A stretch of 64,000 nucleotides of DNA from Bacillota bacterium (GTDB lineage Bacteria; Bacillota; DSM-12270; Thermacetogeniales; Thermacetogeniaceae): the NCBI GenBank assembly GCA_029907475.1, contig JARYLU010000005.1:62001-126000 (forward strand), in the 5' to 3' direction. This document shows positions 1 through 64,000 of this stretch, piece by piece; position 1 is the stretch's first letter; the number at the start of each line of letters is the position of its first letter. The translations under genes were made by a program, and so were the position numbers. Under the pieces are notes generated by a model. The model saw nothing but the letters and a program-made list of their open reading frames with translations. It ran no database searches and had not been told where the DNA came from.

Positions 1-564
1 GCGGCCGTTGTGGGCTGCAACAACCCCAAGACCACCCAGGACCGCGGGCACCTCACCCTGACCAGGGGACTGATCAAAAATGATGTCCTGGTCGTGCAAA
101 CGGGCTGCGCCGCCATTGCCTGCGCCAAGGCCGGGCTTCTCCTGCCGGAGGCTGCTGCAGAAGCAGGTGCCGGGCTGCGGGCGGTTTGCGAGGCCCTGAA
201 GGTCCCTCCCGTTCTGCACATGGGCTCCTGCGTGGACATCAGCCGCATCCTGGTGGTGGCCTCCGCCATCGCCAATGCCCTGGGTGTGGACATCAGCGAC
301 CTGCCGGTGGCGGGTGCGGCTCCCGAGTGGATGTCTGAAAAGGCGGTTTCCATCGGGGCATACGTTGTGGGCTCCGGGGTCTTCACGGTGCTCGGCACTG
401 TTCCCCCGGTTCTGGGCGGCAAAAACCTCGTGGAACTGCTCACCAGAGGTGCGCAGGATGTCCTGGGCGCGGTCTTTGCCGTTGAGGAAGATCCCCTCAA
501 GGCGGCTTCGCTGATCCTGGCGCACATCGCGGCAAAGCGCCGGGCGCTCGGCCTCGAAGCGTAA
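1..564 (+). CDS. cooS: Ni-Fe carbon monoxide dehydrogenase catalytic subunit, C-terminal part
   Basis: The gene enters the window already open, so only about 187 C-terminal residues are visible. CooS oxidises CO to CO2 (or the reverse) at a Ni-Fe-S C-cluster in the cytoplasm. Three typical C-cluster cysteine contexts are visible in order: GCNNPK, QTGCAAIAC and HMGSCVDISR. The SEKAVSIG motif carries the Lys that known CODH structures place next to the active site. Reading stops at a TAA and a strong terminator follows, so this is the last gene of its unit. Whether it belongs to a monofunctional CODH, a hydrogenase-linked CODH or an acetyl-CoA synthase cluster cannot be told because the upstream genes are outside the window. 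Confidence 0.93.
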   Translation, partial: AAVVGCNNPKTTQDRGHLTLTRGLIKNDVLVVQTGCAAIACAKAGLLLPEAAAEAGAGLRAVCEALKVPPVLHMGSCVDISRILVVASAIANALGVDISDLPVAGAAPEWMSEKAVSIGAYVVGSGVFTVLGTVPPVLGGKNLVELLTRGAQDVLGAVFAVEEDPLKAASLILAHIAAKRRALGLEA

Positions 565-657
565 CCCCGCAGGTTCGAGCCAGGTTTCTTCTCTTTGGGT
601 GTAAGCGGCAGAACCTTATATTTGCAATCACAAAGTAAATTTACCGGAACAGCCATT

Positions 658-689
658 GAGAGAACTCAAATGAGGGTTCTCTCTTTTTT
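658..689 (+). terminator. Rho-independent terminator after cooS
   Basis: A perfect 8-bp stem (GAGAGAAC at 658-665 with GTTCTCTC at 676-683) is followed directly by six Ts. It lies about 95 bases past the cooS stop codon. Confidence 0.85.
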
Positions 690-1046
690 CGCCGCCCCGA
701 AAATATGATCCGGTTATCCTTGCGCCTGCTCCCGCCCAGCACTCAACGCGGCTTTGTTAGGAAAGTTCATGATTGCCAGGCAAGCCTTTCCGCTCGCTCC
801 GGAAAGTGATGGAAAGGTCGCTCGCGCTTAAAATTCCATCTTTTGCGAAGACCTCACTTCGATTCCTGCACAAAGAGAATGGCCCGCAACGACGTTGACC
901 TGACACAGTTGTTCACTGGATTAAGAGCGGGAAACGAACGATCTTGGTATTTTTTCCCTGAAGATTTCTGGGAGGGTGCAGGTGAATTTTCAAGGAAAGG
1001 CAAGGGAAGACTTTGAATGTACCGGTGCCTTAGGGGAGGATTTGTT
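690..1046 (+). other. Intergenic region upstream of the P-type ATPase
   Basis: I see no convincing gene here. A TTGACC at 895-900 could be a -35 element, but no good -10 lies 17 bases later. The end of the stretch (1017-1046) is open in frame with the ATPase from an ATG at 1017. The only strong Shine-Dalgarno (AGGGGAGG, 1032-1039) serves the TTG at 1047. Confidence 0.4.
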
Positions 1047-3881
1047 TTGGGAGATCAACCTGTTTTTCCCGAAGATGTAAAAGACGTCCCGCGCCTGGCA
1101 CCTCTCGATGTTTACGGGGCTCTGGGAACCGCTCCCGGGGGGCTCCAGGAGTCCGAAGTTGCAAGGCGCCGGGCACGTTACGGCTGGAATAAACTGCAAA
1201 GGGCGCGGCGGCGCTCTCCACTGGCGCGCTTCTTTTTGCAATTTACGGATCTCTTTGCCGTCCTCCTCATCGTTGCGGCAGGGATTACCTTTACCGTTTA
1301 CCTGCTCGGCCGCAACCCGGGGGACCTGCATTTGTCTGTCGCCATCCTTGGGGTTGTTTTTCTCAACGCCTTAGTCGGTTTTATTCAGGAGTACCGGGCT
1401 GAGCGGGCAACAGAGGTTTTAAACAAGCTGGTTCCCGCCAAGGCGAGGGTCTACAGGGAAGGGAAGGAGCTTGAAATCGATGCCGCAGAACTGGTTCCCG
1501 GGGACGTTATCCTCCTGGAAGAAGGAGACAACATTCCCGCAGATGCCCGGCTCGTCCAGGTCTTCGAGCTTTCCACCAACAACGTCAACCTGACCGGGGA
1601 GGCAGACCCTCAGCGGAAGACCGCCGCTGCAGTACTGGAAGAAGAGTTGGGGTGGATCGAGCTTCCCAACCTTGTTTTTATGGGGACATTTATCGCCTCC
1701 GGCTCCGGGATCGCAGTCGTGGTCGCCACCGGTGCAGAGACCCAGTTTGGGAAAATCTTCACCTTAACGGCGGGAGTTCCAGATGTCCCCAGCCCCCTGC
1801 AAAAAGAGGTTCGTAATATGGCGCGCGTGGTTGCCCGCGCCGCCCTGGTGATCGGGGGTGTAATTTTTGGCCTGGGGAGGTTCCTGGGGTTGGGCTGGAT
1901 CGAGGACTTCCTTTTTGCGATGGGGGTCATGGTGGCGATGGTCCCTGAGGGTTTACCGGCTACGATGTCTGTTTCGCTGGCGGTTGGTGTCCAGCGGATG
2001 GCAAGACGCAATGCCTTGATCAAGCGGCTTTCTGCCGTAGAAACCCTGGGGTCTGCCGATGTCATCTGTACCGACAAAACGGGAACCCTGACCAAGGGGG
2101 AAATGACGGTCAGGGAAATCTGGCGCCCCGGTGAGCGGGTGGCCGTGACCGGCGTTGGCTACGAACCCCGGGGGGAATTGAAACTGGTTGCGGCTGAAAG
2201 CGAGCCGGCTGAGTCTCCGGGGGAGGGGGGAACTCCCCAGGGGCGCGCAGAAATTAAAAAATGGGAGCTTTTCCTGAAGGCGGCGTCCTTCTGCAATACC
2301 GCCCGCCTCCTTCCTCCGGAACCAGAGCATCCCGCCTGGAGCATTTTAGGGGATCCCACTGAGGGCGCCCTCCTGGTGCTGGCCCAGAAGGCCGGCTTTG
2401 ACTGGGGAGAAGCCCTTAAAGGAGAGCCCCGCCATTATCTTTTGCCCTTTGACTCCCGGAGAAAGCGGATGAGTTCTCTGCACCGCCGGGGGGAGCAGGT
2501 AGTGGCTTACGTAAAGGGCGCCCCCCGGGAGACCCTTACCCTGTGCACTCGCATCGTGGGGAGCCAGGGGGAGGTTTTTCCGTTGGATGACGCCGCCCGC
2601 GCCGCAATCTTAAGAGAAAATGATGAGATGGCGAGGCGGGGCCTGCGGGTCCTGGCCTTTGCCTGCCGGGAGCTGCCGGGGGAGATGCGGGAGTACCGGG
2701 AGGAGGAAGTGGAAAGAGACCTTGCCTTTCTTGGCTTCGCCGGGATGCTGGATCCACCCCGCCCCGAGGTGACTGCTGCGGTAAAAACGGCCAAGGAGGC
2801 GGGGATCCGGATCCTCATGCTCACGGGGGATTACGGTTTGACGGCGGAGGCCATTGCCTCTCGCATCACGATTACGGGAGGAGAGCGTGTCCCCATTTTA
2901 ACGGGCGCGGAACTGGTGGGCATGGACGCCGACCAACTGATGGCGCGCCTGGAGGCCCCTAGCCCTCTGATTTTTGCCCGGGTTGCCCCGGAGCACAAGA
3001 TGCGGGTTGTTGCCGCCCTCCAGGAGTTGGGCCAGGTTGTTGCCGTAACCGGGGACGGGGTGAACGACGGGCCGGCCCTGAAGCGTGCCGATATCGGAAT
3101 TGCCATGGGAAGGACCGGAACGGACGTGGCCCGCGAGGCAGCCGTGATGATCCTCCTGGATGACAGCTTCGCCTCCATTGTAAAGGCGATCGAATTGGGG
3201 AGGGCGGTTTACGCCAACATCAGGAAGTTTATCCTCTATCTTTTTTCTCACAATATGGGGGAGCTGCTCCCTTTCCTCTTTGCGACGGTGGCCGGCGTCC
3301 ACCTCATTCCCCTGACCGCCCTCCAGGTGCTGGCCATCGACCTGGGGTCCGACGTCCTCCCTGCCCTGGCCCTGGGGATCGAGAAGCCGGAACCAGGTTT
3401 AATGCGGCAGCCACCCCGGCCTCGTACCGCCCGTCTCTTTGATTTCCAGCTGGTGAAACGCCTTCTCTTTTTGGGGGGGATCCAGGGGGCCGGGGCGATT
3501 GCCGGTTTTCTCTTTGTTTTACTCAGCGGGGGGTGGCAGTGGGGGACGCCTCTTCCGGCAGGCGATCCTCTCTACCGCCATGCCATTACCATGACCCACG
3601 CCGCTATCGTTGTTTCCCAGGTGTTCAACAGTTTTGCGGTCCGGACCGAGACCATTTCCATCTTTCAAACCGGTTTTTTTACGAACCCCTTTCTCCTGCT
3701 GGGCCAGGCTGTTGGGGTGGGGATCATGATGGCGATCAGCTACCTTCCGTTTTTGCAAAGGCTGTTTAATACAGCGCCGCTGCGTTTGCTTGACTGGTGC
3801 CTGTTGCTTGCATTCGGTGTCGTACTCCTGGCCGCCGAAGAGGCGAGGAAGTACCTGGTGCGGCGCCGCATGAGAGGTTGA
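1047..3881 (+). CDS. P2-type cation-transporting ATPase (Ca2+ or Na+/K+-like)
   Basis: This is a P-type ATPase of about 944 residues that uses ATP to pump a cation across the cytoplasmic membrane. The phosphorylation motif DKTGTLT has its Asp at residue 343. The M4 motif PEGLPA, the hinge GDGVNDGPALK and an actuator loop reading LTGEAD (usual TGES) are present, with ten expected membrane segments. The M6 segment IDLGSDVLPALALGIEKPE is closer to the Na+/K+ and H+/K+ (IIC) signature than to the calcium-pump NxxTD signature, so the ion is uncertain. I chose the TTG at 1047 because AGGGGAGG sits 7 bases upstream; an in-frame ATG at 1017 has a poorer ribosome site. Two TrkA-like genes follow closely on the same strand, hinting at a role in potassium or sodium balance. 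Confidence 0.9.
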   Translation: MGDQPVFPEDVKDVPRLAPLDVYGALGTAPGGLQESEVARRRARYGWNKLQRARRRSPLARFFLQFTDLFAVLLIVAAGITFTVYLLGRNPGDLHLSVAILGVVFLNALVGFIQEYRAERATEVLNKLVPAKARVYREGKELEIDAAELVPGDVILLEEGDNIPADARLVQVFELSTNNVNLTGEADPQRKTAAAVLEEELGWIELPNLVFMGTFIASGSGIAVVVATGAETQFGKIFTLTAGVPDVPSPLQKEVRNMARVVARAALVIGGVIFGLGRFLGLGWIEDFLFAMGVMVAMVPEGLPATMSVSLAVGVQRMARRNALIKRLSAVETLGSADVICTDKTGTLTKGEMTVREIWRPGERVAVTGVGYEPRGELKLVAAESEPAESPGEGGTPQGRAEIKKWELFLKAASFCNTARLLPPEPEHPAWSILGDPTEGALLVLAQKAGFDWGEALKGEPRHYLLPFDSRRKRMSSLHRRGEQVVAYVKGAPRETLTLCTRIVGSQGEVFPLDDAARAAILRENDEMARRGLRVLAFACRELPGEMREYREEEVERDLAFLGFAGMLDPPRPEVTAAVKTAKEAGIRILMLTGDYGLTAEAIASRITITGGERVPILTGAELVGMDADQLMARLEAPSPLIFARVAPEHKMRVVAALQELGQVVAVTGDGVNDGPALKRADIGIAMGRTGTDVAREAAVMILLDDSFASIVKAIELGRAVYANIRKFILYLFSHNMGELLPFLFATVAGVHLIPLTALQVLAIDLGSDVLPALALGIEKPEPGLMRQPPRPRTARLFDFQLVKRLLFLGGIQGAGAIAGFLFVLLSGGWQWGTPLPAGDPLYRHAITMTHAAIVVSQVFNSFAVRTETISIFQTGFFTNPFLLLGQAVGVGIMMAISYLPFLQRLFNTAPLRLLDWCLLLAFGVVLLAAEEARKYLVRRRMRG

Positions 3882-3937
3882 GGGGAGAATCTTTTCAGGA
3901 TTTCAGGGACTACCTTTAAGGTAGGGAAGGAGGTCTG

Positions 3938-4585
3938 ATGATGCACATTATTGTCGTGGGGTGCGGAACGCTCGGTTCCCAGCTGGCAGAAACCCTGGCC
4001 AGGGAAGGAATTTCTGTTGCCGTGATCGATCCCGAACCTGCTGCCTTCCGGCGTCTCCGGCCGCGCTTTCCGGGAAAAAAGGTAGCGGGTTTGGGGTTTG
4101 ACCGGTCTGTTCTTTTAGAAGCCGGGATCAGGCGGGCCGACGGGTTGGCGACGGTAACCGACGACGATAACACGAATTTTTTAATTGCATCACTGGCACG
4201 GGAGGAATTTTTTGTTCCCAAAGTAGTCGCCAGGATCATCGACCCGCTGCGGGCTGAGATTTACCAGCACCTGGGGGTTCCGGTGATCGCCCCGACAACC
4301 TGGGGTGCCCACAGGATCCACGAACTGCTGGCTCACGAGCGCATGACGACCCTTTTTACTTCGGGAAACGGGGAGGTCAGGGTGATCGAGTTCGAAGTCC
4401 CTCCCCGGTTGGTGGGCCGCATGGTCCGGGACCTGGCGGTGCCTGGTGAGATAACTGTTCTTTGTTTGATCCGCAACGGAAAGGCTTTGATTCCTTTAAT
4501 GGGAACGACCTTTACGGAGCGGGATCTCGTCCAGGTTGCGCTGGCGGAGTTTGCTGCACCCAAACTGGAAAGTTTGCTCGATTAG
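3938..4585 (+). CDS. TrkA-type NAD-binding regulatory protein (first of two)
   Basis: A 215-residue cytoplasmic protein with a Rossmann RCK/TrkA-N domain (VVGCGTLGSQLAETLA at the N-terminus, acidic D at the end of the second strand) and a C-terminal TrkA-C domain from about residue 135. Such proteins bind NAD(H), ATP or c-di-AMP and gate Trk/Ktr potassium channels. AAGGAGG sits just upstream of the start. ATG codons at 3938 and 3941 are both possible. It lies 56 bases after the ATPase and 11 bases before a second TrkA-like gene, so the three are probably one operon. No TrkH/KtrB membrane subunit is visible here. Confidence 0.88.
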   Translation: MMHIIVVGCGTLGSQLAETLAREGISVAVIDPEPAAFRRLRPRFPGKKVAGLGFDRSVLLEAGIRRADGLATVTDDDNTNFLIASLAREEFFVPKVVARIIDPLRAEIYQHLGVPVIAPTTWGAHRIHELLAHERMTTLFTSGNGEVRVIEFEVPPRLVGRMVRDLAVPGEITVLCLIRNGKALIPLMGTTFTERDLVQVALAEFAAPKLESLLD

Positions 4586-4596
4586 GGGGGAGCTGC

Positions 4597-5253
4597 ATGT
4601 ATGTTTTGATTATCGGCGGGGGTAAGGTGGGGTTTAACCTGGCTTATGCCCTTGCTCACGACCAGGAAGAAATAACTGTAATTGAGCGGGACCGTACCGC
4701 CCTGGACAAGTTTAAAGAACTACCCCACGTAAAGACTGTACAGGGGGATGGGACAGACCCCAGGCTCCTGGAACATACCGGTATTACCCGGGCGCAGGTG
4801 GTGGTTGCCGTCACAGGAAGTGATGTGGATAACCTTACTGTCGCACTCCTGGCCAAGCGGCAGTTCGGCGTGCGACGTGTCATTGCCAGGGTGAATAATT
4901 TAAAGAACGAGTGGCTCTTCAACCGGGCGCGGGGAGTGGATTTTGCAGTCAACGGGGCGCGGATCATTGCCCAGGTGATGCAGGAGGAACTGAGCCTCGG
5001 GGAACTGGTAACCCTCCTCAAGCTGGAGGGCGGGGAGATTTCCCTGGTCGAAGAAGAGGTTATTCCAACCTCGCGCGCTGTGGGGAAGCGCCTGGCAGAA
5101 TTGAACCTTCCCGGGGATGTCCTTTTGGCTGCCATCCTCCGGGAAGGCAAAATCGTCATCCCGAGAGGGGAAACGAGGCTCGCTGCCGGCGACAAGGTAC
5201 TGGCTTTAGCCTATGCAGAGCGAGCCCATGCTCTCGAGGAAATTCTTGCATAA
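4597..5253 (+). CDS. TrkA-type NAD-binding regulatory protein (second of two)
   Basis: A 218-residue paralogue of the preceding gene: TrkA-N Rossmann domain beginning IIGGGKVGFNLAYAL, a conserved GDGTDP segment, then a TrkA-C domain. It is a likely cytoplasmic sensor and gating subunit for a potassium or other cation transporter. The ATG at 4597 is preceded by GGGGGGAGC, and the protein then begins directly with the nucleotide-binding strand, as is usual for this family; the frame is open further upstream but only as overlap with the first TrkA gene. Tandem half-size TrkA proteins could form a heteromeric ring. Confidence 0.88.
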   Translation: MYVLIIGGGKVGFNLAYALAHDQEEITVIERDRTALDKFKELPHVKTVQGDGTDPRLLEHTGITRAQVVVAVTGSDVDNLTVALLAKRQFGVRRVIARVNNLKNEWLFNRARGVDFAVNGARIIAQVMQEELSLGELVTLLKLEGGEISLVEEEVIPTSRAVGKRLAELNLPGDVLLAAILREGKIVIPRGETRLAAGDKVLALAYAERAHALEEILA

Positions 5254-5268
5254 TCCCTTCGAGGTTAA

Positions 5269-6189
5269 TCACGAACCCGAAAGCAGTTCCCAAATGCGGG
5301 GGTCCTCCTGTCCCAGCCGCCAGGCGGCGAACCCGGGCAAACCCAGGGCTCGAATCAAGTTGAGTTTTACCGCAAAGCTGCGAACATCTTCGAACCAGAC
5401 AATGTGGCGGATATTATCGACAACGTAGGTATAGGTTGACTCCTGGGCGTTTTCGTCATAAATGATGGGAGCCCCGAAACGGCGGGCGCGTTCCACCGCT
5501 TCGGCGTGAGAGAGGGTTTCAGGAAAGCCTCCTTCCGCGACCCAATCATAACCGTAAACGGCCATCCCGAGTTTAATTTTATGGCGGGGGATTTCCGTTA
5601 AGGCGAAATTGAGGACCGTCCGGACAAAATTAATGGACGCAATGGGACCTGGTACCGTGAAGTGCTCGTCATAGGCGAGGATAAAAACCTGATGGCTGTA
5701 TTGTCCCAGCACGGTGTAAGAAAAGGCCCCGGAAAAAGGGTGATGGGGATCGTCGGCCACTTTTGCAGGCGCTGAAATCGTCACCAGAAACCGGGGCACG
5801 AGGCGGAAGTAAAGTTCGCTCATAAATAGATTAAGATAGAGGCGATCCGCTGGGGGGACAAATTCAAAGTCAATATTAACCCCTGCGAACGATCTCGTTA
5901 TCAGCAGCCGCGCGATGCTGTCGATGAGACGAAGGCGCAGGAAGTTGTTAACCAGTAAATCGTGGATGATCGCGCCCAACTGGGGATTGGCGTAATTGTG
6001 GACGATGGCAAGGATGGGGATGTTGTGTTTCTTTGCCATTTTCTCCACTTCCGGATCGGACTGGTCCAGAAGTCCCCCTTCGATTGTGACGCCAAACCAA
6101 AAGGGAACCAGGGCGTCTATTTTATCCAGGTGCCGGGTAAAACTGGCTCTTGCATCGGGAACATTTACATAAAACCAGATTCGCTCCAA
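5269..6189 (-). CDS. Glycoside hydrolase family 18 protein (YaaH/chitinase-like)
   Basis: A 306-residue protein consisting essentially of a GH18 TIM barrel. The catalytic strand reads GVNIDFEFVPP, matching the DGxDxDxE consensus with the proton-donor Glu kept and the first Asp replaced by Val. Relatives such as YaaH/SleL hydrolyse spore cortex or peptidoglycan, but those carry LysM repeats, absent here. No signal peptide is evident. The start is a TTG at 6189 with GAGGTGGTG placed 7 bases upstream. It is convergent with the TrkA genes and only 15 bases separate the stops. A role in spore or wall metabolism is inferred, not shown. Confidence 0.78.
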   Translation of the reverse strand: MERIWFYVNVPDARASFTRHLDKIDALVPFWFGVTIEGGLLDQSDPEVEKMAKKHNIPILAIVHNYANPQLGAIIHDLLVNNFLRLRLIDSIARLLITRSFAGVNIDFEFVPPADRLYLNLFMSELYFRLVPRFLVTISAPAKVADDPHHPFSGAFSYTVLGQYSHQVFILAYDEHFTVPGPIASINFVRTVLNFALTEIPRHKIKLGMAVYGYDWVAEGGFPETLSHAEAVERARRFGAPIIYDENAQESTYTYVVDNIRHIVWFEDVRSFAVKLNLIRALGLPGFAAWRLGQEDPRIWELLSGS

Positions 6190-6378
6190 AAGGAATCACC
6201 ACCTCAGTTCTGCGGTCTTTTACTGGAAGTTTATGCTAAACTTTTACAATTGGTCCCTTGAAATCCTGAGCGCCGCCTCGACAGAGTCCTTGCAATGACG
6301 CGGCCACCTCGCACATGTGTTACCCAATTGCTCCTCCCCTAAATTTTCGGACCAGGATATGTCTCAAGCGAACTCTGG

Positions 6379-6409
6379 AAGGAATATCTAGCTAAATAAG
6401 GAATATCTA
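6379..6409. repeat. 12-bp direct repeat upstream of recO
   Basis: AAGGAATATCTA occurs at 6379-6390 and again at 6398-6409, a 19-bp period (about two helical turns). It lies 60 to 90 bases upstream of recO, so it could be a binding site for a dimeric regulator. It could also be chance. Confidence 0.35.
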
Positions 6410-6467
6410 CTACTGAGCGAATTCAGTTTTTTCGCTTTGTGCCCGGCACCAGGAAGGAAGCAGGGGA

Positions 6468-7274
6468 ATGGGGATCTATAAAGCAGAGGCAATTGTTTTG
6501 CGCAGTCGCGTTTACGGTGAGGCAGACCGGATTTTAACCCTTTTTACCAGGGAAGCGGGGAAGGTTTCCGCGATTGCCAAGGGGGTGCGGAAACCCACCA
6601 GCCGCCTCCGGGGCGCCGTCCAGTTATTCAGCCATACTCACCTTGTGCTTTACACCGGAAAGAGCCTGGATACCATCACCCAGGGAGAGGCGGAGGAGAC
6701 CTTTTGTTTTCTCCAGGAGGATCTGGAGCGTCTCGCCGCGGCGAGTGGCTGCGCGGAACTGGTCGATCGCTTAACCCTGGAAAAACAGCCCTCCGGAAAA
6801 GTATTTCACCTTTTACTCACAGCCTTGCGGGTCCTCGAAAAAGGAGATCCTGAACTGCTCGCCCGGGTTTTCGAGATCAAGCTGCTGGCGGCCCTCGGCT
6901 ACCAGCCCCAGCTGGAGGGGTGCGTCATGGGCCGGCATGAGGGCTGGCGGGCTCCGGGGCCCGAAGTTAAGGAAGCGGGTCCCGTCTGGTTCAGCATCGA
7001 AAAGGGAGGGGTTCTCTGCGCTGACTGTGCGGCGCACTGTCCCGGCGCCCTTCCTCTTTCTCCGGCTACCATCGGCGCCCTGGGTTACTTTTTACGAACC
7101 CGGCTGGACCGGGCGGTGCGGGCAAAAATCGGAAAAGTAAGCCTGCTTGAGCTGGCCTCCCTCCTCCGTTCCTTTTTCGCATACCACGGGGAGGTAAATG
7201 TGCGCACCTGGGACTTCCTTGACGACCTGCGTAAAAACCAGGCTCCTTCTTTTGAAGGCATGAGTAAAGTATAA
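6468..7274 (+). CDS. recO: DNA repair protein RecO
   Basis: A 268-residue RecO: N-terminal OB fold (starting IYKAEAIVLRSRVYGEADR), an alpha-helical middle and a zinc-binding part. RecO loads RecA onto SSB-coated DNA with RecR during recombinational repair. The usual zinc site is CxxC...CxxC; here the second pair CADC is intact but the first reads GCVMGRH, so one ligand may be replaced by His. GGAAGCAGGGG precedes the ATG. The DUF4342-type gene follows within 45 bases. A decayed spacer with a 12-bp direct repeat lies upstream. Confidence 0.92.
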   Translation: MGIYKAEAIVLRSRVYGEADRILTLFTREAGKVSAIAKGVRKPTSRLRGAVQLFSHTHLVLYTGKSLDTITQGEAEETFCFLQEDLERLAAASGCAELVDRLTLEKQPSGKVFHLLLTALRVLEKGDPELLARVFEIKLLAALGYQPQLEGCVMGRHEGWRAPGPEVKEAGPVWFSIEKGGVLCADCAAHCPGALPLSPATIGALGYFLRTRLDRAVRAKIGKVSLLELASLLRSFFAYHGEVNVRTWDFLDDLRKNQAPSFEGMSKV

Positions 7275-7316
7275 AAGAATAGGCAGGGGGAACATTAAAA
7301 GACAGGAGGTGTAGTA

Positions 7317-7772
7317 ATGGATAACATGAGCGAGCAGTTGCTGGAAAAGATCGATAAACTCCGGGAAAGAATGGATGTTTCATATAAAGAGGCGAAAGAG
7401 GCCCTCGAAAGGGCGGGCGGGGACCTGCTCGAGGCGCTTGTTCTCCTGGAGGCGGAAAGAGGGAAGTGGACGGAGCGAATCCATGATAAAGGAGAAGAGG
7501 TGCTGGCACGCCTTAAGGGTTTTTTTGAGAAGAGCCATGGTACGAAAATTCGCCTTAAGAAAGAAGAGCGTACACTCCTCGAGCTCCCGGGTACCGCGGG
7601 TATGCTCGGTTTGGTCGGGATGCTGGTGAGCGCGGAACTGGCGGTGCTGGGTGCCATCGGAACTGTTGCCGCCCTCCTGAATAAGTGCACTTTAGAAATC
7701 GAACGCGCAGGAGAAGACCTGACCCCCCCCGGGAGAGGGAGAAGAAGCGAGCGCTTAAAAGTGACCCCCTGA
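7317..7772 (+). CDS. DUF4342 / UBA-like domain protein
   Basis: A 151-residue protein. The first 50 residues (LLEKIDKLRERMDVSYKEAK) form a UBA-like three-helix fold similar to the N-terminus of elongation factor Ts. A basic segment and one hydrophobic stretch (about residues 95-122, Gly/Leu/Val/Ala-rich) that could cross the membrane follow. This matches the DUF4342 family common in Firmicutes, with no established function. ACAGGAGGTG lies 7 bases before the ATG. It sits between recO and the glycyl-tRNA synthetase leader and is probably co-transcribed with recO. Confidence 0.75.
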   Translation: MDNMSEQLLEKIDKLRERMDVSYKEAKEALERAGGDLLEALVLLEAERGKWTERIHDKGEEVLARLKGFFEKSHGTKIRLKKEERTLLELPGTAGMLGLVGMLVSAELAVLGAIGTVAALLNKCTLEIERAGEDLTPPGRGRRSERLKVTP

Positions 7773-7872
7773 AACCTTTGAAAGACCTTGGATCTCAACC
7801 CTCCTCTTCACTATTCTACGGGTTGCTTCCGCGCCCGTTCCAGAATCTCTGTTGTTCATTCACAGGTTAATC

Positions 7873-7901
7873 TTGACAAACTCCTGGGGAATTGATAATG
7901 T
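7873..7901 (+). promoter_or_regulatory. Promoter of the glyQS T-box transcript
   Basis: A consensus -35 TTGACA at 7873-7878 is followed by GATAAT (7894-7899, 15-base spacer) or TAATGT (7896-7901, 17-base spacer). The T-box leader begins immediately downstream. Confidence 0.65.
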
Positions 7902-7905
7902 TTAA

Positions 7906-8166
7906 AAAAAGCGCGGTGAAAGAGAGGAGTAGCCGCTTGCGTCCCGGTCAGCGAGCCGGATGAGGTGGAAGCCGGCGGGGCGGGGTGGTGAAGGGCGCTC
8001 TTGAGCGGCAAGAGGAACCCCCGTAAAGCTTACCAGAAAAGGGTCAAGGAGCGGGGTAGTAAAGCTTGCAATAGAACTGAGTGGGTGCTTTGAACCAAGC
8101 ACCAAGCAGGGTGGAACCGCGGGTTATGCCCGTCCCTGTAGCAGCCGGCTACGGGACGGGTTTTGT
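7906..8166 (+). promoter_or_regulatory. T-box riboswitch (glycine) with terminator
   Basis: The leader ends in the diagnostic T-box sequence AGGGTGGAACCGCG at 8108-8121. The terminator hairpin CCCGTCCC (8129-8136) with GGGACGGG (8153-8160) and a T run follow. T-boxes bind the cognate uncharged tRNA: the specifier loop reads its anticodon and the T-box bulge pairs with its free 3' end, stabilising an antiterminator so that transcription continues. Because the next genes are glyQ and glyS the tRNA should be tRNA-Gly. I did not resolve the specifier codon with certainty; a GGC lies in the Stem I region near 7975. Confidence 0.93.
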
Positions 8167-8209
8167 ATTTCAAAACGTAATCTTTTTAGGATTAGGAGGG
8201 TTTGAATCA

Positions 8210-9154
8210 ATGGTTTGCTGGACGTTTCAAGAGATCATCCACGCCTTAAATGAGTATTGGGGCAAGTCCTGTGTGGTGCAGCAGCCCTACGATTTGGAGA
8301 AGGGAGCCGGCACCATGAATCCCGCCACCTTTTTGCGCGCTCTCGGGCCCGAGCCCTGGAATGTTGCTTACGTTGAGCCCTCCCGGCGCCCTACCGACGG
8401 CCGCTATGGGGAAAACCCCAACAGGCTCCAGCATTATTACCAGTACCAGGTCATTTTGAAGCCCTCCCCCGGTGACGTGATCGATCTCTACCTCAACAGC
8501 CTGGCCTACCTTGGAATCGACCTCGACAGCCACGATGTCCGCTTCGTGGAGGATAACTGGGAGTCTCCCACGCTGGGCGCCTGGGGACTTGGCTGGGAAG
8601 TCTGGCTGGACGGGATGGAGATCACCCAGTTCACATATTTCCAGCAGTGCGGGGGAATTGACTGCCGGCCTGTCAGTGCGGAAATCACTTACGGGATCGA
8701 GCGGATCGCCATGTACATTCAGAAGGTGGACAGCGTTTTTGATGTCATCTGGACGGAAGACATAACCTACGGTGATGTTCACCACCAGGGGGAGGTCGAC
8801 TATTCCCACTACAACTTCGAGGTTGCGGACACCGCAATGCTCTTCTCCCTTTTTGACATGTACGAAAAAGAGGCAACCCGCGTCATCGAAAAGGGTCTGG
8901 TGCAGCCGGCATATGATTACGTCCTCAAGTGTTCCCATACATTTAATTTGCTGGAGGCGCGGGGGGCCTTGAGCGTTTCCGAGCGTACATCCTACATCGC
9001 CCGCGTCCGGCACCTGGCGCGCCTCTGCGCCCAGGGCTACCTTGCCCAGCGGGAGCAGCTCGGTTACCCCCTTTTAAGGGACCCCGTGGCCCGCGCCCGG
9101 CTGGGGCTTCCCCCGCTTCAAAAAGGGAAAAAGGCGGTGCGGGTTTCCGGGTGA
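8210..9154 (+). CDS. glyQ: Glycyl-tRNA synthetase alpha subunit
   Basis: A 314-residue class II aminoacyl-tRNA synthetase alpha chain, which with GlyS forms an alpha2-beta2 enzyme charging tRNA-Gly. Typical segments are [39 protein letters not shown] and [19 protein letters not shown]. The ATG at 8210 is chosen because TAGGAGGG lies 10 bases upstream and because the open frame further upstream runs through the T-box terminator. The C-terminus has a short basic tail beyond the usual family end. It is under T-box control and followed 73 bases later by glyS. Confidence 0.97.
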
Positions 9155-9227
9155 CCGGCAAAACCCGGCTTGCCCGGGTTTGACCGGGCGGCATTCAAAG
9201 ATGGATACGTAAAAGGAGGCACCTTTG

Positions 9228-11297
9228 ATGGATTTCTTGCTGGAAATTGGGACCGAAGAGCTTCCGGCGCGCTTTATGGAGCCCGCCCTTGCGCAGCTCA
9301 AAGAGCTGGGAGAGACCATGCTCACTGAAAACCGGATCGGCTTTGAGGCGGTTCAGACTTACGGAACACCCCGCCGCCTCGTCCTTTACATTTTCAAAAT
9401 TGGAGAGTGCCAGGCCGACCTTGTCGAAGTGGTGAAGGGCCCTCCCCGGCGGGCGGCTTTCGACGAGGCGGGCCGGCCCACCCGGGCGGCAGAGGGCTTT
9501 GCCAGGAGCCAGGGGGTTGCGGTTGCAGACCTGATCGTGCGGGCAACTCCGGCGGGGGAGTACGTTTTTGCCGAGAAACGCGTCCCGGGCCGGCCAGCCC
9601 GCGAGGTCCTGAGCGAGCAGCTTCCCGGGCTGATCACGGGTTTATTCTTCCCGAAACCGATGCGGTGGGCAGACGGGGAATTAAAGTTCGCCCGCCCGAT
9701 CCGCTGGCTCTTGTCTCTCTTGGGGGATGAGGTGATTGATTTTGCGCTGGATGGATTGAAAGCAGACCGTTTCAGCTACGGGATGCGTTTTTTCACAAAA
9801 AAACCCGTGAGGATCGAAAAGCCGGAAACATACCTGGAGCAGATGCGGCGTGCGTTTGTCATCGTTGACCAGGCTGTACGCAAAAAAATGATCTGGGAGC
9901 TTGCCCAAACGGCAGCCGCCGGTGCCGGGGGAAAGGTCCTCCTCAATGAAGAACTGCTGGAGGAGATAACCCATCTTGTCGAGTATCCGGCTCCGCTTTG
10001 CGGGAGCTTTTCGCCCCGTTTCTTGCGGCTTCCTCCCGAGGTGATCATCACCCCTATGCAGGAGCACCAGCGTTATTTCCCGGTCTGGGACGAGCAGGGA
10101 AGGCTCCTTCCGAAGTTTATCGTCTTTTGCAACGGCCCCGTTAAGGACCCCGACCTCGTCCGGGAGGGGAATGAGAAGGTGCTAAGGGCGCGCCTTCAGG
10201 ATGCCGAGTTTTTCTATGAGGAAGATCTGAAAACACCTTTCGAGGCGCGGGTGGAAAAACTCAAAACAATTGTTTTCCTGGAGGGTCTCGGTTCGATCTA
10301 CGATAAGGTGGAGCGCCTGGTGGCTTTGAGCCGGTATCTCGGGAAGGCCCTTAACCTTACGGAAAAACAGCGGGCGGCATCAGAGCGGGCAGCTTTCCTT
10401 GCGAAAGCGGATCTCGTCACCAGCATGGTCTACGAATTCCCGGAACTGCAGGGGATCATGGGGGCCGAGTATGCCCGCGCCGGTGGAGAAAAGAAGGATA
10501 TCTGCCAGGCGATCAGGGAGCATTACCAGCCCCGCTTCGCAGGTGATACGCTTCCCCGGACAAAGCCGGGGGCAGTATTGGCCCTGGCGGATAAAATTGA
10601 TAACCTCGTGGGGTGCTTCGGCATGGGATTGGAGCCCACAGGCTCCCAGGACCCTTACGCTCTGCGCCGGCAGGCCCTGGGAATTTGCCACATTACCCTC
10701 GCCTACAAATTCGACTTCTCCCTCGCCGACCTGGTTGCGCAGGCTTACGCGGCCTACCGGAAGCCGGATTTTAAGGCATCCCTCAGCGCGGTTCAGGCAG
10801 GTTTATCGAACTTTTTCCGGGCGCGCCTCCGCAACCTTTTCCTGGACCAGGGCCACAGTTACGATCTTGTCGAGGCGGCCCTGGGCCCTGCGCACGACCG
10901 CTTCCTCGCCGTCCGGGCGCGCCTCGAGGCGCTGGTTGAAATGAGAGGAACGCCCGCGTTCGAGGCCCTTCTGACTGCCTATACGAGGGCGGCAAACCTG
11001 GCGCGTCACGCCGGGGATCGAAAGGTGGACCCCGCCCTTTTTACCGAGGCGGAAGAGCGTGGCCTCTACCGCGCCTGGGAAAAAATCAAAAAAGATGTGG
11101 TACGCCTGGCGCGGAAATATGATTTCAAACAGGCCTTACAGGCGGGAGCATCCCTCGTGGAGCCTATTGACCACTTTTTCGGCGGCGTCATGGTGATGGT
11201 GGATGATCAGGCCTTGCGCGAAAACCGCCTTGCTCTCCTTCAGGATATTGCCGTGACCCTGGGCGGACTGGGAGATCTCGGTAAAATTGTGAGGTAG
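9228..11297 (+). CDS. glyS: Glycyl-tRNA synthetase beta subunit
   Basis: A 689-residue beta chain beginning MDFLLEIGTEELPARFMEPA, the hallmark of GlyS, with the central core (LLNEELLEEITHLVEYPAPL, then ITPMQEHQRYFPV), an HD-like domain and a C-terminal anticodon-binding region. It recognises tRNA-Gly and partners GlyQ. The start is the ATG at 9228 with AGGAGG 8 bases upstream; a TTG just before it is not needed. It is translated from the T-box-controlled transcript. Confidence 0.97.
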   Translation: MDFLLEIGTEELPARFMEPALAQLKELGETMLTENRIGFEAVQTYGTPRRLVLYIFKIGECQADLVEVVKGPPRRAAFDEAGRPTRAAEGFARSQGVAVADLIVRATPAGEYVFAEKRVPGRPAREVLSEQLPGLITGLFFPKPMRWADGELKFARPIRWLLSLLGDEVIDFALDGLKADRFSYGMRFFTKKPVRIEKPETYLEQMRRAFVIVDQAVRKKMIWELAQTAAAGAGGKVLLNEELLEEITHLVEYPAPLCGSFSPRFLRLPPEVIITPMQEHQRYFPVWDEQGRLLPKFIVFCNGPVKDPDLVREGNEKVLRARLQDAEFFYEEDLKTPFEARVEKLKTIVFLEGLGSIYDKVERLVALSRYLGKALNLTEKQRAASERAAFLAKADLVTSMVYEFPELQGIMGAEYARAGGEKKDICQAIREHYQPRFAGDTLPRTKPGAVLALADKIDNLVGCFGMGLEPTGSQDPYALRRQALGICHITLAYKFDFSLADLVAQAYAAYRKPDFKASLSAVQAGLSNFFRARLRNLFLDQGHSYDLVEAALGPAHDRFLAVRARLEALVEMRGTPAFEALLTAYTRAANLARHAGDRKVDPALFTEAEERGLYRAWEKIKKDVVRLARKYDFKQALQAGASLVEPIDHFFGGVMVMVDDQALRENRLALLQDIAVTLGGLGDLGKIVR

Positions 11298-11461
11298 AAA
11301 TATTTGTTTCTTGAGGGAAAAATGTCATTTTGGAAGAAGGACTTTTCATGCAGAAATCGTATATAATTATAGTATATATTTTTTCTGAAAGGATCGGGGA
11401 AATAGTATAGCACATTTGTATAAGTATTGCGACCCGGCCTTGATCACGAGGTCCAGGCCTG

Positions 11462-12148
11462 ATGAAAAATGTTGGAAGGAAATTTCGCCCGAGAGAGAGG
11501 TTATCCCCCATCGAACTGACACCCCGCCAGGAGCAGATACTCGAAATCGTCAGGAGACAGGCCCCCATTACCGGAGAGCAGATTGCCGCTTTGCTTAACG
11601 TGCGGCGTGCCACTTTGCGGCCCGATTTAACCGTTTTAACAATGGCGGGTCTGCTGGAGGCCCGTCCGAGGGTCGGCTATTTCTGCAGCGGAAAGACGCC
11701 CCGGATGCTGGCGGCAGAAGAGATTCGCCGCCTCAAGGTCGATGAGGTAAAAGCGGTTCCGGTTGTCGTTACAGGCGATACATCAGTTTATGACTCCATC
11801 GTCGCGCTTTTTACCGAAGATGTGGGAACCCTCTTCATTGTTTCCGAGAAGGGATACCTGGAGGGCGTTGTTTCCCGGAAGGACCTCCTGAAAGTGGCCC
11901 TGGGGCAGATCGACCTGCATAAGGTTCCGGTCCGGATTGTGATGACCCGCGTCCCGAATGTGGTTACTGTCACCGGGAATGAGTCCGTTTACGAGGCGGC
12001 GCGCAAACTTTTTGAACATGAGATTGATGCTTTACCTGTCGTTGTTCCCCTGGAAAGTGAAAAGGGAAAAGAGAGATTGAAAGTAGCGGGGCGGTTTACC
12101 AAAACGACAGTTGTGCGGATCTTTGTGGAGTTGGGGGAAGGTAAATAG
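11462..12148 (+). CDS. ccpN: CcpN/YqzB-type repressor (HTH plus two CBS domains)
   Basis: A 228-residue protein with an N-terminal winged helix (LTPRQEQILEIVRRQAPITG; ALLNVRRATLRPDLTVLTM) and two CBS domains (about 75-135 and 140-220). In Bacillus subtilis CcpN represses gluconeogenic genes when glycolytic flux is high, sensing nucleotides through its CBS pair. It heads a run leading into the PPDK regulator and ppdK, matching a role in the PEP-pyruvate switch. A GAGG lies 9 to 10 bases before the ATG, which is a weak ribosome site. A TATAAT at 11362-11367 in the AT-rich spacer is a possible -10 without a clear -35. Confidence 0.88.
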   Translation: MKNVGRKFRPRERLSPIELTPRQEQILEIVRRQAPITGEQIAALLNVRRATLRPDLTVLTMAGLLEARPRVGYFCSGKTPRMLAAEEIRRLKVDEVKAVPVVVTGDTSVYDSIVALFTEDVGTLFIVSEKGYLEGVVSRKDLLKVALGQIDLHKVPVRIVMTRVPNVVTVTGNESVYEAARKLFEHEIDALPVVVPLESEKGKERLKVAGRFTKTTVVRIFVELGEGK

Positions 12149-12176
12149 TTTTTTTTGAGAGGGGATGTTTTCATTT

Positions 12177-12995
12177 ATGAAAATGCCGGTAATTTTCGTA
12201 GTTTCCGATTCACTAGGAGAAACGGCGGAGTTTGTGGTGCGCGCTGCGGCAAGCCAGTTCAACGCCGGGAGATTTGAAATCCGGCGCTTTCCTTATGTAA
12301 GCGAGAAGAGCACCCTCGCCCAGGTGATCGAAGAGGCGAGCGCGGTGCCTGCTGTAATTGCTTATACCCTGGTGATTCCCGGTTTGAAGGAGGAACTGGA
12401 AGAACTGGCCCGTGCCCGGGACATCCCCACGGTAGATATATTGGGGCCCATGCTGGAGACGTTGACACGGGCCTCCGATTTAGTTCCAAAAATGCAGGCA
12501 GGGCTTCTCCACCGTCTGGATGACCAGTATTTCCGCAGGGTGGAAGCAATCGAGTTCGCGGTCAAATACGACGACGGCAAGGATCCCCGGGGGCTGCTTT
12601 ACGCCGATGTTGTGCTCATCGGTGTTTCGCGCACTTCAAAAACCCCGGTGTGTATGTACCTGGCCCATAAACGGATTAAAGCAGCAAATGTTCCCCTGGT
12701 TCCGGAAGTCGCACCACCCGCCGAACTGTTTAGAATTCCGGCCCGAAAAATCATCGGACTTACGATTAAACCCAACCCGCTCAACCAGATCCGCATGGAG
12801 CGCTTGAAAACCCTGGGGTTGACCACGGAGGCCGAATACGCCAATTTAGACCGGATTCAGAAGGAACTGGCATATGCAGACCGGCTCATGGCCCAATTGG
12901 GCTGTCCGGTCATTGATGTCACCAATAAGGCAGTGGAGGAGACGGCAAGTAAAGTTTTAGAAATTTTTTATAAGGGGGAGCGAGATGTTAGGTAA
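12177..12995 (+). CDS. Pyruvate, phosphate dikinase regulatory protein (DUF299 kinase/pyrophosphorylase)
   Basis: A roughly 272-residue DUF299 protein that inactivates PPDK by ADP-dependent phosphorylation of a Thr and reactivates it by phosphate-dependent dephosphorylation. The P-loop GVSRTSKTP and the conserved C-terminal motif [14 protein letters not shown] are present. The ATG at 12165 touches the purine run GAGAGGGG directly and is an unlikely start; ATGs at 12177 or 12183 fit better. It overlaps ppdK by 11 bases, so the enzyme and its regulator are translationally coupled. Its target Thr is visible in the ppdK product two residues before the catalytic His. Confidence 0.93.
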
Positions 12996-15633
12996 AAAAT
13001 ACGTTTACCTGCTCAACGAGGGAAGGGCCGACATGAAGGATCTGCTGGGAGGGAAGGGGGCAGGACTGGCGGAAATGACCAATCTCGGTCTCCCCGTACC
13101 ACCTGGTTTTACGCTTACGACAGAGGCCTGTAATGACTATAACGCGCGCCAGAAAGAGTTTCCGCCCGGTCTCGAAGAGCAGATTCAGGCTGCCCTGCGC
13201 GCTCTGGAAGAAAGAACCGGGAAAATCTTTGGGGATCTCAAAAATCCTCTTCTCGTTTCCGTTCGTTCCGGAGCGGCAGTTTCCATGCCGGGCATGATGG
13301 ATACCGTTCTGAACCTGGGCCTGAACGATCAAACTGTCGAGGCTCTTACAGCAGCTACGCAGGATGAGCGTTTTGCGCTGGACTGCTACCGGCGTTTTAT
13401 TCAGATGTTCAGCGATATCGTGCTCGGGATCGAGCACTTCCGGTTTGAAGAGGTGCTAGCCAGGTACAAGCAACAGTACGGTCTGCAGTACGACCACCAG
13501 CTGGATGCTGCCCTTTTGCAGGGCGTGATCCGGGAGTACAAAGCGATCGTGAAAATGGCGACAGGTGAGGATTTTCCCCAGGATCCCATGACCCAGCTGC
13601 GGCTGGCTGTAAAGGCTGTTTTTGATTCCTGGAACAACCCCCGCGCCGTTGTCTACCGGAAGATTCACCAGATCCCGGATGACCTGGGGACTGCTGTCAA
13701 TGTTCAGGTGATGGTTTTCGGGAATATGGGCGAGACAAGCGGGACGGGCGTGGCCTTCACCCGGGACCCGGCAACCGGAGAGAAGATCCTCTACGGGGAA
13801 TACCTGATGAACGCCCAGGGTGAGGATGTTGTGGCGGGGATCCGGACTCCCCACCCGCTTGCGAAGCTTCAAGAGGAAATGCCGGAAACATACCGCGAGT
13901 TTGAGAGGATAAGTGAGCTTCTGGAGAAGCACTACAGGGATGTCCAGGATATTGAGTTCACCATTGAACGGGGAAAGCTGTTTATGCTCCAGACCCGGAC
14001 CGCCAAGCGAACCGCGGGCGCTGCCGTGAAGGTGGCGGTTGATATGGTCAAGGAGGGGCTGATTACCAGGGAGGAAGCGGTGGCGCGGATTGAACCGGGC
14101 CAGCTGGATCAACTCCTGCACCGCCGGATCGACCCCAGGGCCAGGCTGGAAGTAATCGCCCAGGGGCTTCCCGCCTCGCCGGGTGCCGCCTCGGGGGCGG
14201 CGGTCTTTGATGCCGATGAGGCCGAAAAGCGGGGGCAGAACGGGGAAAAGGTAATTCTCGTCCGGACGGAAACAACCCCTGATGACATTCACGGGATTGT
14301 GGCCGCCCAGGGAATTCTTACCAGCCGGGGAGGCATGACCAGCCACGCTGCGGTAGTGGCGCGGGGGATGGGAAAGCCCTGCGTCTGTGGGTGCGAGGCC
14401 TTGCGGATTGACTACGAAGCCAAAAAGCTGACGGTAAACAGCTTTGAAATCAAGGAAGGGGATCTGATCTCGATTGACGGGAGCACCGGCCGGGTGATCC
14501 TGGGTGCCGTTACCCTGATTGAGCCGGAGCTGAGCGAAGAATTCCGCGTCCTGCTGGAATGGGCCGACGAAATCAGGGTTTTGGGAGTCCGGGCCAATGC
14601 CGACACCCCCCAGGACGCCCAGCGGGCGCGGCAGTTCGGGGCGGAGGGGATCGGCCTTTGCCGTACCGAGCACATGTTCATGGCACCGGAGCGTGTTCCC
14701 ATCGTCCAGGCGATGATTCTGGCCGAAACCCCGGAGGAGCGCCGGCAGGCCCTCGATCAACTCCTTCCCATGCAGCAGGGAGATTTTTACGGGATTTTAA
14801 AGGCGATGGACGGGTTGCCCGTCACCATCCGGCTCCTTGACCCCCCGCTGCACGAATTTCTTCCAAACACCGAGGAACTGGCCGTAGAGATTGCCCGGCT
14901 CAAGCTGGCAGGGGGGGACCCGGTAGAGATTGCTCAAAAAGAAGCGATCCTCCGGAAGGCGCGCCTTTTATCAGAGTTTAACCCGATGCTCGGCCACCGG
15001 GGCTGCCGGCTCGGGATCACGACCCCGGAAATTTACGCCATGCAGGTACGGGCAATTTTGCAGGCGGTTGTTCAGTTGATTGAAGAAGGCTATCGGCCGC
15101 AGCCGGAAATTATGATTCCGGTGGTGATGGGAGCAGAAGAACTGGTAATCCTGAGGGGGCTCTGCCTGGAAGCGATGCAGGCTGTTGCCGCGGAAACGGG
15201 GATTAAACTGGATGCTCCCATCGGGACGATGATCGAGCTCCCGCGGGCCTGCCTCACCGCGGACGAGGTGGGGAAGGTGGCCGACTTCTTCTCCTTCGGT
15301 ACAAACGATTTAACCCAGACGACCTACGGCTTCAGCCGGGACGACGCCGAGGGGAAGTTTATCCCCCAGTACATCGAGAAAAAGATCCTGGCGGACAACC
15401 CCTTCGCCGTGCTGGACCGGGCCGGAGTCGGCAAGCTGGTCAAAATGGCCGTCGAACTCGGCCGGGAGGCGAATCCCAAAATAAAGCTGGGGATCTGCGG
15501 GGAGCACGGAGGGGAACCCAACTCCATCGAGTTTTGCCACCTCGTCGGCCTGGACTACGTGAGTTGCTCCCCCTACCGGGTGCCCGTCGCCCGCCTCGCA
15601 GCAGCCCAGGCAGCGGTTAGGTACAAGAAATAA
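12985..15633 (+). CDS. ppdK: Pyruvate, phosphate dikinase
   Basis: An 882-residue cytoplasmic enzyme interconverting pyruvate + ATP + Pi and PEP + AMP + PPi. It has an N-terminal ATP-grasp domain ([20 protein letters not shown]), a central phosphohistidine domain with [13 protein letters not shown] (catalytic His454, regulatory Thr452) and a C-terminal PEP-binding TIM barrel with the catalytic Cys838 in [11 protein letters not shown]. The length is normal. TAAGGGGGAGCG precedes the ATG. In CO- or syntrophically growing anaerobes this enzyme often serves gluconeogenesis from pyruvate. A perfect inverted repeat follows the stop. Confidence 0.97.
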
Positions 15634-15659
15634 AAAACCGGGCCGAATCAAGGAGACCG

Positions 15660-15694
15660 TATTCCCCGGGTATCGGCGGGATGCCCGGGGAATA
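15660..15694 (+). terminator. Likely terminator after ppdK
   Basis: An 11-bp perfect inverted repeat (TATTCCCCGGG at 15660-15670, CCCGGGGAATA at 15684-15694) lies 27 bases after the stop. The T run is interrupted (TTACGTTTGCGTTTT), so termination may be partial. Confidence 0.6.
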
Positions 15695-15724
15695 TTACGT
15701 TTGCGTTTTAAAAGGCCGGTGCCG

Positions 15725-15753
15725 TTGACAACCCCGATCCGGGAAAATATAAT
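15725..15753 (+). promoter_or_regulatory. Consensus sigma-A promoter of cysK
   Basis: TTGACA at 15725-15730 and TATAAT at 15748-15753 are separated by exactly 17 bases, a full consensus match. cysK begins 73 bases downstream of the -10. Confidence 0.85.
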
Positions 15754-15825
15754 AACCAAAATGCAAGAGAACATAGTGACGAACTATGGTTTTTTATTGG
15801 AGAAAATTACGGGAGGGAAGAATGT

Positions 15826-16761
15826 ATGCGCGTCTATGAAGACCTCACGGAGTTGATCGGAGGGACTCCCCTGCTGCGCTTGAAAACCCTGGCCCAGGGG
15901 ACTGACGCCGACATCCTTGGCAAGCTCGAGTATTTTAACCCTGCCGGCAGTGTGAAAGACAGGATCGGCTACGCCATGATCAGGGATGCCGAGGAAAAGG
16001 GGCTCATCAATAGGGATACCGTCATCATCGAACCCACCAGCGGCAACACAGGGGTCGCCCTGGCTTTTGTCTGCGCGGCCAGGGGGTACCGCCTGGTCCT
16101 GACCATGCCGGAAACCATGAGCATCGAACGCCGCAACCTCCTCAAGGCGTATGGTGCCGAACTGGTACTGACACCGGGCCCCGAGGGGATGAAGGGTGCT
16201 GTAAACAAGGCGGAGGAACTGGCTGCGGAGATCCCAAATTCGTTTATTCCCCAGCAGTTCAAGAACCCTGCCAATCCTGCCGCTCACCGTGCAACCACGG
16301 CACAGGAAATCTGGGACGACACAGAAGGCAAAGTGGATATCATCGTTGGCGGTGTCGGCACCGGCGGGACCATTACAGGTATCGCCGGGGAACTCAAGCC
16401 GCGCAAGGATACCTTGAAGATTATTGCCGTGGAACCATCCGACTCGCCGGTATTATCGGGAGGCAAGCCGGGCCCCCACAAGATTCAGGGAATCGGTGCC
16501 GGTTTTGTTCCCGACGTCCTCAACCTGTCCCTTATAGACGAGATCGTCCAGGTTTCTGCTGAGAATGCTTTCAGGACCAGCCGGCTTCTTGCACGCACAC
16601 AGGGGCTGCTGGTCGGGATCTCGGCGGGAGCGGCGGCTTATACCGCACAGCAGGTGGCGAAGCGGCCGGAGAACAACGGCAAAGTGATCGTCGTGATCCT
16701 GCCGGATACAGGTGAGCGCTATTTGAGCACCGAACTCTTTCAAGAAGAGGAAATGAGATAG
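15826..16761 (+). CDS. cysK: Cysteine synthase (O-acetylserine sulfhydrylase)
   Basis: A 311-residue PLP enzyme making cysteine from O-acetylserine and sulfide. Motifs: [11 protein letters not shown] with the Schiff-base Lys, [12 protein letters not shown] for the substrate loop, and [10 protein letters not shown] for the PLP phosphate. GGGAGGGAAG precedes the ATG. It has its own consensus promoter, so it is a separate unit from ppdK. No T-box or S-box is seen in its leader. Confidence 0.95.
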
Positions 16762-16794
16762 CATTTCCAGTTACAGTTTATCAAACCGTTAGGT

Positions 16795-17070
16795 GGACAT
16801 TTTTTAAGGTCGCCGTTCGGCAGGCCGGTTTCTGGCTACGTACGAGGGGTCAGGGATCCTTTTCTGAAGCGCGTGCTGGAATACGCATTCCTTCCGGATG
16901 TTCCCGTCTGGTTCCTGTGCATGGTTTTCGCGCTGTATGCGGAGGACCGGACGGTCCTTGTCGACGGTCCATCCCTGAATGTGGCCCGGGCCATCGAGAA
17001 GCGCTACCTCGAACTCGGTGGGACTATAACCTATAAAGCTAACTCGATTGAGCAAACACGACAGTTGTAA
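16795..17070 (+). pseudogene. Fragment of a phytoene-desaturase-like FAD oxidoreductase
   Basis: A roughly 90-codon open stretch without a proper start reads in one frame through GRPVSGYVRGVRDPFLKRVL and then SLNVARAIEKRYLELGGTI. The second part resembles the substrate-side segment of CrtI/RetSat-like FAD oxidoreductases. The FAD-binding N-terminus and the whole C-terminus are missing. It is a remnant between cysK and the IS607-type element. Confidence 0.55.
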
Positions 17071-17088
17071 AATGTTAACACAGTAAAG

Positions 17089-17112
17089 ACGGTTGGATAA
17101 AGCCGTTTTTTC
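17089..17112 (+). terminator. Small intrinsic terminator
   Basis: ACGGTT (17089-17094) pairs with AGCCGT (17101-17106), with one G-U pair, followed by a run of Ts. It lies just after the oxidoreductase remnant and before the left flank of the IS607-type element. Confidence 0.5.
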
Positions 17113-17351
17113 ATGTTATGGGTAAGTGAGAACAACCACCACCACTATTCTTTAATTCATTAATCTTCCAGCCCGATTTACTGATAAATCTGAACAAGCC
17201 TAGGGCGGGTACCGGAAATTTTACTTTACCCCCGCAAAATTTTCTAATCTGCGGCCAAATATTTAATAAAATAAATTCAGGGAGGTATGTAGCAGTTACC
17301 AACAGGCCGACAAATATTGACAAAACATAACAAAATAGTTACCATAAAGCT

Positions 17352-18017
17352 ATGGAACTGTTGACCATCAGCAAAGCGGCAAAAAAATTAGGCGTTCACC
17401 CCAACAGCTTGCGCAACTGGGAAAAGCGCGGCTTAATCAAGCCCGTCCGTTTGCCTGGAGGCCAACGCAGGTACTCTATGGACGAACTCAACAGGCTCTT
17501 GCAATCCGGCCAATTGACTGATGGGCAGGAAGCAGTCGTGCTTTACGCCCGGGTATCCACTAAAAAGCAGGCCGGCGCGGGCAATCTGGACCGGCAGATG
17601 GAACGGCTGCGAAAGTCAGCCCGGGAAAACGGATTTACCGTCAGGGCGGAATTCACGGACATAGCCAGCGGCCTAAACCAGAAGCGTCGCGGTTTAGCCA
17701 ACGTACTCAAGCTGGCCGAGCAGGGCGAGTATAAAAAGCTCATTATCGAATATCCCGGCCGGCTGGCCCGGTTTGGTTATGAGTATATCGAACGCCATTT
17801 AAGGTACTGCGGCGTGGAGGTAATTGCCATCGCGGAAAAAGAACCGGAGGACGCTCATACTGAGTTGGTCCGGGACTTGCTGGCCATAGTCACGACCTTT
17901 TCGGCCCGTTTGTACGGCGCCAGGGGAGGCAAGAAGGTCAGGCAGGGGTTTCGGGAACTGATTGTGGGAGTGAAGCGGGATGAAAAAACGGGGAAAGAAC
18001 AAAAAGAAACTCACTGA
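17352..18017 (+). CDS. tnpA: IS607-family transposase TnpA (serine recombinase)
   Basis: A 221-residue protein. Residues 1-55 are a MerR-type helix-turn-helix (LLTISKAAKKLGVHPNSLRN; WEKRGLIKPVRLPGGQRRYS in the start region). Residues 63-200 are a serine-recombinase catalytic domain with VVLYARVSTKKQ, the Ser being the nucleophile, and DRQMERLRKSA. It catalyses excision and integration of the element by double-strand exchange through phosphoserine links. It overlaps tnpB by 38 bases. All recognisable catalytic positions are kept, so it may be active. Confidence 0.93.
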   Translation: MELLTISKAAKKLGVHPNSLRNWEKRGLIKPVRLPGGQRRYSMDELNRLLQSGQLTDGQEAVVLYARVSTKKQAGAGNLDRQMERLRKSARENGFTVRAEFTDIASGLNQKRRGLANVLKLAEQGEYKKLIIEYPGRLARFGYEYIERHLRYCGVEVIAIAEKEPEDAHTELVRDLLAIVTTFSARLYGARGGKKVRQGFRELIVGVKRDEKTGKEQKETH

Positions 18018-19713
18018 ATCTGACGATGGCTTAAAGTATACCGTATGCGGCGAATGGTTCCCCTTATTCTGGGGCTATCATCCTGACCCTTACGGCAAGG
18101 AAGACGAAACACCTCTGGACACAGAGATGCGCCTTTTTTGTGCCTGTACCCGCTGGGCGTTCAACCGGCTGCAGGAAGGTCGTTCCCGTGAAGAGCTTAA
18201 AAGAGAAGGGCAGAAGTTATTTGGCATAAACTCCCGTTTTTGTGACGATGCCATATTAAAGGCAAAGGCCATTATTGAATCACAACGAGAACTGCTGGTT
18301 CTGGAAGTTGAGGAAACGGAAACGAAGCTGGCCCGTGCCAGGAAGAAGCTCGGCTGGGCGGAAAAAGATCTGGGCAAAGCGGTTGAAGCGAACGACCCGG
18401 TAAAAATCGAGAAAGCTAAACGCGCCGTACACGGCCGCAAAGCGCGGGTCAAAAAACTGAAGACGAAGCTGGATGAGCTGAAAACCCATCAAAGTAACAG
18501 CACCATACCTGCCGTAGTTTTCGGGGGCCGTTCTTTGTGGAAGGGGATCTGTAGAGGCCGGGTTTCAAGAGAAGAGTGGCGGCAAGTCCGGCAGAACCGG
18601 CTTTTTGCCCGCGGCGACGAAACCAAAGGCGGCAATCCGAATATCAAGATAAGCTACCGGAACGGGGATTTTTCCCTGTCAGTAACCATTTCTCACCTGT
18701 CCGAGCAGAAAGGGATGGACAAGAAGGGCAGGCCGGTGATGACCAGGGCACCCCGGGTAACGGGGAAGCTCTGGTTGCCGGAGAAGCACCGGTTGAAGGT
18801 GTGGGAGTTGCTCTTATCCGGTGCGCCCTACACTGTGGAACTGGTCGAGGACAGGGACGGCCGGTACAGGGTGCACATTACCTTCGCCATAACAGCACCT
18901 GAACCGGTGACCAATCCCAACCGGGGCTATCTGGGGATGGACACCAACCCGGACGGTGTGGCCCTGGCCAACGTCCATTATTTCGGCCAGCCTGAACCCT
19001 GGCCGGAAGGATTCACTGTACCACATCCGAAGACCCTGCACAAATTTGCCGGGGAATTCCAGGTGACGGTACACCCGAACGGTTTTCTGTACATCAAGAT
19101 ACCGGAACTTGCTTATAGTCGCGGGTACCGGCGCACCTATCTGATAGGCGTGCTGGCCAAAGTGGTGGTGGACACAGCAAAAGCTCTGGGTAAGCCCATC
19201 GCGTTGGAGGACCTGGACTTTGGGAAAGACCGGCTGGATACCAATAAGAAATTCAACCGCATGGCGGCCAACTTTCCGTTTAAGAAGATAATCGAGGCCG
19301 TCATGCGGAGGGCATTCAAGGAAGGTATTGGAGTAAAGCCGGTCAGGCCGGCACACACGTCCACCATTGGCTATTACAAGTACATGGAGCGGTACGGGGT
19401 AATTGTCCACCACGCCGCTGCACTGGTTATTGCCCGGCGTGCGATAGGCTTTAGAGAGCGCATTACCAACGAGTTGAAGCAAAAAATTCAAGCTGTCAAA
19501 GAGAAGCTGAACCAAAGAGTTAATTCCTTACCTGGGGAAGGAAAAGGGATGACTGATGCGGTGAAGCGGCTCTTCAAGCGGCTGGAAGGAAAGATTCCCG
19601 TTCACAACGGGCTGACCCTTTTTCAGCAGGAATCGTTTTATTCCGTCTGGCACGACTTGAAGCAGCTTGCTTTATCCGGGTGCCCGCCTGGCGGGCGCGG
19701 TGACCCCGTTTAG
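17980..19713 (+). CDS. tnpB: TnpB-family RNA-guided nuclease homologue (IS607 type)
   Basis: A 577-residue TnpB-like protein, longer than the usual 400. Residues 105-175 form a highly charged coiled coil inserted in the N-terminal half. RuvC-I GYLGMDTNPDG provides Asp321 and RuvC-II IALEDLDF provides Glu410. Where the third RuvC Asp (DxNAA) is normally found the sequence reads VIVHHAAALVIARR (His477-His478), and the CxxC...CxxC zinc ribbon is absent. TnpB proteins use an RNA made from the element's 3' end to cut DNA and keep the element in place. The altered third site could mean a nuclease-dead protein or a rearranged active site. Confidence 0.9.
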   Translation: MKKRGKNKKKLTESDDGLKYTVCGEWFPLFWGYHPDPYGKEDETPLDTEMRLFCACTRWAFNRLQEGRSREELKREGQKLFGINSRFCDDAILKAKAIIESQRELLVLEVEETETKLARARKKLGWAEKDLGKAVEANDPVKIEKAKRAVHGRKARVKKLKTKLDELKTHQSNSTIPAVVFGGRSLWKGICRGRVSREEWRQVRQNRLFARGDETKGGNPNIKISYRNGDFSLSVTISHLSEQKGMDKKGRPVMTRAPRVTGKLWLPEKHRLKVWELLLSGAPYTVELVEDRDGRYRVHITFAITAPEPVTNPNRGYLGMDTNPDGVALANVHYFGQPEPWPEGFTVPHPKTLHKFAGEFQVTVHPNGFLYIKIPELAYSRGYRRTYLIGVLAKVVVDTAKALGKPIALEDLDFGKDRLDTNKKFNRMAANFPFKKIIEAVMRRAFKEGIGVKPVRPAHTSTIGYYKYMERYGVIVHHAAALVIARRAIGFRERITNELKQKIQAVKEKLNQRVNSLPGEGKGMTDAVKRLFKRLEGKIPVHNGLTLFQQESFYSVWHDLKQLALSGCPPGGRGDPV

Positions 19714-19990
19714 CCGGTGTCGGACAAACCGGTAGGCCGTATCTAACAGATCGCGGGATGCGTCCGGCACTCAAGAAACTTGAATGTTGGACCGCTTCAC
19801 GGTCAACGCAGGATGGAAACCCGGTGTGGTTTCCCCTTATGTCCGAGTCCTGCGCCCGTGAAGCACCGTTCTCCCGTCCGGGTGGGACTCCCGGGGCCGA
19901 GGTCTCCCTGTCGCTATGACCTGCTCCCAGGGGCGGGCAAATCCAATCCAGAAAGGGGCGAAAGCCTGGTCATGGGGAGGCCGGGTTCAC
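19714..19990 (+). ncRNA. Candidate TnpB guide RNA (omega/reRNA) scaffold
   Basis: The 270 bases after tnpB are GC-rich, non-coding and heavily self-complementary. GTGTCGGAC (19717-19725) pairs with GTCCGGCAC (19762-19770). A nested hairpin is built from GCTTCACGG (19794-19802) with CCGTGAAGC (19856-19864), CGCAGGA (19807-19813) with TCCTGCG (19848-19854), and GGAAACC (19815-19821) with GGTTTCC (19828-19834). A further ATGACC/GGTCAT pairing spans to about 19975. This is the expected position of the TnpB guide RNA, whose guide would come from sequence just past the element's right end. Confidence 0.6.
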
Positions 19991-20003
19991 AAAAACTAAC
20001 AGC

Positions 20004-20348
20004 TTGTTAGGTATTGTGAGCTTTTTTGAACCAGGAATTATAGGGATTATCCCGCGCAGTGAAGTCAACACGGAAACCGGGGAAGACGGGTTGCCCGGTC
20101 CGGCGGCCTGCGTTACACAGGTCAACAAGATGGTAGCCTTTAAGGTTAAAGAAATTAAAGAGACTGACGACGGGCAAACCATAGCCACTTTATCCCGCAA
20201 AGAAGCCCAGTTGGATGCAAAACAGTGGATGGCGGAAAATCTTGTCGAGGGTATGGTTATCAGAGGAATAGTACGAAACATGGAAAAATACGGCCTTTTC
20301 GTGGATATTGGGTGCGGTATCATCGGCCTGCTGCACACACATAACTAA
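20004..20348 (+). pseudogene. Truncated S1-domain RNA-binding protein
   Basis: The 114-residue frame shows ribosomal-protein-S1-like repeats: GIIGIIPRSEVN, a linker VAFKVKEIKETDDGQTIATL and a second S1 domain beginning VEGMVIRGIVRNMEKYGLFV. It stops abruptly at GIIGLLHTHN, where S1 domains normally continue with an HISD motif. The N-terminus runs into the right end of the IS607-type element, so it appears cut on both sides. The short TTG-initiated form could still be expressed, but I see no good ribosome site. Nothing supportable lies between it and 20500. Confidence 0.6.
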
Positions 20349-20500
20349 AATAAGCGTTGCCAGGATCAGGCACCCGAGGGAAAGGTTTAAAAAAATAAAA
20401 TTAACGATTATCGGATTGGGAGCTTAGTACTGAAACCTGAGAACATGTCAAAACCAAAGGTTCCGGCTGTCAGGACCCTGCCTGGCGGCCGGAACTCTAG

Positions 20501-23500
20501 TTACCTCCAGCGTTCACATGGTTTTATATCGCCTATACAAATGAATCCTGCCCATAACCAGGGATCTGGAAATTGCTCGTCCCGGCGCATTTCTTCAATC
20601 AGCTCGAGCTTGGCTTTGCGCAAGGCTTCAGCCTTATTTTCACCGGCCAGAAATCTTTTGTAAAAAGACTCCATCACCAATCTGGTTTCATAATCCGGAA
20701 TATTCCACAAACTGACTATCAGCGTCTTTGCGCCCGATAACAAAAAAGATTTTCTCAACCCCGCCACACCCTCTCCGTAACGGATGTCGCCCAAACCGGT
20801 TTGGCATGCCGAAAGTGTCACCAGTTCCGTCCCCACCAGGTTAATGTTTAATACATCCAGGGCTGATAAAATGCCGTCTTCAGCATCTTCGGGAGCCCTT
20901 GCGCCGTCCAGCACCGTGTTTGCCCCGGCCAGGGCAAGCCCCGAACGCAACAACGGGTTTTCGACAAGTCTTTCTTCAACTGACGGGATTAAATAATCAG
21001 GAATACATATTTCCGCCCCAAAATTAAGCTTGTGCAGCTGTGCCCTGACGGGTTTTCCCTTGTCAGGCAGGAAAAAGCCGTGCGTAGCGATATGCAGCAA
21101 CATGGGCGCCCTGACCTGCTTTATGTGCCGTTCCAAAGCGTCAGCCCCATAAAACTCTTTGAACTCGAAACCGTTACCGGCCAACAGGCCGCTCACCATT
21201 TTCCCTTCCGCCCTCGTTCCGGGTAATGGTTCGAAACGCTCTCGCCGGCTTCTTAATTGATTTATTATTAGACCGTCCTTATCCGGTGGAATCTTATCAC
21301 CTGTCACCTCTTCGCCTAAATTATAGTCGGGATCCGCAACTATCACGGCTCCACCGCCTGACGGCTGAAGTCCGCCGAAGCGGGTGACATCCCGCCCAAC
21401 GTTGAGATAACTCAAGCCAAATTCCTCAATAACAAACCTGCCCCCGGGCGAAAGTAACGCTTCAAAAGGTAATTGGCAAATCTCTCCGTCAGGAGCGATA
21501 ATAATTTGGTTAATAGCAAAATGCTTAATTTTATTTATAACAGGGGCAAAAATACAATCATACAGAATACGGCAGGTGTTTTCCAAATCACCGTCCCGCA
21601 CTTCCAATCCATTTATACCCCTGAAATCTTCTTCGCCACTTATTGATCTGCGGAAAGCCGCGACCAGGTTATCGATTGTCTGCGCATCTCCAAGATCAAA
21701 AAAATCTACCTGCTCCGGGTCCTGATCCGTCATGACAAAAGCGATATATCGAGCCGGTCTCCACCTCTCTTTCGAAGACGTTTCAAAGCAAAAAGGGTTG
21801 TACCTGAAAAATTCCACAAGGGTTGAACCTTGCGGAAGCGCTTTTGCGATAGCTTTCCGGTCAGCGTTTTGAACCCGTAACTGGAGGTTTATTTCAGGAA
21901 CCTGTTTGGCAATTTCACGCTCAAGCTGATCCTGTTCTTTTTCCAGTCTTTCCAGGGTACTCTCATACTGATCCATGGATTCGCCGGCTGCCGGACCGCT
22001 CAGGATCTTCCTGGACAAAACGGAGCGAACCTCTCTTAGTTTTCCAAATAAATCTTGAAGATGGGAGTATTGCGCAGCCAGTACGGTTTGATGCCTTGCT
22101 GCGGTTGCTTCGTAAACAATGGCCTTGCGCTTCAGTACCGTTTCAAAGGCAAAATTTACAGCCTCCCTGTCGAGGATTAGATAATCACTGACCAGGGTGA
22201 TTAACAGGGACGTTTCTCCCTCAATTTTACCGGTGAATGAAAGCAGTTGTTCCTCGGGTAAAAACGCGGCAATCCTGTAAAGCAACGAATTATTAATATT
22301 TATGCTTTCCCTGATGTGTCTTAAAGCCCTCTCATATTTTCCGGACTTTGCCAGCAATATGGCAATATTGTTGAGACAGGCGGCATACTCGGGGTGCCTC
22401 TTGCCGAGAGATCTTCTAAAAACCCTGCAGGCTTCAACGTATAGCGGGCCGGCTTCGTAATAACGCCCCATGGCTTCATACAGCATTGCCTGGTTGTTTA
22501 AAGCATAGGCGTAATTCGCATGCCCGGCCCCCAGTTTTTCGCGGTAAATCCCCAGGGCTTCCAGGTTTATAAGTTCGGCTTCATCATATCTTCCGGTATC
22601 CTGGTATAAGGCCGCCAGATTTAAAAGACTTGCGGCATAGTCCGGGTGCCTGCTGTCCAGCGCCTCACGCCTTATCTTCAGAGCCTCCAGGCATAAAGAC
22701 TCGGCCTTGTCGTAACGGCCCAGGGAGTGGTACATCAGCGCCATATTGCTCATGCCGGTCGCATAATCGGGACTCATTGCGCCCAAAGCTTCCCACTTAA
22801 TTTCCATCCCCTCGCGGTTCAACTTCTCCGCTTCATCATAACGGCCCGTGGCCCAATAGAGCAGCGCCAGGTTGTTCCGGCTCGAAGCATAATCCGAATG
22901 TCTTACGCCCAGGATCTCGCGTCTTATTTCCATTGCCCTGAGGTAAAGCGGCTCGGCCTCCTCGTACCGGCCCGTTAAATAATAAAGCAGCGCAAGGTTA
23001 TTTAAGCTGGTGGCGTATTCAATATGCTTTTCTCCCAGTACGATGCCCCTAATCTTTATTGCCTCCTGGTGCAATTCTTCGGCCTGTTTAAACAGCCCCA
23101 TGGAACAATACAGAACCGCAAGGTCATTGAGATTCATGGCGTAAACAGGATGAATTTTGCTGCCGAAGGCCTTAAGGTTTACGGCTGCCGCTTCCCGGTA
23201 TAAATCCCCGGCCTTTTGATAACGTCCCATGGCGTAATAAAGCTTGGCCAGACCGTTCAGGCTTAACGCGTAAGCGGAATGATGCTCGCCCAAAACTTCG
23301 CGCCTGATGTCCCTGGCTTCCAGGTAAAGCAATTCCGCTTCTTCATACCGCCCGGTAGTGCGGTACAAGTCCCCCAGGTTTTGTAAATATAAAGCATAAT
23401 TCGGATGACTTTTACCAAGTACTGAACTTGTGATGTCAAGAGCTTCCCGGTACAATGATTCCGCTTCGGTATACCTGCCGGTGACTTTATACACTAACGC

Positions 23501-24283
23501 CAGGTTGTTGAGGGTGGCGCCATGGTCCGGATGTTTTTTGTATTGTTCCCCGCAGGCGTTAATGGCTTTTAAGTACATTTGTTCCGCCTGTTGATAACGC
23601 CCCGTGGAAAAATACAATAACCCCAGGTTATTAATTCCTGAGATATAATCCGGGTGCCGTTCGCCCAGGCACTCACGCCTGATTTCAACCGATTTTTTGT
23701 AGAGCCGCTCCGCCTTTTTATAAAGGCCCATGGTCCGGTAAAGTTCTGCCAGGTCATTCAAACTGCCGGCATACTCAGGATGCTGTACACTCCGGATGTC
23801 ACGAGTTATTGCGAGCGATGCCAGGTACAGCTTTCTGGCTTCCGCAAACCTGCCCATGTAATGATATAAAGTAGCCAGGTTGTTAAGGCCGTTGGCGTAT
23901 TCGATATGCCTGCTGCCAAACTGGTCATATATTTCCTTCACGGCCTTCTTGAACAGCGGTTCGGCCTCCTTATACCGCCCCGTGGCGCGATATAACAGGG
24001 CCAGGTTGTTGAGGTTCGTGGCGTAATAACCCTTGAATAAAACGGAACAACTATCGCTCATCTCTTTGATGACCCGCTGGTAAAGCGGCTCCGCATCCTG
24101 CAACCTGCCCGTTTCATGGTAAAGCATAGCCAGATTGCTTAAAATGATGACATAATATGGATGCTGCTCGCCGAGGTTATGCTTTATCAACCTTTTCAGT
24201 TTTTCCGCAACCTTTATGGCCTCTTCAAAACGCCCTTGATTATATAAACCCCTTAAATATAAAAAGGATGCTTCAATTTCCAT
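20501..24283 (-). CDS. TPR-CHAT caspase-like protease
   Basis: A 1260-residue cytoplasmic protein. Residues 1 to about 700 are some 16 tetratricopeptide repeats of the 42-residue TPR_10/12 kinesin-light-chain type, recurring as LNNLALLYRATGRYKEAEPL. About 700-880 is a helical linker. About 900-1255 is a CHAT domain, a separase/caspase-clan Cys protease with catalytic His1068 in HIATHGFFL and Cys1160 in TLSACQTGLG. The start overlaps the end of the zinc-finger gene by 11 bases, so the two are coupled. TPR-CHAT proteins act as regulated proteases in bacterial conflict and stress circuits, including Csx29 of type III-E CRISPR. Here the neighbouring anti-sigma-like protein is an obvious candidate substrate; this is inference. 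Confidence 0.93.
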   Translation of the reverse strand: MEIEASFLYLRGLYNQGRFEEAIKVAEKLKRLIKHNLGEQHPYYVIILSNLAMLYHETGRLQDAEPLYQRVIKEMSDSCSVLFKGYYATNLNNLALLYRATGRYKEAEPLFKKAVKEIYDQFGSRHIEYANGLNNLATLYHYMGRFAEARKLYLASLAITRDIRSVQHPEYAGSLNDLAELYRTMGLYKKAERLYKKSVEIRRECLGERHPDYISGINNLGLLYFSTGRYQQAEQMYLKAINACGEQYKKHPDHGATLNNLALVYKVTGRYTEAESLYREALDITSSVLGKSHPNYALYLQNLGDLYRTTGRYEEAELLYLEARDIRREVLGEHHSAYALSLNGLAKLYYAMGRYQKAGDLYREAAAVNLKAFGSKIHPVYAMNLNDLAVLYCSMGLFKQAEELHQEAIKIRGIVLGEKHIEYATSLNNLALLYYLTGRYEEAEPLYLRAMEIRREILGVRHSDYASSRNNLALLYWATGRYDEAEKLNREGMEIKWEALGAMSPDYATGMSNMALMYHSLGRYDKAESLCLEALKIRREALDSRHPDYAASLLNLAALYQDTGRYDEAELINLEALGIYREKLGAGHANYAYALNNQAMLYEAMGRYYEAGPLYVEACRVFRRSLGKRHPEYAACLNNIAILLAKSGKYERALRHIRESININNSLLYRIAAFLPEEQLLSFTGKIEGETSLLITLVSDYLILDREAVNFAFETVLKRKAIVYEATAARHQTVLAAQYSHLQDLFGKLREVRSVLSRKILSGPAAGESMDQYESTLERLEKEQDQLEREIAKQVPEINLQLRVQNADRKAIAKALPQGSTLVEFFRYNPFCFETSSKERWRPARYIAFVMTDQDPEQVDFFDLGDAQTIDNLVAAFRRSISGEEDFRGINGLEVRDGDLENTCRILYDCIFAPVINKIKHFAINQIIIAPDGEICQLPFEALLSPGGRFVIEEFGLSYLNVGRDVTRFGGLQPSGGGAVIVADPDYNLGEEVTGDKIPPDKDGLIINQLRSRRERFEPLPGTRAEGKMVSGLLAGNGFEFKEFYGADALERHIKQVRAPMLLHIATHGFFLPDKGKPVRAQLHKLNFGAEICIPDYLIPSVEERLVENPLLRSGLALAGANTVLDGARAPEDAEDGILSALDVLNINLVGTELVTLSACQTGLGDIRYGEGVAGLRKSFLLSGAKTLIVSLWNIPDYETRLVMESFYKRFLAGENKAEALRKAKLELIEEMRRDEQFPDPWLWAGFICIGDIKPCERWR

Positions 24284-24989
24284 TCATGTCTCCCTCAGGC
24301 TCAAACACCAGATAGTAGTTTCCAGGCAAAACATCACTGAATTCACCAACCCAACAGCCTTCCCTCGACTCATCCCTTTTAAATTCCGACACTGTTGTTT
24401 GAACTCCGTCTGTTTCGGAAACAAGCAAAACTCTCATGGGAGCATCAATGCTTTTGAAACCTTCCAGCCTTACATTAACTTTGTTGCCCCGGGCGGAAAC
24501 AACAATGGTTTCGCCCGAATCCGCCACTGCTATTACCTTGTTTTCGCGCCTGGGTCTGGCGGGGCTTCCCTTTCCGCCGCGGGTTCCGGCATAAGCAAAC
24601 CTCCAGGGCAATTTCGTCCCGGCCGGCTGTTCCAATTTTTCCAAAATTATTCTGGAGGCCTCACCATGCATATCTATTAAAACCCGGACTGCTGCTCCAA
24701 TCCGCTTCTTTTGGTCTTTAAACCACTCCTGCAGGGACCCTGTTTTCAGAGAGCATGACATTAGTCGAGTATTCTGCATTTTCTTATAATAATCCCCGTG
24801 CCGCCCGGCTGTCCATTCCTCCCAGAAGCCTTTAAGTTTTCTCATCTCCATTGCCCGTTTGGCACAAGTCTCGCAATAACCCAGGTGGTTGTCAACGGCA
24901 TAAATCTCTTCTTCGGTCATTTCATCAGTTCTATTTACATATTTATCTAGATCCTCGAAAGATAAGCAGTTTCTGTGTTCTTCGACCAC
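24273..24989 (-). CDS. Zinc-finger anti-sigma-factor-like protein
   Basis: A 238-residue protein. Residues about 5-45 contain an HxxxCxxC zinc site (HLGYCETC) typical of the ZAS anti-sigma fold. A helical middle and a beta-rich C-terminal domain (about 145-235, ending SDVLPGNYYLVFEPEGDMNG) follow. No membrane segment is seen, so it would be a soluble anti-sigma factor. The start is GTG with AAAGGAGATGA about 9 bases upstream. It lies 117 bases after the sigma-like gene and overlaps the CHAT gene. The beta domain could be the sensor or the part cut by the protease. Confidence 0.7.
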   Translation of the reverse strand: MVEEHRNCLSFEDLDKYVNRTDEMTEEEIYAVDNHLGYCETCAKRAMEMRKLKGFWEEWTAGRHGDYYKKMQNTRLMSCSLKTGSLQEWFKDQKKRIGAAVRVLIDMHGEASRIILEKLEQPAGTKLPWRFAYAGTRGGKGSPARPRRENKVIAVADSGETIVVSARGNKVNVRLEGFKSIDAPMRVLLVSETDGVQTTVSEFKRDESREGCWVGEFSDVLPGNYYLVFEPEGDMNGN

Positions 24990-25106
24990 TCGTTCTCATC
25001 TCCTTTCTTCTTGATTTGCGGGTGGCACAAAAAGCTCATTAATAAATATAGGATTGAATTCCACGTTTATCGCGTGTTTAAAAAAATCAGGTTTTAATGC
25101 ACAAAA

Positions 25107-26105
25107 CTAAATCCTGCATACCTGTTTCTTAATAACTCGCTTCTTAACTCTTTGTTGAACTTTGTATGACCAATCGGAAACGGCGTCTTCCGGCTTGCGC
25201 CTCTTCTGATTAATCCCGCCCTCATCACCCCGGCTGCTATTATTGGTTTCATAATAATCGCGTAAAGAGGTCCTGCCCACTTTCTCACCCAGAAGGCCTT
25301 TGGCCCGCAGCAGGTTCCAAGTTGTTTTGTCTAATTTCTCATCGACTACCTCACTTAGCGTTTTGTCCATTTTTAGGTGTAATATTTCAAAAACCTGGCT
25401 GATTTCATCTTTGGAGATACCGGAATACTTGATGTATAGCTGTTCGAGTAAAATTGATAATTGCTCTAAAGGTTTATCGAACAACTCCCTGACGACCCTT
25501 TCGGGGCACCCGCTTTTACGGCCGGTAGTATTTTTGTCGGAACTCAAATCGCAAGGGAAAATTAACTTGCTGAAGGCAAAAGCAATAACCTGGTGAGGAT
25601 AGCCTCCTATGGAAAATACCGTTCTGAGCAGGGAGAGGTAAAAATCGTTGGCTTCTTCCGCCCGTTCCTTATTGATCAACTCTTCCTCAATGTTCTCTTC
25701 CCATTTCCATGTACCGGCCTGTTTGCGTCGCAAGCTTTCGACAATAATATCTTCCGCAGGCGCGTTCTCCGGGTCAACATCTGCCGGACCGGCCAAATCT
25801 GAAAAAAGATTCTCTTTCTCTCTTCTCTTTTTTAATCTTTTAAAGTAATTCCTGATCTCGTAACTTGCGATCATCCTGATAAAAGTGTAAAACCTGGCTA
25901 TTTCGGGTTTATAAAGATTAATGTTCAACCAAACAGAGGTCCACACGTTCTGGAGGATATCTTCAGCATCCCCCTTTTGCTCTATAATACTGTTTATATA
26001 ACCGGATACAGCGCGGTCAAAACTCTGTTTTAATTGTGTAAAAGCAGCTTCATCGTCCTTCCGGGCAAGTTCGACCAAAGCTAACTCTTGTTCCCGGCTT
26101 AGCAA
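25107..26105 (-). CDS. ECF-like sigma-70 family factor with extended C-terminus
   Basis: A 332-residue protein. Residues 1-100 match sigma region 2 (GDAEDILQNVWTSVWLNINL, then FIRMIASYEIRNYFKRLKKR). Instead of the usual short linker and region 4 there are about 230 further residues; a region-4-like helix pair is not obvious, although IAFAFSKLIF and the basic tail VQQRVKKRVIKKQ could contact DNA. The start is TTG, with GGGGGTGATA 7 bases upstream. It heads the sigma, anti-sigma, CHAT transcription unit and is divergent from the phosphosignalling arm. It probably directs RNA polymerase to island promoters, which is inferred. Confidence 0.8.
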   Translation of the reverse strand: MLSREQELALVELARKDDEAAFTQLKQSFDRAVSGYINSIIEQKGDAEDILQNVWTSVWLNINLYKPEIARFYTFIRMIASYEIRNYFKRLKKRREKENLFSDLAGPADVDPENAPAEDIIVESLRRKQAGTWKWEENIEEELINKERAEEANDFYLSLLRTVFSIGGYPHQVIAFAFSKLIFPCDLSSDKNTTGRKSGCPERVVRELFDKPLEQLSILLEQLYIKYSGISKDEISQVFEILHLKMDKTLSEVVDEKLDKTTWNLLRAKGLLGEKVGRTSLRDYYETNNSSRGDEGGINQKRRKPEDAVSDWSYKVQQRVKKRVIKKQVCRI

Positions 26106-26392
26106 TATTTATCACCCCCTTGACTTCTATTTTCTAGCCGCATTCCCATTTTCCTGTTTCATCCCGTAACCGGCTTTTTTTGTGACCTGCCGCAGTGCCT
26201 CGGGGAAGACGATGGCGTTATCACTGTTTCAATGCCCTGGAAAGTGGGCTTTTTTACGACAGTATGTTTTAAGCGGCTACCCGCGCCATTTTTTTCTTCC
26301 TGCAATAGGTTCATTATGCTACTCAGGACTACGATTAGAACAAAATGTTTAAGACAAAACGGCAGGAAAGTCGGATAAAGAAGGCGAATATA

Positions 26393-26499
26393 GTAAATTT
26401 GGTTATCCTGGTTGTATTAACCTCAGTAAAGGCGAATTGTAGCCAGCGAAATTTTACAGGAAATAAGGTAAATTTTAGTTATCCTGGTGCATTAACCCC
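26393..26499. repeat. Imperfect 32-bp direct repeat in the divergent intergenic region
   Basis: The segments 26393-26424 and 26468-26499 are about 85% identical (core TTATCCTGGT, then ATTAACC) and are spaced 75 bases apart. Each is preceded by related AGGCGAAT sequence. They lie in the 460-base spacer between the sigma-like gene and the right arm of the island, so they could be regulator sites. No CRISPR-like spacing or further copies are seen. The rest of 26106-26564 shows a weak GCCC/GGGC hairpin followed by Ts near 26230-26257. Confidence 0.6.
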
Positions 26500-26564
26500 C
26501 GCGGGAAATGTTTGGCTAACAACTATATTTGATTAAGGCATCAATGAAGGGGGAAACGCAATTT

Positions 26565-27140
26565 ATGAACCTTGTTTTAAAGCTTCTTAAACCAACGGAT
26601 ATTTATTCAATCTTATCTATCGTAATATTGTCTATTATATTTTACATTTGGAACATTAAGTCTTTGGACCTCATAAATGATATTTTTACAATTAAAGATA
26701 TCTTGACTCAACAACATCCGGAGATTTTAGGACAATTTTTATGGAGTTTAATTATTTTAGCGGTATTGGAAAATTTTTTAATAAGAGATAACTCTAAATT
26801 TCTTCCTAACCTGGCAGGAAAAACACTTTTGGGCGCCTTATCACCGCTTATTGCAAATTTTGTAATACTGGAATTGATGGAGTCTTTTCAGCTGGGCGGG
26901 ACTAAAGGACTGTTAACCATTTCTTTTTTAACGTTTGCAGGGATCATGATTTTAGCAATTACACCTGTTCCATTTTTATCAGATATCGCGATACGAGTTT
27001 TTAAATATATATTTTTGACTGCTGTTTTGTTGGCTTTCTTTTCCAGCCTGACCACGGGTGTAATGTTAGAAATTTTGTTGGGAATTGTTATTTCTATTAT
27101 TATAATAGTTGGAATTTACTTTTTATTAAGAAGTTTTTAG
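26565..27140 (+). CDS. Hypothetical multi-pass membrane protein
   Basis: A 191-residue, very hydrophobic protein with five or six predicted membrane segments (for example SILSIVILSIIFYIW and LGIVISIIIIVGIYFLL) and a short polar loop after the first. I recognise no family. The ATG at 26565 is preceded by AAGGGGGAA; an upstream in-frame TTG at 26529 is less likely. The gene is distinctly AT-rich relative to its neighbours, suggesting separate acquisition. It is the first gene of the right arm. Confidence 0.7.
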   Translation: MNLVLKLLKPTDIYSILSIVILSIIFYIWNIKSLDLINDIFTIKDILTQQHPEILGQFLWSLIILAVLENFLIRDNSKFLPNLAGKTLLGALSPLIANFVILELMESFQLGGTKGLLTISFLTFAGIMILAITPVPFLSDIAIRVFKYIFLTAVLLAFFSSLTTGVMLEILLGIVISIIIIVGIYFLLRSF

Positions 27141-27361
27141 TAGGATTAGTAAAGGAACAATGAAGTTTTCCGCGCTTAACGTGGAAGTAGATACAAGCCA
27201 CATATAACTTATGGAAAATATTGTATCAGGGCAAAAATTTTATCGTACCCACAGGCGGATAATGAAAATATTGTCAAATAGTGTTGCCGTGTTAGGGTGC
27301 GAGAAATTAAACTGATTGGACCTTATGTATTATAAAGAGTTGTTTAAGGGGTTGAGTCGGG

Positions 27362-28537
27362 TTGAGTGAATCGATTTACTCCGGTTACCGCATTTCTGAG
27401 AGAGAACGGCAGAGGCTGGAAGAAGAACGAAGGCGTAAGCTGGAAGAGGAACGCAAACGCCTGGAGGAAGAGAAACGAAAAAGGAAAATCGCAGAGGAAA
27501 AGGAACGGATTGAAATAATAAAACGCTTTCGTGAAGCGGCCTCAATCTTGCAGGCAACGAGCCGCGAATTAACTCAAAGAAATGAATCCCCGCCGCAAGC
27601 CGGCGCTGATGACAAGGGACAAAAAGATCTAAGCAGGTTCATGGAGGAAACAATTCAATCAATTAAGAAACAATTGGAGAGCGTCCCGCCGGAATGGTCA
27701 AAGATCTTTCATGTTGAGCTGGGCCAGATAAGTCAAGCTGTCGCCGATATTGAGCAACACAGTTGCGATCCGTATTTTTACCACCAGCTGAAGTGGGCGC
27801 AGCGAAACCTCGTGAGGCTTACTTCCGAAGCTCAGAAAAAAATCGAGGCGCTGGAACGCGCCCTAAGGGAAATCGACGAACTGACCATTCAAATGGAAAT
27901 AATGAAAAACAACGCTATCCTCGAGGAACACAAGCGCGCAGCCGGGTCGTTGATTAATGCCCTCAACGAACTCGCCCGGGTTGTTGACCCGGATTATGTT
28001 GCAGACCGTTTGCCGCTCTTGAAAAAAGAAGCCGGACAGCTGTACGAGGATTTTGAAGAAACGCAAACAAGGGATCAAACGAGGAGGTTTGTACTCAAGA
28101 ATATCCAGGAAGTATTGGTTGAAATGGGCTATGATGTCTTAAGCGCGCAGGTTCCCGGCGATAATGCCCAGCCGGCTTATTTGACGCTTAAAACACCTGA
28201 TAATGAAATCGCCAGGATCGGTTTCGGCCTGGATAATTCGGTCTTTGCCGAATTTGCACACCTGGCCCGCGATAACGGCAGCGGCGGCGCGGCTTTGCGT
28301 GAAGTCTTGATTTCCAAGTGCCGCCGTTGGTGTGAGGATTATGATCTGATGCAAAAAAATTTAGTTGCTAGAGACGTTATTTTAAGCGACAAATGGCGCA
28401 CGGCTCCGGAAGAAGGGCGTTATGAAGCGATATATGTTGAATCTCAAAATTACGGTTCCTGCGATGATGAATTGACGGAAGAAGATTACTTTTTACATAA
28501 TGCCGGCCAAGGAGAAATAGCGTATGGAAAGAAATGA
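27362..28537 (+). CDS. Coiled-coil protein of the phosphosignalling cluster
   Basis: A 391-residue protein. Residues 10-60 are an uninterrupted Arg/Glu/Lys helix (RLEEERRRKLEEERKRLEEE), a long charged coiled coil. A helical middle (100-240) and a compact C-terminal alpha/beta domain (about 240-390, with FVLKNIQEVLVEMGYDVLSA) follow. No known domain is recognised. The start is TTG. Its last 14 bases overlap the AAA+ ATPase gene, so the two are translated together and probably interact; the coiled coil might be an adaptor or substrate-delivery factor. The spacer 27141-27361 upstream holds no gene. Confidence 0.75.
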   Translation: MSESIYSGYRISERERQRLEEERRRKLEEERKRLEEEKRKRKIAEEKERIEIIKRFREAASILQATSRELTQRNESPPQAGADDKGQKDLSRFMEETIQSIKKQLESVPPEWSKIFHVELGQISQAVADIEQHSCDPYFYHQLKWAQRNLVRLTSEAQKKIEALERALREIDELTIQMEIMKNNAILEEHKRAAGSLINALNELARVVDPDYVADRLPLLKKEAGQLYEDFEETQTRDQTRRFVLKNIQEVLVEMGYDVLSAQVPGDNAQPAYLTLKTPDNEIARIGFGLDNSVFAEFAHLARDNGSGGAALREVLISKCRRWCEDYDLMQKNLVARDVILSDKWRTAPEEGRYEAIYVESQNYGSCDDELTEEDYFLHNAGQGEIAYGKK

Positions 28538-30581
28538 GAGTTTGCCCCGGTGGCTGAGGGAACTGGACCGTTATCTACCCGTTAAAACATTGTTATTGTT
28601 GTACGGGAACACCTATGACAAGCTTCTTTATCAAGTTGCGGATGGGGAAGACACCCGCTGGGCGTACCTGAATTTGCGGGAGCTTCTCTACCGGTTCTTT
28701 TTGGACCGGAAGTACCGGTTAATCGGGTTTTACGATGTTGTTGACGGGCTGACCTTTCTCTCCGACCAGGAATGCCAGAGGTTTAAAGCGGTCTCCCGCG
28801 GCCAGGGTTTTGCAGGACCGGGGCCGCAGCCGGGACGGGCCCAGGCGGCTGAGCACAGGCAGGGGGGCGGCTATTACGGTGGAAATTCCCCCCATCCGGA
28901 ACCTGTTCAACATCCCCCGGCCCGGGGAGGCTACCTCCAGGATTTCGACGCCGCCCTCGACGCTATCCGCAAAGTAATGGCCAACAGGGACGTACCGGCC
29001 GCCATAGTAATAGACTTCGCCTCACGCCTGGTGTCCGCTCCCGGGCACCTGTTGCAGAAGGAAAGGCTGCAATTCGTCAAGCTGCTCAAATGTACGACGG
29101 AGGCTTCCCGCGTCAACATAGACGGTGAAGCTTATAACAATGTAATAATACTGATTTGCGACAAGCTTAATGACTTGCCGGCCTGGCTTTACCTGAACAA
29201 CCCTCTTGCCAAACCAATCCAGATCGACCGTCCGTCTGATGAGGAGCGCAGGCGTTACTTTGAAATGACGGCCGGGGCATTTTATGGTTATGAGCCGGGT
29301 AACCAGGACCCGGAAAAAACGATTCAGAGTTTCGTTGACCTGACTCACGGCATGGGGAACTATGAACTGGAAAGCCTGCGTTTGATTTCCTTTAAAGAAA
29401 AAATACCTTTTAACAAACCCAAGAATGTTATTGAAAGTTATAAATTCGGAGTCAAGGAAAATAAATGGGAGCAGTTGCGGAAAAACAAGTTTATCGACGC
29501 GGAAAAAGTCCTGAAAAAGCGCGTTAAGGGGCAGGACGCGGCAGTTCGGACAGTGGTGGAAATTATTAAGCGGGCTGCAGTGGGGATGTCGGGCATCCAG
29601 CACTCTTCATCGGCCCACAAGCCCAGGGGCATCCTGTTTTTCGCGGGTCCCACCGGGGTTGGAAAAACGGAACTGGCCAAAGCGCTGGCGGAATTGTTGT
29701 TCGGGGATGAAAACGCGTGTATTCGTTTCGACATGAGCGAATACGCGCTCGAGCACGCGGACCAAAAGCTTTTGGGAGCGCCTCCCGGCTACGTGGGTTA
29801 CGAAGAAGGAGGTCAGCTTACCAATAAGGTGAAAGAATCGCCCTTTAGTGTTTTGTTATTCGACGAAATAGAAAAAGCTCACCCTAAAATTTTGGATAAA
29901 TTTTTACAGATTCTAGAAGACGGGCGCATGACTGACGGCAAGGGAGAAACCGTTTATTTTTCCGAGTCGATAATAATCTTTACCAGCAACATCGGCGCTT
30001 ATACCGATACCCCGGCAGGAGACGGCGTGGTCATAAGAAAACCCAACGTTTTACCCTATTCATGGCGATGCCGGGAATGCGGGCAGTCGTTCATTGAAGA
30101 GGACATGCCTGCCTCTTGCGACTGCGGCGCCGCGGATTTTGAAAAAATGCAGACCCCTTATTCCCAGGTTAAGGAAAGAATATTAAAAGCCGTTGAAGAA
30201 CATTTCAAGTTTAAGCTGGGCAGGCCTGAGATTTATAACCGGATCGGCAATAATTTTGTGGTGTTTGATTACATCAGGCCGGAAGTCGCCGACCTCATAA
30301 TCGACAAGATACTTGACGGAATCACCGGCAAAATGGCTGAACAAAAGAACTTGAGGCTGGAATTCGCCCGGCCGGTGCGCGACTTTTTAAGGGAGCGGGC
30401 GTTTAACAACGTTGAACTCGGAGGCAGAGGCATCGGCAATTTAATCGAAACGACACTGGTGAACCCCCTGGCGGGCGAAATTTTCGACCGTGGTATAGAC
30501 GGCGGGAAACTGGTAATAAAAAGTATCGTTGAACGTGAAGAGGGAAGTGTTGTAACATACAGCCTGGAAATTGAAGGGTGA
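28524..30581 (+). CDS. ClpA/ClpB-like AAA+ ATPase with degenerate first module
   Basis: A 685-residue protein. Residues 1-300 form a P-loop-less AAA-like module (YLPVKTLLLLYGNTYDKLLY; AAIVIDFASRL as a Walker-B-like strand). About 350-680 is a Clp-type AAA+ module with Walker A GPTGVGKTE, the pore-loop region GAPPGYVGYEEGGQL, Walker B LLFDEIEKAH and sensor FTSNIG. A zinc ribbon (CRECG...CDCG, near 512-535) is inserted in the module. Such ATPases remodel or unfold proteins as hexamers. It overlaps the coiled-coil gene upstream; the radical-SAM gene begins 33 bases after it. It lacks a clear ClpP-binding loop, so protein remodelling rather than proteolysis is more likely. Confidence 0.88.
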   Translation: MERNESLPRWLRELDRYLPVKTLLLLYGNTYDKLLYQVADGEDTRWAYLNLRELLYRFFLDRKYRLIGFYDVVDGLTFLSDQECQRFKAVSRGQGFAGPGPQPGRAQAAEHRQGGGYYGGNSPHPEPVQHPPARGGYLQDFDAALDAIRKVMANRDVPAAIVIDFASRLVSAPGHLLQKERLQFVKLLKCTTEASRVNIDGEAYNNVIILICDKLNDLPAWLYLNNPLAKPIQIDRPSDEERRRYFEMTAGAFYGYEPGNQDPEKTIQSFVDLTHGMGNYELESLRLISFKEKIPFNKPKNVIESYKFGVKENKWEQLRKNKFIDAEKVLKKRVKGQDAAVRTVVEIIKRAAVGMSGIQHSSSAHKPRGILFFAGPTGVGKTELAKALAELLFGDENACIRFDMSEYALEHADQKLLGAPPGYVGYEEGGQLTNKVKESPFSVLLFDEIEKAHPKILDKFLQILEDGRMTDGKGETVYFSESIIIFTSNIGAYTDTPAGDGVVIRKPNVLPYSWRCRECGQSFIEEDMPASCDCGAADFEKMQTPYSQVKERILKAVEEHFKFKLGRPEIYNRIGNNFVVFDYIRPEVADLIIDKILDGITGKMAEQKNLRLEFARPVRDFLRERAFNNVELGGRGIGNLIETTLVNPLAGEIFDRGIDGGKLVIKSIVEREEGSVVTYSLEIEG

Positions 30582-30614
30582 CAAAGAATCTGGAACTAAA
30601 GACGGGTGATCTTG

Positions 30615-31253
30615 ATGCGGCTTTACCTCGGGCGGATTTATTATCCCGTTACCAGCCTGGGGCCCGGCAGGCGTAGCGGCATATGGGTTCAAGGCTGTTC
30701 ACGCCGCTGCCCCGGGTGCATGTCGCCTGAATTATTGACCCCCAAAAGCAGTTCCCTTTGCAGCGTCGAGGGTGTTTTTGCAGAAATTCTTAAAGTGGCT
30801 TCGGTGTGCGATGGCATCACCATAAGCGGGGGAGAGCCGTTCGAGCAGGCTGCTCCTCTGGCTGAACTCTGTTCGCTGATCAAAGAATACACCAGTTTGG
30901 ATATTATGATTTACTCCGGCTATACCATTGACGAAATCAGGGCGGGAACCGATGACATGAACCAGTTGTTGCAAACGGCGGACATTCTTATCGACGGCCC
31001 TTTTCGACTGGAACTTCCTACACGGAAATTATGGAGGGGCTCGGACAACCAGAATTTATATTTGCTGACTCCCCGCGCACAAAAGTATAAAGGATTCGTT
31101 GACGCTGAATATGGCCCAAATCGTCAGCTTCAACTTGAAATGACGGCCGATGGAAAGATCATGATCATCGGGATTCCGGCCGGGGATTTTTTTACAGAGT
31201 TAAAAATATTAACTGAACAGCGCGGTATTCAATTGATAAAGGATGGGGATTGA
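30615..31253 (+). CDS. Radical-SAM activating-enzyme-like protein (NrdG/PflA type)
   Basis: A 212-residue radical-SAM protein with the cluster motif CSRRCPGCMSPELL (CxxxCxxC) and a glycine-rich SAM motif ITISGGEPF. This is the size and layout of glycyl-radical activating enzymes such as NrdG, which make a 5'-deoxyadenosyl radical to abstract hydrogen from a protein glycine. No anaerobic ribonucleotide reductase or other glycyl-radical enzyme is encoded in this window, so the substrate may be a protein of this cluster. The ATG at 30615 is preceded by GGGTGAT. It is spaced 3 bases from the FHA gene. Confidence 0.85.
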   Translation: MRLYLGRIYYPVTSLGPGRRSGIWVQGCSRRCPGCMSPELLTPKSSSLCSVEGVFAEILKVASVCDGITISGGEPFEQAAPLAELCSLIKEYTSLDIMIYSGYTIDEIRAGTDDMNQLLQTADILIDGPFRLELPTRKLWRGSDNQNLYLLTPRAQKYKGFVDAEYGPNRQLQLEMTADGKIMIIGIPAGDFFTELKILTEQRGIQLIKDGD

Positions 31254-31256
31254 AAC

Positions 31257-31733
31257 ATGGGAAAAAAAGTAAAAAAGTGCCCTAGATGCGGTTTTGTCAA
31301 CGACGAGTATGCTATTTTCTGTGCCAACCCTGAATGCAGGGAATCGCTAATGTATGTCACGGCCGTAAGCATCGAACCCTTGCCAAAAGAGGAACCGGGA
31401 GGTGACCCTCCCGTCGATCCGCCTACACCACATACGGCGCAACTGGAATGTTTATCTCAGCCAGGTTTTACGTTTGAAGTAAAAGATCAGGGAATAATCG
31501 GCAGGCAAGGTGACATAGATGTCAGCTGCCTGGAAAATTGTGATTATATTTCCAGGTTGCATGCCAGGTTTATTTATGCGGGGGGAAAGTGGTACCTGCA
31601 AAATTTGAGCGACACCAATAAAACGATGGTCAACAATTTTCGAGTGCCGAAAGGGTCGCAGCAAGTATTGTCGGACGGGGACAGGATAACTCTTGCAAAT
31701 ACTTCATTTTTATTTAAGGTGATGAAACCATGA
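31257..31733 (+). CDS. Zinc-ribbon and FHA-domain protein
   Basis: A 158-residue protein. Residues 1-30 are a zinc ribbon (CPRCG...CANPEC) and 40-60 a Pro-rich linker. Residues 65-155 are a forkhead-associated domain with the phosphothreonine-binding signature GIIGRQGDI, YISRLHARF and LSDTNKTMVNN. FHA domains dock onto phosphorylated Thr, here presumably made by the nearby kinase. The first 45 residues are nearly identical to the start of that kinase, the result of a local DNA duplication. It overlaps the phosphatase gene by 4 bases. Confidence 0.93.
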   Translation: MGKKVKKCPRCGFVNDEYAIFCANPECRESLMYVTAVSIEPLPKEEPGGDPPVDPPTPHTAQLECLSQPGFTFEVKDQGIIGRQGDIDVSCLENCDYISRLHARFIYAGGKWYLQNLSDTNKTMVNNFRVPKGSQQVLSDGDRITLANTSFLFKVMKP

Positions 31734-32530
31734 ATGAAATTCATGTTTGCGGCCAAAGCGATGCCGGCCGGGTGCGATTGGAAAACCAGGATTGTTTTTT
31801 AATAAACGGCATTATTGAAAGGAGCTTTGCTGGAGCGAAAATTCAGGATTCAGGGATGTTTCTGGAGCAATACGGGTTATTGTGCGCGGTGGCGGATGGA
31901 ATGGGAGGACACAGCGGAGGGGCTATCGCCAGCCACATGCTGCTCCGGCACCTTGCACTAAACGCCCTGGAAACAGGCAATTATGATGATCCTGTCCAGG
32001 CGGGTGAACACATCCGTCAAGCAGTTGACAAAGCGCATGAAATCATTGTCGGGCAGGGTAAAGTTAATCCTTCTCTGGCTGACATGGGTACAACACTGGC
32101 CGGGGTTTACATAAAGAAAGATTATTCCGTTGTCTTTCACGCAGGAGACAGCCGGGTTTACCGTTTTCGCGGCGGTTACCTGAATCAGCTCACGAGTGAC
32201 CATACTGCTGAAAACCTGCTCTGGATGACAACAGGGAAGCTGCCGCAGGGGCCCAAAAGCGGCGTAATTACGAACAGTATCGGCGGTGGGCAGGGGGTTA
32301 AATGTTATGTAGAAGTAAATAACATAACATTTATAAAAGGCGATATCCTGCTGATCTGCAGCGACGGGCTGACCGACATGGTCGAAACTAAGACGATAGA
32401 AGAAATATTAAGCCGCGGTTCTGGAATTGATGAAAAGTCGCGGCAGCTTATCGGGGCGGCAAATGAAGCCGGCGGTATGGATAACATTACAGTTATATTG
32501 ATTGAATACAGGGGGGAAAAAAATGCTTGA
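31730..32530 (+). CDS. PP2C-family protein phosphatase
   Basis: A 266-residue metal-dependent Ser/Thr phosphatase. The motifs NQDCFLI, VADGMGGHSGG (metal-binding Asp), DMGTTLAG, HAGDSRVYRF, CSDGLTD and DNITVI appear in order and complete the catalytic set. It is soluble, with no membrane segment. It should reverse phosphorylation by the kinase encoded just downstream. It starts 4 bases inside the end of the FHA gene. Between its stop and the kinase start lies only part of the duplicated 150-bp segment. Confidence 0.95.
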   Translation: MNEIHVCGQSDAGRVRLENQDCFLINGIIERSFAGAKIQDSGMFLEQYGLLCAVADGMGGHSGGAIASHMLLRHLALNALETGNYDDPVQAGEHIRQAVDKAHEIIVGQGKVNPSLADMGTTLAGVYIKKDYSVVFHAGDSRVYRFRGGYLNQLTSDHTAENLLWMTTGKLPQGPKSGVITNSIGGGQGVKCYVEVNNITFIKGDILLICSDGLTDMVETKTIEEILSRGSGIDEKSRQLIGAANEAGGMDNITVILIEYRGEKNA

Positions 32531-32582
32531 AACTCAGCGCCTGTCAGACATGGAAACCCAGAGGAAGGATGGGGATTGAAAC

Positions 32583-33986
32583 ATGGGAAAAAAAGTAAAA
32601 AAGTGTCCCAGGTGCGGTTTTGACAACGACGAGTATGCTTTTTTCTGTGCCAGCCCTGAATGCAGGGAATCGCTAATGTTTGTCACGGCCGTAAGCATCG
32701 AACCCTTGCAAAAAATGGATGATCAGCAAACCCGGCGGGAGAATGATCAGCAAACCCGACGGGAGAATGATCAGCAGACCCGGCGGGAGAATGATCAGCA
32801 GACCCGGCGGGAGAATGATCAGCAAACCCGGCGAGATAATGCTCAGCAAACCCGGCGGGAGAATGATCAGCAGACCCGGCGGGAACCATCCTCCAGCGAG
32901 GATTCATTTGATCCCTTCATTTATAACAAATCAGGGGCGGAAATAGCCGGGCGTTACGTAAACCCGGTCCCCCTTTCCAGGCAAGGGGGGGAATCAGACG
33001 TATTTCTTTGTAAAGACAGGGAAGCAAACAGCCAGGTTGTGGTTAAGCTTTACCGCAGCAATATCAAGCCAAAGGACGACATCTTAAAGAAGTTAAAGGG
33101 AATAAAGCACGTAGACGTTATCTCGTTACTTGACTATGGGACATGGGATAATCGTTTTTATGAAGTAATGGAGTATGCCGCCGGGGGGACGCTGGCCGAG
33201 CACGTGCCGTTTACGGAGGAGTTTTTGACCGCAAAGGTAATACCGCAAGTTGTAAATGGATTACAATATCTCCACAGTCTGAATATAATCAATCGGGACC
33301 TGAAACCCTCCAACCTTTTCTTTCGCGATGCCGGTCGCAGCGACGTAGTTATAGGTGATTTCGGCATATCCTCCCTGATCGAGGACGGAGTTACAATCCG
33401 CCCCACCTCAGCGTCGCGCACCACCGAATTTTCCGCTCCGGAAGTTTTTAGCGGTATCATGGGTAAAGAGGTGGACTACTACGCGTTAGGCATCACCTTG
33501 ATGTTCCTGCTGACGGGAGAAAGCCCGTTTAAAGGTTTAAACGAGCAAATGATCATGCACATACACCTGTCGGAAAAGATTCCTCCGCCGCGGGACTGTT
33601 CAGACAGGTTCAAAACTTTGTTGCAGGGTTTGCTGCTTAAAGAAAGGAAAAACCGCTGGGGATCCGACCATGTCCAAAGATGGCTTAAAGGGGAGAACGT
33701 CCCGGTAGTTCCTGACCAGCTTGCCGTTCCATTATTCAGATACAAGTTAAGTGAGGGGAAGGAGGCCAGGGATTTCAAGACCCTTGGAAAATTGCTTCTC
33801 GACAACCCCGTGTTGGCCAAAAAGCATATCAGCCAACGCCTTTTATATGAAGTAATTAAACAGCATGACCAGGCCCTGGCGTCTAAAATACACGACATCC
33901 AGGAGAAGGCCCGCTGTGAGGATGAAGCTTACCTGGGGATTGTATATACACTTAATCCCGATTTGCCATACCGGCTCTTCAGATGA
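32583..33986 (+). CDS. Ser/Thr protein kinase with zinc ribbon and repeat linker
   Basis: A 467-residue kinase. Residues 1-30 are a zinc ribbon (CPRCG...CASPEC). Residues 47-101 are seven tandem copies of an eight-residue unit, DQQTRREN. Residues 125-385 are a eukaryotic-like kinase domain with Lys155 (VVKLYR), catalytic Asp239 in INRDLKPSN, DFG Asp259 and APE. All catalytic residues are present. A C-terminal helical tail of about 80 residues follows. Unlike many PknB-type kinases it has no membrane segment or PASTA domains. The Thr in each linker repeat could be a phosphosite read by the FHA partner. Confidence 0.94.
   Translation: MGKKVKKCPRCGFDNDEYAFFCASPECRESLMFVTAVSIEPLQKMDDQQTRRENDQQTRRENDQQTRRENDQQTRRENDQQTRRDNAQQTRRENDQQTRREPSSSEDSFDPFIYNKSGAEIAGRYVNPVPLSRQGGESDVFLCKDREANSQVVVKLYRSNIKPKDDILKKLKGIKHVDVISLLDYGTWDNRFYEVMEYAAGGTLAEHVPFTEEFLTAKVIPQVVNGLQYLHSLNIINRDLKPSNLFFRDAGRSDVVIGDFGISSLIEDGVTIRPTSASRTTEFSAPEVFSGIMGKEVDYYALGITLMFLLTGESPFKGLNEQMIMHIHLSEKIPPPRDCSDRFKTLLQGLLLKERKNRWGSDHVQRWLKGENVPVVPDQLAVPLFRYKLSEGKEARDFKTLGKLLLDNPVLAKKHISQRLLYEVIKQHDQALASKIHDIQEKARCEDEAYLGIVYTLNPDLPYRLFR
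32721..32885 (+). repeat. Tandem 24-bp repeat, seven units, inside the kinase gene
   Basis: Seven units of GATCAGCAAACCCGGCGGGA plus GAAT run in phase with the reading frame from 32721. Variation is slight (A/G at one site; units 5 and 6 have two changes), and the last unit diverges at its end. Each unit encodes DQQTRREN. Copy number is likely to vary between strains. Confidence 0.93.
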
Positions 33987-34015
33987 TTTCAAAGCAGGGG
34001 AGAGGTGACGGTTAA

Positions 34016-35605
34016 ATGAGTAATGGCGCCACAACTGAAAACAACCCCTACGAAGCCAGTAATCCCGCTCAACTGGCGAAGTTGATTGACCAAAATAAGG
34101 AGACGTGGGAAGCGGGGCGGGAACAGTTGTATAACGGCAGTATCCTGGCCTGGCTGCAGGCTACGGGTTATCAGAGGATTGTTGATTTATGGACGGAGAT
34201 TGCGGATAAGTTTAAGGATAACAAGGACGCCGGGCTGGAAGCTTTTTTGCAGCTAATGGATCCCGACCTGAAAATGCCTCAGCTAGAGGTCACACCAAAT
34301 AAAATAAACATCATGCGGATTCAACCCGGCCAGAGCAGGGATATTGAAGTAAAAATCGCCAATGCGGGACGGGGTCACATAACCGGTAGTGTCGAGCTGT
34401 CGCCCGCAATCCCGGGAGTCAGCGTTTCCCCGGAAACTATAAATATAAACGAGAAATTCAACAAAAGCGTTTCTGTTAATTTAAAAATAAACACAACGGA
34501 TTCTTTAAAAGGAACGACTGCGCTCAGGGTAAATACGAATGCCGGAGAGGTTAATGTACCTGTTTCTTACCGGTGCGTTTTGCCTGTTGTCTTGTTCTAT
34601 CCCTGGCTTGGCGCTATCGGCGGGTTTTTGGCGTATTACTTTCTGTATCCCCGTTTCTGGCGGGAATGCGCACCATATATTGTTAATACCTTCCGATTTC
34701 CAGGCTTCTACGCGATATTTCTGGCGATGGCGATAACGATTCCGGCGGCGTTAATCATCAATAGCCGCAAAAAGACGCACAGGCTTTTGATACCCAATCT
34801 TATCAGCGCGCTAATCGCGACAGTATTGCTTGCCAACGGTATGTTGCCTAATATTGGTACTGGGTTCCTGTTTTATGCAATAATGTTGGTTGCCCTGTGG
34901 TTTGTACTGGCCGGCGCCCCGATGAACGGCTTGCCGTTCACAGCCGTACTCGGCGCTTACGGTGCGAACTGGTTTATTTTTAACGGGTTGCTTCCTACCG
35001 GCCTGTACCAGTTTAGCGAAAAAGTCGTACATTTCAATGAGTTCTGGGTGCCGGCGGCAATATTTGCCTTTACCGGGTATGGTTTCGGTCAATGGTTGCT
35101 TGACCGGGTAAATTTGACTTATATCCAAAAGCCTGCCCGGACCTTGCATTATACCGGTGTTGTATTAATGACAATTTTTATAATCGCCGCCGTTTATTAC
35201 TCGTATACCCAATCCCTGAGCGGCAATACGCTTGCTTCGACCGGTTTAGCAGTAACTGCCAGACAAGCGGCAGTTTACGCGGGTCCTTCAACAGGGTCCA
35301 ATCAAATCAGAACTTTACCCGCGGGATCAAACATAAAAATCATTAAAAATGAGGGCCAGTGGCTTAAGGTTGAGTTCTATACCAATGGATTTATTCACAA
35401 GTCCCAGGTGAGAGTCGAAGGTTCCAATGCCGTCATTATTTCGGATTCCGGCTCTAATCTCCGTTCCGGACCTTCTTTGCAGCAAAATAATGTGATAACG
35501 GTTGTACCCAGGGACAAGGTTGTTAACGTCGTCAGTAAAGAAGGTGATTGGTATAATGTCAATTATCCTGAAACCGGTTATATTTCACAAGATCAGGTTA
35601 AATGA
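34016..35605 (+). CDS. Membrane protein with Ig-like, transmembrane and paired SH3 domains
   Basis: A 529-residue protein. Residues 1-75 form a soluble helical domain (AKLIDQNKETWEAGREQLYN; ILAWLQATGYQRI) of a kind I have seen beside bacterial kinases. About 90-180 is an Ig-like/CARDB beta domain (IQPGQSRDIEVKIANAGRG). About 190-395 contains six or seven membrane helices. About 410-529 contains two bacterial SH3 domains (AVYAGPSTGSNQIRTLPAG; SNLRSGPSLQQNNVITVVP). SH3b domains usually bind peptidoglycan outside the cell, so it may link the envelope to the cytoplasmic kinase/AAA machinery. It has GGGGAGAGGTGA upstream and follows the kinase gene by 29 bases. Confidence 0.85.
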   Translation: MSNGATTENNPYEASNPAQLAKLIDQNKETWEAGREQLYNGSILAWLQATGYQRIVDLWTEIADKFKDNKDAGLEAFLQLMDPDLKMPQLEVTPNKINIMRIQPGQSRDIEVKIANAGRGHITGSVELSPAIPGVSVSPETININEKFNKSVSVNLKINTTDSLKGTTALRVNTNAGEVNVPVSYRCVLPVVLFYPWLGAIGGFLAYYFLYPRFWRECAPYIVNTFRFPGFYAIFLAMAITIPAALIINSRKKTHRLLIPNLISALIATVLLANGMLPNIGTGFLFYAIMLVALWFVLAGAPMNGLPFTAVLGAYGANWFIFNGLLPTGLYQFSEKVVHFNEFWVPAAIFAFTGYGFGQWLLDRVNLTYIQKPARTLHYTGVVLMTIFIIAAVYYSYTQSLSGNTLASTGLAVTARQAAVYAGPSTGSNQIRTLPAGSNIKIIKNEGQWLKVEFYTNGFIHKSQVRVEGSNAVIISDSGSNLRSGPSLQQNNVITVVPRDKVVNVVSKEGDWYNVNYPETGYISQDQVK

Positions 35606-35676
35606 GTACTTACCAACCGGGGTTGAAAAACCCCGGTTATTTTTAGATAATTCTGCAATTTACGGTGGTGAATAGT

Positions 35677-36054
35677 TTGTCTTCCGAGCTAAAATTAATC
35701 AGCGATTTCGTACAAAAAGTGCCAGGCCCCTGGTGGGTGACTCTTGCTGCCGCCCAGGTCGGCAAAACCCTGGAAGAGCCGAACTTCGGTTTTGTCCAAA
35801 TTATTGCCAGTGATGCCAGAATTGAGGAAGACAAAGGCGTCATTTCATTTGTCAACTTTAATTCCAGTCGGATGGACATTGTCCTGGCAGCTTTACAGAA
35901 CGGCAGAAGAATTAATGAATCGACCTTGCGGTTTGACTACTTCAATGCGGTTGTTCCGTTACGGGACTTCGAGATCGAATCCTGGCCGGTCTGGTTTTTG
36001 TGTATAGAAAAAGTCCCTCCCTTGAGCAGTCTTGAGCTGCCGGATTTGGTATGA
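35677..36054 (+). CDS. Hypothetical 125-residue protein
   Basis: A small soluble protein with mixed alpha/beta character (LISDFVQKVPGPWWVTLAAA near the N-terminus; FDYFNAVVPLRDFEIESWPV near the C-terminus). I recognise no family. The TTG at 35677 has GGTGGTG 6 bases upstream; a GTG at 35665 is also in frame. It lies 71 bases after the SH3 membrane protein, separated by a short CCGGGGTT/AACCCCGG hairpin near 35618-35638. Confidence 0.6.
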   Translation: MSSELKLISDFVQKVPGPWWVTLAAAQVGKTLEEPNFGFVQIIASDARIEEDKGVISFVNFNSSRMDIVLAALQNGRRINESTLRFDYFNAVVPLRDFEIESWPVWFLCIEKVPPLSSLELPDLV

Positions 36055-36070
36055 TATTTAATCGACTTAG

Positions 36071-36238
36071 TTGCATTACGAAATTATTAATTTTCTAAAA
36101 GGCGTACCCCGCGAAGAAGCTGCTGTACTTCCCAATATTGATTGGGAGGTGAAACAGCGATATTTGATTAAAGAGGTAAGGCGGCTTCTGATTCTTTTGT
36201 CAAAGACAAAAAGCAAAATTAGGAGGGGTAGCCAGTGA
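36071..36238 (+). CDS. Small protein of 55 residues overlapping the B-box gene
   Basis: The frame from a TTG at 36071 encodes LHYEIINFLKGVPREEAAVL followed by a basic tail rich in Lys and Arg. It stops at a TGA at 36236-36238 that overlaps the GTG start of the next gene (GTGA), the signature of translational coupling. The ribosome site AGGAGGGG of the next gene lies inside it. No strong ribosome site precedes the TTG, so the exact start is uncertain. It resembles no family I know. Confidence 0.4.
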   Translation: MHYEIINFLKGVPREEAAVLPNIDWEVKQRYLIKEVRRLLILLSKTKSKIRRGSQ

Positions 36239-36711
36239 ACTGTTATGTCCATCCTGACCGCGAATCGGTCGTAACGTGTAGCTTCTGTGGAAAAGGTCTT
36301 TGCTCCGAGTGCGCGGATCTATTTGAAAGCCCCAGTTGCCCGAGGTGCGCTGAGCAGTATAACAGGAAAGTCATGGCGGCCAGGACAAGGCCCCTGTTGT
36401 TGACAACCATTGTGGCGGTGGCAGGTTTTTTCACCGGCCTGAGCCTTAACGGCGATGCCATAACTTCGTTAATGTTCATGTGGGGTATACTCGGTATTTA
36501 CTGGGGTTGGGCCTATGTCAAGCCGATGTTGTTTGCAACACTGTTCGGTACGATTGCCTGGAGGGGAACCGGTTTTGTACTGGGACTGATGTTGGTTGCT
36601 CTGGCCATGGGTCTCGGGATGTTCGTAGGGCCGTTTCTTTTAGCAAAAAACATTTATGAATATATCCGGGACAAAAAAGCTTTTGATTCAGTAAAGCACA
36701 CCGGGGCATAA
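36235..36711 (+). CDS. B-box zinc-finger membrane protein
   Basis: A 158-residue protein. Residues 1-40 are a B-box-like zinc finger (CYVHPDRESVVTCSFCGKGL and CAEQY region, with Cys/His pairs). Then follow three or four membrane helices (TTIVAVAGFFTGLSL; LMFMWGILGIYWGWAYV; GLMLVALAMGLGMFVGPFLL). Proteins of this build are widespread in Firmicutes without assigned function. The start is GTG with AGGAGGGG 8 bases upstream. It is the last gene before a strong terminator and so closes the right arm of the island. Confidence 0.82.
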   Translation: MNCYVHPDRESVVTCSFCGKGLCSECADLFESPSCPRCAEQYNRKVMAARTRPLLLTTIVAVAGFFTGLSLNGDAITSLMFMWGILGIYWGWAYVKPMLFATLFGTIAWRGTGFVLGLMLVALAMGLGMFVGPFLLAKNIYEYIRDKKAFDSVKHTGA

Positions 36712-36782
36712 CCCAAAAAAGGTCTCTGATAAAATCTCTAAACTCCCAAATTAAAATATTTTTGTATCTAGGAAAAAAACAA

Positions 36783-36836
36783 GCCCGCCCGCCTGCAGGG
36801 CGCAGTTTGCATCCCTGCAGGTAAGCGGGCCTTTTT
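36783..36836 (+). terminator. Strong terminator at the end of the signalling island
   Basis: A two-part stem (GCCCGC 36783-36788 with GCGGGC 36825-36830; CCTGCAGGG 36792-36800 with CCCTGCAGG 36813-36821) is followed by five Ts. Confidence 0.88.
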
Positions 36837-36851
36837 ATTATAAAATTCTAA

Positions 36852-37245
36852 CATACCGTACGAAACATATTTTTCAAAGGCGGAACGAATTTACGATGCA
36901 GCTATAAATGTTCTTAATGACCTGAAGGCTCAAACTGTATTTCCAGAAATTATTAAAATATCCGTATGCTGCTGATTGAAACGGCGGTAGGCTATATTGA
37001 TTACGGGGATTTCGAAGGGGCGATTTCGGTAAGTGATGATATTGAGGCGTATTTGCCCCGGTTTTTTGGATTACCTGGCAAAGAAAGTGTCGTTCCTCGG
37101 TAGGTCGGATGTGAAAAAGCACCCAGAATTAGGTGGAATTTCACTATTTTCGGCGTGGGGAGCAGTTTTGTTTTTAGCTTTAACGGGGTGGTGTGTGTAT
37201 TTTACTCATAGCTGGAAGAAGTGAGCCAGTTGTCGCGTTTTTAAG
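36852..37245 (+). pseudogene. Decayed coding region, unknown family
   Basis: Broken frames suggest former coding. One stretch from about 36856 reads YFSKAERIYDAAINVLNDLK and ends at a stop at 36960s; a 45-codon frame from ATG 36966 to 37103 reads IETAVGYIDYGDFEGAISVS. They look like two pieces of one frameshifted gene. A third frame (37033-37224) encodes a 63-residue peptide with one hydrophobic segment (AWGAVLFLALTGWCVYF). No family is recognised and none has a good ribosome site. Confidence 0.35.
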
Positions 37246-37485
37246 GTGCAAAGGGTGTTGCTCTACGGAAATGTCCAGTTGACCTCCCAGGCGGCAGTTC
37301 TTCTCCTCGACTCGGGAGTAGACGTGAATTTCCTCACTTTTGGCGGAAGAATGAGGGGCAGGCTCACCAGTACCATGTCAAAAAATATTTTTTTACGGCT
37401 GGCTCAGTATGAAAGGTGGAAAGATACAACATCTTCCCTAACAATATTGTCAACTCCTTACAACTCATCGGTAGCAGGGGAAACC
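37246..37485 (+). pseudogene. cas1: cas1 fragment
   Basis: About 60 codons read VLLYGNVQLTSQAAVLLLDS and then SKNIFLRLAQYERWKD, the pattern of the N-terminal beta domain and first helix of the CRISPR integrase Cas1. The frame then slips: another frame continues with IVNSLQLIGSRGN-like residues before homology ends. The catalytic C-terminal domain is missing and unrelated DNA of a sodium symporter, on the opposite strand, follows at about 37486. No CRISPR repeats or other cas genes are visible in the window. Confidence 0.7.
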
Positions 37486-38818
37486 GGCCAGGTAGGGTTT
37501 CCCCGACAGGGCCCTGGCTATCCCGAAGATTACGGCTTCCTTCTGGTGCATAAAGAAGACCATAAAGGCGAAACCGCCGAGCCCGTCAGCATGCCGGCGG
37601 TAACCCCGCTGCCCGTGGCCCGGGGCCAGTAAAGGGCCGCCAGGAGCGCCGGTAGGAAGCTGGCCGCGCAGAGGCCAAAGAAGATGGAGGTGGCCAGCGC
37701 AATTATGCTGGGAGGGAGCTTAAAGCCCAGGTAAAGGGTTATGGCCAGACCCACCAGCACTCCGCAGCGGGCAACAACCATGCCGGCCTGCGGAGAAGCC
37801 TCCGGTTTCCCCATGAAGTAGAGGTCGCGCACCGAGGTACCTGTCACGTGGAACTGGTTGCTCAAAGTGGACATGGCCGCCGCCAGCAGGGTGAGCATGA
37901 AAATGTAGACAAACCATGAGGGCAGGGCCTGGTTGATGTACAGGGGTATGATGCGGTCAATGTTCGGCATGTTAGTAGCGGGATCGGTGACCCTGGACAG
38001 GGCAATCATACCCCCGGTGCGGTAAAAGTAGACGTTGGAAAGGGCCCCCACCACAAAGGCGGTGCCGGTCATGGCCAGAATAAAAATCCCGCCGGTGACC
38101 ATGCCGCGGTTTAGCTCACGGATGCTGCGCAGGGTCATGAAGCGCACGGCCAGTTGCGTCTGGGCCAACACCCCGATGCCCACGCCGAGCACCAGGGTGG
38201 TAAGCACGTACCACCACAGCTCCGAACCTACCAGGGGCATGGCCGTCCAGCCCAAATGACCCTTGGCGGCCAGCGAAGACGGCACCAGGCCCTTTAAAGC
38301 CGACAGTGCTTCGTGGGCCGGGACGACGCCACCCAGCCTGGCATAGGTCAGAATGAGCAGCAGCACCATGCCCAGAAACATGATCCCGCCCTGCAGGGCG
38401 TCGGTGTAAATAACGCCCCGCAGGCCGCCGTAAAAGACGTAGGCGGCCACCAGAAGGGCAAAGATGATCAGGGCCAGCGAATAATCCAGGGAAAGCACCT
38501 GTTCCAGAAAGCGGGAACCGCCGATCATTACCGCTGCAGCGTAAAGGGGTATTACCAGGGCAATCAGCAGCGCGGCGTAGGCGTGGATGAAGCGCGAGTT
38601 AAAACGCTTGGCTAAAAGTTCCGGGAAAGTCTGCACTCCCAGGTTGGCTCCCATGAGCCGGATGCGCCTGCCCAGGAAGGCAAAGGCAATAAAAATGCCC
38701 ACCAGAATGTTCAGAGCTGCCAGCCATAAAAGGCTCATCCCGTAGGCAGCCGCCGCACCGCCAAAGCCCACGATGGCCGACAGGCTCGAAAACGTAAAGG
38801 ATGATCCTGCCTCAGTAT
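37486..38818 (-). pseudogene. Sodium:solute symporter (SSS family), truncated and frameshifted
   Basis: The main open part (37530-38771) encodes about 413 residues with some eleven membrane helices. Its family features are AGSSFTFSSLSAIVGFGGAA upstream of the first usable start, VFYGGLRGVIYTDALQGGIM, and AAAMSTLSNQFHVTGTSV. The first helix and true start are absent: homology begins at about 38818. Near 37585 the frame shifts by one base; the native ending (FAFMVFFMHQKEAVIFGIAR) continues in another frame until the cas1 fragment. Damage at both ends makes a working transporter unlikely. Confidence 0.75.
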
Positions 38819-39018
38819 TGTTCCCTTGACATCTCCAATATAAAAAACATGTAATTTACAAAGTATATTAATTCTAGTAGTATAATATACATATTTAACT
38901 CTCACCATTTGTTTAACCCTGTTTGGTACGCCGGCCATGCCTCTTAATATTTGAGAGGACATAAATTATAACACACACATCAGCAGGTAAGTTGAATTTC
39001 AAAAAAGGATGTTTTGGT

Positions 39019-39858
39019 ATGGGTAACCTGGAGGAAAAGCTGTTAAACCTTTCCCGTTATATAACACAGCTGCAAAGAGTCGTAGTAGCCTTTTCCGGCG
39101 GTGTTGACAGTTCCCTTGTGCTCAAGGTGGCCGTCGACTGCATGGGAAAAGAGAACGTCCTGGCCGTGACGCTACTTTCCCCCCTCATGCCGCGCAGGGA
39201 TCTGGAAACTGCCGGAAGAATCGCCCGGGCATTGCAGGCGCCTCACAGGATCATCGAGACCGATGTGCTCCAGGATGCCCAGATTGTAGCGAATACCCCG
39301 CAGCGCTGCTACCACTGCAAACGCCGTGCCTTTGAACTGCTGACAGGGCTGGCGCGCTGTGAAGGGTACAGGAGTGTACTGGAGGGCTCAAACAGGTCCG
39401 ATACCCGTGATTACCGCCCCGGCCTTGCGGCCGTCCGGAGTTTTGAGATGGTGAAGAGCCCTCTGCTGGAATGCGGACTGGATAAAGGAGAAGTACGCCG
39501 GCTGGCGAAGTCGCTGGGTTTAAGCAACTGGGACCAGCCCGCCAGGCCCTGCCTGGCGTCCAGAATCCCCTATGGGGAACCCCTGTCTTTAAAAAAGCTG
39601 GAGATGGTTTCAGATGCGGAAGCAAGACTTGCCGAACTTGGGGTTTCAAATGTTAGGGTCAGGTATCACGGCCAGGTGGCCAGGATCGAGATCGACCCCG
39701 GCGAAATGTCCAGGGTATTGAAGCCGGAGTTGCTGCGCCTGATTTCCCGGGAGGTGAAGGCCTGCGGATTTACTTACGTAGCCCTCGACCTGGACGGGTA
39801 CCGCACGGGCAGCCTCAACGAGGTCATCAGCGATGAGCCGGCGCGGTTGAAAAAATAA
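39019..39858 (+). CDS. larE: ATP-dependent sacrificial sulfur transferase LarE
   Basis: A 279-residue PP-loop enzyme (FSGGVDSSLVLK) that adenylates and thiolates the pyridinium-dicarboxylate precursor of the nickel-pincer cofactor of lactate racemase. In addition to PCLASRIPYG, which contains the usual sulfur-donor Cys, it has CYHCKRR. Three such cysteines are found in LarE proteins that carry a [4Fe-4S] cluster instead of sacrificing a Cys. The ATG at 39019 has AAAGGATG 8 bases upstream; a TTG at 38992 is in frame but poorer. No larA, larB or larC lies nearby. The spacer 38819-39018 holds no gene. Confidence 0.9.
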   Translation: MGNLEEKLLNLSRYITQLQRVVVAFSGGVDSSLVLKVAVDCMGKENVLAVTLLSPLMPRRDLETAGRIARALQAPHRIIETDVLQDAQIVANTPQRCYHCKRRAFELLTGLARCEGYRSVLEGSNRSDTRDYRPGLAAVRSFEMVKSPLLECGLDKGEVRRLAKSLGLSNWDQPARPCLASRIPYGEPLSLKKLEMVSDAEARLAELGVSNVRVRYHGQVARIEIDPGEMSRVLKPELLRLISREVKACGFTYVALDLDGYRTGSLNEVISDEPARLKK

Positions 39859-39883
39859 TGAGTAATAATTAAATTAATACCGG

Positions 39884-39992
39884 CTTCTTATCAAGAGAAG
39901 GGGATGGAAGGGCCCGAGAAACCTTCGGCAACCACCGGGCTTTTGCCTGGAAAGTGCCAAATCCCCGCCGGAATTTCCGGAGAGATAAGAAG
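39884..39992 (+). promoter_or_regulatory. SAM-I (S-box) riboswitch
   Basis: The aptamer closes with a perfect P1 (CTTCTTATC 39884-39892, GATAAGAAG 39984-39992). Inside are the hallmark elements AAGAGAAGGGGATGGAAGGG, CCTTCGGCAACC and AAAGTGCCAAATCC. Such RNAs bind S-adenosylmethionine and favour a downstream terminator. A terminator follows at once, but the next gene is cadC, which has its own promoter. No methionine or sulfur gene follows, so the switch appears to have lost its target. Confidence 0.92.
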
Positions 39993-40004
39993 AGAAGAAA
40001 AAGC

Positions 40005-40037
40005 CCCCCTTTCGGAATCCGGAAGGGGGTTTAATTT
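40005..40037 (+). terminator. Terminator of the SAM-I riboswitch
   Basis: CCCCCTTTC (40005-40013) pairs with GGAAGGGGG (40021-40029), followed by TTTAATTTTT. Confidence 0.85.
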
Positions 40038-40172
40038 TTCTAAAGTGACAGCGGGTAGAACGGATCGCCCCCCGGCCGCGGGGTGGCCGGGATTGCGGCG
40101 GCCGCGGCGGCGAGGGGCATTGCAAGGGACAATTCCTGGTTTTTTCGGAGCGGTGCCCGGGTCATTTTCTCG

Positions 40173-40224
40173 TTGACAGTCTTAACGGGACCGAATATTA
40201 TAACATTAAAGTATATGTTTTAAT
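40173..40224 (+). promoter_or_regulatory. cadC-cadA promoter with CadC-type operator
   Basis: TTGACA (40173-40178) and TATTAT (40196-40201) are 17 bases apart. The start region holds nested inverted repeats: AACAT (40202-40206) with ATGTT (40215-40219) and ATTAAA (40205-40210) with TTTAAT (40219-40224). AT-rich palindromes at this position are typical operators of ArsR/SmtB repressors, here presumably autoregulating cadC. The stretch 40038-40172 is GC-rich and shows no gene. Confidence 0.72.
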
Positions 40225-40263
40225 AAAATGACCCGAGGCGGCCTGCCGATGAGAGGTGAATTC

Positions 40264-40644
40264 ATGGTCGATCACCGGTTTATCAGGAAAGGTTTTACTC
40301 CGGATGTTTGTGAAATCTTCTGTTCCGATACCCGAAAGGTCAACCGCTTGAAGCAAGAGGTAGCGGTTACGGAGGGCATGTCCCTGTTTTTCAAGGCACT
40401 GGCCGACGATACCAGGTTGAAAATCGTCTACGCCCTTGCTAAAGAGGAGCTCTGCGTCTGCGATGTGGCCAACCTGATCGGTTCCACCGTTCAGGCCGCT
40501 TCCCACCACCTCCGGTTCTTGCGGAACATCGGCCTTGCCCGCTACCGCAAGGAAGGGAAGATGGTATTTTACAGTTTGAGAGACAAAAGGATTGCCGGTT
40601 TGATCGAGGCGATAATCAAGGAACTTAAAGGAGGCGGTGAGTGA
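40264..40644 (+). CDS. cadC: CadC-type ArsR-family metal-sensing repressor
   Basis: A 126-residue winged-helix repressor closely resembling staphylococcal CadC. The N-terminal DVCEIFCSD and the metal box ELCVCD supply the four Cys that bind Cd(II), Pb(II) or Zn(II). The recognition helix is VQAASHHLRFLRNIG. Metal binding should release it from the operator at the promoter just upstream. The ATG at 40264 is chosen because AGAGGTG precedes it by 5 bases; two upstream ATGs are in frame. Its TGA stop overlaps the ATG of cadA. Confidence 0.95.
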   Translation: MVDHRFIRKGFTPDVCEIFCSDTRKVNRLKQEVAVTEGMSLFFKALADDTRLKIVYALAKEELCVCDVANLIGSTVQAASHHLRFLRNIGLARYRKEGKMVFYSLRDKRIAGLIEAIIKELKGGGE

Positions 40645-42800
40645 TGCCGGCGGGTTCTCTCGCGCTTGCTTCCGGCAGAGAAGGAAAGCTCGTTTTCAAG
40701 TTATCGGGCCTCACCTGAATGGACTGCGCCGCCAGTTTTGAAAAAGACGTAGCGGCGCTCCCTGGAGTTACCTGGGCAGAACTCAATTTCGGTGCCTCCA
40801 GGCTGACGGTGGTGGGGGAGTTTAATCCTGAAGCGGTCGTCAGGGAAGGCAAAAGACACGATATTATAATCTGGCCTGAAGGAGAGAAAGCGGAAGAAAA
40901 ACAGACCTTTTGGCAGCAGCACAAGCGGATTATCATCAGTAGTTTCTCCGGGATCGCTCTTCTTGCCGGATGGATTTTAAAATTGACCGGTGCTCCCGAA
41001 ACAGTCGGTATCATCCTGTTTCTGGCGGCGATGGTGATCGGGGGAGCGGCCACAGCCCGGCGGGCGTGGTTCAGCCTTCAAAAATTCCGCTTCGATATGA
41101 ATGTGCTGATGACCGTAGCGGTGATCGGCGCGGCAGCCATCGGAGAGTGGTCCGAGGGCGCGGTGGTGGCCTTTCTCTACTCCGTCTCCAACACCCTGGA
41201 ATCATATACTATGGAAAAGGCACGCCAGTCGATCCGGGAGTTGATGAAAATTGCTCCCAGGGAGGCGCTGGTCAGGCGAAATGGCAAAGAAGTCCTGCTT
41301 CCTGTCAACAGGATCCGGATGGGCGATATCATGATCGTCAGGCCCGGCGAAAAGATCGCCATGGACGGCAGGGTAATCAAGGGGAATTCCGCCGTTGACC
41401 AGGCGGCCATTACCGGGGAATCAATTCCGGTGGAAAAAGGGGTGGGGGACGAGGTCTTCGCAGGCACCCTGAACCAGGAAGGCGCTATCGAGGTTGAAGT
41501 TACAAAGCTCGTTAACGATACCACCATTGCAAGGATCATTCACATGGTTGAGGAGGCTCAAGCCCGGAGAGCGCCGTTCCAGGCCTTTGTGGATCGCTTC
41601 GCTGCGGTTTATACACCTGTTGTCCTTGCCCTGGCGGCGGGTATTGTTCTGGTGCCACCTCTTGCCTTCGGACAATCCTGGGGCCCCTGGATTTACCGTG
41701 GCCTGGCCCTGCTTGTGGTTTCCTGCCCGTGCGCCCTGGTGGTATCGACCCCAGTCGCCCTGGTGGCAGCCATCGGCAACGCTGCACGCAACGGGGTATT
41801 GATTAAGGGCGTCATTCACCTGGAAGAGGCCGGCGCCCTTTTGGTGGTTGCCTTTGACAAAACCGGAACGCTGACGGTCGGGAAGCCGGTGGTGACGGAC
41901 GTGATCCCCACCGGGGAGCGGGACCGGGACCGGCTGCTCGCCCTGGCCGCCAGCATCGAGCAGCTATCAGAACATCCCCTTGCCAGAGCTATCGTGGCAA
42001 AGGCCAGGGACGTGAAACTTGAGTTGTTCCAGGTGGAGAATTTTCAGGCCTTCGCCGGAAAAGGCGCCCGGGCGGAGGTTGCCGGCCGGGTCTTTTACAT
42101 TGGCAGCCTCAGGTTGTTTGAGGAGATCGGGACCCCGGTAAACCGGATCAAACCGCTCCTGGGACGGCTCCAGGAACAGGGTAAAACGGCGATGATCTTG
42201 GGGACCGAAACGGACATCCTTGGGGTCATCGCAGTTGCCGATCAAGTCAGGGAGACGAGCAAAAATGCCGTCCGGGAGTTGAAAAAAACCGGTGTGCGAA
42301 CCGCCATGCTGACCGGCGATAATGCCGCAACTGCCGCCGCCATCGCGGAACAGGTGAGGATCGATGAGTTCGAAGCCGACCTGCTGCCTGAAAACAAGGT
42401 GGATGCCGTAAAAAAGCTTATTGAAAAGTACGACAAGGTGGCAATGGTGGGTGACGGGATCAACGATGCACCGGCTCTAGCGATGGCCACGGTGGGGATT
42501 GCCATGGGCGGGGCGGGAACGGATATCGCCCTGGAAACGGCGGATATTGTCATCATGGCGGACGACCTGTCCAGGCTCCCCTTCTGTATCCGCCTGAGCA
42601 GGGCGGCCCTGCGGGTGATCAGGCAGAATGTCGCCTTCGCCCTGATTGTCAAGCTGAGCGCCGTTTTACTGGTTTTCCCCGGCTGGCTGACCCTCTGGCT
42701 GGCCATTCTCGCCGACATGGGGGCCTCGGTTCTGGTGACCCTGAACGGGATCAGGCTGCTCCGGCTCAAACCGCAGAACCGGGCAGAAGAGAACTGGTAA
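40644..42800 (+). CDS. cadA: Cd/Zn/Pb-exporting P1B-type ATPase with in-frame TGA in the metal site (possible selenoprotein)
   Basis: A heavy-metal pump of about 718 residues if TGA 40716-40718 (codon 25) is read through. The frame starts at ATG 40644, has AAAGGAGG 9 bases upstream and overlaps the cadC stop. It encodes an HMA domain in which LTCMDCAA would be expected but which reads FKLSGLT, TGA, MDCAASFEKDV. The rest is intact: TGES, Cys361-Pro-Cys363 in the membrane, DKTGT with Asp405, SEHP and GDGINDAP. An SECIS-like hairpin follows the TGA, so selenocysteine insertion is plausible. The alternative is a nonsense mutation with re-initiation at ATG 40719, giving a 693-residue pump lacking part of its N-terminal metal site. 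Confidence 0.9.
40726..40758 (+). promoter_or_regulatory. Candidate bacterial SECIS hairpin in cadA
   Basis: GCGCCGC (40726-40732) pairs perfectly with GCGGCGC (40752-40758). Inside, GTTTT (40735-40739) pairs with AAGAC (40744-40748), leaving a GAAA apical loop whose first base is G. The apical G is 21 bases past the TGA, within the 16-37 range known for bacterial SECIS elements. The Ala-rich coding sequence could produce such a stem by chance. Confidence 0.55.
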
Positions 42801-42862
42801 TTTATGAAGGAAAAATAAGATCTTGGTCGTAAATACATAAAAAAGAACAAGGGGTGGTGCTT

Positions 42863-44080
42863 ATGAAAACAATTAATAACACCCCGTTTCAACAAAATCA
42901 AGATATCATCCAGCCGGTGCTTGAGAATTTAAGCAATTTTTATCAACTCTGGATCAAGTATGTAAGCTGTTCCGGGACATATGTCATTACCCCGATTAAC
43001 AAACAACAGTGCAATTTCTGCCGCCTCATACGCAATCATCCGGTAGGCTATCAGAGGTGCCGGGAGACTGCCAGGCGATGTGTTTACCTCGATCCGAACA
43101 GGCACCATCTTTTTCCCTGTCATGCCGGTTTGTACGTCCTCGCTGTCCCTTTACAAGGAGAGCGGGGCCCTATTGGAGCGCTGGCCACAGGAGAGATAAG
43201 AATAAGCGACGGTACCGTCGATACCGACAAGGTCCTGCAAAAGGTTGCAGATTTGGGTTTGAACCGGGAACGGTTGTCGAGATATTACGAAGAAGTGCCG
43301 GTTAAAAAGAGCGAAGAGATCCTGCTGCTTGGGGAGACCCTTTATGCCATCAGCAACTGTTTCATCCGGTTGGGGTCTGCCCAGGCAAAAATCAAGCAGG
43401 CTGAAATAGAAAAGACCCTGCTGGAATCGGAGTTGCGCGCCCTCAGTTCGCAGATCAATCCCCATTTTCTGTTCAATGCCCTTAATACGATCCAGATGTT
43501 CTCTTATTTGGAGGGTGCCAGGAGAACGCCGGATATCATCAATGCCCTGAGCAATCTGCTCCGCGCCAGGCTCAATGTTAACAACCTGTTGACCTCCCTC
43601 AAGGAAGAGTTGGAGGTAATAAATAATTTCCTTTTCATTCAAAGAACACGTTTTGAAGACCGGCTCCAGGTAGTGCTGGATATTCCGGATGATCTCCTGG
43701 ATGCCCGGGTACCGGCTCTATCGCTGCAGCCCCTGGTGGAAAATGCACTCACCCACGGGCTGGAGCCCTATGAAGGGATCGGCCACCTGGAGTTACAGGC
43801 GGAAGTACAGGGCCAGGATTTAATATTTCACGTGAGGGATAACGGTGTCGGAATGACGCCGGGAGAGCTCGCAAAAATCACCGGGAGGCTTAACCGGAAA
43901 GAGATATCCGGAGAAGCGGGCGAAATCGGGATAGCGAATATTCATAAACGCTGCCTCGTCCTTTTTGGCGAACGCTACGGGATCAGTATTAAAAGCGAAA
44001 AGAACAGGGGCACGGAGGTAACGCTCCGGATTCCTTTCACAATCGGAGCTGACCGGAGAAATGAAAATTTTACTAGCTGA
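42863..44080 (+). CDS. LytS-type sensor histidine kinase with PocR sensory domain
   Basis: A 405-residue soluble sensor kinase. Residues 15-165 are a PocR ligand-binding domain with clustered Cys (CNFCRLIRNHPVGYQRCRET; CHAGLYVLAVPL). A coiled-coil linker leads to a His_kinase domain with the phosphorylated His in SSQINPHFLFNALNTIQMFS and an ATP-binding part (VENALTHGLEPYEG; DNGVGMT). PocR domains bind small carbon compounds. The ATG at 42863 follows GGGGTGGTG. It overlaps its response regulator by 20 bases. The downstream TDT transporter is a likely target. Confidence 0.9.
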   Translation: MKTINNTPFQQNQDIIQPVLENLSNFYQLWIKYVSCSGTYVITPINKQQCNFCRLIRNHPVGYQRCRETARRCVYLDPNRHHLFPCHAGLYVLAVPLQGERGPIGALATGEIRISDGTVDTDKVLQKVADLGLNRERLSRYYEEVPVKKSEEILLLGETLYAISNCFIRLGSAQAKIKQAEIEKTLLESELRALSSQINPHFLFNALNTIQMFSYLEGARRTPDIINALSNLLRARLNVNNLLTSLKEELEVINNFLFIQRTRFEDRLQVVLDIPDDLLDARVPALSLQPLVENALTHGLEPYEGIGHLELQAEVQGQDLIFHVRDNGVGMTPGELAKITGRLNRKEISGEAGEIGIANIHKRCLVLFGERYGISIKSEKNRGTEVTLRIPFTIGADRRNENFTS

Positions 44081-44801
44081 TGACGAGCCCATCGTCCGCC
44101 GCGGGCTCAAGCAGATGATTAAGAACTTTAATTTTTCCTTTGATACCGTCCTGGAAGCTGCGACAGGACAGGAGGCGATTGCTTTAACCGGACGGTACCG
44201 CCCGGAGATTATCCTGCTCGATGTTAAAATGCCCGGTCTTGATGGGATTGCCGCCGCCCAAAAGATCAAGCAGGTAAACCCTCAAACCAGGATAATCTTT
44301 TTGACGGCTTACGCGCGTTTTGATTACGCCCGGGCGGCCGTTCGCTGCGGCGCCAAAGACTACCTTGTCAAGCCGGTGCATCCCGACGAGCTCAAGCGGG
44401 CAATCGGTGCTTGCCTCGAAGAACTATCGGCCGTACGGCCGTCTGCAGCCGGGTCTGATGTCGGTTTGACCAGACCACGGCAGCTCGTTAAGTCGGCGGC
44501 TGCCTACATTTTGCAGAACTACATGAAACCGCTGACGCTGGAGGAAGTGGCCCGGCAGGTTCACCTCAGCCCCGCCTATTTTTCCTATTTATTTCGCCGG
44601 GAGCAGGGACGGACGTTTACGGATTATCTCACGGCCACAAGATTGGATAAGGCCAAAGAACTGCTCAGAACCGATCCCGCCCTTTCTATCTCCGAAGTCG
44701 CCGGGCAGGTGGGCTACGAAGATGCCAATTATTTTTCACGCCTGTTTAAGAAAAAAACCGGTTTAACTCCCGCCCGCTATAGAAAAAGAAATCAAGTGTA
44801 G
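44061..44801 (+). CDS. AraC-type response regulator
   Basis: A 246-residue protein. Residues 1-120 are a receiver domain (LLADDEP, phosphoacceptor Asp in LLDVKMPG, Lys in YLVKPVHPDE). Residues 145-243 are two AraC helix-turn-helices (MKPLTLEEVARQVHLSPAYF; ISEVAGQVGYEDANYFSRLF). It is the partner of the overlapping PocR histidine kinase and probably activates the TDT transporter gene 200 bases downstream. A terminator follows it directly, so that gene has its own promoter. Confidence 0.94.
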   Translation: MKILLADDEPIVRRGLKQMIKNFNFSFDTVLEAATGQEAIALTGRYRPEIILLDVKMPGLDGIAAAQKIKQVNPQTRIIFLTAYARFDYARAAVRCGAKDYLVKPVHPDELKRAIGACLEELSAVRPSAAGSDVGLTRPRQLVKSAAAYILQNYMKPLTLEEVARQVHLSPAYFSYLFRREQGRTFTDYLTATRLDKAKELLRTDPALSISEVAGQVGYEDANYFSRLFKKKTGLTPARYRKRNQV

Positions 44802-44822
44802 ACAATTCATTTGATATTCCGT

Positions 44823-44846
44823 ACCGGAAATAAATCCGGTTTTTTA
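44823..44846 (+). terminator. Terminator after the two-component system
   Basis: ACCGGA (44823-44828) pairs with TCCGGT (44835-44840), followed by a run of Ts. Confidence 0.8.
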
Positions 44847-45001
44847 TGTCTTTTTTTTCGATTTTTATGGGTTCACCTGCCAACCTAAAAATAATCCAGA
44901 AGTACGAAAAGATCGTGCAGTGATTAACGGGAGCAATCTTTCTAAAATGAAGGCGAAAGAAGGCGGCGCCTTGCCTGGAGGTTTGGAAAGGAGAGATTGT
45001 A

Positions 45002-46090
45002 TTGGAAGCAAAGGTGCAGCTACAGGAACCCAAGATAAAGGGTTTGACAAAGGTTATAAAAAATTTTGCCCCGGCCTGGTTTGCCTCTGTTATGGGGACG
45101 GGAATCTTCGCGGTCACCAGCAAATACTATTCCTGCTACTGGCCCTGGTTAAACAACGTGGCAGCCTGGCTATGGGTGGTCAATATCATCCTCTTTTGCC
45201 TACTTATTGTTCCCTGGATCCTGCGCTGGTTTTGCTTCACAGAGCAATCCCTGCGTGACCTGCAGCATCCCATTACGGGACAATTCTACGCCACGATGCC
45301 GATCGGATGTCTAGTGCTGGCGGCAGACTTCCTGGTTATAGGTACCGATTACCTGGCCGTGGATTTGGCAGTCAGGATCGCCAAGGTCTGCTGGGTATCG
45401 GGGGCGATCCTGGCCATGGCAATCGCCGTCATCACACCGGTTATCAATTTGTTTAAGCAGGTAACAGTTGCCGACCTGAATCCGGCCTGGTTCATGCCGC
45501 CGGTGAGCCTTATAGTGGCTCCCATTGCCGGTGCGAAACTCATTCCCTACTGGCCGCAATCCCTTCAAAAGTTGCTGCTGCTGGTAAATTACGCATCCTG
45601 GGGGACGGGCTTCTTTCTCTTCATATTCCTGGCGGTGATCTGTTTCTACAGATTTATTGTTGCTCCACCCCTTCCGGGGGCTTTGATCCCTACCACCTGG
45701 ATCTACCTGGGGCCCATCGGGGCGGGTACGATTGCCCTGCTGAATCTGGGAGCAGTCAGCGCGCCCTGGCTGGGAAGCCTTGCCCTGCCGGTAATAAAAA
45801 TTTTCTGTCTGATCTACTGGAGCTTCGGGTTCTGGTGGCTCATTGTCGCAGGCATTGTTACACTCACCAATATCCTGCGCAAGAACCTGCCCTTCGCGCT
45901 CTCCTGGTGGGCGTTCACATTTCCGCTCGGCGCTTACGCCGGGGCAACCTACTTAATTGCCACAGGTTTAGAATGCTCACCGCTCAGGTTCTACGGGTTT
46001 CTCTGCTATTGCCTGCTGGCTTTCTGCTGGCTGACTGTGTCCGGTAGAACGTTTTTGCGGGTCTGTACAGGCGATCTCTTCAAGGGTTAG
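45002..46090 (+). CDS. TDT/SLAC1-family transporter
   Basis: A 362-residue membrane protein with ten predicted helices. The first contains FAPAWFASVMGTGIFAVTSK, typical of tellurite-resistance/dicarboxylate transporters (TehA, Mae1, SLAC1), and a late helix reads WWAFTFPLGAYAGATYL. These carry anions such as malate, sulfite or chloride; the substrate is not evident. The start is TTG, with GGAAAGGAGAG upstream. It lies downstream of the PocR two-component system. A piece of a second TDT gene lies 260 bases further on. No gene is seen in the spacer 44847-45001. Confidence 0.85.
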   Translation: MEAKVQLQEPKIKGLTKVIKNFAPAWFASVMGTGIFAVTSKYYSCYWPWLNNVAAWLWVVNIILFCLLIVPWILRWFCFTEQSLRDLQHPITGQFYATMPIGCLVLAADFLVIGTDYLAVDLAVRIAKVCWVSGAILAMAIAVITPVINLFKQVTVADLNPAWFMPPVSLIVAPIAGAKLIPYWPQSLQKLLLLVNYASWGTGFFLFIFLAVICFYRFIVAPPLPGALIPTTWIYLGPIGAGTIALLNLGAVSAPWLGSLALPVIKIFCLIYWSFGFWWLIVAGIVTLTNILRKNLPFALSWWAFTFPLGAYAGATYLIATGLECSPLRFYGFLCYCLLAFCWLTVSGRTFLRVCTGDLFKG

Positions 46091-46125
46091 GAATTAAGGT
46101 GCTGGGAAACTTGCGGAACACCTGG

Positions 46126-46345
46126 CTAATTCGGAAAAAGATGCTTTGATAGAAAAGTGCCATCCTTTCTTAAAGAAATGTTTTCGATCTCTTTTACTAA
46201 TTCTTCCAACTGTTCTTGCGATATGCTACATCCTCTATTTATATTGGCATTATTTGTTTCCCTTAAATCAAATTGTGAAACATCCACCCCTCTCGATTCA
46301 AGTTCCTTCAACTCATCATCAGTGAGGAATAAAAAACATTCACCC
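46126..46345 (-). pseudogene. Unidentified gene remnant
   Basis: A 61-codon frame, open further upstream without a start, reads LTDDELKELESRGVDVSQFD and then CSISQEQLEELVKEIENISL. The sequence looks like real protein but no family is recognised and the 5' end runs into the TDT remnant. No ribosome site is visible. Confidence 0.35.
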
Positions 46346-46497
46346 GACCTTCGCGCTCCTCCTGGTGGGCGTTCACATTTCCGCTCGGTGCCTATGCCGG
46401 GGCAACCTGCTTAACAGTTTATGTCAGTAACGCCCCAATTGATATGTTCCATTACAGCGTCTGGAGTAAGGGTACCTCCGTTGTTTCAGACAAATAA
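46345..46497 (+). pseudogene. C-terminal remnant of a second TDT-family transporter
   Basis: The sequence 46350-46412 is about 90% identical to 45895-45957 inside the intact TDT gene, including SWWAFTFPLGAYAGAT. An extra C early on shifts the frame. The continuation (VYVSNAPIDMFHYSVWSK) differs from the intact gene, so this was a paralogue rather than a copy of the same gene. The spacer 46498-46593 holds no other gene. Confidence 0.75.
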
Positions 46498-46593
46498 TAT
46501 TTATCTAAGTTTTTATTCTAATGAAGGAACCACCGCCGGAAACGGAGTATATACTAATTTAACGCATTTTCTTCTCGGGAAGGCGGTGATCGC

Positions 46594-47196
46594 TTGTTTA
46601 TCTTGGGAATCAACGGTAGCCCCAACAAAGACGGTAATACGGCCTTTTTGCTGCGCCGGGGACTGGCTGTGGTACAGGAAATGGGGGCTGAGACCCAGTT
46701 GATCCAGGTAGCGGACATTCTCGCCGGCTTTGACCCACCCTTCTGCGATGCTTGCGCCAGCCCTTGTGAAGGCAGTTGCGGGGCCGGTAACAGGCTGGGC
46801 GAGGTTTTCGAACTGCTGCGCAGGGCCGACGGCATGCTGGTCGGGAGTCCGGTTTACTTTGGCTCAATCTCGGGCCAGTTAAAGGCATTCTGGGACAAAA
46901 CCAGGGTGCTCCGCGGCGAAAAGGCCCTGTTAAATGTGGTCGGCGGGGGGGTTACGGTGGCAGGAGCCCGGTTCGGGGGGCAGGAAACCACCCTGAAAGC
47001 GATTCACGATCTGATGCTGGTGCAAGGGATGATTGTGGTAGGAGACGGCCACCGGGACTACGACTGCGGGCACCAGGGCGCCTGCGCCCAACGCCCGGCC
47101 GCCCAGGACGAAAACGGCATTAACCGCACGCTCATCCTGGCACGGCGGATTGTCGAGGTGGCCGGCGCCACGAAAAGTCTGAGGATCCGGCGCTAG
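46594..47196 (+). CDS. Flavodoxin-like NAD(P)H-dependent FMN reductase / iron-sulfur flavoprotein
   Basis: A 200-residue protein with the FMN-binding start ILGINGSPNKDGNTAFLL and a Cys-rich segment CDACASPCEGSC (about residues 51-62), characteristic of iron-sulfur flavoproteins, then GSPVYFGSISGQLKAFWDK. It probably transfers electrons from ferredoxin or NAD(P)H to an acceptor not evident here. The start is TTG with GGCGGTGATC upstream. It is followed immediately by dgt. Confidence 0.85.
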   Translation: MFILGINGSPNKDGNTAFLLRRGLAVVQEMGAETQLIQVADILAGFDPPFCDACASPCEGSCGAGNRLGEVFELLRRADGMLVGSPVYFGSISGQLKAFWDKTRVLRGEKALLNVVGGGVTVAGARFGGQETTLKAIHDLMLVQGMIVVGDGHRDYDCGHQGACAQRPAAQDENGINRTLILARRIVEVAGATKSLRIRR

Positions 47197-47207
47197 GGGG
47201 TTTGCCT

Positions 47208-48221
47208 TTGAAAGAGTGGTCGTGCATCCAGAGCGAAATCGAGAGGCGAGAAGCTGCCTGTTTTTCCCGCTACGCGGTTTTAAGCACCCGCACCCGCGGG
47301 CGCCTTTTTCCGGAGGAACCGTGTCTTGTCCGCACCGAATTCCAGCGGGACCGCGACCGGATCATTCACTCCAAGGCCTTTCGCCGCCTGAAACACAAAA
47401 CCCAAGTTTTCATTGCGCCAGAGGGGGACCATTACCGGACGCGGCTCACCCATACTTTGGAAGTTGCCCAGATCGCCCGTACCGTTGCCCGCGCCCTGAG
47501 GCTCAACGAAGACCTGACGGAAGCGATTGCGCTGGGGCACGACCTCGGCCACACCCCTTTCGGACACGCCGGGGAGGAGGCCTTAAATGAGGTATATCCT
47601 GAAGGGTTTCGCCACAATGAGCAGAGCCTCCGGATTGTGGAGAAATTGGAGGGAGAAAAGGGGCTCAACCTGACCTGGGAGGTTCGGGACGGGATCTTAA
47701 ATCATACGGGGTCCGTCAGGCCGGCTACGCTTGAAGGCCAGGTTGTTAAGATTGCGGACCGCGTTGCCTATATTAACCATGATATTGATGACGCCATCCG
47801 GGCCGGCATCATCAGGCTTGAGGATTTGCCCCGGGAAAGCATCCGGGTCCTGGGGGACCGCCACAAGTCGAGAATCAACACCATGGTACTGGATTTAATT
47901 GAAAACAGTTGGGACAAGCCTGAGATAACGATGAGTGAGACTGTCAGGCAGGCAACAGATGAGCTTCGCAACTTTCTTTTTCATTATGTTTATATTGGGT
48001 CACTGGCCAAGAAGGAAGAACAAAAAGCGCGGCGAATTATTAAAATTTTATACCAGTATTACCTTGACAACCCGGCAGTTCTCCCCCCTGAACTGCTGAA
48101 GAAAACCGAAACCGCAGGGATCGCCAGGTGTGTTGCCGATTATGTGGCCGGGATGACAGACAGGTATGCGATTAAAACGTTCGAAAGGCTCTTTCTCCCC
48201 TTCCCCTGGTCAGATGTTTAA
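47208..48221 (+). CDS. dgt: Deoxyguanosinetriphosphate triphosphohydrolase-like HD protein
   Basis: A 337-residue HD-domain phosphohydrolase, hydrolysing dNTPs to nucleoside and triphosphate in characterised relatives. The metal-binding residues lie in HYRTRLTHTLEVAQIARTVA and ALGHDLGHTPFGHAGE, with a later Asp in KIADRVAYINHDIDDAI. TTG 47208 is chosen because AGGGGG lies 7 bases upstream; a TTG at 47202 is too close to it. The position before dnaG is conserved in clostridia. Confidence 0.93.
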   Translation: MKEWSCIQSEIERREAACFSRYAVLSTRTRGRLFPEEPCLVRTEFQRDRDRIIHSKAFRRLKHKTQVFIAPEGDHYRTRLTHTLEVAQIARTVARALRLNEDLTEAIALGHDLGHTPFGHAGEEALNEVYPEGFRHNEQSLRIVEKLEGEKGLNLTWEVRDGILNHTGSVRPATLEGQVVKIADRVAYINHDIDDAIRAGIIRLEDLPRESIRVLGDRHKSRINTMVLDLIENSWDKPEITMSETVRQATDELRNFLFHYVYIGSLAKKEEQKARRIIKILYQYYLDNPAVLPPELLKKTETAGIARCVADYVAGMTDRYAIKTFERLFLPFPWSDV

Positions 48222-48324
48222 TAAATTAGGAGAAGAATTACAAAGTTCCCGGTATCAAAAGAGGAGATGACAGGAAGGACAGCGAACTAAGTTAGGAGGC
48301 GATTGAAAAAGAACGGGTGGTTGT

Positions 48325-50133
48325 ATGGTGGGGCCCATTCCTGAAGAATTTGTGGAAACAGTTCGGAATAGGATAGATATTGTCGAACTGATCAGCGAGT
48401 ACGTTGTTTTAAAAAGAACGGGACAGAACTACGTGGGGTTGTGCCCTTTTCACGCGGAAAAAACCCCCTCTTTTACCGTATCACCCGCCAAACAGATTTT
48501 TTATTGTTTTGGCTGCGGTACGGGGGGGAATCTTTTCACTTTTTTAATGAAAAAAGATCACCTTACCTTTCCAGAAGCCGTTGAAGCGCTGGCGCACCGT
48601 CTCGGTTTGGCTGTACCCCGCTCCGGCGAGGCGCGGGAGGAAAGAGATCTTAAAGCGCGTTATTATGAGTTGAATGGCCAGGCGGCAGCCTTTTATCATA
48701 AAATATTAGAGGATGAAGGAGAAGGGGAAAGGGGGCGCGCCTATTTAAAGACGCGCGGGGTGCTGCCCGAAGCCTGGGTAAAATTTTGCCTGGGTTATGC
48801 CCCGGATACCGGGACGGCCCTCATGGAATTCCTTGAGGGAAGGGGTTATTCCCGGCGTGCGCTGCTTGAGGTCGGGTTAATTATTAACCGGCGGGGGGTT
48901 GACCAGGACCGCTTCCGGGGCCGCATCATTTTCCCGATCTTCGATGTACAGGGCCGTTGCCTCGGGTTCGGGGGGAGGGCCTTAGGTGAAGAACAGCCGA
49001 AATATCTCAATTCTCCGGAATCTTTTATTTTCAGTAAAGGCAAGAACCTGTACGGGCTCAACCTCGCAATTCCCGGGATCCGGGAAAAGGGGCAGGTTCT
49101 GGTTGTGGAGGGTTATTTAGATTGTATTGCAGTGCACCAGCACGGTTTTTTAAATACGTGCGCGGTGCTGGGGACAGCTTTTACGCGTGATCAGGCCAGG
49201 CTTTTAATGCGTTATGCCTTCGAGGTGATTCTGGCGTTCGATCAGGACGAAGCGGGTATTGCCGCCGGCCTGCGGGGCGCAGGTTATCTTCAAGAACTGG
49301 GGGCGCGGATCTTCGTCCTGGATCTTCCTTCCGGTAAAGACCCGGATGAGTTTTTGCGCAGCCACGGTAAGGAAGCCTTTGCCGTGGCGATAGAAAAAAA
49401 TACAATGTCTCACCTTGAATTTAAGCTGGCACAGGCAATCCGGCGGTACAATGCGGATACAGTTTTTGGAAAGGCAGAAATTGTTGGTGCCCTTCTGGAG
49501 GATCTGGCCAGGATTGAAAACTTTGTTGTGCGGGATGGTTACGTCCGGCTGATCTCCGAGCGGCTCGGCATCACGGAGGATGCCGTCCGGACCGAGCTGT
49601 TTCGCTACATGAGCAGAGAACGGGTAAGAAAGGATAGAAATGAAAAAATTAGATATACTATGGAAAAAGGCAAACAAATTTTCGCAATACCGGACACTTC
49701 GGCGGCCGAGGCGGCCCGGCGCGGGCTTTTCCGGTTAATGTGCTCTTGCCGGGAAGTTTGGGAGCGCGTCCGGCAGGAAGTCGGTTTCGATGTTTTCGAA
49801 GGTAAACTGACCCACTATCTCCACCTCTTTGAACAGGTTGGCTGGATGGGTCCTGCCGAGCTGCTGGGGAGGGTCCCGGAAGAGGACCAGGCGGAGTTGG
49901 CCGGCCTGCTTCTCACCGGAGCCGAACAAGATCTTGACCTGCAGCAACAGGAAAGGATCGTTGAAGATTACCTGCGTATTTTAAAAAAGGAGCGGCTCAA
50001 CGCTCAGATTTCGGCATCCCTGGCAGTCTTGCGAGAAAGAGAAAGAAATGGAGATCTTGAAGGAATTAAGGACTTGATGGCAGAATTACATGGTTTGTAC
50101 ACAAAGCTTGAGGCTTTGAAAAATACGGGTTGA
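48325..50133 (+). CDS. dnaG: DNA primase
   Basis: A 602-residue primase synthesising RNA primers at the replication fork. It has an N-terminal zinc-binding domain (CPFHAEKTPSF...YCFGCGTGGN), an RNA-polymerase/Toprim core with VVEGYLDCIAVHQ and AFDQDEAG, and a C-terminal DnaB-interacting region. The length is normal. The ATG at 48325 follows ACGGGTGG. It forms the classic macromolecular-synthesis operon with sigA 45 bases downstream. Confidence 0.97.
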   Translation: MVGPIPEEFVETVRNRIDIVELISEYVVLKRTGQNYVGLCPFHAEKTPSFTVSPAKQIFYCFGCGTGGNLFTFLMKKDHLTFPEAVEALAHRLGLAVPRSGEAREERDLKARYYELNGQAAAFYHKILEDEGEGERGRAYLKTRGVLPEAWVKFCLGYAPDTGTALMEFLEGRGYSRRALLEVGLIINRRGVDQDRFRGRIIFPIFDVQGRCLGFGGRALGEEQPKYLNSPESFIFSKGKNLYGLNLAIPGIREKGQVLVVEGYLDCIAVHQHGFLNTCAVLGTAFTRDQARLLMRYAFEVILAFDQDEAGIAAGLRGAGYLQELGARIFVLDLPSGKDPDEFLRSHGKEAFAVAIEKNTMSHLEFKLAQAIRRYNADTVFGKAEIVGALLEDLARIENFVVRDGYVRLISERLGITEDAVRTELFRYMSRERVRKDRNEKIRYTMEKGKQIFAIPDTSAAEAARRGLFRLMCSCREVWERVRQEVGFDVFEGKLTHYLHLFEQVGWMGPAELLGRVPEEDQAELAGLLLTGAEQDLDLQQQERIVEDYLRILKKERLNAQISASLAVLRERERNGDLEGIKDLMAELHGLYTKLEALKNTG

Positions 50134-50178
50134 AAGATTAACTCGACCAGGAGACTGACCAGGAAAGGAGGGACCAAA

Positions 50179-51276
50179 TTGAAAGAGGAACAGTTGAAAA
50201 TCGAGGCAGTTAAGGATTTGATTCAGCGGGGAAAGCAAAAAGGGTGTCTTACCTACCAGGAAATTATGGATGCTCTTCAGGGAATCGAGTTGAGTCCCGA
50301 CCAGATAGATAATATCTATGAGCATTTTGGAGCAATGGGGATTGAAATCGTCCCTGACAGAGGGGATGGACCGGCCTTCGAAAAGGAGCGGGAAAGCGCT
50401 CCTCCGGAAGAGGAGATTGAGGTAGACCTTTCAATCCCCGAGGGAATTGCCATTGATGATCCCGTGCGGATGTATCTGAAGGAGATCGGGCGGATCCCTC
50501 TTCTTACTGCCGAGGAAGAAATTGAGCTTGCCAAACGGATCGAGCAGGGTGATGAAGAGGCGAAACGCCGTCTGGCAGAAGCGAACCTGCGCCTCGTTGT
50601 GAGCATTGCCAAGCGCTACGTCGGGCGGGGGATGCTCTTTCTCGACCTCATCCAGGAAGGGAATCTGGGTCTGATCAAAGCCGTCGAGAAATTTGACTAC
50701 CGAAAGGGGTACAAATTCAGCACCTACGCAACCTGGTGGATCAGGCAGGCGATCACCCGCGCCATTGCGGACCAGGCACGGACGATCCGGATTCCGGTTC
50801 ACATGGTCGAGACGATTAATAAGCTGGTACGGGTTTCCCGCCAACTGCTCCAGGAACTGGGGAGAGACCCCCTCCCGGAAGAAATCGCCCAGGAGATGGA
50901 TATCCCGGTCGAGCGGGTGCGGGAAATCATGAAAATTGCCCAGGAGCCTGTTTCGCTGGAAACTCCCATCGGGGAGGAGGAAGACAGCCACCTGGGGGAT
51001 TTTATCGAAGATGAAGATGCCCTCGCCCCGGCGGAGGCGGCCTCTTTTATCCTTCTCAAAGAGCAGTTGGAGGAGGTCCTGGAGACTCTCACCCCGCGAG
51101 AAAGAGAGGTTCTACGCCTTCGTTTCGGGCTCGACGACGGGAGGGCGCGGACCCTGGAGGAAGTAGGGCAGAAGTTCAAGGTAACAAGGGAACGGATCCG
51201 CCAGATCGAGGCCAAAGCCCTGCGAAAGCTGCGTCACCCCAGCCGGAGCAAAAAGCTTAAAGACTACCTGGAATAA
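50179..51276 (+). CDS. sigA: Primary sigma factor SigA (RpoD)
   Basis: A 365-residue housekeeping sigma-70: region 1.1 (residues 1-65), region 1.2 [20 protein letters not shown], region 2 with [17 protein letters not shown] and [20 protein letters not shown], region 3, and region 4 with [20 protein letters not shown]. It recognises TTGACA/TATAAT promoters such as those at cysK and cadC. The start is TTG with GAAAGGAGGGA upstream. A terminator follows. Confidence 0.97.
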
Positions 51277-51277
51277 G

Positions 51278-51315
51278 AAAAAGCCCCACTCCACATGAAG
51301 GAAGGGGCTTTTTTA
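51278..51315 (+). terminator. Terminator after sigA
   Basis: AAGCCCC (51281-51287) pairs with GGGGCTT (51304-51310), followed by Ts. Confidence 0.88.
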
Positions 51316-51436
51316 ATTCCTTTTTGGCATCTTTTTTGAGCCCTTTTTCTTCGGGCAGGCAACTCCTTGGGTCCGCTTCTCCCGTTGCTTCGCCTGGTAG
51401 GGCCGCAAGTGACAAGGTATTGAAAGGAGCTGGATC

Positions 51437-51718
51437 ATGGACCTAAAAACATTTCTTTATATTTTCCTGTTTATTGGTCTCGTAATCGGAGGAGGGATGC
51501 TTTTAATACCATTAGGCGAGGCCGTCGGTTTTCTTGGCTGGCTGCTCCTGACGGCAGGAGGGTTGTTTCTCCTCGTCAGGTGGCATGCCCGGAGTACTGC
51601 CTACATCTGCCCGAAATGCAGCCATTTCTTCATGATTTCGGTGGCAGAAGACTTTTTAAGTCCCCACATGATGGACAAAAAACTTCTCAAATGCCCAAAG
51701 TGCAGGGAAAAGTCCTAG
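51437..51718 (+). CDS. Small membrane protein with C-terminal zinc ribbon
   Basis: A 93-residue protein. Two membrane helices (LYIFLFIGLVIGGGMLLI; LGWLLLTAGGLFLLVRW) are followed by a CPKC...CPKC zinc ribbon (ICPKCSHFF; KCPKCREKS). GAAAGGAGC precedes the ATG. No specific family function is known to me. It stands alone between sigA and a remnant region. Confidence 0.75.
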   Translation: MDLKTFLYIFLFIGLVIGGGMLLIPLGEAVGFLGWLLLTAGGLFLLVRWHARSTAYICPKCSHFFMISVAEDFLSPHMMDKKLLKCPKCREKS

Positions 51719-51846
51719 TGCAAGGCCGTGAGCGCAGAAGAGGGAGACTGAAAGCCGTCATGCGAAGCGGCTTTTTGCTTTTTTTGCTTGTTCCGGCCTG
51801 GAAACAGTGTAGTACATCCAATAGGGGATGGAGGATTGAGGTGTAA

Positions 51847-51943
51847 ATCTGGCAGGTTGTCCTCGTCCTGCTGCCCCGGCCTTAGCTCCGCGCTGGGTGG
51901 CTTTTCCAGCGCGCTCGAGAATGATCTTCCTTCCTACATCCGG
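51847..51943 (-). pseudogene. nadE fragment
   Basis: About 33 codons with one internal stop read EKPPSAELRPGQQDEDNLP. They correspond to EKTPTAELKPGQKDEDDLPP near the C-terminus of the intact NAD synthetase gene at 59054-60844; DNA identity is high over about 95 bases (compare 59290-59385). It is a scrap of a second nadE joined directly to a TetR fragment. Confidence 0.75.
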
Positions 51944-52140
51944 TTATCTCAATAAGGTGAGCAATGGCAATAGCGAAAGATAGGTTCCTGTATAAAGCGC
52001 CATGAACACGTGCATTCCCCGAATTTCCGGTCCGCAATCCTTGACTATGGACCAAAGCTCTCCAAACGTTTCTTCCAGGCGATCTTTGAAAATAGCCAAG
52101 AAGATATCTTCCTTGGATTTGAAGTAGTAGTAGAACGTGC
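51944..52140 (-). pseudogene. TetR-family regulator fragment
   Basis: About 65 codons read RTFYYYFKSKEDIFLAIFKD and then a ligand-domain-like helix MHVFMALYTGTYLSLLPLL. TFYYYFKSKEDI is the end of the TetR helix-turn-helix. The start of the DNA-binding domain is missing at about 52140, where the vapBC promoter begins, and the C-terminus is cut by the nadE scrap. Confidence 0.75.
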
Positions 52141-52147
52141 GTAATGT

Positions 52148-52176
52148 TTGACCTGCACGTTAATATGTGTTACACT
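52148..52176 (+). promoter_or_regulatory. vapBC promoter
   Basis: TTGACC (52148-52153) and TACACT (52171-52176) are 17 bases apart. The antitoxin start is 23 bases further on. Confidence 0.6.
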
Positions 52177-52198
52177 TATTTACGTGGAGGTGATTTTA

Positions 52199-52444
52199 AT
52201 GGATCACCAGAATGTTACCCTTTCTCTTCCTAAAGAAATCCTGAAGCGGGCAAAGCACATCGCCATTGAACGGGGGACCTCGCTTTCCGGACTTTTGACC
52301 CATTTGCTGGAGGAACTGACGCGCCGGGAAGATGCGTACTGCCTGGCAAAGCGGGATCATCTAGCAGAGTTGGAAAAATATGACCTGGGGACAGGGGGGA
52401 ACGCTGGCTGGAGCAGGGGAGACTTGCATGAGCGCCAGCGGTGA
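52199..52444 (+). CDS. VapB-like antitoxin
   Basis: An 81-residue protein. Residues 1-45 form a ribbon-helix-helix (VTLSLPKEILKRAKHIAIER; GTSLSGLLTHLLEEL) that should bind the operon promoter and neutralise the toxin through its C-terminal tail. GGAGGTGA is 5 bases before the ATG. It overlaps the toxin gene by 17 bases. Confidence 0.85.
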   Translation: MDHQNVTLSLPKEILKRAKHIAIERGTSLSGLLTHLLEELTRREDAYCLAKRDHLAELEKYDLGTGGNAGWSRGDLHERQR

Positions 52445-52856
52445 GCGTCAATTCTTAGATACCAATATTTTAGTTTATGCACACGATAAATCGGCCGGCG
52501 AAAAGCATACCCGGGCAAAAAGGCTGGTTGCCGGCCTTTGGGAAACCCGGTGCGGTTGCCTCAGCGTGCAGGTGCTCCAGGAGTTTTACGTCACCGTAAC
52601 TCAAAAAGTTAGCCGGCCGCTTGCGCCCGAAGAAGTGTCGCGCATTATTTTTAGCCTCTCCCACTGGCATGTGTATACCCCTCTTGCCGCCGACATCCTG
52701 AAAGCAATTAAAATCCAACAGCGGTACCAGCTATCGTTTTGGGACGCGATGATTATTCGCAGCGCTCAGGCGTTGGGCTGCGGTGTACTCTTGACAGAGG
52801 ATCTCAAGCCGGGCCAGGTTTATGAGGAGGTAAAAGTTTTCAATCCTTTCTTCTGA
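52428..52856 (+). CDS. VapC-like PIN-domain toxin
   Basis: A 142-residue PIN-domain ribonuclease. The acidic catalytic residues are in FLDTNILVYAHD, the Glu of VLQEFYVTV and the Asp of SFWDAMIIRSA, with a late acidic residue in LTEDLKPG. The ATG at 52428 follows AGGGGAGAC. With the overlapping antitoxin it forms a type II toxin-antitoxin pair beside the TetR/nadE scraps. The spacer 52857-52985 contains no gene. Confidence 0.9.
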   Translation: MSASGERQFLDTNILVYAHDKSAGEKHTRAKRLVAGLWETRCGCLSVQVLQEFYVTVTQKVSRPLAPEEVSRIIFSLSHWHVYTPLAADILKAIKIQQRYQLSFWDAMIIRSAQALGCGVLLTEDLKPGQVYEEVKVFNPFF

Positions 52857-52991
52857 AGTAAGAAAGCGGCGATGTCCGCCAGGCCGCCCTCATGCGGGCT
52901 GCTAGCGAGCTTGCGGGGGCAGAGGGTAGTGCGGCCGTGGTATGATTTCGGTGGTAGATATTTAGTAGCTGTGCTAAAAGCATGCTAAAAT

Positions 52992-53016
52992 AAAAAATTC
53001 CCGTTAAAAACGGGAA
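52992..53016 (-). terminator. Terminator of the SLH-domain gene
   Basis: TTCCCGT (52998-53004) pairs with ACGGGAA (53010-53016). On the minus strand it is followed by TTTTTTATTTT. The plus side lacks a comparable T run. Confidence 0.8.
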
Positions 53017-53055
53017 CAAAACTAAATATCTAATTTTTAATTAAGTCAACCATGC

Positions 53056-54102
53056 TTAAGCGGTCTCAGCACCGGTTTGATCCGCCTGGCCAGTTGTATC
53101 ACCCTCTGCTGTTGTTGTCTGGTCGGTTGGTTGGGTGAGGGTTACCGTTGAATCCGTTGAGGGCTGGGTAGTCTGATCTGTTGTATCGCCGGCAGTTTCA
53201 TCGCCGATCCTGTCCGCCACACCCGCCAGCATGGCGGCGATTTCAGCCCTCGTTATGGCGCTGTTGGGATTGAACTTGCCGTCCGGGGTGCCCTTGATGA
53301 TCCCGGCTTCGGCGAGGGCCAGGATGTAGCCCAGATCCTCGGAGGATATCAGCACCTTGTCGCTGAAAGTGACGCTTGACGTATCAACGGGTTGCAGTCC
53401 CAGGGCTTTGGCCAGCATGACCGCGGCCTGGGCCCTAGTTGCCTGCACCTGGCTGTGGAACCTGTTGACGTTGACGATCTTCAAGGCAACGGCTTTCCTG
53501 ATCGCATCCTTTGCCCACTCGGGCACCTCCGGAATACCGGATTCTTCGTCCTGATCACTGTTACCTTCGGAAAGCTCGTTCTGATTCTCGGAAACGTCCT
53601 CGTCGGGTTCGGAGGCCTTTTCTTCATCCCCGGAGACTTCTTCCTCCCCTTCGGAAACACCGGTTTGGTCGCCGTCATCCACAGCAGGCGCTTCCTTGCC
53701 TTCAGCCCCGGTGCCCAAATCCTCAGCCAAAGATACTATCATTGACACCATCTCTATGCTGGTAACCGGGGTGTCGGGCTTGAAGGTCATGTCCGGATAA
53801 CCGCTGATCCAGCCCAGGCTCTGCACCTTATCGATGCTGTCCTTCGCCCAGTGAGCTTTGGTATCCGAGAACTCACGCTTTACCGATGTTTTTTCCCGTT
53901 CCTGCAGTTGGACTTTCAACTGAAGAAACTTGCCCTTGTTCTCCTTAACCACTTTTACGACTTCACGATCGGCTGAGCCCCCACCGTTTACGTACTTGCC
54001 TGCCCCGCCGTATTTCTCGTTGTCCGGCCGGGCAAAAACAGGATTTGCGATGAGCAGCAGCGAAATAACTACAGCGAGTATCATCCATCCCGTTCTCTTC
54101 AT
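53056..54102 (-). CDS. S-layer homology (SLH) domain protein
   Basis: A 348-residue secreted protein. It has a signal peptide (MILAVVISLLLIANPVFA, cleavage near ARPD), a helical basic segment, a first SLH repeat (FSDTKAHWAKDSIDKVQSLG) interrupted by a very acidic Glu/Asp/Ser linker (about residues 135-195), two further SLH-like segments (VPEWAKDAIRKAVAL; SAITRAEIAAML) and a Thr/Gln/Asp-rich tail. SLH domains anchor proteins to pyruvylated wall polymers. GGAGGGATC precedes the ATG. Confidence 0.9.
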   Translation of the reverse strand: MKRTGWMILAVVISLLLIANPVFARPDNEKYGGAGKYVNGGGSADREVVKVVKENKGKFLQLKVQLQEREKTSVKREFSDTKAHWAKDSIDKVQSLGWISGYPDMTFKPDTPVTSIEMVSMIVSLAEDLGTGAEGKEAPAVDDGDQTGVSEGEEEVSGDEEKASEPDEDVSENQNELSEGNSDQDEESGIPEVPEWAKDAIRKAVALKIVNVNRFHSQVQATRAQAAVMLAKALGLQPVDTSSVTFSDKVLISSEDLGYILALAEAGIIKGTPDGKFNPNSAITRAEIAAMLAGVADRIGDETAGDTTDQTTQPSTDSTVTLTQPTDQTTTAEGDTTGQADQTGAETA

Positions 54103-54130
54103 GACAGATCCCTCCTTCTGACTTTATTCA

Positions 54131-54159
54131 ATTATAGTAAATGCCCCTTTGATGGTGAA
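54131..54159 (-). promoter_or_regulatory. Promoter of the SLH-domain gene
   Basis: Read on the minus strand, TTCACC (54154-54159) and a perfect TATAAT (54131-54136) are 17 bases apart, 29 bases upstream of the start codon. Confidence 0.65.
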
Positions 54160-54412
54160 TAGGAGAAATGTTGCGAATTTTTAGTACTACAGTCGCATTT
54201 GTGTATTTTAATCTCTGGGAAGGAGGGGACACGAGTTAGAGAATACTCTTTACCCGTCCTCTGATGGGAAAGCGGTCGAGGAAGTCAATCCTGTTGCCGG
54301 TTCTCAATACGATATTGTAAAAAGACAGTAATGCTCTTCAGAAAGGCGGCACCATTTTGAAAGGAGGCTAATGTTGAGTGATGTCCCCGGATCTCCCCGA
54401 GTACCGGGACGA
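54160..54412 (+). other. Intergenic region with a possible coding scrap
   Basis: A frame from 54233 to about 54330 reads LENTLYPSSDGKAVEEVNPV and then AGSQYDIVKRQ before a stop. It looks protein-like but is too short to identify. GGAAGGAGGGG at 54218-54228 resembles a ribosome site without a start codon at the right distance. Confidence 0.3.
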
Positions 54413-55200
54413 GCAGTTATGCGCCGACTGCGGAATTGCATCCACTGCTCCGGTGTGATGAAATAAAGCTGGGCTCCTCCTGCAACGGCTGCAAGCACTG
54501 CCTCTCCGGGAGGGAAAACCTCTGCGACGGGGCGCGCTTTACCGGGTATGACATCGACGGCGGCTTCGCCGAGTACACCGTTGCCGACCACCGCTTCTGC
54601 TTCCCGATCCCGGAGGGCTACCCGGACCTGCAGGCGGCGCCGCTGCTCTGCGCCGGGCTGATCGGCTACCGCTCCCTGGTCATGGCGGGGGACGCCGAAC
54701 ACCTCGGCATCTACGGCTTCGGCAATGCCGCCCACATCATCACCCAGGTGGCCAAATACCAGGGGCGGAAGGTCTACGCTTTCACCGTACCCGGCGACGT
54801 TGAGGCCCAGCGGTTTGCCCTGGAAATGGGGGCGGACTGGGCAGGCGGTTCCGATCAGGCTCCACCGGTAAAGCTGGATGCGGCAATTATTTTCGCACCG
54901 GTGGGAACGCTGGTGCCGGAAGCGCTCGGGCACCTGGTGAAAGGGGGAACGGTGGTCTGCGGCGGGATCCACATGAGCGACATTCCCTCATTCCCTTACG
55001 AACTCCTCTGGGGTGAGCGGGTTGTACGGTCCGTGGCCAACCTGACCCGCAGGGACGGGGAAGAGTTTCTGGCCCTGGCCCCGAGGGTCCCGGTGCGCAC
55101 CGAGGTGACCACCTTCCCGCTGGAGCAGGCCAACGAGGCCCTGAGTGCCCTGCGCGACGGCGAAGTCCACGGGGCGGCCGTCCTGGTGGTAGGGGGCTAA
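54413..55200 (+). pseudogene. Zinc-dependent alcohol dehydrogenase (MDR family), N-terminus destroyed
   Basis: The open part from 54436 encodes about 254 residues: structural-zinc loop CNGCKHCLSGRENLC, GARFTGYDIDGGFAEYTVAD, nucleotide-binding LGIYGFGNAAHIITQVAKYQ and a normal C-terminus. The first roughly 90 residues of the catalytic domain, with the catalytic zinc ligands, are missing or scrambled: before 54436 only short out-of-frame bits (CADCGIAST) hint at them. Without the catalytic zinc site it should not be active. Confidence 0.75.
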
Positions 55201-55212
55201 CCCCGACCTGGA

Positions 55213-55350
55213 TCAGGGAGATGCGGCCGGTCTTTCTCTTTCCAGGTCGGCCCAACCGTAGCCGCCGGACCAGATCACCCGCCCGTCTTTAATAAAGGCG
55301 GCCGATACCCCCGCAATTTTTGCTTCATACATTCGGGAGAGGATTGTTAT
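55213..55350 (-). pseudogene. Serine hydrolase (beta-lactamase-like) N-terminal fragment
   Basis: About 43 codons read MYEAKIAGVSAAFIKDGRVI and WSGGYGWADLERERP, the start of class C beta-lactamase/esterase-like hydrolases. The SxxK catalytic motif that should follow is absent. The fragment ends against the broken alcohol dehydrogenase. The spacer 55351-55481 contains no gene. Confidence 0.7.
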
Positions 55351-55481
55351 TCCTTTTCTCGAGCTGCCGGGGCGTCCGGAAAGATTTCGCGTGTCGGATG
55401 CTACAGGATTAAGCTTCCTACTCTCCTGGTGCCCACTGCCTGCGTCCAGTTTCGCCATTGCATGTTCTGGAAACTGGCAGG

Positions 55482-56276
55482 TCACACGGCCGTCCTGGAG
55501 CGCTTCTTCTGGGCGATCAGGGCGGCACCTAACGCCCCAACGATCTGCGGCTCCGGCGGGACGATGATCTCCGTCCCCAGCTTTTCGGACAGGGCCCGGA
55601 CGACCCCCGGGTTCTTGGCCACGCCGCCGGTCATCATCACCCGGGGCATGAGTGCCAGCCGGTTGACCATACCCGCCGTTCGTTCGGCAATAGACCGGTG
55701 CAGGCCCCGGACGATCTCCGGGCGGGGAACCCCCTGGGCGATCAGGGAGATGACCTCCGATTCCGCAAAAACGGTGCACATGCTGCTGATCTCCGCCGCC
55801 CGCTCCGCTTTCCGGTCTTCTTCCCCCAAACCGGCAACGGAAAGTTCCAGCCTGTCCGCCATAACGTCCAGGAACCGACCGGTGCCTGCGGCGCACTTGT
55901 CGTTCATGAGGAAATCGCTTACGTTCCCCTGCCCGTCGAGCCTGATCACCTTGCTGTCCTGTCCGCCGATGTCGATCACCGTCCGGACCCCCGGGTTCAG
56001 AAAGGCGGAGCCGCAGCCGTGGCAGGAGATCTCCGTCACCTGGCTGTGTGCAAAGGGAACGCTCATCCTCCCGTAACCGGTGGCAACCACGGAATCCACT
56101 TCTGAAGCGCTTATCCCCGCCTTCTCCAGGACCTCCTCAAAGGCGCGCTCCGCCGCCGCCCGTGCCTGGGCGCCGGTGTTTACGATGCTGTATGCCAGCA
56201 CCTCACCGTCCCGCAGGAGAACTGCGTCGGTGGATAGAGATCCGATGTCGATTCCGGCAGTAATCATATCAGGCAT
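55482..56276 (-). CDS. 2-hydroxyacyl-CoA dehydratase activator (BcrAD/BadFG/HgdC ATPase)
   Basis: A 264-residue ASKHA-fold ATPase: phosphate-binding AGIDIGSLSTDAVLL, DIGGQDSKVI, and NDKCAAGTGRFL, in which a Cys from each subunit of the dimer would ligate a shared [4Fe-4S] cluster. It uses ATP to inject one low-potential electron into the dehydratase. A second Cys pair occurs in EISCHGCGS. It overlaps the upstream dehydratase subunit gene by 13 bases and closes a three-gene operon. Confidence 0.93.
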   Translation of the reverse strand: MPDMITAGIDIGSLSTDAVLLRDGEVLAYSIVNTGAQARAAAERAFEEVLEKAGISASEVDSVVATGYGRMSVPFAHSQVTEISCHGCGSAFLNPGVRTVIDIGGQDSKVIRLDGQGNVSDFLMNDKCAAGTGRFLDVMADRLELSVAGLGEEDRKAERAAEISSMCTVFAESEVISLIAQGVPRPEIVRGLHRSIAERTAGMVNRLALMPRVMMTGGVAKNPGVVRALSEKLGTEIIVPPEPQIVGALGAALIAQKKRSRTAV

Positions 56277-57550
56277 CCCTCTTTCCTTTCTTCCAGGATC
56301 TCAAAAAAGGCCTGCAGGCGTGTCAGCATGCCTCCGGCCGCCTCGTTCCTTCCGTCCAGGCAGTCGCCGTCGAGGAGCAAAACCGGCCAGCCCGCTTCCT
56401 GCAAGGCTTCTTTCAGGATCAGGGAGCCACCTGTGGACTGGCGGCAGCCGTGGTGGGAAAAGTGGACGATCCCATCCACCCGGTACTTTTCGGCCAGTTC
56501 CCGGATCACCCTGATACGCTCCTCCACCGGTTTGTAGTCAAAGTGGGCCAGCACCTTCCGGGCCAGGCTGAGGAAGGGTTCGGCCGGGTCCATCGGCAGC
56601 CAGTAGATGTGGTTGAATTCCTCGAAGGCCAGAACCCCGCCGGCCTGTTCGATGAAGCGCATCACCTCGTTGCTGTAGTAGGGCTTCAGGTGCAGCCAGA
56701 GCAGGCGGAATTTCTCCGCCCCGTTTCCCCGGTCCCCGGCAACCTTGCGCTCGATCTCCTCCGCCAGGCAGGCGCCGATCTCCGCGGCATCCCTGCTTCC
56801 CTGCCCGATAAAGAATAAGTAGATGAAGGCCAGCATGTCGTTCCCGGAAATGGGCGACGGCATCCGGCAGCGCAGTTCGTTCGCCCAGATCATGTTTTTC
56901 CGGAAGCCGTTGCTGTGCCGGAGGGTTTCTCCCAGGGAGGCCCGGTCGGGTCTGCGCCCGGTCACTTCCGCCAGGTCGTGCCACAGCCTCTCAAGCTGCC
57001 CGGCCACGTAAACCTCGGCGTCCCGGCCGGCTGCGTAGGGCACGTCTAAGGTAAAACAGGGAGCATCATATATCTCCGCCATATTTTGAAAAAGCAGGGG
57101 CGCCCCGTCGCAGAGGTGGGTGCTGGCCAGGAGGGCCGCCGGCCTTGGCAGGTGGCCGGCCCGGGCGGCTCCTGCGATGCAGCGGTGAAAGGAGCAGAGG
57201 TCCCTGCTGTAACCCGCCTCTTCCCCCATGCTCAACGCCTCTGCACCGAAGCCCATCCCTGTAATAAAAGCAGCCGCCACCTCCGGCGAAAAGGGGCACA
57301 ACTGCAGGCTCCAGGCGATTTCCACCGGGAAAAAGGCGCTGGACCAGACAACGGGAACCTTCCCGGTGTAGGCGCGGCCCGTCTGGTTGAGGGCGAACCG
57401 GCCCATCTGGTAGATCGCCTGCCAGGGGAAGCTCTTTCTTGCCAGGACCAGTGCCCCCTCCACGATACGGTAAGAGATCGGGGAAGAAAGCACCTTTCCC
57501 CACCGGTCCCTGTCCTTTAAAAGGTTTTGGATTGTCTTGTTAAGATCCAT
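56264..57550 (-). CDS. 2-hydroxyacyl-CoA dehydratase subunit (HgdB/FldC-like), first type
   Basis: A 428-residue subunit of the two-subunit dehydratase family, which carries a [4Fe-4S] cluster in each chain and eliminates water from 2-hydroxyacyl-CoA by a ketyl-radical route. Conserved Cys occur in DLCSFHRCIAG, STHLCDGAP and VHFSHHGCRQST. The family includes 2-hydroxyglutaryl-, lactoyl- and phenyllactoyl-CoA dehydratases and benzoyl-CoA reductase; the substrate cannot be told from sequence. It follows the second subunit gene directly. Confidence 0.88.
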   Translation of the reverse strand: MDLNKTIQNLLKDRDRWGKVLSSPISYRIVEGALVLARKSFPWQAIYQMGRFALNQTGRAYTGKVPVVWSSAFFPVEIAWSLQLCPFSPEVAAAFITGMGFGAEALSMGEEAGYSRDLCSFHRCIAGAARAGHLPRPAALLASTHLCDGAPLLFQNMAEIYDAPCFTLDVPYAAGRDAEVYVAGQLERLWHDLAEVTGRRPDRASLGETLRHSNGFRKNMIWANELRCRMPSPISGNDMLAFIYLFFIGQGSRDAAEIGACLAEEIERKVAGDRGNGAEKFRLLWLHLKPYYSNEVMRFIEQAGGVLAFEEFNHIYWLPMDPAEPFLSLARKVLAHFDYKPVEERIRVIRELAEKYRVDGIVHFSHHGCRQSTGGSLILKEALQEAGWPVLLLDGDCLDGRNEAAGGMLTRLQAFFEILEERKEGCLI

Positions 57551-58675
57551 CTAATCACCAGCCTGTTCTCCGAGCAGTTCCAGGTAGGCCTGGATGCGGG
57601 TGCGCGCCTGTTCCAACCCGGCGTCCCTGTACTCGGTCTCCAGGTAAAGCACCGGTATCCCGGCCCCCGCAAAATACTCCCGGAACAAGGGGTACTCGTA
57701 CAGGGAGGCGTCACAGAACTTCAAGGCGTGGTAGACGATTCCCCGGGCACCGGACTCCCTTGCCAGAGACAGCAGGTGAGAAAAACGTTCTCTCCCCGCA
57801 AGCATCCTGGGGCAGGGGACCCGCTCCAGGTAGCCCCGGGCCAGGGAAATAAAGGGGTCTGGTCCTTCCTCGACATCCGGAAGACAGTACCGGTACCCCT
57901 GGCAGAGGTCGTCCCCGGCGATATTTCCCCCCAACTCCTCGATCAGGTCCAGGTAAGCAAAGGGAAGCGGGCTTCCCGCAACAAGCAGGCGCGGTCCCCG
58001 GGGCGAGCCCCTGCGCCGCAGTCCGGCAAGCAGAGCTGCTGCCTGCGAACCACCCCCCCGGCTTTCCCCGTTTTCGTTCCCTTTCAGTGTGTTGACAATG
58101 CCGTCCAGGACGGGGTGAAACTCGTCCTTTTTGGCCCGGCCGGCGGCCCGGACGATCTCCAGGAGCCCCGCCGCCCGGAAATTTTCCGGTTGGCCCATCC
58201 GCAGTTGATAGAGCTCCCGCAGGAGACGGCGTACGCTTTGGTGCGCCTGCAGGGCCTCGGAAAAAGCACCCTCATCCCAGGCAACTCCGTAGAAGCTGCT
58301 CAGGCGGCCGGCCAGGGCGCGCAGTGACGAAGAAAAAGCCCGCACCGCAGCATCGTTGCCGTCAAAGGTGCGGGGCAGGTCCAGGAGGTGTACGAAAAAT
58401 TCCTTTCCCCGGCGCTCGCCGGCGTACCTGAAGGCGTTGGCCAGGTGCACCAGGGCGTGGCAGGACGCCGTCAAAACAACCCCTGTAAGAGAGGGGTTCC
58501 CTTTCCCCATCCCTTCGTTCAAGCACGCCCGGCCAAGCGGGCAGAAGTTTACGGGGAGATATTCCAGATCCGCCTTTGAATATTCTCCCCGGTCATCCCC
58601 GTAAAGACGGCAGGACTCCAAACCCAGGGTTGCAAAGATCTCTTCCGGTGTGTACGTGCAAACCCAACCAAGCAT
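57551..58675 (-). CDS. 2-hydroxyacyl-CoA dehydratase subunit, second type
   Basis: A 374-residue partner subunit starting LGWVCTYTPEEIFATLGLES, the usual family opening, with cluster-type Cys in VNFCPLGRAC, TASCHALVHL and YHALKFCDASLYEYP. It is transcribed first in the operon, from a consensus promoter about 60 bases upstream. The next gene follows without a gap. No CoA-transferase or acyl-CoA dehydrogenase lies beside the cluster. Confidence 0.88.
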   Translation of the reverse strand: MLGWVCTYTPEEIFATLGLESCRLYGDDRGEYSKADLEYLPVNFCPLGRACLNEGMGKGNPSLTGVVLTASCHALVHLANAFRYAGERRGKEFFVHLLDLPRTFDGNDAAVRAFSSSLRALAGRLSSFYGVAWDEGAFSEALQAHQSVRRLLRELYQLRMGQPENFRAAGLLEIVRAAGRAKKDEFHPVLDGIVNTLKGNENGESRGGGSQAAALLAGLRRRGSPRGPRLLVAGSPLPFAYLDLIEELGGNIAGDDLCQGYRYCLPDVEEGPDPFISLARGYLERVPCPRMLAGRERFSHLLSLARESGARGIVYHALKFCDASLYEYPLFREYFAGAGIPVLYLETEYRDAGLEQARTRIQAYLELLGEQAGD

Positions 58676-58736
58676 CTGCTTATCTCCAGAACCAGAGTAA
58701 TATTACAAGAGAAGCCGCCAGGATGCGGTGGTTTCT

Positions 58737-58764
58737 ATTATATACATCCTCCATAATATGTCAA
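58737..58764 (-). promoter_or_regulatory. Promoter of the dehydratase operon
   Basis: On the minus strand TTGACA (58759-58764) and TATAAT (58737-58742), both perfect, are 16 bases apart. Confidence 0.82.
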
Positions 58765-59053
58765 GGCATCCAAGAGAAGCTTTACGCCTCGGCTTGGAAA
58801 ATGCGTCAGGCTCCTTCCGTAGCTATTGCGTTAAGTGTGAAGGATGAAGGGGGAGGGTTTCGCCATGCATCGAGTGCTCCCTTTCCTGATCTCAAAGCCG
58901 GGATTTTTTTCAGTACCATCCATAACCATGACGATCTGTCAGAATGAAAGAATTTCTTTATGAGGGATGAGGGCGTTACCTGCCTCTGAAGTTGCATTTT
59001 CCCGAAAGCCGTGTCAGAGGGTACCGGACCAGGGGACAAGGAAGTTGAGATAT
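58765..59053. other. Intergenic region between nadE and the dehydratase promoter
   Basis: I see no supportable gene on either strand and no clear terminator. Confidence 0.4.
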
Positions 59054-60844
59054 TTATGTCCCAGTTTCTCGAAACCTGTTGGTGATGGGCATCCGCCGGT
59101 CCTTCCCGAAGGCGCGGGGGGTGATCTTCACGCCGGGAGGCGCCTGCCTCCGCTTGTATTCGCTCCGGTCGATCATGTCGATCACCTTCTGAACCAGGCC
59201 CCGCGCGCAGCCCTCTGCTGTGATCTCCTCCGGACCCAAATCCCCCTCCACGTACTTTTCGATGATCTGGTCGAGCACGTTGTAGGGCGGCAGGTCGTCC
59301 TCGTCCTTCTGCCCCGGTTTCAGCTCTGCGGTGGGTGTCTTTTCCAGAACCCGCCCGGGGATGATCTCCCTTCCTGCAATCCGGTTGCGGTAGCGGGAGA
59401 GCCGGTAAACGAGGGTTTTCGGAACGTCCTTTAAAACGGCGAAGCCTCCTGCCATGTCCCCGTAAAGGGTGGCATAACCCACGCTCAGCTCGCTCTTGTT
59501 CCCGGTAGAAAGCACAATCCCCCCGTACTGGTTGGTCAGCGCCATCAGGAGGTTCCCCCGGATGCGCGCCTGGAGGTTCTGGGCGGCGATGTCGCCGGGC
59601 GGAGCGCCAAAGGCCCGCCCGAGGACGGCGAGGTAAGCCTCGTAGATCTCCTGGATCGGGATTTCGAGGAAGTTGATTTTCAGGTTGGCCGCCAGCCGCC
59701 TTGCGTCTTCGCGGCTTTCCCGGGAGGTGTAGGGGGAGGGCATAAAGATCCCCGTCACCCGTTCCGGGCCCAGGGCGTCCACGGCAATGGCCGCGGTGAG
59801 GGAAGAGTCGATCCCGCCGCTCAGGCCTACGAAGACCCTCGCGAACCCGTTTTTGTTGACATAATCTTTGACTCCCAGCACCAGGGCCTCGTAGATCTCT
59901 GCTTCCTCTTCCTCCTCCGAAAAAGCATACCCCGGGGCTTCCCACTTCCCGGCCTGTTTTCGGCCGGGGTTCACCAGGGCCTGGTGGGATTCCGGGCAGG
60001 ATTTATCGTAAGGGGGCGAAATGAAGATCTTTTGCACCTCTCCTGCCGCTCCGAAAAACGTTTTTAACTCCCGGTGGCGCAGGTCACGAAAGCGGGTACG
60101 GAGCACCCTTTCGGTTTGCAGATCCGCCACCAGCAGGTCTTCCCGAAAGGCCGCTGCCCTCGCGATGAGGCTGCCCTGCTCATCAAAGATCATGCTGTTG
60201 CCGTCGAAGACAAGCTCATCCTGGGCGCCCACGAGGTTGACATAAGCGAGGTATGCGATCTGGTCTGAGGCCCTTACGGAAAGCATCTTCTCCCGCTGCT
60301 GCTGTTTCCCCCGGTGGTAGGGAGAAGCGCTCAGATTCAGGAGCACCTGCGCCCTGGCCTGGCGGGCCTCCAGCACCGCAGGCCCCACCGGGTGCCAGAT
60401 GTCCTCGCAGATGGTGACCCCGATGTTTGCACTGGCAAAGGTGAAGACGAGTCCGCCGGAACCGCTCTGAAAGTAGCGCTTTTCGTCGAACACCCCGTAG
60501 TTTGGAAGGAAAATTTTATGGTAAATTCCTTTGAGGGAGCCCCGGTGAATTACGGCAGCGGCGTTGAAAACCTCTCCTTCTTCCAGATCGACGAATCCCA
60601 CGACTACTACGGGATCGAAACTTTTCGTGGAAGCTGCCAGATCCTCGAGATGCTCCCGGTTGGCCGCCAGAAAGTCGGGCTTGAGCAGCAGGTCCTCCGG
60701 GGGGTACCCGGTCAGGGCGAGTTCGGGGAAGCAGACGAGGTCCGCTCCTGTTTCGGCCGCCCGGTTGATGAAAGACGTAATTTTACGGTAGTTGCCTGAG
60801 AGGTCGCCAACTGTGGGGTTAATCTGGGCCAGGGCAAGCCGCAC
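59054..60844 (-). CDS. nadE: Glutamine-dependent NAD+ synthetase
   Basis: A 596-residue two-domain enzyme. Residues 1-270 form a nitrilase-type glutaminase with the Glu/Lys/Cys triad in CFPELALTGYPPEDL, YHKIFLPNYGVFDE and GVTICEDIWHP. Residues 320-596 are the NAD synthetase with the PP-loop FVGLSGGIDSS and STGNKSELSVGY. It amidates deamido-NAD using glutamine-derived ammonia. The start is GTG with AGGAGAGG 5 bases upstream. It lies 21 bases after glnA on the same strand, so it is probably co-transcribed with the glutamine producer. A degenerate piece of a second copy lies at 51847-51943. Confidence 0.96.
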   Translation of the reverse strand: MRLALAQINPTVGDLSGNYRKITSFINRAAETGADLVCFPELALTGYPPEDLLLKPDFLAANREHLEDLAASTKSFDPVVVVGFVDLEEGEVFNAAAVIHRGSLKGIYHKIFLPNYGVFDEKRYFQSGSGGLVFTFASANIGVTICEDIWHPVGPAVLEARQARAQVLLNLSASPYHRGKQQQREKMLSVRASDQIAYLAYVNLVGAQDELVFDGNSMIFDEQGSLIARAAAFREDLLVADLQTERVLRTRFRDLRHRELKTFFGAAGEVQKIFISPPYDKSCPESHQALVNPGRKQAGKWEAPGYAFSEEEEEAEIYEALVLGVKDYVNKNGFARVFVGLSGGIDSSLTAAIAVDALGPERVTGIFMPSPYTSRESREDARRLAANLKINFLEIPIQEIYEAYLAVLGRAFGAPPGDIAAQNLQARIRGNLLMALTNQYGGIVLSTGNKSELSVGYATLYGDMAGGFAVLKDVPKTLVYRLSRYRNRIAGREIIPGRVLEKTPTAELKPGQKDEDDLPPYNVLDQIIEKYVEGDLGPEEITAEGCARGLVQKVIDMIDRSEYKRRQAPPGVKITPRAFGKDRRMPITNRFRETGT

Positions 60845-60865
60845 AATTCCCTCTCCTCCTTGAAA

Positions 60866-62302
60866 TTACAAGTCAAAGTAAAGGTGGAACTCGTAGGGGT
60901 GCGGGCGGAGCCTGACTGCGTCGATTTCCCGCTCTCTTTTGTACCTGATCCAAACATCCAGGAGGTCTGGGGTGAAGACCCCTCCCTTGAGCAGGAAGTC
61001 GTGGTCTGCTTCCAGGGCGTCAATTGCCTCTTCCAGGGAGGCCGGAACGGTTTTGAGATTGACCGCGTCGCTTCCGTTCAATTCGTAAATGTTTTTATCA
61101 ACAGGTTCTCCCGGGTCAATTTCATTTTCAATCCCGTCCAGGCCCGCCATGAGCATTGCTGCGAAGGCCAGGTAGGGGTTGCAGGTGCAGTCCGGGGGAC
61201 GGAACTCGATCCGCTTGGATTTAGGATTTGCCGTGTAAACAGGAATCCGGACGGCAGCACTCCGGTTCCGCATCGAGTAGGCGAGGTAGACGGGGGCCTC
61301 GAAACCCGGGACGAGCCGCTTGTAGGAGTTGGTCGTCGGGGCGCAAAAGGCCATCAGAGCCGGAGCGTGCTTCAGCAAGCCCCCGATGTAGTACCCGGCA
61401 AGCTTGCTGGTCAGGGCGTATCCCTGCGGGTCGTAAAAGAGGTTGACACCCTCCTTCCACAGGGACTGGTGGGTATGCATCCCGGAGCCGTTGTCCTGGA
61501 ACAGTGGCTTGGGCATGAAGGTTACGACCTTATTGCGACACCTGGCTACGTTTTTTACAATGTACTTGTACATCATGCACTTGTCGCCCATCCTGGTCAG
61601 GCTGTCATACTTCATGTCGATTTCCGCCTGGCCGCCGCTGGCCACTTCGTGGTGGTGCACCTCCACGCCGATTCCGACCTGGAGCAGGGTGGCGACCATT
61701 TCGCTGCGCAGGTCCTGGTGGGAATCGTGGGGCGGTACCGGGAAGTAGCCTTCTTTATAACGGGCTTTGTACCCAAGGTTCGGGTCTTCGATCCGGCCTG
61801 TATTCCATTCCCCTTCGATGGAATCGATAAAATAATAGCCAAAGTTTACGGATTGATCAAAACGGATGTCGTCGAAGATGAAAAACTCCATCTCTGGACC
61901 CCAGTAGCTCACTTCGGCGATCCCTGTTGATTTCAGGTAGTCTTCTGCCTTTTTTGCGACGTACCGGGGGTCGCGTGTATAGGGCTGACGCGTAATAGGG
62001 TCGTAGATGTCGCAGATAATCGAGAGCGTGGGAGCCTTGCAGACGGGGTCCAACACTGCGGTACTGGCGTCTGGAATCAAAATCATATCACTTTCCTGAA
62101 TTTCCTGAAACCCGCGGATGCTGGAACCGTCAAAGCCGACTCCTTCGCGGAAAATCCCGTTACCTGCAAGGTCATCCAGTTCTGTGAGTTCACTTGCTGG
62201 CATGGTGAAATGCTGCCAGAGTCCCGGCAGGTCGTTGAACTTCAGGTCGATAAATAAAATTTCCTTTTCTTTGACAAATCTCAATACTTCCTCCGGTGTC
62301 AT
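60866..62302 (-). CDS. glnA: Glutamine synthetase, type I
   Basis: A 478-residue GS-I enzyme making glutamine from glutamate, ammonia and ATP. It shows the latch motif [12 protein letters not shown], metal-binding [19 protein letters not shown], the glutamate-binding [19 protein letters not shown] and RIEFRPPDC. The loop KNIYELN occupies the position of the adenylylated Tyr region in enterobacterial GlnA. Its length is closer to the beta (about 470) than the alpha (about 445) subtype. It is preceded by a long leader with two terminators and ANTAR-type hairpins, and followed by nadE. Confidence 0.96.
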
Positions 62303-62580
62303 CTGAAACCCTCCCTTTCGAAGTTAGCCATGTTTGTTAAATTCAGCTACTCAACGGTAGCTTTGAGCCTTTTTAAGCTCCGCTCATAGCGCCGGTTTTT
62401 ACCGTCTTTCACCTCCTGACCGGTAATTGAAAAAGACTCCCGCAGGGAACAGCAGGAGCCCCTTTGCTCCGAAAATGAGAAAAGCCCCCCATCTGGAGGG
62501 CTCCATTACCCTTGACATCTGGGCAGACAGCCTTGCCCGCCCGGCCTATTCAGTTTACCCGATCCCCTGATCAGGTTTCA
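62303..62580 (-). promoter_or_regulatory. ANTAR-type antitermination leader of glnA
   Basis: Read on the minus strand in order: P1, an 8-bp stem (62521-62542) with hexaloop AAGGCT; P2a, AGGGT/GCCCT (62497-62512) with hexaloop AATGGA; terminator 1, AGCCCTCC/GGGGGGCT (62483-62502) then TTTTCT; P2b, GGAGC/GCTCC (62455-62470) with hexaloop AAAGGG; terminator 2, CTCCTGC/GCGGGAG (62437-62458) then TCTTTTT. All three loops have A at position 1 and G at position 4, the ANTAR-protein recognition rule. P2a and P2b each overlap the 5' arm of a terminator, so binding would cause readthrough into glnA-nadE. Confidence 0.78.
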
Positions 62581-62585
62581 CCTTA

Positions 62586-62616
62586 ATCTTAATCCCTTCC
62601 GGTTGACCTGTCAACC
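62586..62616 (-). promoter_or_regulatory. glnA promoter with overlapping palindrome
   Basis: On the minus strand TTGACA (62609-62614) and TAAGAT (62586-62591) are 17 bases apart. The -35 lies in a perfect 7-2-7 palindrome, GGTTGAC-CT-GTCAACC (62601-62616), a candidate operator. Confidence 0.68.
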
Positions 62617-62663
62617 ACAAAAGCAAAGAAAGCCCTGCAAGTATACATAATACTTGTGATTAA

Positions 62664-62867
62664 TCGTGAGCTTTAAAGAACTGGTCTCCAAGCGCTATTG
62701 TCGTCTTTGGCCCTCCAAATGAACACATCGGCATCATTTCCGACCGGCATAGAAGGGATGGGGTTCCTCTGTTGATTCACAATGCCGGGCCCTGGGCAGC
62801 CGAGAATGATTACCTGCTAAGCTGGCCGAGCAAAATAACTCATCATTTTCGTTTTATTCATGAGTAA
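62664..62867 (+). pseudogene. DUF1287-family protein, C-terminal remnant
   Basis: A frame without a start reads NWSPSAIVVFGPPNEHIGII, SDRHRRDGVPLLIHNAGPWA and ITHHFRFIHE before a stop, matching the C-terminal half of DUF1287 proteins, which have an NlpC/P60-like fold. The N-terminal half is missing. A terminator follows, as it would for the intact gene. Confidence 0.65.
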
Positions 62868-62878
62868 AACTTATCCCA

Positions 62879-62911
62879 CAGGCCCCTCCTTGCTGGGAGC
62901 CTGCTTTTTTT
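62879..62911 (+). terminator. Terminator after the DUF1287 remnant
   Basis: CAGGC (62879-62883) pairs with GCCTG (62899-62903), followed by C and seven Ts. Confidence 0.7.
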
Positions 62912-63230
62912 ACTGTTCGCTCCGTCCCGTAAATTTTTCTTTTGAATGAGAAAAATTGGCGTAAGAACAAGGAATGACACTAGTAGTAGATATGTAGAAA
63001 GCTTTTTTCTAAAACCATGATCCAAAAACCAATTTGAACCGTCATATATAGAGAAAGGTTTTTGCAGTCATGTGAAAGAGTGGTGATACCCTCTACTTGA
63101 TGAATCTTTTTTCTACAGTGAGAGCAACCGGGGGTGATGCTTTGTAAGTAAAAGGAATAATCGGCAGTAATAGATAATAGGAATACCCTGCGGGTGTTGA
63201 GATGAATTAAATGGAAAGGGGAGAGGCTAT
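62912..63230 (+). other. Intergenic region upstream of the YcdB-like gene
   Basis: An AT-rich spacer without a supportable gene. It should hold the promoter of the following gene, but I find no clear -35/-10 pair. AAAGGGGAGAGG just before 63231 is the ribosome site. Confidence 0.4.
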
Positions 63231-64000
63231 GTGAGGATCAGGACCAGGCGGTGGCTGTCAATTTGGTTGGTGGTTGGTCTGCTGAGCGGGAGCATGCTGG
63301 GATGGGGAAGTGTGGCTTATGGCGGGGGAGTTGCCGGAGCAGAGGTTGCGGGATCAAAGGGTGCTAAAATAACACTGGAACAGGCAATCGCTGTAGCAAA
63401 GCAGTTTGTCCAGATCCCCGAAGATTACAAGAACTTTCAACCGGGCTACAGCGAGGCCGAGAGAGCGGGCGGTTTTTGGGAACTCCAGTGGAACGGCGAT
63501 GACCGGGAGTTGGGCAGCGTCAGTGCCAGGGTCAATGCCGAAACCGGTGAGTTGTGGTCAATGAACCAGTGGAAGCCTGAGCCTTTGGGTACCGCCAGGC
63601 ACGGCCTTCCCAAACTGAGCCGCGCCGAGGCCCAGCTGAAGGCGCAGGACTTCTTGAAAAAAGTTTTGCCTGGTTATATAAACAGCCTGCGCATTCAAAC
63701 AGAAGGCAACGACTCATTTCCTTATTTCAGTCTTCGGGAAAATGTATCGCCTGCTCACTACTTTAACTTCGTGCGGGTTGTGAATGGCATTCCCTTTCCG
63801 GAAAACTCCGCCAGCGTAGAGGTTGACGGTAATACCGGGGAAATCCGGAGTTTCTACTTCAACTGGGACAATCGGTCGGAGTTTCCAAAGGCGGACGGCC
63901 TGATCTCCTCTGCCCAGGCGACAGACCTGTGGAAGAAAAATGCTCTGGTTCAACTCGCCTACTACCGGTCCGGGGATGATGAGAAGGACTCCCAGACAAG
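63231..64000 (+). CDS. YcdB/YcdC (PepSY-like) repeat protein, N-terminal part
   Basis: The frame is open from a GTG at 63231 to the end of the window (256 residues visible). It begins with basic residues and a signal-peptide/anchor helix (WLSIWLVVGLLSGSMLGWG). Then follow repeated YcdB-type units: ITLEQAIAVAKQFVQIPEDY, VNAETGELWSMN, LSRAEAQLKAQDFLKKVLPG and VEVDGNTGEIRSFYFNW. Such proteins are secreted, often ending in SLH domains in clostridia; the end lies outside the window. AAAGGGGAGAGG is upstream of the GTG. Confidence 0.85.
   Translation, partial: MRIRTRRWLSIWLVVGLLSGSMLGWGSVAYGGGVAGAEVAGSKGAKITLEQAIAVAKQFVQIPEDYKNFQPGYSEAERAGGFWELQWNGDDRELGSVSARVNAETGELWSMNQWKPEPLGTARHGLPKLSRAEAQLKAQDFLKKVLPGYINSLRIQTEGNDSFPYFSLRENVSPAHYFNFVRVVNGIPFPENSASVEVDGNTGEIRSFYFNWDNRSEFPKADGLISSAQATDLWKKNALVQLAYYRSGDDEKDSQT

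Follow-up and report, generated by a model that had tools for sequence, protein, structure and literature searches.

A sigma factor, a zinc protein and a TPR-CHAT protease encoded together point to a little-noticed protease-triggered gene switch

Three adjacent genes and their products

Within a 64,000-nucleotide stretch of DNA from a Bacillota bacterium (GCA_029907475.1 JARYLU010000005.1:62001-126000; hereafter the window), genes for a sigma factor, a zinc protein and a TPR-CHAT protease follow one another on the minus strand. An initial annotation had placed all three open reading frames where we find them, and the roles it assigned to them (sigma factor, anti-sigma-type zinc protein, TPR-CHAT protease) are correct. 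Because the zinc-protein gene shares 11 nt with the CHAT gene and a gap of 117 nt follows the sigma gene, this block, which we call the triad, is very likely a single transcription unit. The earlier description as a three-gene operon stands in that the three genes are coupled, but they do not make up the whole unit, which is an 11-gene island both here and in Pelotomaculum.

The sigma gene (25107-26105, minus strand) starts with a TTG codon preceded by AAGGGGGTGAT and encodes an ECF-type sigma factor of 332 residues, identified by Pfam, by predicted structure and by an orthologue in a Pelotomaculum MAG (locus L010, 20488-21495; 37% identity). Its region 2 matches Pfam Sigma70_r2 (E 3e-8), is predicted at a pLDDT of about 90 or more and superposes on region 2 of E. 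coli sigmaE (Z 14.9, rmsd 1.4, 91 residues). No Pfam match was obtained for region 4, and that part of the predicted model has a pLDDT of about 50, as do the C-terminal 230 residues beyond region 2. The long C-terminus that had been claimed is thus present, in a low-confidence part of the model. Searched across 398 genomes of the phylum, this C-terminus was matched in its own genome only, and the sigma query found no match in contigs of close relatives. A promoter scan gave a near-chance result, and no common promoter motif that could serve as an autoregulatory sigma target was found upstream of the genes of the neighbouring kinase cassette.

The second gene (24273-24989, minus strand; GTG start) encodes a soluble, zf-HC2-like ZAS anti-sigma candidate of 238 residues. 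Its N-terminal motif, C8...H35xxxC39xxC42, is kept in all four positions in the Pelotomaculum orthologue (L010 19786-20469, 39% identity), and no transmembrane segment is predicted; together with the ZAS homology, this agrees with its earlier description as a soluble HxxxCxxC protein of anti-sigma type. The homology comes from a profile built solely from the corresponding middle proteins of other phyla and searched against 5,493 ORFs, in which the window protein was the top non-training match (E 6e-4). The Pelotomaculum protein followed at E 0.01, and subsequent matches include eight zinc-less acidobacterial or verrucomicrobial proteins, most of these eight only at E 0.01 to 3. An hhalign comparison of the window protein with the ZAS proteins of other triads gave E 1e-5, and the triad ZAS family also matches the solved anti-sigmas RslA (which we take to be PDB entry 3hug), RsiW, ChrR and DdvA. 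On Pfam zf-HC2 the window protein scores 12.5 bits, under the gathering score of 22.2, which is a matter of threshold and not a structural feature.

The C-terminal domain of the zinc protein (about 149-231) is predicted to be beta-sandwich-like, and a conserved linker, YAGTRGxKGSP, lies at about 133-143. A profile comparison of this domain with the beta domains of other triads gave E 0.003, which is only suggestive, and a fold search with the structure model (mean pLDDT 56) gave no match exceeding background. Searches of 60 relatives, and of 25 genomes from the family to which Pelotomaculum belongs, found the zinc protein in its own or the query genome only, and the exact sigma/zinc subtype of the window is so far known from two genomes only. 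In plasmids, tblastn gave no match for the zinc protein and a single weak ECF match for the sigma factor; six plasmid CHAT neighbourhoods had no annotated sigma, one of the six records having no annotation at that place. PADLOC matches on the triad were weak and looked spurious (for example, Cas11 at 17 bits on the zinc protein), and we rejected them. The 238-residue protein is probably a ZAS-type anti-sigma that holds the sigma factor inactive.

The third gene (20501-24283, minus strand; ATG start) encodes a TPR-CHAT cysteine protease. The earlier claim of 1260 residues with an intact His1068/Cys1160 pair holds: the protein matches PF12770 (E 1e-67), and the two catalytic residues correspond to H379 and C471, both invariant columns, in a fragment beginning at residue 690. 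Kinesin-light-chain-like TPRs extend to about residue 690, and the CHAT domain spans about 900-1255. Neither a leader nor a transmembrane segment is predicted for this protein. In the CHAT tree it is sister to the Pelotomaculum protein (L010 7901-11713), with which it shares 45% identity.

A kinase-linked island shared with Pelotomaculum

The triad lies in a low-GC region (20000-36500, about 0.40-0.50 compared to 0.52-0.60 in the flanks) that is coextensive with the conserved genes. Neither the zinc-protein gene nor the AAA+ gene turned up in the congeners sampled. Low GC and this absence suggest that the 11-gene block is probably a genomic island.

Divergently from the triad, and on the plus strand, runs a cassette (27362-36054) that has no name in the libraries we searched. 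Between the two blocks lies a multi-TM protein of 203 residues (26529-27140, plus strand) that is not conserved in Pelotomaculum. The cassette begins with a 391-residue coiled-coil protein (27362-28537; 57% identity to L010 11782-12921), followed by a ClpB/ClpA-like AAA+ ATPase that has an N-terminal domain of its own and an insert resembling a zinc ribbon (28524-30581; 81% to L010), an NrdG-like protein of the radical-SAM activase type (30606-31253; 69%), a zinc-ribbon and FHA phosphothreonine-binding protein (31257-31733), a PP2C-type Ser/Thr phosphatase (31730-32530; 77%) and a Ser/Thr protein kinase that begins with a zinc ribbon and contains an 8-residue tandem repeat (32583-33986; 75%). 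It ends with a 529-residue membrane protein carrying C-terminal SH3b repeats (34016-35605) and a 129-residue protein of no known family (35665-36054), whose orthologue (L010 7529-7897) sits directly upstream of the Pelotomaculum CHAT gene.

Several smaller features were seen in and around this block. The apparent zinc-ribbon-like insert lies inside the AAA domain of the ATPase (WRCRECGQ...CDCGAADFE) and gives weak rubredoxin-like matches. Through a 155-nt direct repeat (94%; 31239-31393 and 32565-32719), the kinase gene begins with a duplicate of the zinc ribbon that opens the FHA gene, and the Pelotomaculum kinase does not have this duplicated start. The kinase gene also carries about seven in-frame copies of a 24-nt tandem repeat (32695-32908). 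An IS607-family serine recombinase and TnpB lie beside the island edge (17352-19713), with a ribosomal-protein-S1-like fragment (20004-20348) between them and the island, and a SAM riboswitch (69 bits) is found at 39885-39991.

Scanning genome contigs with a CHAT profile turned up one close relative, the Pelotomaculum MAG. Its gene order is 129-residue protein, CHAT, coiled coil, ClpB-like AAA+, NrdG-like radical SAM, FHA, PP2C, Ser/Thr kinase and SH3b membrane protein, after which the sigma and zinc genes follow in the opposite orientation. Eleven genes are common to the window and this locus, at 57-81% identity for the cassette (except 46% for the 129-residue protein) and about 36-45% for the triad. 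The triad is therefore linked to the same cassette in both, despite the rearranged gene order. The absence of the low-GC block from sampled congeners would suit a reading in which the three genes are chance neighbours within a horizontally acquired island. However, their retention with the cassette through this rearrangement and the independent triads of other phyla, described below, make such a reading highly improbable.

Of 398 genomes of the phylum, 12 carry the AAA+/radical-SAM core, in most cases accompanied by FHA, PP2C and kinase genes. The window genome is one of the 12, and one of the 11 others was detected solely through its AAA+ match. None of these 11 has a CHAT gene, and the triad is therefore an add-on to the cassette that was retained through rearrangement.

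Recurrence of the triad at CHAT loci of other phyla

A survey for conserved co-occurrence had been set beforehand as a refuting test of the initial annotation, and the triad was found to recur in several phyla without CRISPR. We gathered 79 CHAT loci by CHAT similarity alone, a sample biased toward CHAT-rich phyla, and detected ECF factors with an iterated profile seeded with what we take to be the sequences of E. coli RpoE and B. subtilis SigW; two of its matches were checked against Pfam. Single-sequence phmmer searches missed the triads in other phyla. The 79 loci contain 19 ECF sigma ORFs, and in 12 loci the sigma gene immediately precedes the CHAT gene and is read in the same direction, compared to about 1.6 expected under uniform placement (P about 5e-9).

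An anti-sigma candidate stands between the sigma and CHAT genes in 10 of these 12 loci. These candidates begin with a helical domain, in which HxxxCxxC may be present or absent, end in a beta-rich domain and, in nearly all cases, have one transmembrane segment, and the CHAT proteins of the same loci mostly carry an export leader. All triad CHATs retain the catalytic His and Cys. On the CHAT tree the triad occupies at least four separate places (Bacillota, an unplaced MAG, Zixibacteria/MAG50 and Acidobacteria/Verrucomicrobia). Since the label "triad" requires five changes on this tree, at least four of them forced by well-supported branches, the association of sigma and CHAT arose or was retained several times.

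Three triad-owning genomes have an ECF gene adjacent to 19 of their 29 CHAT genes. With the two loci by which they had been selected removed, the count is 17 of 27 (P about 5e-12, with the 25 sigma ORFs per Mb of the acidobacterial set as background). When the best CHAT locus of each of 20 other acidobacterial genomes was examined, a sigma gene was present in seven and an anti-sigma homologue as well in six; counted by CHAT ORF, 7 of 23 have a sigma gene (P about 0.003). Both gene orders occur, sigma-anti-sigma-CHAT and CHAT-sigma-anti-sigma. For the majority of CHAT genes, and likewise for the majority of those from cyanobacteria, no sigma gene lies nearby, and the sigma-CHAT link is therefore the property of a subset. 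Single acidobacterial genomes can be rich in CHAT genes: we counted 29 in one Chloracidobacterium UBA7656 genome (G428, the source of locus L088) and at least 32 strong matches in another genome (G481), some of them in tandem.

Most triads of other phyla are of a membrane form, with a one-TM anti-sigma and a CHAT protein with a leader. Soluble triads resembling that of the window are found at L125 and L127 in Chloracidobacterium UBA7656, where zf-HC2 is joined to a carboxypeptidase-regulatory-like domain without a transmembrane segment and the CHAT protein is leaderless. A third form, encoded in that same genome, is a fusion (L153, 836-4429) in which an anti-sigma domain, here zinc-less, is followed by a transmembrane segment, TPRs and CHAT in one protein encoded directly behind a sigma gene.

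These loci also bear on the long tail of the window sigma. Its roughly 230 residues past region 2 might be an inhibitory extension that CHAT removes, with the zinc protein as an adaptor, and proteolytic loss of regulatory extensions is known in some ECF groups (PMC8999054). Yet the sigma factors of other triads are of normal ECF length (about 170-280 residues) and nearly always come with an anti-sigma, and we give this explanation little weight.

A proposed switch and its relation to known systems

The feature is real and the module is conserved, and a mechanism in which the three products act in series is plausible. We think it fairly likely that the triad of the window is a stand-alone cytosolic switch. 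Through its ZAS domain, the 238-residue protein would keep the ECF-type sigma inactive, a signal sensed by the TPR array would switch on the CHAT protease, and CHAT would then cleave the anti-sigma and free the sigma. In the window lineage the input would probably come through the linked kinase/PP2C/FHA/AAA+ cassette, perhaps by phosphorylation. In other phyla the module would span the membrane, with the beta domain of a one-TM anti-sigma outside and a CHAT protein bearing an export leader, and it could even be a single polypeptide (anti-sigma domain, TM, TPR, CHAT). We infer the binding of anti-sigma to sigma, the cleavage, the input from the kinase cassette and the target genes; for binding, cleavage and release we argue by analogy, drawing on the assigned roles and on the examples of CASP and RseA.

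In the DegS/RseA/RpoE and RsiW/SigW systems, a protease removes an anti-sigma and thereby frees an ECF sigma. The membrane triads share this layout, but use the caspase-like CHAT where those systems use DegS or RasP-type proteases, and the window copy is wholly cytosolic by prediction. The soluble anti-sigmas of ChrR/RpoE and RshA/SigH have an N-terminal ZAS domain, to which ChrR adds a sensor domain at the C-terminus, a cupin. The window zinc protein resembles ChrR and RshA in its solubility and its N-terminal ZAS domain; unlike in ChrR, its C-terminal domain is a predicted beta-sandwich rather than a cupin, and it is coupled to a TPR-CHAT protein.

In the main rival, the zinc protein would free the sigma through zinc or redox chemistry, a ligand bound by its beta domain or phosphorylation by the linked kinase, and CHAT would be a co-transcribed effector under sigma control. 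Release without proteolysis is known for soluble ZAS anti-sigmas, and RshA is also released upon phosphorylation by PknB (PMC8999054). The adjoining cassette encodes a kinase, a PP2C and an FHA protein, and in several loci CHAT comes first, followed by sigma and anti-sigma. However, the triad also occurs in other phyla with no such cassette beside it, and direct action is the better fit both to the fusion of anti-sigma, TPR and CHAT and to catalytic pairs that are intact in every triad. We therefore regard this rival as unlikely, albeit as the one to be taken most seriously. That the protease relieves the anti-sigma is the best available reading, and it is strengthened by the existence of the L153 fusion.

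In the type III-E CRISPR circuit known as CASP, which comprises Csx29, Csx30 and CASP-sigma, cleavage is proposed to free the sigma (PMC10028731). Both there and in the triad, an ECF-like sigma is encoded together with its inhibitor, a putative one in the triad, and with a TPR-CHAT protease. Unlike CASP, the window locus has no Cas7-11, crRNA or array, its putative inhibitor is a ZAS protein and not a relative of Csx30, and its CHAT is no sequence relative of Csx29, while the trigger in CASP is a target RNA. The likeness to type III-E drawn in the initial annotation therefore holds for the three roles only; we found no kinship to Csx29, Csx30 or Cas7-11. As that annotation had also stated, no RNA-guided effector is attached to the triad: we saw no CRISPR array between positions 15 and 42 kb in the window and no Cas7-11 effector ORF between 18 and 36 kb.

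The shared roles, together with a broken cas1 fragment, could also be taken to mean that the triad is a decayed or repurposed type III-E (Cas7-11/Csx29/Csx30/sigma) locus. The fragment, which had been reported 11 kb away, is indeed present at 37174-37449, about 11 kb from the sigma gene, and carries an in-frame TGA. Against such an origin, the window CHAT found no match to the solved Csx29 in a sequence-only search of solved structures, and the CHATs nearest to it are ordinary TPR-CHATs from many phyla. The window sigma scores 23.7 bits on the III-E sigma model NF041236, well under its cut-off of 100, and neither array nor effector lies near the triad. We consider a III-E remnant scarcely credible. 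The genome has two other cas1 genes elsewhere.

A link between CHAT and ECF factors is already in the literature, and the triad is thus not wholly unprecedented. Literature searches for CHAT together with ECF or anti-sigma factors brought up only papers on CRISPR proteases, chiefly CASP, and ECF papers, one of them a review that mentions CHAT. In its passage on ECF54, this 2022 review (PMC8999054, citing Casas-Pastor et al. 2021) places CHAT, subtilase and carboxypeptidase genes in the context of that sigma group, whose representative is actinobacterial and for which proteolytic control without an anti-sigma is predicted. A CHAT gene near an ECF sigma gene and, for ECF54, a predicted control by proteolysis are what the two have in common. 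ECF54 is described in that passage as lacking an anti-sigma, whereas the window operon has a ZAS candidate. The "carboxypeptidase" genes of the ECF54 context may in part be zf-HC2 proteins with a carboxypeptidase-regulatory-like domain, as at L125 and L127. To this work the present analysis adds an anti-sigma as the middle member, a distribution across several phyla, forms that are soluble or fused, and an island in which the triad is linked to a kinase.

It is tempting to speculate that these loci form a CRISPR-free family of switches spanning several phyla, in which TPR-CHAT is a dedicated protease for ECF anti-sigmas, the window copy is the output arm of the kinase cassette and CASP is one case captured by CRISPR. 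We hold this broader reading tentatively. If it is true, a set of ECF anti-sigma factors for which, to our knowledge, no release protease is known would gain a dedicated one of caspase-like type. The reading would also give a likely job to CHAT proteins such as the 29 of one acidobacterial genome, and would suggest that the logic of type III-E CRISPR predates CRISPR and exceeds it in spread. Thanks to the fusion and the soluble copies, two or three proteins in E. coli would be enough to put the switch idea to a direct test. A solved structure may offer a further parallel to the L153 fusion and its zinc-less domain: in the 991-residue "CHAT domain-containing protein" of PDB entries 8rot and 8rw5, residues 7-45 give a weak zf-like match (E 0.1), and residues 880-970 of one chain match CHAT.

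Follow-up and report, generated by a model that had tools for sequence, protein, structure and literature searches.

Do the co-directional genes around positions 26,565 to 36,711 of a 64,000-nucleotide stretch of a Bacillota genome (contig JARYLU010000005.1; hereafter the window) form one system, and if so, what does that system do? A sequence-only reading had described eleven co-directional genes, closed by a strong terminator, in which Ser/Thr phosphosignalling is combined with a ClpB-like AAA+ ATPase and a radical-SAM activase. ORF calling in the window confirmed that the genes are co-directional but gave 10 convincing ORFs instead of eleven (26529–36711, + strand). Seven of these are packed into a tight operon in which adjacent genes overlap or are separated by 3–52 bp. 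An intrinsic terminator at 35615–35638 (+ strand; 10-pair stem and T-rich tail), the strongest candidate in the window, lies directly 3′ of the gene for the SH3 protein, 10 bases past its end, and thus sets the limits of the operon at 27362–35605. The terminator closes the operon but not the whole set, since two of the ORFs lie downstream of it; these encode a 129-aa protein (u129; 35665–36054, + strand) and a protein with a B-box-like Zn finger and two predicted TM segments (36235–36711, + strand). A second stem-loop is found at 36774–36839. On the other side, a 203-aa protein with ∼6 predicted TM segments (mem203; 26529–27140, + strand) is encoded 222 bp before the first operon gene, and its membership of the system is uncertain. 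None of these three proteins matched an informative family in Pfam or NCBIfam, and none had a homologue in the 35 related loci compared.

The operon encodes, in order and all on the + strand, a coiled-coil partner of the MSGPK family (27362–28537), a two-module HSP100-like AAA+ protein (28524–30581), an NrdG-like radical-SAM enzyme (30606–31253), a Zn-ribbon FHA adaptor (31257–31733), a PP2C phosphatase (31730–32530), a Zn-ribbon Ser/Thr kinase (32583–33986), and an Ig-like/TM/SH3b protein with two SH3_3 domains, as seen by domain search and TM scan (34016–35605). Pfam and NCBIfam models matched the domains that had been proposed from the letters alone, namely those of the Zn-ribbon kinase, PP2C, Zn-ribbon FHA, AAA+, NrdG-like radical-SAM and SH3/TM proteins. 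All genes of the cluster are intact, with their catalytic residues present in the translations, including the motifs DGMGG, GDSR, SDG and GGMDN in the phosphatase and NRDLKPSN and GDFG in the kinase. A trio forms the core of the cluster: the HSP100-like AAA+ protein, whose regulatory module is dead, the NrdG-like radical-SAM enzyme, and the coiled-coil protein, which has an invariant cysteine.

The AAA+ protein matches the AAA_2 and ClpB_D2-small families. Its second module is of the ClpB-D2 type, with the Walker A sequence GPTGVGKT and the sequence LFDEIE in the translation, and the first module lacks Walker A in an alignment with nine relatives, which align across both modules. When 18 N-terminal modules were combined into a profile (alignment A3), it weakly matched the AAA modules of VCP/Vps4 (E 3e-4). 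An AlphaFold2 model (pLDDT 74) aligned with ClpC/ClpB over both modules (Z ∼20, ∼500 residues), starting at residue 5–6, which paired with ClpC residue ∼184–192, that is, past the Clp N-domain. These results agree with the earlier description of a dead first module, and we conclude that, as judged from sequence, the second module is an active ClpB-type module and the first is dead. The zinc-ribbon insert that had also been described is real (∼residues 512–535), yet it is private to the window protein, as none of the nine aligned relatives has it. The protein is like the HSP100 chaperones ClpB and ClpC in its two-module fold and D2 sequence but differs from them in having no N-domain and a dead first module, and in being nearly always linked to a radical-SAM gene. 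A ClpB/HSP100 disaggregase, with two active modules and a Clp N-domain, was rejected as its identity on these grounds and on its ClpB equivalog score (259, against a cut-off of 1232).

The radical-SAM enzyme (Fer4_12/radical SAM in Pfam/NCBIfam) has an intact CxxxCxxC motif (CSRRCPGC), by which it belongs to the Radical SAM superfamily; C31, C35 and C38 are invariant in the alignment, and a C-terminal extension of about 55–60 aa follows the domain. It falls within the NrdG-like activase family, as had been suggested, but identity with NrdG itself, the anaerobic RNR activase, was rejected, because the enzyme scored 102 bits against an equivalog cut-off of 126 and no glycyl-radical enzyme is named beside the gene in the annotated related loci. 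The coiled-coil partner has a long helical N-terminal part followed by a small C-terminal alpha/beta domain that contains Cys324. This cysteine is kept in 29 of 29 aligned partners, although the partners are very diverse. No Pfam family matched the domain even at E 10, and Foldseek found no PDB fold at E<0.001 with a model that is poor in this part of the protein (pLDDT ∼40–75).

Dead-module AAA+ loci were gathered from GTDB genomes and plasmids, and every ORF of 40 such loci was scanned with family HMMs. The loci come from Bacillota, Actinomycetota, Pseudomonadota and Cyanobacteriota, and many are plasmid-borne, on conjugative and other plasmids. The AAA+ protein is rare: it was found in 1 of 101 close relatives and, in three phylum samples, in 14 of 398, 6 of 296 and 8 of 398 genomes (∼2–3.5%), two of the 14 being remote and later dropped. 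Four sampled genomes of a single genus carry the system. L116 and L117, whose AAA+ matches are weak (E ∼1e-14), had no adjoining core gene and were left out of the set. A radical-SAM gene lay ≤11 kb from the AAA+ gene, always on the same strand, at 35 of the 40 loci, as detected by HMMs built partly from the scanned loci (L107, L134, L136 and L137, for example, are outside the radical-SAM training set, yet match). The corresponding count was 0 of 71 (E<1e-40) at control loci from the same search that encode ClpB-type AAA+ proteins without the dead module (Fisher p ∼7e-24). The coiled-coil partner was present at 31 of the 40 loci and at none of the controls, and the kinase, FHA and PP2C genes at 21, 16 and 11 of the 40, respectively. 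The five loci at which no radical-SAM gene was detected comprise three from rumen/gut Clostridia and two on short contigs. All six components occur together in eight loci (the window, L091, L107, L112, L113, L135, L136 and L141), which come from Bacillota and from genomes of the Actinomycetota and Pseudomonadota samples. This recurrent company supports the sequence-only reading in its assignment of the phosphosignalling and AAA+/radical-SAM genes to one system, and we conclude that the cluster is a real conserved system and not a chance neighbourhood. No full-length relative of the AAA+ protein was found in 50,697 phage records, and scans of viral contigs gave only ClpB-type partial matches for the AAA+ protein and nothing for the radical-SAM enzyme.

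The trio is linked to helicases and nucleases in sister lineages. One type of operon, which starts with genes for a helicase and a PIN protein and continues with those for the coiled-coil, AAA+ and radical-SAM proteins, is carried by plasmids of Photobacterium, Moellerella, Polaromonas, Acinetobacter and Leisingera and by a Bacillota genome (L114). Its helicase matches MkoA of Mokosh (E 7e-102), and a PIN_4 domain was identified in the protein encoded next; the Moellerella operon had no near DNA match in E. coli. In Rhizobium, Bradyrhizobium, Burkholderia and Sphingomonas, the AAA+ and radical-SAM genes are followed by one for a 2100-aa kinase-DUF4011-helicase-MTES_1575 nuclease. An Aristaeella plasmid encodes a DUF4011 helicase-nuclease (PADLOC PDC-S37 and Hhe models) next to kinases and the coiled-coil, FHA, radical-SAM, AAA+ and PP2C proteins. 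Each of these two nuclease types forms one clade in a tree of the AAA+ proteins, and the phosphosignalling type is spread across several branches. The nearest kin of the window protein in the tree, L109 and L133, are both of the phosphosignalling type, and their contigs, which are short, showed no helicase-nuclease.

The FHA protein and the kinase of the window start with a nearly identical 43-residue Zn-ribbon sequence, which argues for duplication within the operon; the Zn-ribbon plus FHA architecture is also present in L010 and L091 and, by sequence starts, in L109, L112, L113, L133 and L141. Three relatives encode, as one continuous reading frame, the kinase joined to the N-terminal and Ig part of the SH3 protein (G686 in L234, 887 aa; G716 in L141; G268 in L111). 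A fourth relative (G231 in L245) has the same fusion with a frame break, and in L112, L113, L134, L135 and L136 TM segments are predicted at the C-terminal end of the kinase itself. Given these fusions and TM segments, the window pair is most simply read as two halves of a split membrane receptor kinase, with the kinase as the putative soluble half and the Ig/TM/SH3b protein as the putative sensor half. Judging by its SH3b domains, this receptor may bind a wall ligand. Other envelope proteins are linked to the kinase elsewhere (OmpA in L134, RodZ_C/Ig in L111 and a copper-amine-oxidase N-domain in L115), and the envelope sensing proposed earlier gains support from the fused relatives.

Between the Zn-ribbon and the kinase domain, a 24-bp tandem repeat (32719–32884, + strand) encodes seven copies of DQQTRREN, a threonine array of the form TxxE/D. 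TxxD is a textbook target of some FHA domains. Relatives have arrays with a like grammar built from unrelated repeats, namely TQRD x5 in L135, TxLD x3 in L134 and VT[EQ]RFD x4 in L141, and the kinase tails of L112 and L113 contain T[IV]xE pairs. The motif Txx[DEILVF] was observed 32 times in ten kinase tails, compared with 18.3±3.3 in 2000 shuffles, a count that is a guide only because the tails were picked after inspection, and in which the near-identical window repeats are non-independent.

With confidence and doubt in about equal measure, we favour the view that the cluster is a member of an unnamed, sporadic and often plasmid-borne system in which the core trio is, in this lineage, under a phospho-switch, and which most likely protects against phages or other mobile DNA. 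The points in favour of defence are the helicase-nuclease output of the sister lineages, plasmid carriage and patchy distribution. A search of the window's own genome for a Mokosh-like helicase gave no more than a weak AAA-domain match, so the argument for defence rests on relatives in other clades. We propose the following series of steps. The membrane receptor kinase, split here into the kinase and Ig/TM/SH3 genes, would sense a disturbance of the cell wall or envelope and phosphorylate its own N-terminal threonine array, a classical FHA target in its TxxE/D form. The Zn-ribbon FHA protein would dock there and recruit a complex of the AAA+, coiled-coil and radical-SAM proteins. ATP hydrolysis in the second AAA+ module would then remodel the coiled-coil protein and expose its conserved-cysteine domain, which the radical enzyme would modify or activate; our conjecture is that the conserved cysteine is the target of this enzyme. 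The PP2C phosphatase would reset the switch. The effector in the window genome might be the coiled-coil protein in its modified form, or else the membrane protein or a target encoded elsewhere.

The strongest competitor, to which we give a substantial but less than even chance, is that the system serves envelope-stress or developmental signalling and not defence, with the kinase monitoring the wall and the trio remodelling a housekeeping target. The phosphosignalling type of the nearest AAA+ kin, with no helicase-nuclease detected on their short contigs, the recurrent kinase-linked envelope proteins (SH3/Ig, OmpA, RodZ_C/Ig and the copper-amine-oxidase N-domain) and the carriage of the system by four sampled genomes of one genus all speak for this explanation, and an envelope-stress role is possible for the phosphosignalling type. 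Patchy occurrence, plasmid carriage and nuclease-bearing sisters nevertheless fit defence better.

It had also been proposed that the cluster and a divergent arm make up one accessory system with protease and transcription output, in which the CHAT protein would be the protease effector. The arm (20501–26105) contains a sigma gene (Sigma70_r2), a gene for a 238-aa protein and TPR-CHAT genes. It is adjacent to the cluster, and a drop in GC (to 0.41–0.50 over 20–38 kb of the window) is common to both. The claim fared poorly, in that none of the sigma, anti-sigma and CHAT proteins had a match in the 35 related loci compared, some of which are on short contigs, and we regard the unity of the two arms as improbable.

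Mokosh consists of a Ser/Thr kinase, a COG1112-type helicase and a PLD nuclease. The MkoA-type SF1 helicase and Ser/Thr kinase of this system (MkoA/B/C) are shared with the sister lineages of the trio, which differ from it in having PIN or REase and the added AAA+/radical-SAM/coiled-coil trio. The window cluster has a kinase but no helicase and no PLD domain, and membership of Mokosh was rejected. That the cluster is a degenerate Mokosh-type defence that has lost its helicase-nuclease seems very unlikely to us: an MkoA-like helicase does belong to the operon in L085–L089 and L114, but every gene of the cluster is intact with its catalytic residues, and a PADLOC search matched no Mokosh radical-SAM or ClpB-like AAA+ model. 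Because the phosphosignalling type extends over several branches and the nuclease types are confined to one clade each, there is no need to assume helicase loss. Regulation of a type VI or related contractile-injection apparatus by a PpkA/PppA/Fha/ClpV-like set is scarcely credible, since despite like ingredients (kinase, phosphatase, FHA and ClpB-like AAA+) and a match of the AAA+ protein to the TssH model (E 2e-59, below the scores of the ClpB and ClpA models), that protein lacks the Clp N-domain and TssC/VipB (PF05943) was not found in the genome by a search whose E. coli control was positive.

Three further named systems share parts with the cluster. In Hhe/PDC-S37 (DUF4011-helicase-REase), the likeness is the DUF4011-helicase-MTES_1575 protein that adjoins the trio in Rhizobium, Burkholderia and Aristaeella; in trio loci this protein is associated with the trio and also with a kinase, either by linkage or by fusion, and it is missing from the window genome. 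The KKP kinase-kinase-phosphatase defence module, like the window, has kinases, PP2C and an FHA domain, but its PP2C is followed by two kinases, one of its kinases carries the FHA domain as a fusion, and no AAA+ or radical-SAM protein is mentioned (PMC11341870); the cluster, with a single kinase, was rejected as a member. In the FtsH class of vWA-MoxR ternary conflict systems, an inactive N-terminal AAA+ module stands beside an active one and a subset has a radical-SAM effector (PMC7159879). The ten cluster proteins included no vWA match and no MoxR partner, and the AAA+ module is ClpB-type, not FtsH-type, so this assignment was also rejected. As the earlier reading had supposed, PADLOC, NCBIfam, Pfam and the searched papers, mostly open-access literature outside which a description may exist, yielded no system of this composition. 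The AAA+/radical-SAM/coiled-coil trio thus belongs to no named system, with the caveat of a probable deep relative.

That relative is a cluster of uncharacterised function that comprises Ycf46, DUF1257 (Ycf35), DUF2997 and a radical-SAM/ferredoxin protein; its AAA+ proteins are ones that we take to be Ycf46. A DUF2997 profile matched the C-terminal domain of the coiled-coil partners with the cysteine aligned on the cysteine (79%, E 1.6e-5), and the AAA+ N-module matched profiles of the Ycf46-like N-module (77%, E 2e-5, 169 columns). Both probabilities are below 80%; smaller DUF2997 and Ycf46 profiles gave at most 54% and 4%, and unrelated control profiles reached at most 1.7%. The radical-SAM family is common to the trio and Ycf46-like clusters (E about 1e-20 to 1e-30), and it adjoins a Ycf46-like AAA+ protein, DUF1257 (or a substitute) and DUF2997 on plasmids of Paenibacillus, Paenarthrobacter and Rhodococcus. 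Similar Ycf46-DUF1257-DUF2997 sets are found on plasmids of Geminocystis, Bacillus, Manganitrophus, Planktothrix and Pseudanabaena, and a duf2997-ycf35-fed7 cluster has been listed as cluster 'g' (PMC4284462). The two clusters have in common an AAA+ protein with a dead N-module, a small invariant-cysteine protein and an NrdG-like radical-SAM enzyme with a similar C-terminal extension. They differ in that Ycf46 has a second AAA+ module of the classical AAA type where the window protein has ClpB-D2, that the DUF2997-like domain is joined to a long coiled coil in the window, that the Ycf46/DUF2997 loci examined have no adjoining FHA/PP2C set, and that DUF1257 was not detected in the window cluster, its profile giving no match to the coiled-coil partner. 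We conclude that the trio and the Ycf46/DUF2997 cluster are probably homologous, distantly, in all three parts.

Tentatively, the system may represent a new class of post-translationally armed immune or stress machine. A dead-module HSP100 motor would deliver the coiled-coil protein to the radical-SAM enzyme, which would convert the cysteine in the DUF2997-like domain of that protein; a wall-sensing receptor kinase would control the machine through a phosphothreonine array read by FHA, and the plastid and cyanobacterial Ycf46-Ycf35-DUF2997 proteins would be its relatives. The multi-gene system defined here extends over four or more phyla and onto plasmids, one of them an Acinetobacter plasmid with the record name pNDM1_010055. 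In joining an HSP100 motor to radical-SAM chemistry and to Ser/Thr phosphosignalling, it is without precedent in the searched papers. The invariant cysteine offers a direct biochemical handle on the action of the radical enzyme, and the deep Ycf46/DUF2997 link could inform the function of genes kept in cyanobacteria and algal plastids.

The surroundings of the cluster were also compared. Comparison with another genome (G004) gave no exact empty site: the left flank ppdK-cysK is common to both, but the sequence beyond this flank differs, which marks the region as a variable one. The bordering IS607-type element that had been noted was located as MerR plus a serine-resolvase TnpA of IS607 type at 17352–18017. 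A Cas1 fragment is found just 3′ of the cluster.

The FHA protein and the Ser/Thr kinase of the operon begin with a 43-residue Zn-ribbon head that is almost identical in the two (window positions 31257-31390 and 32583-32715, respectively), indicating a duplication within the operon.

A variant arrangement was found on a Calothrix plasmid (L250, 5040-14123), where an Hsp70 gene lies upstream of genes for an NTPase-TPR protein, a radical-SAM protein of the same family as that of the cluster, an MSGEK coiled-coil protein carrying an LARMGY motif, and an 848-aa AAA+ protein. Ycf46-like AAA+ genes, probable distant kin, occur in other settings. On a Treponema succinifaciens plasmid (L253, 4345-8569), one accompanies a 4Fe-4S radical-SAM-like gene and a phage baseplate protein V gene follows directly; this region is perhaps a contractile-injection cluster. 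On a Geminocystis plasmid (L254, 2446-7604), the Ycf46-like AAA+, DUF1257 and DUF2997 genes have defence-like surroundings of RloB, zeta toxin and DUF4007 genes.

Three loci from rumen or gut Clostridia (L004, L005, L006) retain the dead-module AAA+, with no radical-SAM, coiled-coil or phosphosignalling genes detected beside it, and possibly represent a reduced or repurposed branch. Among control loci, ClpB-type AAA+ genes neighbour a Mokosh-like helicase (L020) or a PP2C phosphatase and a kinase (L024, L028).

Upstream of the cluster lies an IS607-type element (17352-19713, + strand), whose MerR/serine-resolvase TnpA overlaps a 577-aa ORF; this partner had no Pfam match and is considered TnpB-like from its position beside TnpA. 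A truncated S1-domain remnant (20004-20348, +) adjoins the element. Immediately 3′ of the cluster is a Cas1 fragment (37246-37632, +; PF01867 positions 35-101 of 283, E 3e-11), and a search of 36700-38000 around it revealed no CRISPR-like repeats. Elsewhere, two small ORFs (52148-52856, +) resemble an antitoxin and a PIN-domain toxin and are candidates for such a pair.
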